A stretch of 35,102 nucleotides of DNA. Source: a virus. Made by a program: the position numbers and the translations under genes. The stretch covers positions 1 to 35,102 of the IMG/VR virus record IMGVR_UViG_3300020455_000046. One strand, written 5' to 3'. The notes below the pieces were generated by a model that saw only the letters and a program-made list of their open reading frames with translations, made no database searches and had not been told where the DNA came from. This document shows positions 1 through 35,102 of the stretch, piece after piece. The number at the start of each line of letters is the position of its first letter. Positions within the stretch are counted from its first letter, which is position 1.

Positions 1-1367
1 GCTACCGCTTTAGCTTCATCCTCTGTTTTTAAGGCTCTACCATACTGCCTCCCCTCCGTATCACGCACAACCAATGAAGGCATGCTTTTGGTTTCTGTCT
101 CTCCTTCTTTTGCAGACGGGACGGTAGTTTCTTCAAGCGAGGTGAATATGGTGGAGGGAAATCTATCTCCTAGAGACTTAGAGATTTCTTGAGCGTACTT
201 GGTTGCGTTCTCTGTCCTTACATTTTCAGACAGTCTTGGAGGCTTAAAGCCAAGGAGAGCCTTATTATCTAGGGGGTCTGTGTTAGGCGTGTATAGATCC
301 TGTTGTCCTTTTGCTATCTGTTCGCTTAACTTTTCTCTTTCGTTCTGAAAATACTCTTCCTGTGTTTGTCTTAATTCAGCTTCTTTCTTTTCCTGAGCTT
401 CTCTTAATGCCTGACGCTTGGCTTCATCATTATTTCCAAAAGCTGTATGCGCTGCGCCACCATAAAAACCACCGACCAGACCTCCCGCTGCAGCAGACTC
501 CTTGTAAGACTCTATTGCTTCTGGGTCATCAAGCGGTAAGCCAGCTTGCAATCTTGATATAAAATCCTGAGCTACTTCTGTAGGTGCCTCAGTAACACCG
601 CCAGTAGCTGCGCCTTTAGCTGCTCTGGTAAATACATTACCAGTAAACATTTTACCCGGTTTAAGTCCGAACATTATTCTAAATTGTAGAGTGTCTAAAG
701 CAGACTGACCGATTGCTGCTGCTAAAGCATCAGAATAATCAATTTCCTCTCTCAAGCCTTTTCTAATAGCTTCTTCTTGATTGTAGATATTTTCATCAAA
801 TAACTGCGGAGCAGATACAGCTACTGCAGGAGCAATGATCGAACCAGCAAACGCTCCCAATGGCCCAAAATAACTTCCTGCTTTTGCTCCAGTTAACGAG
901 GCCGCCCCCATTGCAGCTATATTAGGAGCTTGTTTTGTAATACCTTCTTTAGCATAAGTAAGAAAAGAAGAAAAATCATCTACGTCTTTAAATCGGGTAA
1001 AAAGAGGGCCATATTCAGCCATCTCTTCTTCCTGCTCTTCCATGTATTCTGAGCCAAACTTTTCAAGAGGCTCATAACCTGTTGTTTTTCCTATGGCTTC
1101 AGCGGCCTGACCATAGCCATGCTGCAACTGATCTACACCAAAACCAATAGCATCAAATACACCTACAGACTTATCTTCCTCTTCTTCAAGAGGATCTTGT
1201 GGCTGGGTATAAAGATCTGAAAAAGGGGTTGAAAGATCAGGTGATGATAGTAAAGGAGCATCATACTGGCTTTGAACAAAACCAAAGATGTCTTCCTGCG
1301 AAGCACCCTCAGGATGCGTTACGCGATATTGCTGACCGTCTGGTGCTGTTACTAACGACTCAGGCAC
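1..1367 (-). CDS. giant internal virion protein, N-terminal part (runs off left edge)
   Basis: This reading frame stays open from a GTG at 1367 to base 1, giving 455 codons with no stop, so the gene continues beyond the window. The first 30 residues contain a PDGQQYRV..PEGAS segment, a pattern I recall at the start of very large phage internal or polyvalent proteins. A small-residue, amphipathic stretch (about residues 130-185, AAMGAASLTGAKAGSYFG then GAFAGSIIAPAVAVSAP) could be membrane-active. A charged coiled-coil-like stretch (KRQALREAQEKKEAELRQTQ) follows. As the last gene of the ejection-protein block it is a candidate for the T7 gp16-like DNA-injection protein. No catalytic motif is visible in this part. 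GTG is preferred because GGAAGAG lies 9 nt upstream and no ATG occurs nearby. It is in the same frame as the preceding gene, separated only by TAA-TAT-ATT. Confidence 0.85.
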   Translation of the reverse strand, partial: MPESLVTAPDGQQYRVTHPEGASQEDIFGFVQSQYDAPLLSSPDLSTPFSDLYTQPQDPLEEEEDKSVGVFDAIGFGVDQLQHGYGQAAEAIGKTTGYEPLEKFGSEYMEEQEEEMAEYGPLFTRFKDVDDFSSFLTYAKEGITKQAPNIAAMGAASLTGAKAGSYFGPLGAFAGSIIAPAVAVSAPQLFDENIYNQEEAIRKGLREEIDYSDALAAAIGQSALDTLQFRIMFGLKPGKMFTGNVFTRAAKGAATGGVTEAPTEVAQDFISRLQAGLPLDDPEAIESYKESAAAGGLVGGFYGGAAHTAFGNNDEAKRQALREAQEKKEAELRQTQEEYFQNEREKLSEQIAKGQQDLYTPNTDPLDNKALLGFKPPRLSENVRTENATKYAQEISKSLGDRFPSTIFTSLEETTVPSAKEGETETKSMPSLVVRDTEGRQYGRALKTEDEAKAV

Positions 1368-1373
1368 AATATA

Positions 1374-3332
1374 TTACTCTTCCATTGCTTGTTGCTTTTG
1401 CAAGTCTTGTTTTGCCGAATTCATTATTGGCACGATTGTACTTCTTAACTGCGGATATTGTTGCAACATAGTTGACATTGAACTATAAACGTATGCTGCT
1501 CTTTCATTAAGCGGCCTTGTTTCTGAGTAGTCTAATATATCAAATATAAGCTTTGATGCATCTACATTTCCAGCAGCAGCTAATTTCTTAGCTTGTGCCT
1601 CTGCAGTCCTAATGTAAGCATCAATCCTTCCTGCTTCAGAAAGAATCTTAACATCCCTATCCAGATCTGCTTGTGCTGCCTTGGCCTCGTATTGTTTTTG
1701 CTGCATAAGTATCTTTGAAGCATCTCGTAAACCACCCGCCAGATTGTTATCAGCGACACCAGCACCAAAAGCTACCAGCGCAGGATTAACAAAATCAGGA
1801 GTAGGCATTGACTTGCCTCTTAACGCTCTAAGCTCACTAGATGCAGTGGAGCCAAAAGGGTTAAACTGAGGAGCAAGTCCAGATGGTGTTGTCATTCCTC
1901 CATCAAGTCCAGTTATGGAGTATCCCTTATACTTTCCTTCTCCTTTAATAGCGTTTTGTCTTTCGAGCATCAGTGCTGCTGGATCTACATCTACTGCTTG
2001 ATCTGCATCTACTGCTGTTGCATCGTTAACATCAACTACTGTTGCATCGTTAGATCCTAATTTCTTTATAAAATCGGGAGTTATACCTGATACAGCTTCT
2101 GCAATAGAGTCTCTAGCTCCTTGAGTTTCCTCTGCTGTGGGAATTTTGCTTGCAAGTCTTTTTCCTAAATTAACTAGATTTCTCATTGGGCCAGCTTCAT
2201 CGTAAATAGGAGAATCTCCAGTAAGAATACCTCCCAGCCTACCCATCATTGCGTTAAACTCTTCCTGTTCTGCTGCTCTTGTTTGTTGATAAGCATCTTC
2301 CTCACTAAGAACACCCCTATCTAATAAAGCAGCCAGACCTTCAGCTTCTGTAGAAGCCGAATAATCTTTAAAGCCTCCAGCATCTATTCCTGCAGGAATT
2401 ATGTCGCCCTCAATAATTCCTCCATATCCAAATAAATCTTGGGCTGTTTGATTAGCTTTCTGACGTTGCTCAAAAGGCATTCTTGGATTCTGAGCAATTT
2501 CTGACAAGCTCCTTATTCTTTCTGAAATAGTTTTAGACGCTGGCCTATCTGGTTGCATTGCAATAGCATTTTCAAGCCTGTTTCTTCTCATTTCTTCAGG
2601 ATCGCTAATGCTAACATCTTCATCAATATAAGGCAGCCCTTGTCTTTGCATGTCTGCAAGAGGATAATCTGATATAGGTCGATCAGGGGCGTAATCTTTA
2701 GAAAACGCTGGTGGTAAATTTTCTGTTGCTGCATCATAAGCAGATACTTGCTGGTTCATATTTGCTTCTTCAATCATCTTCAACAAAACTGAATCAGGAA
2801 GATGACTATACCTCTTTCTCATTTCTTCTAATCTAGGATTTACCTCCTCTCTTCTAGCTCGATCTAGTTGAGAAAACACTCCCGCTTGCGTATAAGGAAT
2901 ATATCCAGTGCCTCCATTAGATAAATTAACCACACCACCAGAAGCAGCCATAGCAGTAGGGCCAGACATTGGGTTAATATTAGCTAGAGAGCCTGAAGGA
3001 GCCGCCATATTTCCCTGAAGCCCTCCCTGAGACATTCCCTGAGACATTCCCTGAGGATAGCCTTGAGTCATATTTGGATTTGCGTATCCTGAAGAAGCAA
3101 GAAGATTTGGCTGCGTATTAGACAGTATTCCGCTCTGCTCCACAATCTGCTCTGCTACAGTAGAATCAGGCTGTCTTTCTGCGTAACTTGCTCGCATCTT
3201 GCCTCTTCTTTGTATTTCTGAAACAGTTAAAAACTGAGGAAGCTCGCCATCAGGGTACATGGCCTGCTTCATTAACTGATCGTCTGACATGCCTTTTACA
3301 ATGTCTTCTTTTTCAAGCATGTTTAGCATCAT
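1374..3332 (-). CDS. internal virion (ejection) protein candidate, 652 aa
   Basis: This is a large soluble protein rich in Gln, Ala, Met and Gly. The N-terminus (DIVKGMSDDQLMK..., LPQFLTVSEIQRR) resembles a conserved start I remember from internal proteins of marine podoviruses. Residues 90-110 hold short Met-Ser-Gln-Gly repeats. Residues 129-142 (AASGGVVNLSNGGT) match a motif in the 1005-residue protein. Residues 425-450 contain an acidic VDVNDATAVDAD repeat. The C-terminal 120 residues are Ala/Gln/Lys-rich and probably helical. The start overlaps the upstream stop as TAATG, with AGGAG 7 nt before it. It sits between two other internal-protein candidates, so a role in the capsid core or genome ejection is inferred from position, not from a recognised domain. 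Confidence 0.85.
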   Translation of the reverse strand: MMLNMLEKEDIVKGMSDDQLMKQAMYPDGELPQFLTVSEIQRRGKMRASYAERQPDSTVAEQIVEQSGILSNTQPNLLASSGYANPNMTQGYPQGMSQGMSQGGLQGNMAAPSGSLANINPMSGPTAMAASGGVVNLSNGGTGYIPYTQAGVFSQLDRARREEVNPRLEEMRKRYSHLPDSVLLKMIEEANMNQQVSAYDAATENLPPAFSKDYAPDRPISDYPLADMQRQGLPYIDEDVSISDPEEMRRNRLENAIAMQPDRPASKTISERIRSLSEIAQNPRMPFEQRQKANQTAQDLFGYGGIIEGDIIPAGIDAGGFKDYSASTEAEGLAALLDRGVLSEEDAYQQTRAAEQEEFNAMMGRLGGILTGDSPIYDEAGPMRNLVNLGKRLASKIPTAEETQGARDSIAEAVSGITPDFIKKLGSNDATVVDVNDATAVDADQAVDVDPAALMLERQNAIKGEGKYKGYSITGLDGGMTTPSGLAPQFNPFGSTASSELRALRGKSMPTPDFVNPALVAFGAGVADNNLAGGLRDASKILMQQKQYEAKAAQADLDRDVKILSEAGRIDAYIRTAEAQAKKLAAAGNVDASKLIFDILDYSETRPLNERAAYVYSSMSTMLQQYPQLRSTIVPIMNSAKQDLQKQQAMEE

Positions 3333-4339
3333 TACGCGACTCCTCCTTGCTGCCCTCTTAACGCATTATAAAGACCCACACCAGCTATGCCTGTTCCTAG
3401 TAGTTGCTGTGTAGTGCTTGGGCCAACTCCGTAAGATGTTTGTACTTCTCCCGGCCTTATTGGGAGTCCTTGTAGCATCGAGCTATAAAAAGCAAGCTGT
3501 TCTTTTGGATACGCTTGTTGCCTCAGAAAATCTGCATAACCTATATCCAGACCGCGCTGATAAAGCTGACGCTGTATCTCGCCTGCCGCTTGCAGTCCTT
3601 TAAGTCTTTCCATTTCCATTGCTTGCCGTTGGGCTGCAGTTTCTCCCAATGCGCTTGCCGCTGCCAGCCTCTGCTGGTCACCTTGCAATAGGTTCCCATA
3701 GGCTTGCTGGGACAGTTCTGCGGCTCTTTGTCTAGCACCCCTATCTGCCTCATACGCACTTCTAGCCTGATCAAATGCTTGAGCAGAACCTCTCATCTGG
3801 ATATCACCAAGTTGTTGTCCCAGATTCCTCTCTCTTTCTGATTGCATGATGCCTTCTCTATAACCACCAAGGCTTCCTGCTCTGGCTGCCTGAAGACCCA
3901 TGTCACGACCAGATATGTCAGACTGTCTTCTAGCTTCTCTCTTTTCAACATCAGTAACGAGTTGCTGATAAGGATTCATGTACTGACCCATGATGTAGGG
4001 ATCTGCCATAGTTGCAAATGGTTGCGCTCTTTGTGTTGCCCCAATCATTGAAGATGCATACGGATTGCCCATCCCGACTTGACCGCTAATCATGCTTGAA
4101 GCATCAAGCTCTGGTGTCGTACCGCTTACACCCATAGCTTCCATGCGATTCATCGCTTCTTGCTCTTGAGGGCTGAAATACGCTAATCTTGAAGCTGGAT
4201 AGGGAGAATAAGGTACTGCGCTCTCATATCCCGCCCTTCCAAGTAAAGACTGATAATACGGTCTAGCGTACTCAGGAAGATTGCTCTGGGTTACCTGTGA
4301 TGTAGTATGTGTCGGGCTACTGCCCCCGCCTCCAGACAT
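3332..4339 (-). CDS. internal core/ejection protein candidate, 335 aa
   Basis: The N-terminus is Gly/Ser-rich, followed by LPEYARPYYQSLLGRAG, a segment I recall from marine podovirus structural proteins. The middle (residues 125-270) is a long, Gln/Arg/Ala-rich, largely helical region (RRQSDISGRDMGLQAARAG, RGARQRAAELSQQAYGN) typical of rod-like internal core proteins such as T7 gp14 or gp15. The C-terminus has YADFLRQQAYPKEQLAFYSS and a small hydrophobic segment (LLGTGIAGVGLYNAL) that could touch membrane. The start is well fixed: a perfect AAGGAGG lies 6 nt before the ATG. It follows two gp13-like genes. The function is inferred from composition and context. Confidence 0.85.
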   Translation of the reverse strand: MSGGGGSSPTHTTSQVTQSNLPEYARPYYQSLLGRAGYESAVPYSPYPASRLAYFSPQEQEAMNRMEAMGVSGTTPELDASSMISGQVGMGNPYASSMIGATQRAQPFATMADPYIMGQYMNPYQQLVTDVEKREARRQSDISGRDMGLQAARAGSLGGYREGIMQSERERNLGQQLGDIQMRGSAQAFDQARSAYEADRGARQRAAELSQQAYGNLLQGDQQRLAAASALGETAAQRQAMEMERLKGLQAAGEIQRQLYQRGLDIGYADFLRQQAYPKEQLAFYSSMLQGLPIRPGEVQTSYGVGPSTTQQLLGTGIAGVGLYNALRGQQGGVA

Positions 4340-4340
4340 A

Positions 4341-4748
4341 CTATACCTCCTTTACACATTTGTAGGTTACTTTTTCATAACCGTGGGTTTTTCCATAATT
4401 CATGATTTCTTGACTTGATGTCCAGAATTCTATGCTTTTACAGTTAAATCTTTTAGCTATCTCTTCTAAATCTTTTTGCACTCTATAAGCCCCTGATGCC
4501 TCTTTATACCAAGCTACCCACAGCAACAAATACTTTTCTTTTGAAAAGTCTCTTTTCATTACTTGGGTAATTAAAAATCCGTTTTTTGCTTTTACGTCTT
4601 TATCTATCCAGAGGATAGCAAGACCTTTCTTGCAGGCATCGTAATAATCTTTAAATGTTTCTGGCTCGTTACTTTCCTGTTTAATTTGATACAGACCTAT
4701 TTTAATCTCCTTCCAATGATCGTCTATATCTGCTTGAACTAAATTCAA
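4341..4748 (-). CDS. T7 gp13-like / GNAT-fold-like protein, 135 aa
   Basis: This small protein has the pattern of phage gp13-type proteins: N-terminal DIDDHWKEIKIGL, a beta-strand LAILWIDKD, a strand KYLLLWVAWY, a helix EEIAKRFNCKSIEFWTS, and a C-terminal GYEKVTYKCVKEV that recalls the last strand of GNAT acetyltransferases. In T7, gp13 is needed for assembly of the internal core and is not known to be an enzyme. The only usable start is TTG at 4748, because a TGA lies three codons upstream in frame and the next Met is far inside. It directly follows a second protein of the same type, with two bases between them, and may be a diverged duplicate. Confidence 0.8.
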   Translation of the reverse strand: MNLVQADIDDHWKEIKIGLYQIKQESNEPETFKDYYDACKKGLAILWIDKDVKAKNGFLITQVMKRDFSKEKYLLLWVAWYKEASGAYRVQKDLEEIAKRFNCKSIEFWTSSQEIMNYGKTHGYEKVTYKCVKEV

Positions 4749-4750
4749 GT

Positions 4751-5224
4751 TTAATCACAGCTTCTTTCATACACACAATATGCTTTTTTAAACGCATATT
4801 CATCTTTCTTTAACCACTTCCAAAACCCAAATCGACCAATTCCTTCCATTCCGTCACATTTGTTGTCTTTGCCCCATTTACGCACAATTTCAAACATATC
4901 TAAACCCCAGCTTTCAAAATCTTTTCCACCTACAAACTGGAATGCCAACATAATTGAATTTGGGTATGTAACAATTTGCGTAGTCATTGCACCATGAATA
5001 GTTTTTTCATCATCAAACACAATCCACAAATGGTGTTGACCTGTGATTAGAGCCGCTAACAAATGCTCCATCGTCCACCTTCCTCCTGACTGATCAACAG
5101 CAGGCTCAAGCATGCCTCTGACATCTTTCCACACTTGAGAGGTATGATCTGGCGGCACTAATGCCACGGTATAATCATTTTCCTTGGCTTGTTCTATGTG
5201 ATGGATTTTTGCAGTTTGACTCAT
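4751..5224 (-). CDS. T7 gp13-like / GNAT-fold-like protein, 157 aa
   Basis: The layout is that of phage gp13-like proteins: an N-terminal acceptor-like region (DHTSQVWKDVRGMLEPAV), LLAALITGQHHLWIVFDD, a strand with IHGAMTTQIVTYPNSIMLAF, a glycine turn (FVGGKDF), a helix MFEIVRKWGKDNKCDGMEG, then FGFWKWLKKDEYAFKKAY. The order matches a degenerate GNAT fold (strands, VGG turn, helix, strand). The ATG has AAGGA 8 nt upstream. It sits between the 1005-residue structural protein and a second gp13-like gene, in the ejection-protein block. A structural or assembly role is more likely than acetyltransfer, by analogy with T7 gp13. Confidence 0.82.
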   Translation of the reverse strand: MSQTAKIHHIEQAKENDYTVALVPPDHTSQVWKDVRGMLEPAVDQSGGRWTMEHLLAALITGQHHLWIVFDDEKTIHGAMTTQIVTYPNSIMLAFQFVGGKDFESWGLDMFEIVRKWGKDNKCDGMEGIGRFGFWKWLKKDEYAFKKAYCVYERSCD

Positions 5225-5235
5225 AGAGATATCCT

Positions 5236-8200
5236 TTATGCGTATTGTGGGCCTAAAGTATTACGGATTACTTGGTCTGCATCAATAGCTGGTGCCTGTT
5301 CTGTGTTTCCTTGTCTTTCCTGTCTACTTCTGTCCATCATCGCATACATTTTTTGTGTGCCAACAGAACTATTTCCATTTCCTAGATGCGCCAATACATC
5401 TACTGGAACAACAAACTCTCCATTACTTAATCCCGCTTTTTGCTTTCCAGAAATATGGGCATCTATACTGTCGCTCATGCCATCTCCTTCGCCTGTTATA
5501 AGCCCTTCGGTTTGTACCGCAGCTATGCCCTCGTCTAAAGGATCTTGTAGCACCTTATTTCTCAGTCTTCTGTAAGATTCCTCGCCAAACACAGCAATAT
5601 ACATTTCTGTTATTGCATCAACTTGTTCTTCTGGGACTTCTGCAAGAATCGCTTTCTTTGTCATTTCAATAAGCATTTCAGCCTCTCCCTGATTACTAGG
5701 AAGCACAGCAGTAATGCCATCTTGAGGCGCAGGAGGTTGAGTCATTGCTACATCATAACCTCTTTTAATGTTTTCTGGAGTAATTTCACCAACACCGCCT
5801 TCTTGAAAGTATGCAGTCTCTCCAGATGGCCCAGACACGGAAAGTCCTCCTCTTGTTGGTCTGCCTGTTTGCTGGGCTTGTCTTTCTGCTGCTCTTCTTA
5901 TATGTTCTGGAATTGTACGCTGAGACTGACCCTTGGCTTTAGGCTCCGCTTCCTTATTTGCTCCTTTTTTGCCCGTGTGAGGATTAACATACCCAAACTG
6001 ACTTGCATAATTATCCCAGTAAGGAGAATCTGCTGGGTATTTCTTCATTGCTTGTTTTTCAGAAAAAGCTCTTAGCTGATTTACTACGCTTTGTCTGGCA
6101 GTTTCTCGCAAGTCTGCTGCATCAACCTCATTGCCTATGCCGCTAACACCAATTCCCGCCCCTTGAACCGCTTCTGAAAAGTAATACGGCCCTGCATCTT
6201 GGTCAAAATATTCTGCCTCAAACCTTTTTGTTTCTGGATTAAACGTAACCATGTCCTCGTAAGACTTAGGTTTAGGTGAGGCGGGGATGGCTCCCTGTGC
6301 TTGACCCACTCCCCCCTTAGGGGTAGTAGCTGGATCTACAACAGGATCATCTGGAGTGTCATCCTCTGTTACAACAGGATCATCTGGAGTGTCTTTATCA
6401 TCTGTAGGACGTACTCGCGGCTGTACAATCGGAGGTGGAGGCTCATAACCAGCATAAGGCAAGAACCTGTTCATCGGTGTTACTTGAGATATACCGCTAG
6501 AATAGCCTAACAGATTTTGCAAGTACGATGGAGTGTTAACTGGAGATCCAAAGAAAGGCTGCCCATATATTGGATTAAAACGCTGCGGAGCGTACTGCCT
6601 GCTAGGAGTAAACACATCAGGGTTTTGAAACATATTTCCTTCTTCATCTTGTGCATAAAAAGGAACATTTTGGAAATAACTAAATTCTGGCTCAAAGCCA
6701 GCCATGTAACCTCGGTCTGGTCGAGCCGCATATCTTCCTCTAAGGTTTTGTTGAATATAAGCATCAGGAGGCATTCTGTCGCGTCCAATCATGCTTGCAC
6801 CGTATGTACTGCCCGGCCCGTAGCCATATGCGTTAGCGTAGAAATAAGGATTATAACCCTCTTCTCTTTCCTCATAATAAGGAAGAGCCACTCCTGTTAA
6901 CGGGTCAACATCAAATCCTTCTGCTTCTGCTGGCCCATCTTCTCCTGTTTCACCGCTTTCTTCCTCTTTTCCTGCTTGCTCTCTAAGAATAGCAAGCTGC
7001 TCTGGAGTCAGGCTTCCTAAAAAGTCTATATCTAAGCTACCCAAGCCTCCGTAAAAATAGTGCTTTTTTGGGCCGACTAAATCGGCTATTCCCCCTTTAT
7101 TTAAAGACACTTTTCCACCTGAAGCGGCTAAATATCTGGCCTTATAGCTAGGATCTGCATATCCATACATTCCTTGCATTCTTGCTTTAGCTTCATCGTA
7201 CTCAGCTTCTCTTTCCTCTTCTGCTTCTCTGAACGCTCTGTTTGAAGCGTCTTTAATAGCAACTCCCTCTTTATGAGCTAAAGCTGCAGCAGGAGGAAGA
7301 AATACCGATGGTTTTAAAAACTGCTTTGCTACCGTTCCCGGATTTTCCATAACCATCGACAGCCTGTCACCAGCACTCATATCAGCTATAGCTCCAGATG
7401 GTTTGAAAGACAAAGGCTTATATAACGCATCTTTTGCACTTGCTACATTTGCCTGAGCCATATCAACTGCACTTTGACTGCCAATAACGCTTTCCAACCC
7501 TTCAGGGCTTATATTTTGTATTCCTGCAAGAGCTTGAGGATTTCCAAGAGTAGACTGACCAACATTTTGCAAAGATGTTAAATCCGATGGATTATAGCTT
7601 GTTAAGGTTTGCATAAATTCTGGAGAAGCACCCGTTCCAGAAGTTAAACTTGCAAATGTGTCTGGATTCATTTTTGACAAATCTGTCAGAAACGAAGGAT
7701 CTTGAAGCAAAGAAGGGTCAATATTAGATAGATTAGTTAAGGCATCTCCACTCAGCCCTTGTAGATTCATGGCGGCAATTTTATCTGTTGGATCTAGTGC
7801 TGCCAAATTTTGCAAGTTAAGAGCTTGGGTTTGTCCTAGTGTATCAGTCGCTGATGCAAGCGCATCTGTAGGGGATATTCCACTAGCTGCATCTGGAATT
7901 GCGTCAGCCGCTGCTCCTAGAGCCATATCGCTTCCTCCTAACGTAGCCAGCCTCATAGCAGTCTGTTCTGGAGTAGCACCTGTGGCCGTAGACACTGCAG
8001 CCGTTGCAGCCAGTTTTGCTGGCAATGCCAACTGACCAAACCCCGGTATAAATGGTAAAACCATTGGCAAAACATCACCAAGGCTAAAAGCCTCAAATAT
8101 ACCTGTTTGCGGATTTCTTGTTAACTGGCCTTCAGGAAGAAGCGAAGCAATTCCAGCTACTTCCTTGGGGTTCATGTGGACAAGCATGCTATCCCCATAT

Positions 8201-8253
8201 CTACCCTGAGAGGCTAAGTGATTTGCTGTCTGTTCTAATGGATATTTATTCAT
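5236..8253 (-). CDS. very large structural/internal virion protein, 1005 aa
   Basis: I do not recognise a catalytic domain. The N-terminus has a conserved-looking segment (YGDSMLVHMNPKEVAGIASL) and an Ala/Gly-rich hydrophobic stretch (residues 60-95, LPMVLPFIPGFGQLALPAK). Residues 140-265 contain degenerate repeats built around N-L/I-x-x-hydrophobic-x-P. Residues 375-388 carry the AASGGKVSLNKGGI motif. A Pro/Tyr/Gly-rich central part (420-620) includes DTPDDPVV repeats. The C-terminal 85 residues (GMSDSIDAHISG..., LSNGEFVVPVDVLAHLGNGNS) are a module I recall from many marine phage virion proteins. Position between the nozzle and the gp13-like genes supports an ejection or core protein. Confidence 0.88.
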   Translation of the reverse strand: MNKYPLEQTANHLASQGRYGDSMLVHMNPKEVAGIASLLPEGQLTRNPQTGIFEAFSLGDVLPMVLPFIPGFGQLALPAKLAATAAVSTATGATPEQTAMRLATLGGSDMALGAAADAIPDAASGISPTDALASATDTLGQTQALNLQNLAALDPTDKIAAMNLQGLSGDALTNLSNIDPSLLQDPSFLTDLSKMNPDTFASLTSGTGASPEFMQTLTSYNPSDLTSLQNVGQSTLGNPQALAGIQNISPEGLESVIGSQSAVDMAQANVASAKDALYKPLSFKPSGAIADMSAGDRLSMVMENPGTVAKQFLKPSVFLPPAAALAHKEGVAIKDASNRAFREAEEEREAEYDEAKARMQGMYGYADPSYKARYLAASGGKVSLNKGGIADLVGPKKHYFYGGLGSLDIDFLGSLTPEQLAILREQAGKEEESGETGEDGPAEAEGFDVDPLTGVALPYYEEREEGYNPYFYANAYGYGPGSTYGASMIGRDRMPPDAYIQQNLRGRYAARPDRGYMAGFEPEFSYFQNVPFYAQDEEGNMFQNPDVFTPSRQYAPQRFNPIYGQPFFGSPVNTPSYLQNLLGYSSGISQVTPMNRFLPYAGYEPPPPIVQPRVRPTDDKDTPDDPVVTEDDTPDDPVVDPATTPKGGVGQAQGAIPASPKPKSYEDMVTFNPETKRFEAEYFDQDAGPYYFSEAVQGAGIGVSGIGNEVDAADLRETARQSVVNQLRAFSEKQAMKKYPADSPYWDNYASQFGYVNPHTGKKGANKEAEPKAKGQSQRTIPEHIRRAAERQAQQTGRPTRGGLSVSGPSGETAYFQEGGVGEITPENIKRGYDVAMTQPPAPQDGITAVLPSNQGEAEMLIEMTKKAILAEVPEEQVDAITEMYIAVFGEESYRRLRNKVLQDPLDEGIAAVQTEGLITGEGDGMSDSIDAHISGKQKAGLSNGEFVVPVDVLAHLGNGNSSVGTQKMYAMMDRSRQERQGNTEQAPAIDADQVIRNTLGPQYA
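6337..6393 (-). repeat. 24-nt perfect direct repeat inside the 1005-aa gene
   Basis: Two identical 24-nt copies occupy 6337-6360 and 6370-6393, giving a 33-nt period. They encode two copies of DTPDDPVV in a Pro/Asp-rich linker. Perfect identity at the base level suggests a recent slippage duplication. Confidence 0.9.
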
Positions 8254-8261
8254 AAGAAAAC

Positions 8262-8591
8262 CTAACTTGTCTCAACTCCAAATAAATTAAAACTTACATT
8301 AGCTGCACTACTATACACCTTTACCACATCTTTCTGACCAAGGCACATACCTATAACTACTGTTCTTGTTGTAGTTGCCGCTAAATCTTCATCGTAAAAA
8401 ATAAACTGTTTGTCATCTGCCCCTGCCCCATTTACATGGACACTGACCCTGAATGTAATTCCCGAACCGCCTCTATTACACACAACTAGGGAACTAACTG
8501 TGGTCTGGGTTAAGTCAGGAACTGTATAAAGTGTTGTAATGGTTGTAGCACTAACATCTAATTGCCCCAAGATTTTAATTGCATCAGCCAT
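8262..8591 (-). CDS. small virion protein, beta-rich, 109 aa
   Basis: This is a short beta-strand-rich protein (ILGQLDVSATTITTLYTVPD, SSLVVCNRGGSGITFRVSV, TTTRTVVIGMCLGQKDVVKV). It resembles small structural or decoration-type proteins that I recall from marine phage genomes, with no assigned function. The ATG at 8591 is chosen over the in-frame TTG one codon upstream: it overlaps the previous stop as TGATG and has GGGAG 7 nt before it. It lies between the nozzle gene and the ejection-protein block, so a virion role is likely. Confidence 0.8.
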   Translation of the reverse strand: MADAIKILGQLDVSATTITTLYTVPDLTQTTVSSLVVCNRGGSGITFRVSVHVNGAGADDKQFIFYDEDLAATTTRTVVIGMCLGQKDVVKVYSSAANVSFNLFGVETS

Positions 8592-8788
8592 CAACTAGCT
8601 CCCATCAAAAGAAATTGAAACCTTCTCAAAGCTAGAGAGCTTTCCTTGCTGGTTTTCTTGGTATTAGCCGCAATGTCACTTTGCATCTCTTCAAGGGTCT
8701 GGGTTACTGTAGCTCTTGAGACTTGCTCATTGTTAGGGTTGTACTCTGCTGTTGCTACTGGTAATACGACTCTTCTATATTCACCCAT
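8591..8788 (-). CDS. small hypothetical protein, 65 aa
   Basis: A 65-residue protein with an N-terminal strand-like EYRRVVLPVATAEYNPNNEQ and a helical second half (TVTQTLEEMQSDIAANTKKTSKESSLALRRFQFLL). The helix could form a coiled coil. It is joined to the nozzle gene upstream by a TAATG overlap and to the 109-residue gene downstream by TGATG, so all three are probably translated together. I cannot assign a function; a small tail accessory or trimer-forming connector would fit the context. Confidence 0.75.
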   Translation of the reverse strand: MGEYRRVVLPVATAEYNPNNEQVSRATVTQTLEEMQSDIAANTKKTSKESSLALRRFQFLLMGAS

Positions 8789-10647
8789 TACCTTCTACCA
8801 TCCGATCTCATGTCAAATCGAGGCGTTCCCAGCCTCCAGCTATAACCTGTGCCTGTATTCTCTACCCTAAGTATAATATCTCTTGATCTTGCCCTGACAA
8901 AAGATTGAGAGCTTGTCGGAACCACTGTAGAGGTGGTCAATGTTGTTGCTGTATTCAAAGGAAAGTCTTTGCCTTTTAAAGTTATGGTCATACTGGCATC
9001 GCTGGAAGATCCACCACCAAAACTAAAATCTGGGATAATCCTTTTCACCATAATGAATTGTTCGCCATCACTAAGCTCAAGATCACCAGACTCAATATAA
9101 GCCACCATCTCTGCGCCATCATCGTCATGTCCAAACTCATGGTTATACAGGTAGTTTGTCAGTGGTGTATCAATGTCAGCCGAACTAGCAATAGGATTTT
9201 CTCTTGTAGGCGCATACGTCCAAGCAGCCCTAGACAAAGTTCCGATCATCCATAGGTTTTCTACATAGTTATAAGACACATAGTTAGTAATATCAGTGTT
9301 TCCTGTACCTACTGGGTAAAACCACATCACTTCACTAAAGTCTGGATTAGACGCTGCAAACACCTTTCCTAGTTGTTCCGTGTTTATATTGCTCAAAACA
9401 AAATCAAGAACAGCACACTCCAGCCTTTGCACAGAACCGTTGTAGACGTAAAATCCTCTGTTATCCATGAAGAACACTGAGTCTCCAATAGCAACCGCTG
9501 CTTTAGGACTAATCATGGAAACGCCTTCTGCCACCGAACCAAACTGAAATATAAAAGGTGCGCCTACAAATCGCATAGACTGAATGCCAATATCTGTCCA
9601 GATTAATATTTCCTGTCTGGTCTTTACTGCGCCTATAATTTCTGATCCAGAGCTTAATACTTGACCTCCAGCAGAGTTAACTGCTGTAGGTGTCCAGTTG
9701 ACTGCGCTTTCTTGATCTGACCATCTGACAAACAAAGGGTTAACACTTGTGCTTCCAATAGGATTAGCACCAAAACAAATAACATGTCGATCTACATCTG
9801 ACACCATAACTTGCAACGCTGCTACTGGAGCATCTGACGCTCCACTAACCGCAGACAGTGCTACTGCTCTAGCTCCAGTGCCTCCGCTTTCATCCCAGAA
9901 ATAAACACTGCCACCCCTAACATTAAACAAAAGGTCATCAGCAAAAGAGTCTTGACTATACAATCTTAGCTGATTAGTAGAAGAAAGTGCTGTAGATGAA
10001 CTCCATGTTCCTGTATTCCAAGCTCCAACACCCCAACCTGTACTTTCCAACCAAGCATTAAGACCAGTATTTATCTGGTATGCTCCAACTGTTGAAGATC
10101 CACCATTTCCAGAATCACTACTGTTAGCTGTTACGGCAGTCCCGTCTGTGTCTTTAGCGGTAATTGTGTAAGCATTTGCGCTGGTAATAATATTTATCTG
10201 ATATTCTTGATTTAACACTGTGGCTGTTATATTTCCACCAAGGGTTGCCGCATCAGAAAATGTTACGAAGTCACTTGCTACCGCTCCATGCGATGTGTCA
10301 GTTACTGTGATCGTAGAAGAACCATTACTTGCCGCAAACGTCACATCTCCTGCGCTAGTAGTCGCTCTAATTGGAGTAACGTCATTAAAGTCAACGCCTT
10401 CATTGACATAAAACTTTAAATTGGTTCCTACGCCAAGATACTTGGTTCCGCTTGAGGAAACCCAATCCATCAAAGAACGAGCAACTCCCTTTATAGATGC
10501 AGAAACGTATTTCTGCCAGCCACCTATCTTTTCAGGCTTGCCTTTTCTGAACCTGACTTTATCTCCGTCAAACCAACCTCCATCCCTAGTGTACTGGGTG
10601 CTTTCCTTGTTGATGCCGGGGTTGATGTTTATTTTCTGTAAAGCCAT
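8788..10647 (-). CDS. P22 gp10-like tail hub / nozzle, DNA-stabilisation protein, 619 aa
   Basis: The N-terminus (INPGINKESTQYTRDGGWFDGDKVRFRKGKPEKIGGW) is the hallmark of the family of P22 gp10 and related podovirus nozzle proteins, which close the tail after packaging and carry the fibres. The rest is beta-propeller-like with repeated strands (VFFMDNRGFYVYNGSVQRLE, NYVSYNYVENLWMIGTLS, LTNYLYNHEFGHDDDGA). Residues 95-190 contain a Ser/Thr/Gly-rich insertion resembling an Ig-like or fibre-type domain. The ATG directly abuts the upstream stop (TAA-ATG). Length is a little above the P22 protein because of the insertion. Confidence 0.9.
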   Translation of the reverse strand: MALQKININPGINKESTQYTRDGGWFDGDKVRFRKGKPEKIGGWQKYVSASIKGVARSLMDWVSSSGTKYLGVGTNLKFYVNEGVDFNDVTPIRATTSAGDVTFAASNGSSTITVTDTSHGAVASDFVTFSDAATLGGNITATVLNQEYQINIITSANAYTITAKDTDGTAVTANSSDSGNGGSSTVGAYQINTGLNAWLESTGWGVGAWNTGTWSSSTALSSTNQLRLYSQDSFADDLLFNVRGGSVYFWDESGGTGARAVALSAVSGASDAPVAALQVMVSDVDRHVICFGANPIGSTSVNPLFVRWSDQESAVNWTPTAVNSAGGQVLSSGSEIIGAVKTRQEILIWTDIGIQSMRFVGAPFIFQFGSVAEGVSMISPKAAVAIGDSVFFMDNRGFYVYNGSVQRLECAVLDFVLSNINTEQLGKVFAASNPDFSEVMWFYPVGTGNTDITNYVSYNYVENLWMIGTLSRAAWTYAPTRENPIASSADIDTPLTNYLYNHEFGHDDDGAEMVAYIESGDLELSDGEQFIMVKRIIPDFSFGGGSSSDASMTITLKGKDFPLNTATTLTTSTVVPTSSQSFVRARSRDIILRVENTGTGYSWRLGTPRFDMRSDGRR

Positions 10648-10998
10648 TTAGTAGCACCATAACACTGGCTGACTTGTTCTAGTGTCAACATGAACAAACG
10701 TCTTAGCCACTCCGATTCCAGAAAACCCAAGCTCCAAAGCCTTGGATACAATAATAAATCTTTGCGATCCTCCTGACACGGCTATATCTGCCGCAATTCC
10801 TAAAGTGTGCTGACCAGCCTTTTCTTTCTTGGCTTCAACGCTGTGAGAAGGATCTCGATAGCCAGACGTAATTGCAAAAGGAAAACCACATTCTTCTCTT
10901 AACTTGTCAAGAGCATGAATAAACTCATCCTGAATTTCATTATTGCCTGTTTCAGAACACTTAAACTCATTTCTTAAAAAATACTTAAAATCTACCAT
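10648..10998 (-). CDS. endolysin, M15-type peptidase, 116 aa
   Basis: A compact zinc peptidase of the M15 (VanY/Ply-like) type that would cleave peptidoglycan stem peptides at lysis. Counting from the ATG at 10998, the visible motifs are SGYRDP (45-50), GQHTLGIAADI with H64 and D71 as zinc ligands, and FVHVD with H103 as third ligand. The N-terminus resembles a peptidoglycan-binding-type helix pair. No signal sequence is seen, so release would need a holin; two holin-like genes lie about 1.2 kb upstream in the same transcript. A TTG 18 nt upstream would extend it but is less likely. It overlaps the preceding basic-protein gene by 7 nt. Confidence 0.9.
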   Translation of the reverse strand: MVDFKYFLRNEFKCSETGNNEIQDEFIHALDKLREECGFPFAITSGYRDPSHSVEAKKEKAGQHTLGIAADIAVSGGSQRFIIVSKALELGFSGIGVAKTFVHVDTRTSQPVLWCY

Positions 10999-11285
10999 TT
11001 GGTACGATTTGCCCAATATGCTGCTGACATTTTGCCTTTCTTTATATTCTTTCTATGCCTTGCTTTAAAGCTTTTACGTTTAGCTTTCATTTTAGCAGAC
11101 TCGCCTTTCTTAGGCTTTCCAGCCGTACTTGCTCCCTGCTCACCAAACCTGATAACTTTTTCTTTACCGCCTTCACAAGCCTTAACCACATGCGACTTCT
11201 TAGAATGACTAGGAGTTCTTTTAGGCTTGTTACAGGACATCGCGCCTTTGTCTACGCGACCACCCTTCTTGTAATAAACTCGCAT
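10992..11285 (-). CDS. conserved small basic protein, 97 aa
   Basis: A very Lys-rich protein with MSCNKPKRTPSHSKKSHVVK, FGEQGASTAGKPKKGES and a C-terminal FKARHRKNIKKGKMSAAYWANR. I recall this sequence type as widespread in marine phages, without a proven function. Cys and His are few (two Cys, three His), so a classic zinc finger is unlikely. The start forms a TAATG overlap with the previous gene; an internal ATG at residue 16 is also possible. DNA or RNA binding, or packaging inside the virion, is inferred only from charge. Confidence 0.85.
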   Translation of the reverse strand: MRVYYKKGGRVDKGAMSCNKPKRTPSHSKKSHVVKACEGGKEKVIRFGEQGASTAGKPKKGESAKMKAKRKSFKARHRKNIKKGKMSAAYWANRTKW

Positions 11286-11539
11286 TATTTTCGATGCCTC
11301 GCTGTTTTCTTGGCTATCTTTTTAGGCTGTGCTGAATGTTGTTTGCCTTTTTTTGTGTCTTTTCTTTTCTTTTTGGTTGTAGCCGCATACTCCTTGGAAG
11401 ACATGGATTTAATGGCTTTTTCGGGCAGGTAGCGTTCTCCAGTGGCTTTTGAGCCTTGGGTAGAGGGTTTGCCACTCTTTGTCCTCCATTTCTGTTTTGT
11501 CCATTTTTTAAGGGACTTTTGAGACTTCTTGAGAGCCAT
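11285..11539 (-). CDS. conserved small basic protein, 84 aa
   Basis: About a third of residues are Lys or Arg. The conserved-looking core is WTKQKWRTKSGKPS, then GERYLPEKAIKSMSSKEYAATT and a KKGKQHSAQPKKIAKKTARHR tail. I remember near-identical small proteins in cyanophage and other marine phage genomes, always unassigned. The ATG overlaps the upstream 39-residue gene stop by one base (TAATG) and its stop overlaps the next start in the same way, so expression is probably coupled through this whole block. A nucleic-acid-binding role is an inference. Confidence 0.85.
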   Translation of the reverse strand: MALKKSQKSLKKWTKQKWRTKSGKPSTQGSKATGERYLPEKAIKSMSSKEYAATTKKKRKDTKKGKQHSAQPKKIAKKTARHRK

Positions 11540-11658
11540 TACTTTTTCTTCTTGGGTAACGTCTTTTCAAGAGCCTTGGCTTGAGCCGCATGCATCTTGG
11601 CTGAGTTTTTAAGTTGCGAGATCATTTTGCGCTTTTGCGCTGCACTTAGTTCTGCCAT
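11539..11658 (-). CDS. small basic protein, 39 aa
   Basis: This gene is shorter than usual cut-offs but is well supported. Reading the minus strand from 11658 gives MAELSAAQKRKMISQLKNSA, then KMHAAQAKALEKTLPKKKK and TAA. It exactly fills the gap between the 81- and 84-residue genes, overlapping each neighbour by one base (TAATG at both ends). GGAGG lies 12 nt upstream of the ATG, inside the preceding gene. It is predicted helical with a Lys-rich C-terminus, like its neighbours. The function is unknown. Confidence 0.75.
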   Translation of the reverse strand: MAELSAAQKRKMISQLKNSAKMHAAQAKALEKTLPKKKK

Positions 11659-11903
11659 TAGTCTTTATATCCTCCACCAGCTTTTTTGTACGCTGAAGCA
11701 AGCATCTGGGCTTTTCGGGCTGACCACTGCCCCGGCTTCCCGCCCTTACCTCCAGCTTTAATTCTGTTAAAAATCCTTTTCCTCAATGAAGGCTTAGTAT
11801 AATTTCCTGCTTCATTAACTTTAGATTTAGTTTTCTTTTTTGCTTTCGCTTTTGCTTTAGGCAAACCAAGGCTCCCTTTTTCCTCCGCTATACACTTTTG
11901 CAT
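11658..11903 (-). CDS. conserved small basic protein with KGGKPGQWSARKAQ motif, 81 aa
   Basis: The C-terminal half (RKRIFNRIKAGGKGGKPGQW followed by SARKAQMLASAYKKAGGGYK) is a module I remember from marine phages and giant viruses (a DUF5872-like signature, from memory). The N-terminal part is a Lys/Ala string (AKAKAKKKTKSK). It overlaps the end of the nuclease gene by 47 nt if the ATG at 11903 is used. A TTG about 40 nt downstream with GGGAG upstream is an alternative start that would nearly remove the overlap. The function is unknown; strong positive charge suggests nucleic-acid contact. Confidence 0.82.
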   Translation of the reverse strand: MQKCIAEEKGSLGLPKAKAKAKKKTKSKVNEAGNYTKPSLRKRIFNRIKAGGKGGKPGQWSARKAQMLASAYKKAGGGYKD

Positions 11904-12234
11904 GACCTTCTTTTATTAACAGTTCACAAATGTTTTTACCATCAACAGTAAAAGGTATGCCCAATATACGACCATACTTTCCGTAACCAAGAGAACAAAA
12001 CGTAAACTTTTCTCCTGCTGGCAAAAGCTCCATAACCCTTGCTTTTGCTTTTAATCCAGCTTCTTTTTCCCGTAAATTTCGAGTTCTACTTTCTGGCGTA
12101 TTTATCCCATGAAACCTTAACTTTTCATCAGTTAGTCTAACTGAAAATCCAAGCTCGACATGAGCTATTACAACCGTATCACCATCTATTACACGATCAA
12201 TTACTGCATGATACACGTAAGGCTCTGGCTTCAT
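11857..12234 (-). CDS. staphylococcal-nuclease-like (thermonuclease) protein, 125 aa
   Basis: A complete SNase fold protein. Visible motifs are VIDGDTV with the metal ligand D19, LRFHGINTPE with R40 and E48 (equivalents of SNase R35 and E43), and KYGRILG with R89 (equivalent of R87). The Ca ligand D40 of SNase is Asn here (N45), as in some homologues. No signal peptide is present, so it would act in the cytoplasm, for example on host DNA, or be carried in the virion. It overlaps the holin-like gene by four bases (ATGA). Its place among lysis genes and basic proteins is unusual. Confidence 0.92.
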   Translation of the reverse strand: MKPEPYVYHAVIDRVIDGDTVVIAHVELGFSVRLTDEKLRFHGINTPESRTRNLREKEAGLKAKARVMELLPAGEKFTFCSLGYGKYGRILGIPFTVDGKNICELLIKEGHAKVYSGGKREPWFA

Positions 12235-12431
12235 TCCTTCTTTCCTTGACCTAGGAATAGCCCGAAAACGGCAGTCATTGCGCCGGTAACCACCGAAACC
12301 AGCCCTGCCTGCTCAAAAGTGGGGTCTTGAATGCTCATGAACCAATGAATCACATCCCATGTAGCTATTGCCATTATCAGCACTAACAGCCTTGGAAACA
12401 CTCTCCACTTGTCAAATTCCTCTGGAGTCAT
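12231..12431 (-). CDS. small membrane protein, holin-like, 66 aa
   Basis: Starts MTPEEFDKWRVFPRLLVLIM, then two hydrophobic segments (about residues 12-30 and 44-62, the second VSVVTGAMTAVFGLFLGQG) and a charged KKE end. This matches small holin-like proteins that I recall next to 3-TM holins in alphaproteobacterial and marine phages. The ATG at 12431 makes an ATGA overlap with the previous gene, which supports it over a longer frame running 27 codons upstream. It is probably a holin partner or antiholin; the pair lies upstream of the M15 endolysin. Confidence 0.82.
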   Translation of the reverse strand: MTPEEFDKWRVFPRLLVLIMAIATWDVIHWFMSIQDPTFEQAGLVSVVTGAMTAVFGLFLGQGKKE

Positions 12432-12805
12432 TTGCGTAACTTCATCAATTTGTCTGCGCCCCTGATACCAAATGACGCACTGACCGCAATAAACAAGAGA
12501 TACTGATACCAATCCGGGAGATTAGATAGAGCGTCAAAACCAGCGTGAAGGCGATCCATGACAGCGACATCATCAAAAGCGACTGCATAGCCCACCATAA
12601 AGATTGGCACAGAGAGTACAAGCGTCCAAAACTCATCTTTAAAGCTGTTGTCGCTTGCCGAAGCCATCTTTGATTCCCATTCGGCAGAGTGTTCAATAAC
12701 TTGCATTTGTTTCTGGTGCTTGGCTTGAGATTGCTCATGTTTATTTTTCATCCATGTTCCAGCTAGATTTGTCACTGGGCCTAGAACCGCGCTAAATATA
12801 TTCAT
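12428..12805 (-). CDS. holin, 3-TM-type family, 125 aa
   Basis: The N-terminus is an amphipathic helix (FSAVLGPVTNLAGTWMKNK) followed by a charged linker (HQKQMQVIEHSAEW, SDNSFKDEFWTLVL). Two clear membrane spans follow (TLVLSVPIFMVGYAVAF and LPDWYQYLLFIAVSASFGI), with a basic tail (ADKLMKLRK). This is the pattern of the holin-of-3TM family that I know from phages and gene transfer agents. It would form the membrane lesion releasing the endolysin. The stop overlaps the next small membrane gene by four bases. Confidence 0.85.
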   Translation of the reverse strand: MNIFSAVLGPVTNLAGTWMKNKHEQSQAKHQKQMQVIEHSAEWESKMASASDNSFKDEFWTLVLSVPIFMVGYAVAFDDVAVMDRLHAGFDALSNLPDWYQYLLFIAVSASFGIRGADKLMKLRK

Positions 12806-12810
12806 ATTTA

Positions 12811-12999
12811 TTAATCCCTAAAAACCGTTTTTGATGACACCATAACTGGCTTGCAATATCCTGTAACTTTAGCTTCTCTATCTTCCAGTCTATCTGCAAA
12901 ATAACGGCATCTATTTATGTTTTGAAAATACATATTCCTAGTGTTAATTTCTTCTCCAGAAACCACCACTATTAACAAGAACGCCATTACCTTTTCCAT
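12811..12999 (-). CDS. small exported or membrane-anchored protein, 62 aa
   Basis: A hydrophobic start (MAFLLIVVVSGEE) looks like a short signal sequence or anchor. The remainder has a patterned NRCRYFADRLEDRE and GYCKPVMV with two Cys that could form a disulfide outside the cytoplasm. I recall very similar small proteins in cyanophage and other marine phage genomes. The ATG at 12999 lacks a ribosome site; the in-frame ATG at 12987 follows GGAAAAGG and may be the true start. Its place beside holins suggests a lysis or envelope role, which is unproven. Confidence 0.75.
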   Translation of the reverse strand: MEKVMAFLLIVVVSGEEINTRNMYFQNINRCRYFADRLEDREAKVTGYCKPVMVSSKTVFRD

Positions 13000-13001
13000 T
13001 T

Positions 13002-13475
13002 TTATATTTTAAATGTTGTTAGTAATGTATAAAACCAGTACACAAGAACAACAACTACTGATGCCCCCACAAGAATAGCAATAATATCTAATATTGCTCT
13101 TCTTCTTCTCTTTTGGGCATAAACAGTTCTTTCGCGTCTTTTTTTAATATCTCTTCGCATTTGAATCATTTCTCGATATGTGTCTATCCCATATCGAACA
13201 ACAATTAAATCGCGTATGTGTCTTTCCTGCTCTTGAATCTTTTTTTGACAAATTACTGAATTTAAAGCTTCAGCTTCAACACTTCCTTTATCAAGGAGTT
13301 TTCTGAAAATTGGAGGTTTTTCTGACTGCTTTTCCATTTCTTTAAGGTCTGCGGCATAGCCGTACCATCTTCCAAGGTGAAGAGCGACATCTTCAATTTC
13401 TCTTCCTGAGCTAATAAGCTTTTGTACTCCATTAAAAGCCGTACTAGCCATTGCCAAGACACTAAGTGGTTCCAC
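13002..13475 (-). CDS. C-tail-anchored coiled-coil membrane protein, 157 aa
   Basis: The N-terminus (MEPLSVLAMASTAFNGVQKLIS) matches a family of unassigned marine phage proteins that I remember. The middle is highly charged and helical (KKIQEQERHIRDLIVVRYG, MIQMRRDIKKRRERTVYAQK). One C-terminal membrane span follows (DIIAILVGASVVVVLVYWFY), with a short tail. The start is GTG at 13475, fixed by GGAGG 7 nt upstream. The topology suggests a cytoplasmic coiled coil tethered to the inner membrane. It lies within the lysis and membrane gene cluster; the function is unknown. Confidence 0.82.
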   Translation of the reverse strand: MEPLSVLAMASTAFNGVQKLISSGREIEDVALHLGRWYGYAADLKEMEKQSEKPPIFRKLLDKGSVEAEALNSVICQKKIQEQERHIRDLIVVRYGIDTYREMIQMRRDIKKRRERTVYAQKRRRRAILDIIAILVGASVVVVLVYWFYTLLTTFKI

Positions 13476-13534
13476 ACTTTAGAACCTCCATTTCTTACTG
13501 CGCTTCGGATTTATTATTGAAACAAAATAACTTT

Positions 13535-13768
13535 TCATCTGTCCCACCATACAGCCGCTGCTATTAATCCTAACATTGCGACAGTAAAAAAATGAATTAT
13601 TGTTTTTAATACAGAGCTTTTAACATCGCGGTAACTGTCTAGCAACTGACGCAAAGCTCTTATATCGTGAATAGCTTCATCATCACCTAAACCAAGCGTT
13701 GCTAACGCTTTTTCTGCGCCCCTGCAGGACGCTTCTTCTAAAAGTTTTTCTAAATCAGCATCATTCAT
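13535..13768 (-). CDS. DUF6127-like single-span membrane protein, 77 aa
   Basis: The soluble part (LEKLLEEASCRGAEKALATL, then GLGDDEAIHDIRALRQLLDS and YRDVKSS) is the pattern of the DUF6127 family that I associate with alphaproteobacteria and their phages. A single C-terminal membrane span follows (residues 55-75, IIHFFTVAMLGLIAAAVWW). It overlaps the upstream 43-residue gene by four bases (ATGA). Holin or lysis-regulator roles have been suggested for similar genes by context only. A 59-bp spacer separates it from the next gene. Confidence 0.82.
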   Translation of the reverse strand: MNDADLEKLLEEASCRGAEKALATLGLGDDEAIHDIRALRQLLDSYRDVKSSVLKTIIHFFTVAMLGLIAAAVWWDR

Positions 13769-13896
13769 GATTTATTTTTTACATAAGTAGTTTTTAAACG
13801 AACAAGAATAGAAGATATCTTATCCTTAACCTGTTCTCTGTAAAACCAAAGGCTAACAGAAACACAACCAGCAAAAAAACCTAAAACAAAATCCAT
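13765..13896 (-). CDS. tiny membrane protein, 43 aa
   Basis: A 43-residue protein starting MDFVLGFFAGCVSVSLWFYR, with one N-terminal span (residues 3-18) and a basic tail (REQVKDKISSILVRLKTTYV...). The ATG at 13896 follows AAGGCGGTG; a longer frame extends into the lipoprotein gene in another phase and lacks support. The gene is coupled to the next by ATGA. N-in topology with a charged C-terminus would suit a small holin or an inner-membrane spanin piece, but it is short for a spanin. Confidence 0.7.
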   Translation of the reverse strand: MDFVLGFFAGCVSVSLWFYREQVKDKISSILVRLKTTYVKNKS

Positions 13897-13910
13897 AATA
13901 TTCACCGCCT

Positions 13911-14699
13911 TTAGTCTGTACTTGGGCAAACAGGCAGGGCTGTATTGATTCCACCTACACCAATCTGTCCTGATGTTTGATTGTTTACACAGTTTACGCC
14001 AGCCACCCATACGGTATTTGCGTCCTGTATTTTGCTTAATATGTTATCTAGCTGTGTATCGTAGTTAGGAATTGTTATTCCCCCAATGGCATCCAAAATG
14101 CCTTGAAAGTTAGCGGTATAGTCTGGGAAAGACAGGTTGCTAATAGCGTCTAATACAGCCGAATTATCGCCACCGCCAGTGCTTCCATTTATACTTGCCA
14201 AGCCTAACCCAAGACCCAGATCAACCGATTGTTGTCCAGCAACATTAATTGCCTCATATGATCCTAACCCAAGGTTCAGCATGTTTTCGTTGTTAGACCC
14301 TAACATGTCATACAGGGCTGTGGTCTTGTTTCCTTCTTGCTCGATTCTAGCAAGGTTAGAGGTCATAGCGTGTCTAGCTGTAGTCTTCTGGGCATCCGAA
14401 CTTATCCACATAGCTCCAAGACTGCCTACCACTGGAAGAACTGCTTTGCTCCACTCAAGTGCTGCTGATTGTTGAGGGATTACCTGTGTTTGAGGTGACT
14501 GCATCAACGCTAATGCCATGACAGCAGATCCTGCGGCTGATGAATCGCCACTAGCAGCTATCTTCGATAACGCCTCAGATTTAGCTTGTTGTGCTGCTGA
14601 CTGAGCTATCGCTATCTGTTGAACAGCTTGGTAGTATTCTTGCCCTGCCGTTTGACACCCTGTTATTAGTACCGCCAGTAAAAGTCCGATAATCCGCAT
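13911..14699 (-). CDS. phage lipoprotein, 262 aa
   Basis: The start MRIIGLLLAVLITGC is a lipoprotein signal with lipobox I-T-G-C, so Cys15 would be lipidated. The +2 residue is Gln, which in Gram-negatives favours the outer membrane. The mature part begins with an Ala/Gln-rich helix (EYYQAVQQIAIAQSAAQQAK), has a mild hydrophobic patch (AVLPVVGSLGAMWIS), then Asn/Gly-rich repeats, and ends with two more Cys (NCVNN, VCPSTD). It precedes the small membrane proteins. Options are an outer-membrane spanin (though long for that), a superinfection-exclusion lipoprotein, or a host-surface modifier. Confidence 0.85.
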   Translation of the reverse strand: MRIIGLLLAVLITGCQTAGQEYYQAVQQIAIAQSAAQQAKSEALSKIAASGDSSAAGSAVMALALMQSPQTQVIPQQSAALEWSKAVLPVVGSLGAMWISSDAQKTTARHAMTSNLARIEQEGNKTTALYDMLGSNNENMLNLGLGSYEAINVAGQQSVDLGLGLGLASINGSTGGGDNSAVLDAISNLSFPDYTANFQGILDAIGGITIPNYDTQLDNILSKIQDANTVWVAGVNCVNNQTSGQIGVGGINTALPVCPSTD

Positions 14700-14702
14700 G
14701 AT

Positions 14703-15308
14703 TTATCCCTCTTTAGGCCAGTTTTGTCCATCCATTACTACTTTCAAAGCATCTACGTCAGACACCCCAGCTATTGCTGATTCCAACCTCCCACACTCTG
14801 TAAGCACAGCAGTCCGATAAGTTTCTGTGGCAGAAGGAACATTAACGCTACGCTCTACCTTCCTTATAATCATCCAATCTGTTGTTGATAAAAGCTTGTT
14901 AGTAGTGTCTTTAACTTGTTCTGTCATTACTGTTTTAAGACCTTGATTGACCATTTTCTCGCTGGTATCAACCATCTTGCCTTTGTCTTTTCCCGCACCA
15001 TTATCAAAATCAGCATCCCAAACTTGAACGTATAGTTGATTACCATCAGAATCTTTGGCATCTTCATCTTCTAAGCGTTTAGCTGTGTTGGTATATTGTT
15101 GTGTCGGAACACCATCAACAAGAGCAATATCGCCTTGCGTAACATAATAATATGTTCTGTCTTTTTGTTCGGCATTAATAACGTCTTCTACGTTTTCAGC
15201 AGTTTTAAACTCTGAATTAGCTACGCCACCTGCAAACGAAGTGTTTGGAAATAATTGTTTTATTGTCCCTGTCGCAGTAATTGCTGCGTCTTTAACTATT
15301 GCGTACAT
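14703..15308 (-). CDS. tail fibre assembly chaperone-like protein, 201 aa
   Basis: The C-terminal third (TTNKLLSTTDWMIIRKVERS, then SATETYRTAVLTECGRLESA and a WPKEG end) matches the phage tail-assembly-chaperone pattern in which L-L-x-x-[ST]-D-W precedes Y-R-x-x-[LV]. The N-terminal half is less familiar (AIVKDAAITATGTIKQLFPN). It immediately follows the 940-residue fibre, the usual place for a fibre-folding chaperone. ATG at 15308 is preferred to the GTG two codons upstream because GAGG lies 5 nt before it. GTGA overlap with the fibre stop remains possible. Confidence 0.78.
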   Translation of the reverse strand: MYAIVKDAAITATGTIKQLFPNTSFAGGVANSEFKTAENVEDVINAEQKDRTYYYVTQGDIALVDGVPTQQYTNTAKRLEDEDAKDSDGNQLYVQVWDADFDNGAGKDKGKMVDTSEKMVNQGLKTVMTEQVKDTTNKLLSTTDWMIIRKVERSVNVPSATETYRTAVLTECGRLESAIAGVSDVDALKVVMDGQNWPKEG

Positions 15309-15310
15309 TG

Positions 15311-18133
15311 TCACCTCGCATTTGCATATTTAAACGGAAATTTGGCAAAGGCCATATAAAAATAAGTTCCACTAGAATTATTCATAGCGTTTGCATTATT
15401 TCGTATCTTAAAACCATTACTTAAAAAATCTATACCTACGGCTGATGTTGTAGCTTCAGCTTGGGCTAGATCAGCCGCTAAATAATCGTCTATTAAATTA
15501 ATAGGGCTAATTTTGCTATCTGATATAATCCAACTGTTAGTGCTATCTGTTCGTTTAATCATAGTCCAAGCTGGACGAAAACCTGTGTAGACATATGTAC
15601 CGTTAGCATTTCCATTGCCTTTATAGCTTCCAAACTTACTAAAACCTGCAATTTCTGCAAATGCGTAAAAAACAGCAGTTGCGCTACTTGTTACACTTGA
15701 ATAGAGAACGCTAGATGTTGGTGCTGTAGCAGACATTGAATTTGATGCTGCTGTTGTATTTAACTGCAAGTAATCCCAACCACCGTCTAGCGCAGACGTT
15801 TGCAAATACCAATCACCTGTACCACTTGTAAGTTTTACAATGTAAACTTTTGGAATAACTCCAAGGCCATGTCCATAAGTAGTATCTGATCCTGTTCCCA
15901 CTACGTTAATAATACTAACACCTGCCGTTGTGTTTACAGAAACCGTTGAAAGAGAACCACCATCCAAATTAGTTGATCCAAATGTGATGGTTGTGTTTGC
16001 TTGACCCCCCATCCCTGAGTGAGCGGTGCAGTAGTAATAAAGGGTTGGCGCACTAGCAGCCACTGTAATTCTTGTGTAAGCTCCAGACGATCCCGGTGTT
16101 CCGCTGGTTGTTACACCTGTCGTATATTCTGAGCCTCCACCGTGAGAGCCGTCAGAGGTAGTAGAGAATCTAAGAGGATGTCCAGAGTTAGAACTGTCTG
16201 ACTGATCGAAAGTGTATGTGCCGCCCTCTTGCAGGTTGAGAGTTACCGCACTTGTTCCATAGTCATTAAAACGATACTTGTTGCCACTGTCTGACACCAC
16301 TTTCGTAGTATACGTTTTACTAGGCGTAGCTCCTTCTAACCTCCAGTTCCAAGCTACATAAGTTTTGCCATCATCATTTTGACCGTCATTAGCAGCATCC
16401 TTCATAACAGTAAAGCCATCACTGTCAAGACTTACTAAACTATATGTTGCATCTTGTGCATCTGTTCTGTTTGAACTTAACAAACCACCAGCTACACCCC
16501 TAACAGCATCATGCCATTGATGCCAATAATTATAATTTCTACTCTTGAGCCATACCCAATCTGGACGAAAACCAACACCAGTAAGAGCGCGGTCTTCTGT
16601 CTCATTACCTGTATAAAGGATTGCATTAAAATGATTTGTAGACAATTTAATTGTTGGGGTCGGGAGGTTTTTTGTGCATAACGCTTTGAATCCAGACGGT
16701 GGAGAATAATAAAAATCTCCTTCCCCACTACCATCTGCATTGCCTCTGGAAGTCCAAGAAGAAAATGCAAAAGAACTGCTTTGTCCAAAGTTCATAGCAA
16801 GATATGAACGGTTTGCATTATCGCTACTTGTTGCAGTAGAAACACCAATCTTACTATCTGATGTAAAAGTATGTGCTGTACCATTTGAGTTGCCAGCAGG
16901 ATCTCCAGAATTCAACCATGTAATAGCTGATCCACTATCGTATCCTCCATAAACTTTATTATTGTCAACATCTATGGCTAAAGCTAATACGTAATATGAA
17001 GCTGTCAGTCCAGTAACTTGAGTACCGACAGTTGATCCTCCATCATACATATCTAAAGTGTTGCCGTATAAAGTTAAATCTATACCTGTGCTGTTGCTAT
17101 CAGAAGCAATATTGCTGCCTTGGGTTGGTATAATGAATCCTTCATTAACTACTAACTGCGTTCTATTGCCTGATCCAGCTTGTACACCACCTACCATTTC
17201 AACATACCATTTGCCCGACTCAGGTAGTTTAAATGTCGTAAAATGGTTACCATAATTTCCACTACTATAACTTGCCGCTAATACTTTCCTGCTTCCTTGG
17301 ACTAATGTAGAAACTGTAGTGTTGTAAGGCTCTAATGAATTTACTGTTGGAAAATTATTAGTAGGCGTATCAAGCAGAACATCTGCATTTGCTAGATTGC
17401 TTGCAGTAAGATTGTTTCCTTCTCCAGAGCTATCTGTGCCAATTGCTCCTGATACAAATTTTAGATAAAATCCATTTGTACCATAACTACCGCCTTCATA
17501 TTTCTTGGGAATTAACTGTCCTGTTGTAGAATCAGTTTCTGTAAAATCTGTATAGGCTTTCACTGTTCCATCAATATGATGATATTCGGCAAACATAACA
17601 TCACCATAATAAGCATCTTGCACCTGATTGATTGTGTGCAAAGCAGTGCTATTACAACTTCCTTGATAATTTAAAGATGGCCAAGTAGTTGCCGAAATGT
17701 TTGTGCATCTAACGCCATTAACCCAAACTTGAATCCTGTTAGTATCTGTGCTTTGGGTAGTGTCAAAAATCAAAAGCAAGTGATACCAAGCAGAACGATC
17801 ATTTAAGCCTGTGTTAAAAGTTACATAAGGGCCGCTATATGCTCCTGCCCCATAATTATCGAGTAAAACAATATTGCCACCTGTATAATAAAAAAGACCA
17901 GTATAATACGAAACGGCAGCACCACCGGGAAATCCATAAAAACCCATGTACCCATCACCAGCACCTGTTAGCTTAATCCAACAGCTTTGCGTCCACGTTC
18001 TTTGATTTCCAGCACTACTAGGTGTTATTTCTAAATGAGCATCATCAGTAGCATCAAGCATAATAGACTGCTCTATTTCATAAGCGTCTTCACCGCCCGA
18101 TGCGGCTAACAATTTCGTAGATCCAAAACTCAT
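15311..18133 (-). CDS. large tail fibre / receptor-contact protein with LamG-, SPRY- and cupredoxin-like modules, 940 aa
   Basis: Modules in order: residues 20-215 look like a LamG/concanavalin-type lectin fold (TWTQSCWIKLTG, WYHLLLIFDT, IQVWVNGVRC). Residues 285-455 look SPRY-like (KWYVEMVGG, YYVLALAIDVDNNKVY). Three copies of a G-F-x-P-x-W-x-x-x-K module start near 518, 757 and 850. Residues 617-720 form a cupredoxin-like module with H652, C702, H705 and M708 in ligand positions. Lectin-like modules suggest binding to host glycans. The ATG overlaps the upstream fibre stop (TAATG). It is followed by a chaperone-like gene. Domain names are pattern recognition only. Confidence 0.85.
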   Translation of the reverse strand: MSFGSTKLLAASGGEDAYEIEQSIMLDATDDAHLEITPSSAGNQRTWTQSCWIKLTGAGDGYMGFYGFPGGAAVSYYTGLFYYTGGNIVLLDNYGAGAYSGPYVTFNTGLNDRSAWYHLLLIFDTTQSTDTNRIQVWVNGVRCTNISATTWPSLNYQGSCNSTALHTINQVQDAYYGDVMFAEYHHIDGTVKAYTDFTETDSTTGQLIPKKYEGGSYGTNGFYLKFVSGAIGTDSSGEGNNLTASNLANADVLLDTPTNNFPTVNSLEPYNTTVSTLVQGSRKVLAASYSSGNYGNHFTTFKLPESGKWYVEMVGGVQAGSGNRTQLVVNEGFIIPTQGSNIASDSNSTGIDLTLYGNTLDMYDGGSTVGTQVTGLTASYYVLALAIDVDNNKVYGGYDSGSAITWLNSGDPAGNSNGTAHTFTSDSKIGVSTATSSDNANRSYLAMNFGQSSSFAFSSWTSRGNADGSGEGDFYYSPPSGFKALCTKNLPTPTIKLSTNHFNAILYTGNETEDRALTGVGFRPDWVWLKSRNYNYWHQWHDAVRGVAGGLLSSNRTDAQDATYSLVSLDSDGFTVMKDAANDGQNDDGKTYVAWNWRLEGATPSKTYTTKVVSDSGNKYRFNDYGTSAVTLNLQEGGTYTFDQSDSSNSGHPLRFSTTSDGSHGGGSEYTTGVTTSGTPGSSGAYTRITVAASAPTLYYYCTAHSGMGGQANTTITFGSTNLDGGSLSTVSVNTTAGVSIINVVGTGSDTTYGHGLGVIPKVYIVKLTSGTGDWYLQTSALDGGWDYLQLNTTAASNSMSATAPTSSVLYSSVTSSATAVFYAFAEIAGFSKFGSYKGNGNANGTYVYTGFRPAWTMIKRTDSTNSWIISDSKISPINLIDDYLAADLAQAEATTSAVGIDFLSNGFKIRNNANAMNNSSGTYFYMAFAKFPFKYANAR
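15974..16285 (-). other. cupredoxin-like module inside the 940-aa fibre
   Basis: This stretch encodes residues 617-720. It has alternating strands (YRFNDYGTSAVTLNLQEGG, TYTFDQSD), a GHPLRF segment, then LYYYCTAHSGMGG followed by a last strand. C702-x2-H705-x2-M708 copies the type-1 copper loop spacing of amicyanin, and H652 sits about 50 residues earlier, like the first His of plastocyanin-type proteins. Copper binding is an inference. Confidence 0.6.
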
Positions 18134-19746
18134 TACGTTAGATCCTGTCCTGCTGTGAATCCATAATATATTGTGCCTCCATCTACCGTATGAAACACAA
18201 ATACATCTACATCTCCACTACCTGATGAGATCGTGGGAGTTGTTCCTCCAGCCCAATCCACTGACCCCGGCCATGTTATGGTTCTTGCTGAAGAGTCCTG
18301 TGTAACCTTCAAAATAAAGGTACTGGCGTAGCCACTAGCCGCAGGGTTGCTGAACGTATAGGTTACGTTCTCACTGAGCGTATGTGTAAACACTGTCCCC
18401 AGATTCAAGTTAAGGGTTGCGGCATTACTGCTGGAGCTAACCGCTGTGCTTTCTTCTTGAATACCTGCATCGAACTTGACTACCTGATTCTCATCAATGT
18501 GGATTGCAGGGGTCGTGCCTACCGTAGACCCCACACCAATTAACAGGTCATCAGATGAGTCATCGAGTGCCACATAAAAATCTTGAGCGTTCCCATCGAA
18601 AACCAGCTTGCTGTCTACAGCGGCTGCATCACCGATTGTCACAGAGTCATCTGTAATGGTCAGGATACTATTTGTGCCTACAGTAGAGCCTTCTCCAATA
18701 ACAAGTTTATCTGAGGAGTCATCGAGGCCAATATAAAAATCCTTCGCGTTCCCATCGAAAACTATCTTGGTATCTTCTGCGCCAGCATCGCCAATGGTCA
18801 AGGTAGGCGTTGTACCCTTCAGTGCCATTGTCTGGGCTACTATATCGCCTGTAGTGCTAGATGCCGCCTGTCCTACCCCGATGCTCTGGGCAAACTTGAT
18901 GTCTTGGTTTTCATCAATTTCTATGGCAGGGGTTGTGCCAACTGTCGATCCAAGACCAATGACTAGATCATCACTTGAGTCATCGAGACCCACGTAGTAA
19001 TCTTGCGCGTTCCCGTCAAAAACTATTTTAGTATCGACTGCCGCTCCATCACCCACTGTTACGGCATCATCATCTAGGGTAAGTATTGAGTTGGTTCCAA
19101 CGGTAGATCCGACACCGACTACTAGCTTATCCGCTGAGTCATCAAGACCTACATAGAAGTCCTTGGCGTGACCATCAAAAACTAGGCTTGTGTCTTCTTC
19201 GCCAGCGTCACCTATCGTAAGACTAGGGGTTGTGCCTGTAATGGTTACATCACCGCTGAATGTTGCGGCTCCTGATGTCAGGGCATCAATAGACAGGTTT
19301 GTAAATACCTGCGTAACTGTAGCACCTGTGCCATTACCGTTAAACTTTAATACAACATCTTTGCCGTTAGCAATCTCAAAATCATTTGAGGCACTATAGT
19401 TGCCTTGGAATATAATGACTGAACGACTGCTAGAAAGACTGTTACGCAGATAGCATATTTTTTCTGCATTATTTGGAGTTAACTGGACATATGCCGTTCC
19501 ACCAAGATCACCTCCGTCAACGAACTCGATAAATTTATTTCTTCCATTCGAGCTTGCGCCATCAGTAATCGGGAGGGCAGTGGGAGAGCCAGAAGAACCA
19601 GCACTAGATAGTGTAACAGAGACAATACCAGTAATCGCTTCATCCGTTAAATCCCAGTTGGTGTTAGTGGTATCACCCCAAGTACCTGACTGTTCGCCAG
19701 ATCCTATCTTCTCGATACCTAAAAAATTTGTGTATGTACTTGACAT
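18133..19746 (-). CDS. tail fibre protein with tandem beta repeats, 537 aa
   Basis: The N-terminus (NFLGIEKIGSGEQSGTWGD, then NTNWDLTDEAITG) is the virion-attachment type domain that I recall from many marine phage fibres. Residues 171-422 hold a two-level repeat: a sub-unit containing V-F-D-G-x-A-x-D-[FY]-Y-[VI]-x-L-D-D-S occurs four times, and pairs of it recur with a 140-residue superperiod. Residues 430-537 form a C-terminal domain (TLNLNLGTVFTHTLSENVTY). The repeats should form a long beta shaft in a trimer. The ATG has AGAGGA 8 nt upstream and the stop overlaps the next fibre gene. Confidence 0.85.
   Translation of the reverse strand: MSSTYTNFLGIEKIGSGEQSGTWGDTTNTNWDLTDEAITGIVSVTLSSAGSSGSPTALPITDGASSNGRNKFIEFVDGGDLGGTAYVQLTPNNAEKICYLRNSLSSSRSVIIFQGNYSASNDFEIANGKDVVLKFNGNGTGATVTQVFTNLSIDALTSGAATFSGDVTITGTTPSLTIGDAGEEDTSLVFDGHAKDFYVGLDDSADKLVVGVGSTVGTNSILTLDDDAVTVGDGAAVDTKIVFDGNAQDYYVGLDDSSDDLVIGLGSTVGTTPAIEIDENQDIKFAQSIGVGQAASSTTGDIVAQTMALKGTTPTLTIGDAGAEDTKIVFDGNAKDFYIGLDDSSDKLVIGEGSTVGTNSILTITDDSVTIGDAAAVDSKLVFDGNAQDFYVALDDSSDDLLIGVGSTVGTTPAIHIDENQVVKFDAGIQEESTAVSSSSNAATLNLNLGTVFTHTLSENVTYTFSNPAASGYASTFILKVTQDSSARTITWPGSVDWAGGTTPTISSGSGDVDVFVFHTVDGGTIYYGFTAGQDLT
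18480..19236 (-). repeat. two-level tandem repeat in fibre gene
   Basis: The segment encodes two copies of a unit that begins GTT-P-[ST]-L-T-I-G-D-A-G, at residues 171 and 311, so the superperiod is 420 nt. Each copy contains two 53-residue sub-repeats (starting near residues 185, 238, 325 and 378). The last unit is shorter because the linker present at residues 280-310 is replaced by the C-terminal domain. Confidence 0.85.
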
Positions 19747-19758
19747 GTTTATATCCTC

Positions 19759-20229
19759 TTACGCAGCATCTTCCCAATTCGGACTTTGCGATGGGCTAAT
19801 TGTTGACCAGCTTGTTCCTACATTTGGGCTAATCTGCACCCAGACTACAGCAGTACCTATTGCTCCAGTAGCGGAGACACCTGTAACCGAAACTATTGTT
19901 TGTGGAGCTACCGTGACAGAACCAACAGCACCAGTTCCAGCAATGCCTGTAACTGAAGCAGACGCATCACCTTCAATGGTGACACTGCCAACTCCTCCTG
20001 TTCCTGCAATTCCTGTAACAGCGGTAACCGCAGATCCAGTTGCTGTAACACTTCCTACACCACCTGTGCCAGCAATTCCTGTAAGACTTACAACTACATC
20101 GCCTTCAAAGGTAACGCTACCTACCGAGGCTGTAGCACCAGCAATAGCTTGGTCTACGTTCCAAGAACCACCGTTCCAACTTTGACCAGAACTATTCCAG
20201 CCAATATAGGTGGCTAAAGCATCTGCCAT
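19759..20229 (-). CDS. repeat-containing fibre or decoration protein, 156 aa
   Basis: After a Trp/Gly/Ser-rich start (YIGWNSSGQSWNGGSWNVDQ), residues 35-128 consist of about four and a half tandem 22-residue repeats with consensus VTGIAGTGGVGSVTxxG. The C-terminus is NVGTSWSTISPSQSPNWEDA, a W-rich cap. The Gly/Val/Thr pattern predicts a beta-solenoid or triple-stranded shaft. The gene is linked to the one upstream by TGATG and lies just before the 537-residue fibre, so a fibre or surface protein is likely. The exact role is unknown. Confidence 0.82.
   Translation of the reverse strand: MADALATYIGWNSSGQSWNGGSWNVDQAIAGATASVGSVTFEGDVVVSLTGIAGTGGVGSVTATGSAVTAVTGIAGTGGVGSVTIEGDASASVTGIAGTGAVGSVTVAPQTIVSVTGVSATGAIGTAVVWVQISPNVGTSWSTISPSQSPNWEDAA
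19846..20127 (-). repeat. 66-nt tandem repeat (22-residue unit)
   Basis: About four and a half copies of a 66-nt unit encode [LV]-T-G-I-A-G-T-G-[GA]-V-G-S-V-T followed by a variable octamer. The octamers differ between copies while the core is nearly invariant, so copy number or octamer variation could change the surface. Confidence 0.85.
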
Positions 20230-20663
20230 CAGGCAATCCTGATAATGGCGTTACTCGCGTCAGCAGTTGGGAACTGGATTGTAAAATCTCCACTTGTTGA
20301 TGACTTGTCAGCACCAAAATCCAAAACGCAAACAGTTGGATCTCCACTGGCACTGTCGTTAAATATCAAAGCACCTCTAGCCGTAATAGATGATGAGCTA
20401 AAAGTTACGTCAGCAAAATCTGTAAAAGCCGTAGTGCTACTTGTCGTGGGATCTACTCTAGTAAGAGAAGCACCTTTTGCAGTATAACCTGTACCGCTTA
20501 CCTCGTTGCTGGTGGTATACGCAGTGGTAGCCGCATTGAAGCTGGCACTGTTTGTATACAATGCAATGTTAAAGGTGTTGCCACCAGAGTTTTTAAAATT
20601 ATGTACCGCTTCCATTAGCTCTTTTTTGAAGCTGGTACACATAAAGTTTCCGCTAAAAGCCAT
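20229..20663 (-). CDS. small virion protein, 144 aa
   Basis: The start MAFSGNFMCTSFKKELMEAV, then FNIALYTNSASFNAATTAYT and the end FTIQFPTADASNAIIRIA are a pattern I recall as a conserved structural protein of marine podoviruses and some siphoviruses. It is rich in beta strands and Ser/Thr. The second of two consecutive ATGs (20663) is chosen because AGGAGG lies 5 nt before it and the codon overlaps the upstream stop as TGATG. It lies between the adaptor genes and the fibre genes, so a tail or tail-tip role is plausible. Confidence 0.83.
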   Translation of the reverse strand: MAFSGNFMCTSFKKELMEAVHNFKNSGGNTFNIALYTNSASFNAATTAYTTSNEVSGTGYTAKGASLTRVDPTTSSTTAFTDFADVTFSSSSITARGALIFNDSASGDPTVCVLDFGADKSSTSGDFTIQFPTADASNAIIRIA

Positions 20664-20953
20664 CATAGCCTCCTGATTATATTAGCTAGGCCGTCATCTC
20701 CAGCCTTTAACGCTTCATTGTATAAATCGGTTTTGTACCCGTTAATTCCTTGCCTGACGTAAAACTCAATTACTTTTTGTATGTTCTGCTTGAACGCATT
20801 AGCTTGCTCCCTTATCAGGGGGTTAGCACTTTCTGATACAGAAACAATCTTGTCTGCACACCTAGACGCTACCTCCTCTGGGGATATGCCTCTTTGATGT
20901 GTGGTATGAACTCCTACAGAGCCTATCTCTGCTTCGCTTAACGAACTAATCAC
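20663..20953 (-). CDS. small conserved helical protein, 96 aa
   Basis: A helical, charged protein (SPEEVASRCADKIVSVSESA, NAFKQNIQKVIEFYVRQGIN). I recall similar proteins at this position in marine podoviruses without a function. It starts at GTG 20953, forming a four-base GTGA overlap with the adaptor gene and preceded by AGGA. The placement between an adaptor and a virion protein suggests an accessory tail or assembly role. Confidence 0.78.
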   Translation of the reverse strand: MISSLSEAEIGSVGVHTTHQRGISPEEVASRCADKIVSVSESANPLIREQANAFKQNIQKVIEFYVRQGINGYKTDLYNEALKAGDDGLANIIRRL

Positions 20954-21606
20954 GCTCTTCTGTTCCTAACCGCCCCAGAACGATAGCTGTCTGTAGTGTC
21001 GTAATTCTCGCCCAGATTCTTGAGCTTTCCTAACGCATCTTCATATCTTCCTATATAAATCTGCATAACGTCTGCATCACCTTTTAGGAAAGTGTATGCT
21101 TCAACTAAACACCCATAAAACAAGGTTGACTCTGCATTTGTGCCTAGCCAGCTTGTGCCACTTGATGCCGTTGTAATTGATTCTGGCTTGTAAAAGTAAT
21201 GAAGCTCTACCGTGTAGTTTGTTGTGCCAGTCAGGTAGTTAGGTGTCGGTGCTAAAAGAAAATTAGATTCATCAAATATCGCGTAATACTTTGGCGTTCC
21301 AGTCGTTGTAGAAGCAGGGTACGCTTCTCTTATAAAGTTTACATCTTTAAATATAAGAAACTCATATCCAGTGTTATCTACAGACAAGGAATAAGGAGCC
21401 AAGAAATCAGATGGCATGGAAAGGTACTGGTTTCCCTGAGATGTGTTACCTGTAGCGTTTTTTCTAAAATCAGGCAACTGAACTGATTTAAGTATTCTGT
21501 CCTCTGCTTGCAAGATAATGGTTGGAAGATTATTAACGAAAGTAGTTTCCGTTGTCTCCAGATAATCCTGCAGAGCATTTTTTAGAGTTGTAAATGTCCA
21601 CGCCAT
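20950..21606 (-). CDS. tail adaptor protein (SU10-adaptor / T7 gp11-like), 218 aa
   Basis: The N-terminus (TFTTLKNALQDYLETTETTF, then NNLPTIILQAEDRILKSVQL) and the following beta domain (YLSMPSDFLAPYSLSV, YYAIFDESNFLLAPTP, VELHYFYKPESIT) match the adaptor proteins that join the portal to the nozzle in phages such as SU10. The C-terminal helical part (LFYGCLVEAYTFLKGDADVM, QIYIGRYEDALGKLK) is also typical. The ATG at 21606 is used because it overlaps the upstream stop (TAATG); a longer in-frame start 12 codons earlier is less likely. Confidence 0.85.
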   Translation of the reverse strand: MAWTFTTLKNALQDYLETTETTFVNNLPTIILQAEDRILKSVQLPDFRKNATGNTSQGNQYLSMPSDFLAPYSLSVDNTGYEFLIFKDVNFIREAYPASTTTGTPKYYAIFDESNFLLAPTPNYLTGTTNYTVELHYFYKPESITTASSGTSWLGTNAESTLFYGCLVEAYTFLKGDADVMQIYIGRYEDALGKLKNLGENYDTTDSYRSGAVRNRRA

Positions 21607-21950
21607 TAGCTGGTACTCACTGTTACTTTGCCCACCTCGCATTTCATATCAAGATTAAGCGTTTGTGTTCCGTATGCTGTCAATCCTCCACCAACTGGAT
21701 CAAATGCAGACAATGCTCTGCTTTCTGTTAACGACTTGTCAGGACGAGCATCTCTAATTGCTTGAGGATCGTCCATGTTAAGCTTTCCAAGCTGTAACTG
21801 GGGCTGGTCTTGATCAACCACATCATAACCAACCAAAAGTCCGTTTGGTCTTTGATTTTCTATTTGTTTAACAAGCTGATGTTTTGGATAGCGAAAACCA
21901 GTACGGTCACAAAATCCAAAAGCATGTTTTCCAGAAGCATATGAACTCAT
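21606..21950 (-). CDS. conserved virion-associated protein, 114 aa
   Basis: The sequence SGKHAFGFCDRTGFRYPKHQ, then LVKQIENQRPNGLLVGYDVV and DQDQPQLQLG, is one I recall from many marine phages, always between two connector-type genes. Two Cys (FCDRTGF and MKCEVG) and two His are present near the ends but no clear zinc-ribbon spacing. It starts with a four-base ATGA overlap to the upstream adaptor and ends with TAATG to the next. The role is unknown; a connector component fits the context. Confidence 0.83.
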   Translation of the reverse strand: MSSYASGKHAFGFCDRTGFRYPKHQLVKQIENQRPNGLLVGYDVVDQDQPQLQLGKLNMDDPQAIRDARPDKSLTESRALSAFDPVGGGLTAYGTQTLNLDMKCEVGKVTVSTS

Positions 21951-22639
21951 AAATTAGTATACCCACCGGGAGACACATACAAAGTATTTTTGTTAGCCGC
22001 ATCAGAAGCAAGATTCCATTGCTCTTCATAAATCTCTTTTAAAAGAGGAGCGACTTGAGCAGAGTCTCTATTTTTAATTGAAAGATAATAAGCAAGACCC
22101 GCAACTAAACAGGGAAGATATCTTGCAGGCACATCCACATTGTTTGAGGCAGGCTTTCCTGTGTCTTCTATTCTTTCCATATAATAGTAAAAAAACGTGT
22201 ACGTTGCCTGAGAGTCAGGCACAGGCCACAGGTTAATAGTAATATTGCTTGGAGATCTTTCTACATAATACTGAATGGGTCTGCCATCTGTAAGCTTATT
22301 AGTTAACTGGGCATACTGGCTAACTGATATTCTTTGCATAGAAAGATCGCTTTGCTTGTCGGTATCTCCTGCATCTGTTCTTAACAGTCCTTCAATAATG
22401 TCTAGTTTTTCTGCTGTTAAAGCATACGAAGACGTTCCAGCAGTTAACGCTTGAGAAGCACTTTTTACGCTCCACAAATTTAACCCCCTGTTCTGCCACT
22501 CAAGAAGAAGCAGATCCAAGCTCCTTCTCGCTGTACGATAATCGTATCCACTACGAGGCTCTCCACCTATTCTTTCATAAGCTTCTTCAACAATATCGCC
22601 TAGATCAAGATCAAATGCATATGTGCCGCTTGTAGCCAT
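21947..22639 (-). CDS. head-tail connector / P22 gp4-like adaptor, 230 aa
   Basis: The N-terminal part (DLDLGDIVEEAYERIGGEPR, YDYRTARRSLDLLLLEWQNR, then GLNLWSV) is the pattern of P22 gp4-type tail accessory factors, which bind the portal after DNA packaging. A beta domain follows (ITINLWPVPDSQATYTFFYY) and a C-terminal helical region (YLPCLVAGLAYYLSIKNRDS). The ATG overlaps the previous stop (TAATG). With the SU10-like adaptor and the gp10-like nozzle it would complete a short-tail connector. The exact family assignment is by resemblance. Confidence 0.85.
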   Translation of the reverse strand: MATSGTYAFDLDLGDIVEEAYERIGGEPRSGYDYRTARRSLDLLLLEWQNRGLNLWSVKSASQALTAGTSSYALTAEKLDIIEGLLRTDAGDTDKQSDLSMQRISVSQYAQLTNKLTDGRPIQYYVERSPSNITINLWPVPDSQATYTFFYYYMERIEDTGKPASNNVDVPARYLPCLVAGLAYYLSIKNRDSAQVAPLLKEIYEEQWNLASDAANKNTLYVSPGGYTNL

Positions 22640-22848
22640 TAAGTAACAATCCCTTTAGTTTTTCCTCTCATAGCAAGGCCATCTCTGCATTTAGCCATTT
22701 TTGCCCTGCCACCTTCATTCATTTTTGCTGTTCCAGCAAAAGGGCGATAACCAAGATCAACATCCATTATTTCTTTATTTCTTTTGTCGGCTTCTTTCTT
22801 TGCCTTTGATTCTATTTTAGCCTTTAGCTTGGCTATTATTTTTTTCAT
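22639..22848 (-). CDS. small basic protein, 69 aa
   Basis: Starts with a Lys/Ala helix (MKKIIAKLKAKIESKAKKEA) and ends with NEGGRAKMAKCRDGLAMRGK, a C-R-D-G-x-A-M-R-G-K-T-K-G signature that I recall from several marine phage groups. The ATG at 22848 has AAGG 8 nt upstream; a longer frame reaching 22896 overlaps the previous gene and adds an unlikely hydrophobic start. No function is assigned. It belongs to the set of small positively charged proteins in this genome. Confidence 0.78.
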   Translation of the reverse strand: MKKIIAKLKAKIESKAKKEADKRNKEIMDVDLGYRPFAGTAKMNEGGRAKMAKCRDGLAMRGKTKGIVT

Positions 22849-22858
22849 TTTGCTAACC

Positions 22859-23641
22859 TTAAAATCTAATAGAGTTATAAATATTGCTAAGATCAATCGG
22901 ATTATTCTTTAACCATTCTGCCCACTCTGCATTGCCCCAGTTTGACGTATCAACTGTTGGCGGGGTTACTGTTGTGGGAGTAGTGGTTGTTGGAGTGGTA
23001 GTTGTATCTGTTGGCACTGGTTCAGGAACAGTATCTTCTCTTGCCGCAGGTTCGGTTGGAGGGTTATACGGAGGGGGATATACTATCGACCTTTGACCCA
23101 TGCCTTGATATGGATTATACCCAGTTTGCGCCCCAAACATTCCCGCATATTGCATTGGCTGACCATAAAGACTTCCTGTGTTATAAGGATTTCTTGGGAA
23201 AGTATTTAAAGGAAAAGGGCCGCCAAAAGGACTTGGATACATTCTTTGACTAGGTTGATACTGAAGTGGACTCATGCCCATCCCCATGCCAAAACCACCC
23301 ATCATGTTGTACCCTGATCTGCTTCCCATGTTAAAAGGATTCATGTAAGCATTGGAATAGTTTTGCATGTCCATTGAGTTGCTGTAAGGACTCATGCTTC
23401 TGCCATAAGGATTAAACGTGCCGCCTTTCATTCCTGCTGGGCTTTGATATCCTCCCATTCCTCCATACATCCCGCCAAAAGACGGTTGATTTCTTATATA
23501 CGGGTTCATGCCATAACTAGACAAACCAGCCATCCTTGGATAATAAGTGTTTCCACTGTAAAGCTGTTGCCTAGGCTGCGGCTGCATCCTAGAGGACAAG
23601 GAATTATAATTAGACATCATACTTTCAAAAGGACTGTACAT
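22859..23641 (-). CDS. low-complexity Gly/Met/Tyr/Pro/Asn-rich protein, 260 aa
   Basis: Residues 1-190 are dominated by Gly, Met, Tyr, Pro, Asn and Ser (FGGMYGGMGGYQSPAG, MMGGFGMGMGMSPLQYQ), with almost no Lys. A Thr/Pro-rich linker follows (PTDTTTTPTTTTPTTVTPPT), then a short folded-looking end (WGNAEWAEWLKNNPIDLSNI). Such a composition suggests a disordered, possibly adhesive or phase-separating segment. The ATG at 23641 makes a one-base TGATG overlap with the HNH-like gene and has AGGAG 6 nt before it. The function is unknown; a virion or assembly protein is plausible. Confidence 0.8.
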   Translation of the reverse strand: MYSPFESMMSNYNSLSSRMQPQPRQQLYSGNTYYPRMAGLSSYGMNPYIRNQPSFGGMYGGMGGYQSPAGMKGGTFNPYGRSMSPYSNSMDMQNYSNAYMNPFNMGSRSGYNMMGGFGMGMGMSPLQYQPSQRMYPSPFGGPFPLNTFPRNPYNTGSLYGQPMQYAGMFGAQTGYNPYQGMGQRSIVYPPPYNPPTEPAAREDTVPEPVPTDTTTTPTTTTPTTVTPPTVDTSNWGNAEWAEWLKNNPIDLSNIYNSIRF

Positions 23642-23865
23642 CACGCTCTCCTAAAACTACGGTTCTTAGATTTGCTTACTACTCTAAGATTCTTACGCTT
23701 GTTGTTTTTGGGATTTCTGTCTTTATGATGAACATCTTTCCCATCGCCTTTTTTAACTTTTCCTGCCGCTGACATTTTTCTACGGGCAGCATTTCTTCCT
23801 GCTCTGTTTTTTTTCTGCTTAGAACTGGAATGATAATTATCGTACTCTTTGCGATAATTTCTCAT
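23641..23865 (-). CDS. small basic HNH-like protein, 74 aa
   Basis: The C-terminal half (DVHHKDRNPKNNKRKNLRVV, then SKSKNRS) follows the HNH-nuclease core pattern [DV]-x-H-x-[DN]-x-[NR]-x-x-N-N-x-x-x-N-L-x-x-[LV], with H-H-K-D and the N-L-R-V-V strand. The zinc-binding Cys pairs of full HNH enzymes are absent and the protein is short, so it may be a reduced nuclease or only a DNA-binding relic. About 40 percent of residues are Lys or Arg. The start overlaps the preceding stop (TAATG). Catalysis is uncertain. Confidence 0.8.
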   Translation of the reverse strand: MRNYRKEYDNYHSSSKQKKNRAGRNAARRKMSAAGKVKKGDGKDVHHKDRNPKNNKRKNLRVVSKSKNRSFRRA

Positions 23866-24200
23866 TACTTCTTCTTGGCAGGTTTTTTCTTGGCAGGGGC
23901 TTTTTTAGCAGGAGCTTTCTTGGCTGGAGCCTTTTTCTTGGCAGGGGCTTTCTTCTTTACTTCCCATGCCTCATTTTCTTTTGTGTCAGGATCATCCTTG
24001 GCAAAAGTTCCGTCTTTAGTCCTTGATCTGACAACCTCCACATCATTGCTCATTTCTTTTAAAATTCGCTTTGCTTCAGTTTCTGTCATCAAGTCAAAGA
24101 CAACGGTTTCATATGTGCCATCAGAGTTCTTTATACCAATCTGGTATACAGGATCTCCGTTATTCCAGTTTCCATTTTGAAAGACTTCAAGTTTAGCCAT
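23865..24200 (-). CDS. protein with histone-H1-like Lys/Ala/Pro tail, 111 aa
   Basis: Residues 1-80 form a small folded domain (LEVFQNGNWNNGDPVYQIGI, VVFDLMTETEAKRILKEM). Residues 82-111 are a tail of K-K-A-P-A-K repeats like the C-terminus of histone H1 or bacterial Hc1/AlgP-type proteins. Such tails neutralise DNA charge. The ATG lies 8 bases inside the previous gene, and the stop overlaps the next start (TAATG). A DNA-condensing or virion-internal role is inferred from the tail alone. Confidence 0.82.
   Translation of the reverse strand: MAKLEVFQNGNWNNGDPVYQIGIKNSDGTYETVVFDLMTETEAKRILKEMSNDVEVVRSRTKDGTFAKDDPDTKENEAWEVKKKAPAKKKAPAKKAPAKKAPAKKKPAKKK
23868..23957 (-). repeat. Lys/Ala/Pro codon repeats (H1-like tail)
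   Basis: This segment encodes residues 82-111, with repeated AAGAAAGCTCCTGCTAA-type units giving A-P-A-K-K four times. The repeat is imperfect at the base level and could expand or contract. Confidence 0.85.
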
Positions 24201-24600
24201 AGGATTTCACCATTGTCAAAACCACTGTATAAGCATCACCGCTGCTATGCCCCACTGTTGTGAAGTCAATGTCTCCAGTAACGCCAGAACCAGCATTATT
24301 GGGTATGCCAGTAAAGGACGTAAAGTCTAATTCGTCAGCGTAATCTGCTGGCAGGTGTGCCGCCAACACATTAGATGAAGCATCAAATTCTATTTTAACG
24401 CTCATGCCGACTGTAGAAAATTGTATCTTGCTGATCGCTACGCGAGTGCATGTAGCACCTGTCATTGGATCAACAGACAAAGCAGATACATCTACTTTTG
24501 CAACAGCAGACTCGCCTGAACCGTCACTAACATTAGTAAACTTCATAATCAGGTTTCGTGCGCCATCTTGGATTGTCTGAGAGGTTACTGCATCAGCCAT
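24193..24600 (-). CDS. small structural protein, 135 aa
   Basis: A beta-rich protein (QTIQDGARNLIMKFTNVSDG, VAISKIQFSTVGMSVKIEFD, then DAYTVVLTMVKSYG). I recall it as a common unassigned virion protein following the capsid gene in marine phages. The ATG follows GGAG by 7 nt. A terminator hairpin lies only about a dozen bases upstream of the start, so its expression depends on read-through. A capsid decoration or tail component role would fit, but is not shown. Confidence 0.8.
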   Translation of the reverse strand: MADAVTSQTIQDGARNLIMKFTNVSDGSGESAVAKVDVSALSVDPMTGATCTRVAISKIQFSTVGMSVKIEFDASSNVLAAHLPADYADELDFTSFTGIPNNAGSGVTGDIDFTTVGHSSGDAYTVVLTMVKSYG

Positions 24601-24611
24601 TGTATATCTCC

Positions 24612-24637
24612 AAAATAAAGGGGGGCTTTACGCCCCC
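24612..24637 (-). terminator. intrinsic terminator after the 175-aa gene
   Basis: On the minus strand a GGGGGC / GCCCCC stem (24637-24632 and 24626-24621) closes a five-base loop and is followed by a T-rich tract (24619-24612, TTTATTTT). It begins five bases past the stop codon of the 175-residue gene. The T tract is interrupted, so termination may be partial. Confidence 0.8.
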
Positions 24638-24642
24638 ATGTC

Positions 24643-25170
24643 TTATGACTGGTCAGTGAAGGCAGGAACATCCGCACCTTCTTGATAGCCCCAGATATAC
24701 CAATTGGTTGAATCTTTTGCCAGTACATTAATCTCAAATAAACCAAAATCCGTTAACGTCAGGATTGAATTTGAGTTTCCATCCGCATACACAGAGACAT
24801 TATCTGCGTTTGAGTCAAGATGAACGATACCGCCCAGATAGAAGTTTGTGTCTGATCCTGTATCAATAATCAGATTTTCTGCCTCTTCTGCCGCACCACC
24901 GTAAACCAGCTTAAAGAAAACACCAGCAGAGGGACTAGGCAAAGTCAAAGTGCAATTAGCTGACAGAGCAGGAACTACAGAGGTTCTTCCTCCATGAGCC
25001 GTTGCTGTTAGCGAAATAGCTGTTGTATCTGCCAAGGCAACTGGAGTGACCTGCAATCCGTTTCCGTCAAGGGTGAATTCAGTTGTGACAGCACCTGTTG
25101 TGCTGTTTTTAGATATGACCGTGAATCCATTCTCTGAACGGACGGGGCCATTAAAGGTTGTATTAGCCAT
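24643..25170 (-). CDS. structural protein following capsid gene, 175 aa
   Basis: The N-terminus (NTTFNGPVRSENGFTVISKN) and the end (FEINVLAKDSTNWYIWGYQE) suggest a beta-rich capsid-associated or head-fibre protein. The middle has LSANCTLTLPSPSAGVFFKL, a common beta-domain strand pattern in head-decoration proteins. The ATG has AGGAG 6 nt upstream. It is the only gene lying between two intrinsic terminators, directly after the major capsid gene, which implies high but separately tuned expression. Decoration or head-fibre is my best guess. Confidence 0.82.
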   Translation of the reverse strand: MANTTFNGPVRSENGFTVISKNSTTGAVTTEFTLDGNGLQVTPVALADTTAISLTATAHGGRTSVVPALSANCTLTLPSPSAGVFFKLVYGGAAEEAENLIIDTGSDTNFYLGGIVHLDSNADNVSVYADGNSNSILTLTDFGLFEINVLAKDSTNWYIWGYQEGADVPAFTDQS

Positions 25171-25212
25171 TATGTTCTCCTGTCTCGGCTAGTGTCTGCT
25201 TACGCAGTCAGG

Positions 25213-25234
25213 AAAAAAGGGGGCCGCAGCCCCC
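25213..25234 (-). terminator. strong intrinsic terminator after the major capsid gene
   Basis: On the minus strand GGGGGC-TGCG-GCCCCC (25234-25219) is followed by six Ts (25218-25213). It starts eight bases past the capsid stop codon. The stem is all G-C and the T tract unbroken, so this is a textbook terminator. It is in the same place as T-phi after T7 gene 10. Confidence 0.92.
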
Positions 25235-25241
25235 GATCAAG

Positions 25242-26180
25242 TTAAGAACTACCGGGAGATCCGTAGATTCCTAGTGGATCTGAAACGCCAAAGCTATAAC
25301 GCTCTCTGGCCTTATAACGAACATTACCTGTGTCAAAGTCTCCATCCATAGAAGTTTCAAGCGCAGTACGCTCAAATTGCTTCATTCCGTTAGGAACATC
25401 TGTAATGAGGAAAAAGGCATTTGAATCAGTCAGATAATGATTGATTGCATAGCCTTCAGGTATTGAACCGTTATTACGCAAAGCGTTAATGTCGTTATCA
25501 GCCGTTCCTACTCTGCCATCTGTTTCCAGAAGACGAGTTGCCACAAACTGTAACGCAGGCGGTACAACTAATCGTCTAGGACGAGCCGCAATCAAAAGTC
25601 CACGCTCATCGGTAAATGCTGCAATATTAATTACTGCATCTTCTAATGAAGTTTCGTTGAGATCAGCCGCTGTCGAAGGACGGTTGCTGTTTTTGCCACC
25701 GCTTACAAGTGGGTGTCCATCACCACCAGTTACACCGTCACCAGAAGCAGTAAACAGGTTAACCCCGTCACCAGACTGGTAAGAATTGGTGAAACCGTTG
25801 TTTAAAGGAAAAGCCGCTTTAACTTGCTTGGTGTACGCCATAGCGCGAGCTAATGCCTTGGTGTATCTAGCAGACAGGGAATCATAGAGGTTATCCTCCA
25901 TAGCTTCTTCTGTAATACTAAAGCCCATAGCAATAGTTTCGTGGTTATAGCGAGCCGTAAACGACTCCTGCGCTGAGTCATAACTGATGGCAGAACCTTC
26001 AGTCTTGACAGGTGCAGCAGCAAAACCCGAAAGTTTTACTTCCTCTTCAAATGAACGATCCGATGATTCAGTTTCGTAAATCACCGTATGCTCATCTTCG
26101 TACTTTCCATACTCAAGACCAAACAGGGCGTTAAGACCCGGTAAAAGCTCCTTGAGCATCTGCGCTCTTGAAATAGCCAT
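25242..26180 (-). CDS. major capsid protein, HK97 fold, 312 aa
   Basis: The N-terminus MAISRAQMLKELLPGLNALF, then YEDEHTVIYETESSDRSFEE (spine and E-loop region), GFSITEEAMEDNLYDSLSAR (spine helix), the A-domain pattern LEDAVINIAAF / RPRRLVVPPALQFVATRLLE and a C-terminal strand (FDTGNVRYKARERYSFGVSD) match HK97-fold major heads of the Mu gpT-like type. No separate N-terminal scaffold domain is seen; scaffold is a distinct gene upstream. Length suits the family. A strong terminator follows directly, which fits its need for the highest expression. Confidence 0.93.
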   Translation of the reverse strand: MAISRAQMLKELLPGLNALFGLEYGKYEDEHTVIYETESSDRSFEEEVKLSGFAAAPVKTEGSAISYDSAQESFTARYNHETIAMGFSITEEAMEDNLYDSLSARYTKALARAMAYTKQVKAAFPLNNGFTNSYQSGDGVNLFTASGDGVTGGDGHPLVSGGKNSNRPSTAADLNETSLEDAVINIAAFTDERGLLIAARPRRLVVPPALQFVATRLLETDGRVGTADNDINALRNNGSIPEGYAINHYLTDSNAFFLITDVPNGMKQFERTALETSMDGDFDTGNVRYKARERYSFGVSDPLGIYGSPGSS

Positions 26181-26192
26181 TACTTAGCCTCC

Positions 26193-26771
26193 TTATACGC
26201 CAGTGGTGTTCACATACTGATGGCCTACGTTAAATTTAACGATTACGTCAGTAAATGCATCACCTATCGCACTGTCAGGGCCATCAACAAAGTCAATAAG
26301 CCTTAACGGTAGCGTGTTAGTCGTAGCAGCAGTTGAACCGTCAACGGCATTTTTGCTGCGCCCAATTGTAGTAGAACCCGCTGTTTGAACCACTGCAAAG
26401 TTATTACCTAAAACAGTTTGTGCCAAACTTGCATCGCTCTGCATCTTCATTAAGACATCTGGATCGTCTAGGACGTAAGCCATAATGTCAGAAGCCGCTG
26501 TGCTTGCGGGAAAGGTCTGGTTAAATGTTTTCTGGGAGGTGCTTGGATCTGTGTAAGAACATCCCATAAACACGCCTACAGTAGTCAAAGAAGTTGTTCC
26601 TGTGTCTTTTTCTACTGTTCCAGAACTCACTATTTTTAAAAAATCACCATAGAAGATAGCTGTACTGTAACCGCTTGCAATCTTAATATGGCGAACTTTT
26701 CCAGTAAAAGAACCGCTAGCACTTAATGTGCCAATGGGTTCCGCACCAGAGGGAGTCGCTGTAGCAGACAT
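26193..26771 (-). CDS. head-associated protein, possible decoration protein, 192 aa
   Basis: A Ser/Thr/Gly-rich beta protein (GKVRHIKIASGYSTAIFYGD, VGVFMGCSYTDPSTSQKTFN, LPLRLIDFVDGPDSAIGDAF). It lies directly upstream of the capsid gene, 12 bases apart, in a position often used by head decoration or stabilisation proteins. GGAG lies 8 nt before the ATG. I recall similar unassigned proteins in marine phages. A structural role is likely, the exact one unknown. Confidence 0.82.
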   Translation of the reverse strand: MSATATPSGAEPIGTLSASGSFTGKVRHIKIASGYSTAIFYGDFLKIVSSGTVEKDTGTTSLTTVGVFMGCSYTDPSTSQKTFNQTFPASTAASDIMAYVLDDPDVLMKMQSDASLAQTVLGNNFAVVQTAGSTTIGRSKNAVDGSTAATTNTLPLRLIDFVDGPDSAIGDAFTDVIVKFNVGHQYVNTTGV

Positions 26772-26815
26772 GATAATTCTCCATACATATTAAAAGAATG
26801 AGGAAAGTTAAAAAC

Positions 26816-27268
26816 TTATCCTCTGCCAAAGGTTGTGCGCGATGTTCGCTCTGTATTCATCAGAGGCATTCGCGGATCATTTTCTCTCATGAAACTGTTA
26901 TCAACCGATTCCATTTGTTGGCTAGCCATCTTTTGATAATACTCTTGGCGTTGTTTCATATCTTCCTCAGGGGCTTTGCACAATAACAAACCACCGATTT
27001 CAATATTTCCTTCAAACCTTGAGCCTACATCAGACATTACTTCCAACTCTGGATGATCTTCAGCCCTCACTGGAACCCAACCTTCCCTAAACTTCTGGGA
27101 GACATTGGTGTTGTCAGCGTGATTTAGTGTGCTTGTCCTGACCCATCTAAAAACATAACCGTCTTTAGGGTCTGGAATAGGCAACACAGATGCTGGTTTC
27201 CAAGAATCACTTGTACGAATTTCAGTTTCACGGGCTTCGTTAGCCCTTGGGGTGCGCTTCTCAGCCAT
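26816..27268 (-). CDS. head-region protein, 150 aa
   Basis: The protein has a basic start (AEKRTPRANEARETEIRTSD), a central folded part (DGYVFRWVRTSTLNHADNTN, FREGWVPVRAEDHPELEVMS) and a charged helical end (DMKQRQEYYQKMASQQMESV). I recall it beside capsid genes of marine podoviruses. It overlaps the scaffold gene by eight bases. A role in head assembly is inferred from position; no enzyme motif is visible. Confidence 0.82.
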   Translation of the reverse strand: MAEKRTPRANEARETEIRTSDSWKPASVLPIPDPKDGYVFRWVRTSTLNHADNTNVSQKFREGWVPVRAEDHPELEVMSDVGSRFEGNIEIGGLLLCKAPEEDMKQRQEYYQKMASQQMESVDNSFMRENDPRMPLMNTERTSRTTFGRG

Positions 27269-28355
27269 TTGACATATCCTCTACGAGTTGTTTGGCATAC
27301 TGTTCGTTAGTTAGACCTAGCCGCTTTGCGAGAGCAACTTGAGTTTGCGTTAACTTAACTTTGCGAGGTTTAGACCCGTTGTTCCGCGATGCGGGGGTCA
27401 CCACCATCGATGGACTTCGGGACTTCGCTTGAGAAGAACGCTCCTCTTTCTCATTTGATTCAGTCCCGAAATATTCAGGAAACCTAGAACGCATAGTACG
27501 ATCTATCGTTTCAAAATATTCATCTGAATTGGGATCAACGCCCTCGTTTTTAACGAGCTTTTCGTGAACCCCGTAAGCAAGAGCGGTCATATCCTTATGT
27601 TCATCATCCCCGAACCAAGGGTTTTCTTCTGACCACATTTTTGCTTTTGCGCTAACTTCAGGCTTTTCTGCCTGTTGTTGCGGTTGTTGCGGCATCATAT
27701 TCTGTTGCTGCATTGCTTGTTGTTGTGCAAATTGAGGATTTTGCTGCATGTGCTGCATATACTGTTGATATTCAGCTTGCCGCCTCTGCATATCCTGCTC
27801 ATGATTACTGGCCTCACGCAACTCTGCCTGTGCTGTAATCAGTGCTTCCTGAGTAGAAATAACCTTATCGGTATCTCCTTCGTCATAAGCCGCTTTGTAT
27901 TGAGACTTTGCTTGCTCTACGGCTAATGTCGCCCTGTCTTTAATTTGCGTAACAAGCATGTCTTCGCCACGCCTGATAACATCTTCATACTGTTTGTTCT
28001 GGTTAGCATATTGTTGCGCGACCTTAACAGCTTCTTCACGCATTTTTTCAGCAGCTTCACGCTGCCTACGCTCTTCATGCTGCTGATAACGCAACTTGTT
28101 AATTCGCTTTTTGACCTTTTCACTGTAGCCTTCAAGCTCTTCGTCCTCATCTGATGAATCAACTGTTTCAGATGCTTCCTGCTTAGGAGGCGGTCTTTGA
28201 TCTTCAGGCGGCCTGTCATCTACTATTTCCAGATCAAGATCTATTTCATTCTCACTTGTATCTGGCTTGGTAATTTTTGTTCTAACACCAAGAAATTTTT
28301 CTTCAAAAGAAGTTTGCGGATTGTTATCAACCTCTAACGCCATTTCTTCGCTCAT
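27261..28355 (-). CDS. scaffolding protein candidate, 364 aa
   Basis: An acidic start (residues 1-75, Asp/Glu-rich), a long coiled coil (residues 78-200, KVKKRINKLRYQQHEERRQR and onward), a Gln/Met-rich stretch (residues 195-230, QQQAMQQQNMMPQQPQQQAE) and a basic C-terminus (RKVKLTQTQVALAKRLGLTN) that would bind the capsid. This is the usual design of phage scaffolds, and the gene lies between portal and capsid genes. It starts with a four-base overlap (ATGA) with the co-chaperonin gene. An alternative ATG four codons in is possible. Confidence 0.85.
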   Translation of the reverse strand: MSEEMALEVDNNPQTSFEEKFLGVRTKITKPDTSENEIDLDLEIVDDRPPEDQRPPPKQEASETVDSSDEDEELEGYSEKVKKRINKLRYQQHEERRQREAAEKMREEAVKVAQQYANQNKQYEDVIRRGEDMLVTQIKDRATLAVEQAKSQYKAAYDEGDTDKVISTQEALITAQAELREASNHEQDMQRRQAEYQQYMQHMQQNPQFAQQQAMQQQNMMPQQPQQQAEKPEVSAKAKMWSEENPWFGDDEHKDMTALAYGVHEKLVKNEGVDPNSDEYFETIDRTMRSRFPEYFGTESNEKEERSSQAKSRSPSMVVTPASRNNGSKPRKVKLTQTQVALAKRLGLTNEQYAKQLVEDMSNG

Positions 28356-28720
28356 ATCTTCTCTACCCCTCTTGGATCTTCAACGACTGCTTCTACACTA
28401 TCGTCATTTATTAACCTGAATTCCTTGCCATGTATCCTAAAACGAGTACCTGAATAAGAACGCATCACAATCCAGTCCTGTTCCTTGCAATAAGGCCCAG
28501 AGGGAAACCGTGTTTCGTCTTTATAAGCATCTGGGCCAAGCTTTAGCACAAAGCCACAGATTGATCCGACTTCCTCTACATGAAGAGTCTGTTTCGCTTT
28601 AAGTATGCCGCCTTCCGTTTTTTCGTCAGGCTCTGGCAAAGCAATTAATATTTTGTAACCTTTGGGGTCAGGAAGTTGGTGAGCCGTTCTTGGCTCTTCT
28701 TCCGTTTTTACTGCTTCCAT
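28352..28720 (-). CDS. GroES-like co-chaperonin, 122 aa
   Basis: The core (GYKILIALPEPDEKTEGGIL, then the mobile-loop region AKQTLHVEEVGSICGFVLKL and GPDAY, later PYCKEQDWIVMRSYSGTRF) follows the Cpn10/GroES order: start strand, E-K-T-x-G-G-I mobile loop, V-G-x-V strand, and Y-x-G/V-x-x-x-x-x-G-x-x-F/Y-x-L end. It would cap host GroEL to help fold capsid proteins, as T4 gp31 does. The ATG at 28720 is chosen because AGGAG lies 7 nt upstream; a frame start 45 nt earlier lacks as good a site. No GroEL gene is visible. Confidence 0.88.
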   Translation of the reverse strand: MEAVKTEEEPRTAHQLPDPKGYKILIALPEPDEKTEGGILKAKQTLHVEEVGSICGFVLKLGPDAYKDETRFPSGPYCKEQDWIVMRSYSGTRFRIHGKEFRLINDDSVEAVVEDPRGVEKI

Positions 28721-28734
28721 TTTTTGCTCCTGCA

Positions 28735-28778
28735 CTGGAATACGGTGTCCAGAGCCACCTTGCATCGCCTTTGCGATG
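28735..28778 (-). other. two hairpins in the gap before the co-chaperonin gene
   Basis: CATCGC/GCGATG (28763-28768 and 28773-28778, four-base loop) and CTGGA/TCCAG (28735-28739 and 28748-28752) lie in a 60-base gap. No T tract follows on the minus strand, so they are not terminators; RNA processing or translational control is possible. Confidence 0.5.
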
Positions 28779-28780
28779 AA

Positions 28781-28978
28781 TTAGCCTGCCTCGATTCTCT
28801 CCTTGAGGTCGAGAAGTTCCCTTTCTGCTAGTGCTAATCCTTGGATTACACCGCAGCTATGGGTATATTCGCTATAGTCCTTACAAGATCCAGTAGCAAC
28901 GTGGTCAGACATTTCATTCATTTTCTGCCTGAGAAGATCCCTGAGTACATCCATAGAGTTATCAAACGCCCTACTCAC
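28781..28978 (-). CDS. small conserved protein, 65 aa
   Basis: A helical, charged small protein (NSMDVLRDLLRQKMNEMSDH, then CGVIQGLALAERELLDLKER) with two Cys. I recall it near portal genes of marine podoviruses, without known function. It starts at GTG 28978, overlapping the portal stop by 8 bases, with AAGGA 9 nt upstream. A small head-assembly helper would fit its place between the portal and the co-chaperonin. Confidence 0.78.
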   Translation of the reverse strand: MSRAFDNSMDVLRDLLRQKMNEMSDHVATGSCKDYSEYTHSCGVIQGLALAERELLDLKERIEAG

Positions 28979-31412
28979 TCAGTGTGTCCTTAACCACATC
29001 TACTCCTCTTTCAAAACCTTTTAACATCTCTGCGGAGGAAAGCCTGTTTTCGTCTGTAGCAAGCTTTGCCCCTATCCTTGCGCTCTCTATGCGCTCTTCC
29101 TGATCCATTTTTTCCCTGTCAAGAACGGCTTTTTCCTGCGCTTTTTGCATATCAAGCTGTATTTTTGCCATTTCAGACTGCGCTTTAGCCATTGCTTCGC
29201 CTTCCTTGATCTGAAGCTCTCTTTGCTGCATCTGTATGACAGGATCTTGCATTTGTTTGGCATTTTGCTCGGCCTGCGCCATTTGCTGGGCTTTTCCAGT
29301 AACTTGAGCAGACGCTGGGGCAACAAGACGCGATATACGCAGTTCAATATCCTCAGGTAAAGGCTCATCTGGGTGCGGAAGCTCTACACCAAGCTCTTTT
29401 TCTACCTTTGCACGATATGCAAAGGCAATATGCTCCTGAATATGGGCTGCACCAGCCGCCATAATCTGTTTTGCAGCGGGTGACTGCTGCATTATCTTCA
29501 TAATCTCTGGATTTTGCGCCATTGACATGTGAGTCTGTATATGCGCCTCATGATCCTGATATATAAACGCCTTGACAGGCTTTCCATTAAGCATATTCAT
29601 GTTTTCAGACACAGGATCAGTCGGTTTAATGTCATCTTCCGTGGGAATAATCTTTTCAGCATCCCTGATTCCCAGAACTTCAATCATTTGGCGGTGCAAA
29701 AGCGGTAAATCGTACATTTGAGGGGCTTGAGCCGCTAATTGCAGTGCCGCTTGGTACTGCATGATGCGTTGAGCCATCGTTCCAGCGTTAGGATCGCTAA
29801 CAGGAATGATATCTATGCTGTCATCAAAGTCCTGAACCGTTAATTCACGCCCTTTTGTATCGTATGGGTACGATGAAGGCCCATAATCACGGACTAAAGA
29901 GACTAAAATCTTTAATTCCTTGCCAACAGAGTGGTGAACCCGCGCCTGAACTGCGCTCATCACCTTCATTTCGCGCTCTAATATCGCTAAAGTTGTCCCT
30001 ACTGGGGCTTCTCCGTTAATATCTGCGGCTTTTACGTCTGCTGCGGAGGCAAATCTACGTCCCTCACTGACAATATCACCTAAAAGCTGGTATAAAACAC
30101 TGCTTGGCTCTTTATATGGGAGGAAAGAAATGCTATCCCGTATCGCCCCACCGGGGACATCAACATCCCGAAACTCACCGGGCATTATCGGAGTGTCATC
30201 ACCCTTAATCCTAAGACCCCTAGCCTTCAAACCACCGGGCAGATTAGCCAAAGTACCCGCATCCACCAACTGTCTAAGCAATGAAGTGGCTGATTTGGAC
30301 AACCCACCAATCATATGGACTAAACCAAAGCCATAGAATCCAAGGCCGGGCAAATACTGATAATGCACAAAGTGCTGCCTACGCATCTTGTTAGGGTCAT
30401 CTTCAAGCCAGTTGCGCCTGATCGATAAAATTGTTGATGATGACTTGTCAATAGTGACAACATAAGGCAATCCTATGCCTGTTTCCTCACCATTCGCCAT
30501 ATCTTCAAAGCCTGCCAGATCTATATCGACATGCATCTCAAGTAGTGTGTGGCGATGATCAAACTCATAGTTGTCAGAATCACCTGTTAATCGGTTATAT
30601 TTTTCCTGTATATCGCTAACATCAGGGGTAGGAGAAGGAATATCTACATCCCTGTAAAATCCTGCAAATTGTAACTTCTTGATTTCATTAGAAGTTTTCT
30701 TCATAACATGCGTTGCTCTCTCGCATGTCGTTAAATCGGACGCTCCGTAACTGACCACAAAATCCTCTGCAGGAACAAACATGGCACAAGGTCTGTCCAT
30801 GTTCGGGTCGTAATATACTTTCCTGAACGCTGATCCCGCTATGGGAAGGGAGAAGAGCAATTTCTCCGTTTCAGTTCGATACTCCACCATTCTCTGGGTA
30901 ATAAGGTAATTAAGATATTCTTTTACCCGTGAAGCCTGTTTTACCTTATCCTCTGTTAACTGCCCTACAATATTTGTTTTAACTGGGCCAGCAGCGGGAT
31001 AAATTTCCTGTATAGTCTGTGCCTGAAAGCGAACAACTGCTTCAGAAAGCATAGGATGGAATACGCCACACGCACCATCCCAAGGGGTTGTCCTGTCTTC
31101 AAACTTCAGTCCAAGCAAGTCCAGACCTTTAATATAGGACTGTTCCCAGTCTGAGCGACTGTCCCTGTCTGCATTAAAAGCACCTACAAGCTCGGATGAG
31201 ATCTCTGTCAGATCCCTGTCATCAATGAATTCTGCCAGATTAGCATCATGAGACATTCCCCCTGTCATGGGGTTGTTAGGATCAAAATCCACCAATACCC
31301 CGCCATCAGGGGTTTCAATAGAAACCGACTCAGGGTTTTCTATTTCTATCTGTAAGGCTGGCTCCCCCTGTAACTCCAGAGGAGAGGGGGTCATTGCGCT
31401 ATCAATTGCCAC
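28971..31412 (-). CDS. portal protein, P22 gp1-like, 813 aa
   Basis: The clip/wing core is clear: SELVGAFNADRDSRSDWEQS, TPWDGACGVFHPMLSEAVVR, SVGKELKILVSLVRDYGPSS and PIMPGEFRDVDVPGG. The C-terminus (residues 660-813) is a long charged helix (AQAEQNAKQMQDPVIQMQQR and onward) like the barrel of P22 gp1. Length is close to the P22 portal (725) plus a longer barrel. It would form the dodecameric DNA channel at one vertex. The start is GTG at 31412, with AGGA upstream; an internal ATG six codons later has no ribosome site. Confidence 0.94.
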   Translation of the reverse strand: MAIDSAMTPSPLELQGEPALQIEIENPESVSIETPDGGVLVDFDPNNPMTGGMSHDANLAEFIDDRDLTEISSELVGAFNADRDSRSDWEQSYIKGLDLLGLKFEDRTTPWDGACGVFHPMLSEAVVRFQAQTIQEIYPAAGPVKTNIVGQLTEDKVKQASRVKEYLNYLITQRMVEYRTETEKLLFSLPIAGSAFRKVYYDPNMDRPCAMFVPAEDFVVSYGASDLTTCERATHVMKKTSNEIKKLQFAGFYRDVDIPSPTPDVSDIQEKYNRLTGDSDNYEFDHRHTLLEMHVDIDLAGFEDMANGEETGIGLPYVVTIDKSSSTILSIRRNWLEDDPNKMRRQHFVHYQYLPGLGFYGFGLVHMIGGLSKSATSLLRQLVDAGTLANLPGGLKARGLRIKGDDTPIMPGEFRDVDVPGGAIRDSISFLPYKEPSSVLYQLLGDIVSEGRRFASAADVKAADINGEAPVGTTLAILEREMKVMSAVQARVHHSVGKELKILVSLVRDYGPSSYPYDTKGRELTVQDFDDSIDIIPVSDPNAGTMAQRIMQYQAALQLAAQAPQMYDLPLLHRQMIEVLGIRDAEKIIPTEDDIKPTDPVSENMNMLNGKPVKAFIYQDHEAHIQTHMSMAQNPEIMKIMQQSPAAKQIMAAGAAHIQEHIAFAYRAKVEKELGVELPHPDEPLPEDIELRISRLVAPASAQVTGKAQQMAQAEQNAKQMQDPVIQMQQRELQIKEGEAMAKAQSEMAKIQLDMQKAQEKAVLDREKMDQEERIESARIGAKLATDENRLSSAEMLKGFERGVDVVKDTLSE

Positions 31413-31664
31413 CTAGCCGTTTTTCCTGAACATCTGATCTCTTGCCGCGCCAGAACCACGGGCTATTGTTCCTACTCCACCCGCAGCCATACCTTTAGGT
31501 TTCATTTCGTCTGCCCTGACTGCACCACCTTTAGCGTATCCCTTGCTTTTCATTACAGGAACACCGCCCATAGCCATGCCTTTGGGCTTCATTGCCCTGC
31601 CGCCTTTCATCATGCCTTTGGTTTTTATCTTGCCGCCAGCCTTGTAACCTTTAGACTTCTTCAT
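31413..31664 (-). CDS. Lys/Gly/Met repeat protein, 83 aa
   Basis: The whole protein is made of short repeats related to M-K-P-K-G-M-A-x-G-G and K-S-K-G-Y-x-x-G-G (KGYKAGGKIKTKGMMKGG; AMKPKGMAMGGVPVMKSKGY). The ATG at 31664 has GAGG 6 nt upstream, better than a longer frame start. It overlaps the previous gene by 14 bases and abuts the portal gene. Basic, Gly-rich and probably disordered, it may bind DNA or membrane; no function is known to me. Confidence 0.78.
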   Translation of the reverse strand: MKKSKGYKAGGKIKTKGMMKGGRAMKPKGMAMGGVPVMKSKGYAKGGAVRADEMKPKGMAAGGVGTIARGSGAARDQMFRKNG

Positions 31665-32340
31665 CGTCAACCTCGGAATATAAGTTGTCAAATACCCTGT
31701 TTACATCCAGCGTGTAATCCAGATCAGATTTACTGTAATGGACATGCTGAGACGGTCTAAAATCAGGTGCGCCTTCTCCCATTTCAAACCAAGCGGGATG
31801 AGTTACCCTGACCCTATTGTTTGGTAACGCTATAATGTTCCCTGTCCATTTTCCTGCATCAAGCAGTTCCAGCACATGGGATTGTTTGTGCTGTGCAGGA
31901 TCATCACCAATTTCGGAATCGGTATAATCCACGGTAAAATAATACTTGGCGGGATAAAACTCACCATCAATCTTTGCCAACCAAGGACACGGTGTACATC
32001 TGTCCAGAACATATACTGCATGCGTCCTCGATGAACAGTCCCAAGGTTGTGCCGCCCATACAGGCATCGGTTCAGGCCACTCCTCAAAAGGGGTATCACC
32101 CACCAGTGCCGTAATTGGCATTCTTGCCCACATTGCCCCGCCATGAACATTGGGTTCATCGTTGTCGTAGGTTTCGGCACCAGTAAATATAATCTGAAAA
32201 CTCAGGCTCCTGCAGGGTATTGTGGTGACGGCTATTGCCATCGCATGCAGAAACTCGCCATGATACTGGTTGTGATTGTGGGTGTATTCCCTGCGTACCC
32301 AGCATTTAAAATGCGGTACGTTGCTTTGCAAAAAAGGCAT
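31651..32340 (-). CDS. conserved protein next to terL, His/Cys-containing, 229 aa
   Basis: I recall this protein beside terminase genes of marine phages but know no function. It has HNHNQYHGEFLHAMAIAVTT, later GGAMWARMPITALVGDTPFE, DCSSRTHAVYVLDRCTPCPW, and a C-terminal HPAWFEMGEGAPDFRPSQHV. The clustered His, and Cys in C-x11-C-x2-C arrangement, could bind metal. The ATG at 32340 is chosen over one 20 codons earlier because AAGGA lies just before it. It starts 13 bases after terL, so it may act with packaging. Confidence 0.78.
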   Translation of the reverse strand: MPFLQSNVPHFKCWVRREYTHNHNQYHGEFLHAMAIAVTTIPCRSLSFQIIFTGAETYDNDEPNVHGGAMWARMPITALVGDTPFEEWPEPMPVWAAQPWDCSSRTHAVYVLDRCTPCPWLAKIDGEFYPAKYYFTVDYTDSEIGDDPAQHKQSHVLELLDAGKWTGNIIALPNNRVRVTHPAWFEMGEGAPDFRPSQHVHYSKSDLDYTLDVNRVFDNLYSEVDDEEV

Positions 32341-32353
32341 AAGTTTCCTTATG

Positions 32354-33877
32354 TTAGTAGTATTGTGCTGTTTTCTGTAGAACAGGCTCCTCTTCTTCAT
32401 CTGAGTTAAGGCTTAAAAAGCCTCCCTGCCTGAAGCGTAGTAACGCCTGTGTAGAGGAATCTACGAGATCGTCATGCTCCCCAGAAGGGAAAGACGCAAA
32501 CTCCTGTATCACCTCTTCAGCAAAGCGGGTTTCTGGACACCAGACCACACCAGATGCAAACAGATCAGCCACTGCATTAACACGGGCGATCTTGTCATTA
32601 CCTCTTGAGGGGGTGTATTCAGAAACAGGAATGCCCATTGCCCTTAATTCAAAGATCAAGGGCATACCAGCAGCTTTGCCTTCTACAATAAAGGCATCAG
32701 GTTGCACATCGTTCCACATCTCATAAGCAACCTTCTTGAGTTCAGGGAACTCCAGACGATCCTTATAGGCATCGAGCAATATGATATTAGGGACAGTTGC
32801 CCCTTCTTCATCAGGAGAGTAGAACACTCCCCATGTGGTGCAGGCTGAATAGTCAGCCCGTTGTGTCTTGAGAAACGCTGTATCCCAAGACTGTATAACA
32901 AATTCGCAGTAAGGAGGATTATCCTTTTCCCAGATCTTCCACCACTCACGTTTTACTAATGCGCCCTCTTCCGAGGTCGGGTTTTGCTGATACTGTGCGC
33001 TCCACTTGGAAGACGGTAGTTCATTTTTAAGCGCGGTTAATTCCGCGAGGCTCCAGAACTCTGGCCACAGGGCTTTGCCTGAGGGCATAATTGCTGGAAA
33101 TTCTATAACTTCCCATTCATCCACGCCTTCGCGTTGAACGGAAGCCTTTATAATCTTTCCTGTCAGATCCCTCATATGCCATCGCGTCATCACAACAACA
33201 ATAGCACCACCGGGTTGTAATCGCTGTCGAGGGCCAGACGTATACCAGTCATAGGTGCGGTCAAATACCGCTGGGTCTGCGCTTTGTCCTTCCTGTTCGC
33301 TGTGAGGGTCATCGATAATAAGAAGGTCAGCACCCTTACCTGTTACTGCGCCACCAACCCCTATAGCAAAATACTCACCACCAAGATTGGTACTCCATCT
33401 CCCCGCAGCCTTGGAGTCAGCCCTTAACGACAGCTTGGGGAAAACCTTTTTGAAATCCTCGCTGTTAACAAGGTTTCTTACTTTCCGTCCAAACCCCACC
33501 GACAGTTCAGCGGTGTGTGCGGTCTGTATGATCTTTTTTTCTGGGTACTGACCCAGAAACCATGCTGGTAACAGGTAAGAAGCAAACTCGGACTTTGTAT
33601 GTCTTGGCGGCATGTTAACTATAAGCCGCTTGAGTTCACCTTTGGCAATCCTTTCAAAAGCATTAGCCATTATCGCGTGGTGCCTACCTTCTATAAAAGC
33701 AGGCCACATATATTGCACAAAACCAAGATAGGACTGTTGTGCCTTTTCTTTATTTTGTATTTCGTCCAGTTCTTCAAGAAGCCCTAAAACAGACTTCTGC
33801 TCTTCTGCAGGAAGGTTTTTAACATTCTTTAATAAACTAGGATCAATTGTTCCATGTGGAACATTTTTTTCAGACAT
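32354..33877 (-). CDS. terL: terminase large subunit
   Basis: A full-length packaging ATPase-nuclease (507 aa). The ATPase Walker A-like loop is MPPRHTKS (residues 89-96), Walker B is LLIIDD (185-190) with E194 following in DDPHSE, and a coupling motif is near VVVMTRWH (227-234). The RNase H-type nuclease has D332 (SWDTAF), E399 (FIVEG) and D469/D470 (HDDLVD). It drives genome translocation through the portal and cuts concatemers. GGGGG lies before the ATG. A promoter and terminator leader precede it, unusual for this gene. A hairpin lies within its first codons. Confidence 0.96.
   Translation of the reverse strand: MSEKNVPHGTIDPSLLKNVKNLPAEEQKSVLGLLEELDEIQNKEKAQQSYLGFVQYMWPAFIEGRHHAIMANAFERIAKGELKRLIVNMPPRHTKSEFASYLLPAWFLGQYPEKKIIQTAHTAELSVGFGRKVRNLVNSEDFKKVFPKLSLRADSKAAGRWSTNLGGEYFAIGVGGAVTGKGADLLIIDDPHSEQEGQSADPAVFDRTYDWYTSGPRQRLQPGGAIVVVMTRWHMRDLTGKIIKASVQREGVDEWEVIEFPAIMPSGKALWPEFWSLAELTALKNELPSSKWSAQYQQNPTSEEGALVKREWWKIWEKDNPPYCEFVIQSWDTAFLKTQRADYSACTTWGVFYSPDEEGATVPNIILLDAYKDRLEFPELKKVAYEMWNDVQPDAFIVEGKAAGMPLIFELRAMGIPVSEYTPSRGNDKIARVNAVADLFASGVVWCPETRFAEEVIQEFASFPSGEHDDLVDSSTQALLRFRQGGFLSLNSDEEEEPVLQKTAQYY
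33848..33870 (+). other. hairpin plus T-run inside terL start (plus-strand sense)
   Basis: TGTTCC-ATGT-GGAACA (33848-33863) followed by seven Ts (33864-33870) resembles a weak intrinsic terminator on the plus strand, antisense to terL codons 3-10. It may block antisense transcripts. It is also partly fixed by the coding sequence. Confidence 0.35.
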
Positions 33878-33886
33878 AGGTTCCCC

Positions 33887-33921
33887 CTAGGATTGTCCTA
33901 GCTAGGATTAACCTACTTAGG
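33887..33921. promoter_or_regulatory. CTAGG half-site array ahead of terL
   Basis: Between the terminator and the terL ribosome site are CTAGGA-TTG-TCCTAG (33887-33901, perfect inverted repeat), CCTAGCTAGG (33897-33906, perfect palindrome), CTAGGATTAACCTA (33902-33915) and CCTA-CT-TAGG (33912-33921). A further copy of the 18-base form, 16 of 18 identical, lies at 33982-33999. They look like operator half-sites or RNA hairpins controlling terL start. The function is inferred. Confidence 0.6.
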
Positions 33922-33924
33922 TAT

Positions 33925-33952
33925 AAAAAAAGGGATTGCACCAAGCAATCCC
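33925..33952 (-). terminator. intrinsic terminator in the terS-terL gap
   Basis: On the minus strand GGGATTGC-TTGGT-GCAATCCC (33952-33932) is followed by seven Ts (33931-33925). Stem and tract are textbook. It lies 48 bases before the terL start, downstream of terS and of the promoter at 34031-34060, so it can act as attenuator or as the end of a terS transcript. Confidence 0.92.
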
Positions 33953-33981
33953 GATGAGTTATATCAGTCTCCAGATATGCG

Positions 33982-33999
33982 CTAGCTAGGAATGACCTA
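33982..33999. repeat. second copy of CTAGCTAGGA-type repeat
   Basis: CTAGCTAGGAATGACCTA matches 33898-33915 at 16 of 18 bases. It sits between the promoter and the terminator, so the two copies flank the terminator hairpin. This could be an operator pair. Confidence 0.7.
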
Positions 34000-34030
34000 G
34001 ATCTAAACAGAACTACTTTTAGATTTTAGC

Positions 34031-34060
34031 ATTTTATTGCTGTTGACAAATCAATGTCAA
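34031..34060 (-). promoter_or_regulatory. sigma70-type promoter towards terL
   Basis: On the minus strand the -35 box is TTGACA (34060-34055), the spacer is 18 bases, and the -10 box is TAAAAT (34036-34031), five of six matching. The transcript would start near 34024 and meet the terminator at 33952 after about 75 bases. The -35 box is one arm of the inverted repeat TTGACA-N6-TGTCAA (34043-34060), which could be a repressor site. Confidence 0.75.
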
Positions 34061-34146
34061 GCATTTTTTTAGAAATTTTTTGAGGGTGCTGGGACTCCTG
34101 CCCGTTATCCTGATAAAAAAAGGGATGAGTAACATAGTGACATTAG

Positions 34147-34164
34147 TTAAATTAGGTAATTTAA
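34147..34164. promoter_or_regulatory. 18-bp operator-like palindrome
   Basis: TTAAATTA-GG-TAATTTAA is a perfect inverted repeat with a two-base centre, in the non-coding region between terS and terL. Its size and A-T content suit a repressor or an integration-host-factor-like site. No adjacent promoter is clear. Confidence 0.5.
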
Positions 34165-34195
34165 TGAGCAAAACTCTATATATAGATAGAGAGGT

Positions 34196-34222
34196 GGGTG
34201 CGGGCGAAAGGGGGGGATGGGG
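34196..34222 (+). other. putative G-quadruplex motif
   Basis: Four runs of three or more G (34196-34198, 34202-34204, 34210-34216, 34219-34222) with loops of three, five and two bases meet the usual G3+N1-7 rule on the plus strand. The surrounding DNA is otherwise A-T rich. It lies about 70 bases from the terS stop, in the terS-terL gap where a packaging site could be. Confidence 0.65.
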
Positions 34223-34292
34223 TCAGCTAGAAAATGATAGTAGAAAGCGAGAAAAAGACTGAAATCGTAAAAACTCCTGCAAAATCAACGAC

Positions 34293-34850
34293 TTAGTGTC
34301 TAGTCCCATCATCATCAGCCGATCCCGCTATAGTAGTCTCAGCCTCAAGACTGCTACCTTGCTGGTCACTGGCTACTGATAGCCTCCGTTCTAGTTCGAT
34401 CATGACATCCTGAGCCGTTCTATCGATTGTCTCAGTGTGTTGACGCTCAATAAATAAACCGTTCGCCTTGCCTAATAGCTCCGCACTTTTCAATCTCGCC
34501 ATTATATTGGGCGAAGTATCCGCACTGTCCATAGTGGAGCGGAGCATATCCAGAACCCGCTCAGAATCTGTTAGCTGTCTAGCTACCTGACTAGCCTGCA
34601 TTTTCTGACGCATTGCCGCAACATGCTCAGATTGCATTATGGCAACATTAGGGTTATCCGCTAGCTTTGCATAGAGCTTACAAGCTTCTACCCTTACCGC
34701 ATTCGATGACATTGTTTTAACGTCATAGGCATATCTATAAGCATCAGCTAGCGTCATAGGGCTACCAGTGTCATTATCGCCCACTACCGCCATTATGAAC
34801 GCTCGTTGCTTCTTGGTTAAACCTTGCTCTTTGACTCTTGACTCGCTCAT
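34293..34850 (-). CDS. terS: terminase small subunit
   Basis: The N-terminus LTKKQRAFIMAVVGDNDTGS, then LADAYRYAYDVKTMSSNAVR and VEACKLYAKLADNPNVAIMQ, matches the DNA-binding domain of phage terminase small subunits (helix-turn-helix region, then P-x-V). The middle is a coiled coil (VAAMRQKMQASQVARQLTDS) and the C-terminus an oligomerisation helix (DVMIELERRL) with an acidic tail. It would recognise the packaging site and regulate TerL. It precedes terL in the usual order but is separated by 415 bases of non-coding DNA. Confidence 0.9.
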   Translation of the reverse strand: MSESRVKEQGLTKKQRAFIMAVVGDNDTGSPMTLADAYRYAYDVKTMSSNAVRVEACKLYAKLADNPNVAIMQSEHVAAMRQKMQASQVARQLTDSERVLDMLRSTMDSADTSPNIMARLKSAELLGKANGLFIERQHTETIDRTAQDVMIELERRLSVASDQQGSSLEAETTIAGSADDDGTRH

Positions 34851-35102
34851 GACCTGCTATCCCTAATAGTTTCCGCTCTCATTACACTATATATAGCTAG
34901 AAGTCCAGTAAATACACCACAAATAGGCCATAAAGTGCTGATTTGCCGTTCTAGGTCACTTGTACCATTCGTAAGCTATTGATTTATAAGAAGTTTTTTA
35001 ACGAAAACTCCGTGACGCGATTTTAAGCACCTTACCCATGCCGTAGTATACCTTTTAATACTTTGTCACCATGAAGCTCTCAGGGCGTTATAGTGGCATA
35101 GT
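34851..35102. other. non-coding right end of window
   Basis: This 252-bp stretch has no convincing gene. It includes an A-T rich element (TATATATAG, near 34893-34900) and CTAG sites but no confident -35/-10 pair. It should contain the terS promoter and perhaps the boundary with the early genes outside the window. No tRNA or terminator was seen. Confidence 0.5.

Follow-up and report, generated by a model that had tools for sequence, protein, structure and literature searches.

The gap between the small and large terminase subunit genes of this virus carries a promoter that, judged by comparison of related sequences, is real, deeply conserved, and family-wide. In the window, by which we mean the whole 35,102-base virus record analyzed here, this promoter is followed by an intrinsic terminator located ahead of terL. 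The reading we favor, with somewhat less than an even chance of being right, is that this promoter drives the late operon and that polymerase has to overcome the terminator in its leader, probably through protein-mediated antitermination. The sequence observation made in the initial annotation was confirmed and its interpretation partly supported: the branch describing a late-operon leader appears plausible, and the branch describing a small RNA gene unlikely.

Elements between terS and terL in the window

The window carries terminase, portal, capsid, and tail genes, encoded on the minus strand. The window ends 252 bases upstream of terS, and the early region is absent from it. The two terminase genes and the elements found between them are listed below.

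34293..34850, minus strand: terS, small terminase subunit gene (185 aa; PHROG 51 terminase small subunit, E 6e-8)
34155..34216, minus strand: conserved noncoding block 3' of terS, with a C7 run (34216-34210) and TATCTATATATAGAGTTTTGCTCATTAAATTACC (34188-34155), from a weight-matrix scan of relatives
34061..34124, minus strand: conserved upstream blocks CCCTTTTTTT (34124-34115) and AGGAGTCCCAG (34099-34089) and the A-tract CAAAAAATTTCTAAAAAAATGC (34082-34061), recurrent in relatives
34055..34060, minus strand: -35 hexamer TTGACA, from the promoter-pattern match and conservation in relatives
34043..34048, minus strand: conserved spacer motif TGTCAA
34031..34036, minus strand: first -10 hexamer TAAAAT
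34023..34028, minus strand: second -10-like hexamer TAAAAT, a candidate sigma-dependent pause element or the -10 of an overlapping promoter
33982..34000, minus strand: upstream palindromic repeat CTAGGTCATTCCTAGCTAG, from a repeat search of the window
33932..33952, minus strand: terminator hairpin GGGATTGC-TTGGT-GCAATCCC, from stem and energy, with a hairpin at the same place in many relatives
33925..33931, minus strand: T7 tract completing the intrinsic terminator
33887..33916, minus strand: downstream palindromic repeats (in part CTAAGTAGGTTAATCCTAGCTAGGACAATCCTAG) running up to the terL ribosome-binding site, from the same repeat search
32354..33877, minus strand: terL, large terminase subunit gene (507 aa; PHROG 38, E 7e-102), the first gene after the leader

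The minus-strand promoter described earlier in front of terL was found with all its elements, TTGACA, an 18-nt spacer, and TAAAAT. The pair matches 11 of the 12 consensus positions and is the top-scoring site in 20000-35102. A second TAAAAT, absent from the initial annotation, begins 2 nt past the end of the first. The score does not by itself set the terL promoter apart, since 0.65 sites matching at 11/12 are expected in shuffles of the whole 35-kb window, both strands included, and one is present; it stands out only through its position and its conservation.

The perfect intrinsic terminator reported between this promoter and terL also held up. Its hairpin has a perfect 8-bp stem (about -12.9 kcal/mol alone) and is directly followed by the T7 tract, ahead of the terL start at 33877. 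A perfect 8-bp stem combined with at least six T residues occurs nowhere else in the window, with 0.07 expected in shuffles. No promoter-like site (at least 9/12) was found between the terminator and the terL start. As the terminator lies between terL and the only promoter-like site, expression of terL would require read-through.

The predicted leader RNA is 91-99 nt long and its fold z-score is modest (-1.74). No start codon precedes the hairpin, the first ones being inside it, no rival (antiterminator) fold competes for pairing in the leader RNA, and no Rfam family matches it. These three results disfavor an attenuator made of RNA only, and attenuation by a leader peptide or a riboswitch is unlikely; read-through would therefore need either a protein, by antitermination, or leakiness of the terminator.

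A 14-nt exact repeat, ATAAAAAAAGGGAT, is found at 34113-34126 and 33923-33936 of the window. The 3' arm and T-run of the terminator duplicate the conserved CCCTTTTTTT block located upstream of the promoter, and the T-run may have arisen by copying of that block. Another strong terminator-like hairpin, GGGGGCTGCGGCCCCC followed by T6, is located at 25234-25217 on the minus strand, after the major capsid gene and within the late operon, and would be a second place in this operon where read-through would matter.

Promoter and leader in related phages

The comparison set consisted of 97 distinct loci with terS and terL, the window included, from which 41 distinct lineages were used for promoter and leader anatomy. 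In all relatives examined, a terS-family gene is found immediately upstream on the same strand. The window terL shares about 80-85% identity with the terL of many uncultured contigs; for Pelagibacter phage HTVC027P, phage 023Pt_psg01, and phage DSL-LC04, the figure is 55-57%. The GC content of the window is 43%, against 36% in the HTVC027P stretch compared, so the host of the window phage need not be SAR11. A blastn search of the terS-terL gap against cultured phages returned short, weak matches only. HTVC027P, 023Pt_psg01, and DSL-LC04 (L082, L083, and L084) do not have the promoter and leader of the window's group at the terL start; immediately 5' of their terL start codon is an AAAAATT..TGCAAAATTTT tract similar to the window A-tract. 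A replication origin was also considered and set aside, GC skew being uninformative here because it follows gene direction.

The initial annotation had made its reading depend on the conservation of both promoter and stem in close relatives. For the promoter, this conservation is clear: a unit of the same design is found downstream of terS in 72 of the 97 loci, whereas dinucleotide shuffles give 0.85. Loci were picked with a pattern that already contained the -35, GTCAA, and one -10; because these elements were preset, the independent evidence consists of the shuffle comparison, the double -10, and one locked distance. The -35 is mostly TTGACA or TAGACA in the 41 lineages. GTCAA follows the start of the -35 at 11-14 nt in 39 of them (9 and 17 nt in single cases), the first -10 is present at 16-18 nt spacing in 40 (9.5 expected), and the second -10, often nearer the consensus than the first, lies 8-10 nt beyond it in 39. 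GTCAA and the second -10 stay 19-20 nt apart although the other promoter distances vary, and these two elements therefore seem to belong together. A double -10 with the second nearer the consensus fits two overlapping ordinary promoters as well.

Genes have been inserted before terL in several lineages, and the promoter unit remains at the operon head. The lineages with at least one gene inserted between the leader and terL are L015, L016, L017, L019, L020, L022, L026, and the L050 group. A palindromic operator of the form TTGACA..TGTCAA was rejected because the spacing of its half-sites varies by several nucleotides between lineages, which a rigid dimer would not tolerate. The promoter pattern occurs once in each of 7 records and is absent from 5 others, and is thus not regulon-wide; a loose scan of the collection with this pattern gave few further relevant loci.

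Downstream of the promoter, a leader of about 150-200 nt contains palindromic repeats and a central hairpin and/or T-run, and also includes the first gene's ribosome-binding site. The repeats are of the CTAG type in the window and L050/L224, of the GGTAATTACC/TGATCA type in L002/L005/L011, ACGT-rich in L013/L021, and TAGTACATACTA in L055. Apart from the promoter, we detected no sequence conservation of the leader between lineages.

With regard to the stem, the outcome was mixed. Strict intrinsic terminators were found in the sense leaders of 5 of the 41 lineages (window/L001, L218, L221, L270, and L329), with 0.53 expected in shuffles and none on the antisense strand; with looser settings, the counts were 21 sense, 10.9 in shuffles, and 1 antisense. 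The five strong terminators are located at the same place, but their sequences are unrelated, and most relatives have the common central hairpin without a strong T-run. The window terminator is therefore one of several lineage-specific terminators that occupy a common location; it is not found in every lineage, nor is it simply a product of chance. The fold z-scores of the relatives' leaders are alike on both strands (mean -2.8 sense, -3.2 antisense), a symmetry that points to DNA-level palindromes more than to a selected RNA.

Possible DNA sites in the gap

The terL leader sits inside a longer conserved noncoding terS-terL region, part of which may be a packaging site. A literature search found no published account of a terS-terL leader, a late-operon small RNA, or a conserved noncoding terS-terL region. 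The block at 34155-34216 (minus strand), directly 3' of terS, consists of the C7 run and then a TATACATAGTRTTCCRCTCAAAYRATTACC-like stretch. Blocks of this C-run/TATACATAG type scored above the weight-matrix threshold in 87 of the 97 loci (about 1.4 expected), and a C6+ run precedes the block in 88 (6.3 expected). The block is retained in 17 loci where the promoter pattern finds nothing and is missing in 7 loci with overlapping terS and terL (L376, L378-L380, L382, L387, and L390). We consider it a better packaging-site candidate than the leader repeats.

A partial Mantel test of the repeats against TerS, corrected for TerL, gave an r of 0.42 (p 0.001). This signal comes from the C-terminal part of TerS, which is encoded beside the gap; the N-terminal part, taken as the DNA-binding part, gave a partial r of 0.09-0.11, so the repeats do not follow the DNA-binding part of TerS as in the pac/cos pattern. 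Coevolution of TerS and the repeats was rejected in favor of linkage, because the signal lies in the C-terminal part and unrelated TerS proteins occur among close relatives that have common repeats. A fixed cos end in the gap was also judged unlikely, as contig ends do not cluster there. TerS is only 22-38% identical between clades whose TerL share 80-85% identity, and its N- and C-terminal parts differ in their relationships; the sequences suggest domain swapping in TerS.

A 16-bp palindrome of the TGTTCCACRTGGAACA type, which we take to resemble bacterial parS, was observed at the terL start in the window (33848-33863) and in L002-L004, L031, L034, L035, L038, and L043. Among 399 loci, this palindrome at the terL start is nearly confined to three lineages; L387 has another parS-like palindrome at 47-62. 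In HTVC027P, CGTTTCACGTGAAACA, close to the canonical parS sequence, is found near the terS region at about 16.3-16.4 kb of the record.

It is unlikely, in our view, that the repeats and their central dyad constitute a DNA site (a terminase pac site or operators of a phage regulator), with the hairpin a by-product of the palindromes and the T-run incidental in the window. The flanking of the dyad by palindromic repeats, the strand-symmetric folding, and the location between terS and terL all speak for such a site. They are opposed by the failure of the repeats to track the N-terminal part of TerS, by L221, L224, and L247, which have common repeats despite TerS proteins that are about 60% different, and by the bias of the terminators to the sense strand. 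The better packaging candidate, the C-run/TATACATAG block, is moreover kept where the leader is missing; the scatter of contig ends argues against a fixed cos end and is silent on headful pac. The earlier proposal of a dedicated phage small RNA gene, here of about 91-99 nt, has become very improbable: a promoter and a terminator without a gene between them are the anatomy of a small RNA, but the leader is unconserved in sequence outside the promoter, has no Rfam match, and folds modestly with no preference for the sense strand, and most relatives have no terminator to set its 3' end.

Read-through of the leader and known switches

Under protein-mediated antitermination, the reading we favor, host sigma-70 polymerase would start near 34024-34016, as predicted from the sequence and conservation of the promoter. 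Unmodified polymerase would mostly stop at the terminator (33952-33925), yielding the 91-99 nt RNA, and polymerase passing the terminator would express the late genes. Judged by anatomy, the paired -10 hexamers, together with TGTCAA at its fixed distance, may form a sigma-dependent pause where a phage protein loads; once loaded, this protein would enable the polymerase to resist terminators, in the manner of Q at lambda-type late promoters and of AlpA at its own promoter. Other lineages keep the promoter and often the hairpin, mostly with a weak tail, and the strength of the block would then vary by lineage.

The conditional leader of the initial annotation, an antitermination switch for the whole late operon, survives in part. 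The conserved promoter, the anatomy of tandem -10 elements and terminator, and the persistence of the unit at the operon head argue for it; the restriction of strong terminators to 5 of the 41 lineages counts against it, as does the failure to find a Q-family gene. Searches with Antiterm (PF03589) and Phage_antitermQ (PF06530) gave no match in nine relatives' records, some of them fragmentary, and none of the 20 proteins of the L055 genome was an antiterminator by PHROGs. PF06323 also gave no match in relatives' records, but its control was equally silent. These searches agree as well with one ordinary late promoter, or perhaps two that overlap, followed by a leaky terminator that lowers terL and late expression or insulates them from terS transcripts, with no regulated antitermination, a possibility that we regard as rather doubtful. 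The variable and mostly weak terminators of the relatives would suit it and the two -10 elements may be two start sites, but it accounts poorly for the fixed distance between GTCAA and the second -10 while the rest varies, and for strong terminators that keep appearing at one location although their sequences are unrelated.

The window phage group is related to the widespread HTVC023P/HTVC027P-type pelagiphages (PMC9599517). No function has been assigned to any early gene of HTVC027P, and that these genes start phage transcription is only a guess (PMC12753301). With its pause-like anatomy, the conserved late promoter offers a concrete DNA template for fishing out a putative antiterminator, and a search for the group's packaging signal could be aimed at the conserved noncoding terS-terL region. 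A broader proposal, which we put forward with clear reservation, is that this marine phage family has a lambda-pR'-like pause-and-antitermination late switch within that region, with an antiterminator unrelated to known Q and a leader terminator that is strong or weak by lineage.

Pac sites of the P1 and SPP1 type have short repeats around a central region beside the terminase genes. Repeats lie by the terminase genes here too, including TGATCA repeats in some relatives, but they are located in a transcribed leader and do not track the N-terminal part of TerS. In the lambda gene order, the late promoter pR' comes after the Q gene, whereas the terL promoter comes after terS and before terL. The lambdoid pR' promoters (Q; phages lambda and 21) otherwise resemble the terL leader in heading a late operon with a sigma-70 promoter, a conserved motif between -35 and -10, a -10-like hexamer near the start, and a leader terminator, and Q depends both on a binding element that lies between -35 and -10 and on a -10-like sequence early in the transcribed region (PMC6606751). 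They differ in that the second hexamer here begins 8-10 nt after the first, a strong terminator is present in a minority of lineages, and no Q-family protein was found in the nine records searched.

The AlpA-controlled alpB promoter of Pseudomonas aeruginosa likewise has a binding element between -35 and -10; its -10-like sequence spans the start (-1 to +5), and an intrinsic terminator follows (PMC9371919). The alpB promoter drives a bacterial lysis cassette with the spacer motif GGGACG, in contrast to a phage late operon with TGTCAA. Assuming a transcription start 7 nt after the first -10, the second hexamer begins at about -4 in the window and between -4 and -2 in relatives; its AlpA counterpart begins at -1. 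For Q and AlpA alike, the published role of the -10-like sequence is to cause a sigma-dependent pause. Of the features shared by Q and AlpA systems, the sequence and its conservation indicate a sigma-70 promoter heading the late genes, a -10-like sequence where the transcribed region begins (39/41 lineages), TGTCAA between -35 and -10 as a conserved candidate for the protein binding element, and an intrinsic terminator before the genes in the window and, at the strict threshold, in 5/41 lineages. We do not assign the terL leader to the Q/AlpA class; with limited to moderate confidence, we suggest that it works like such a switch.
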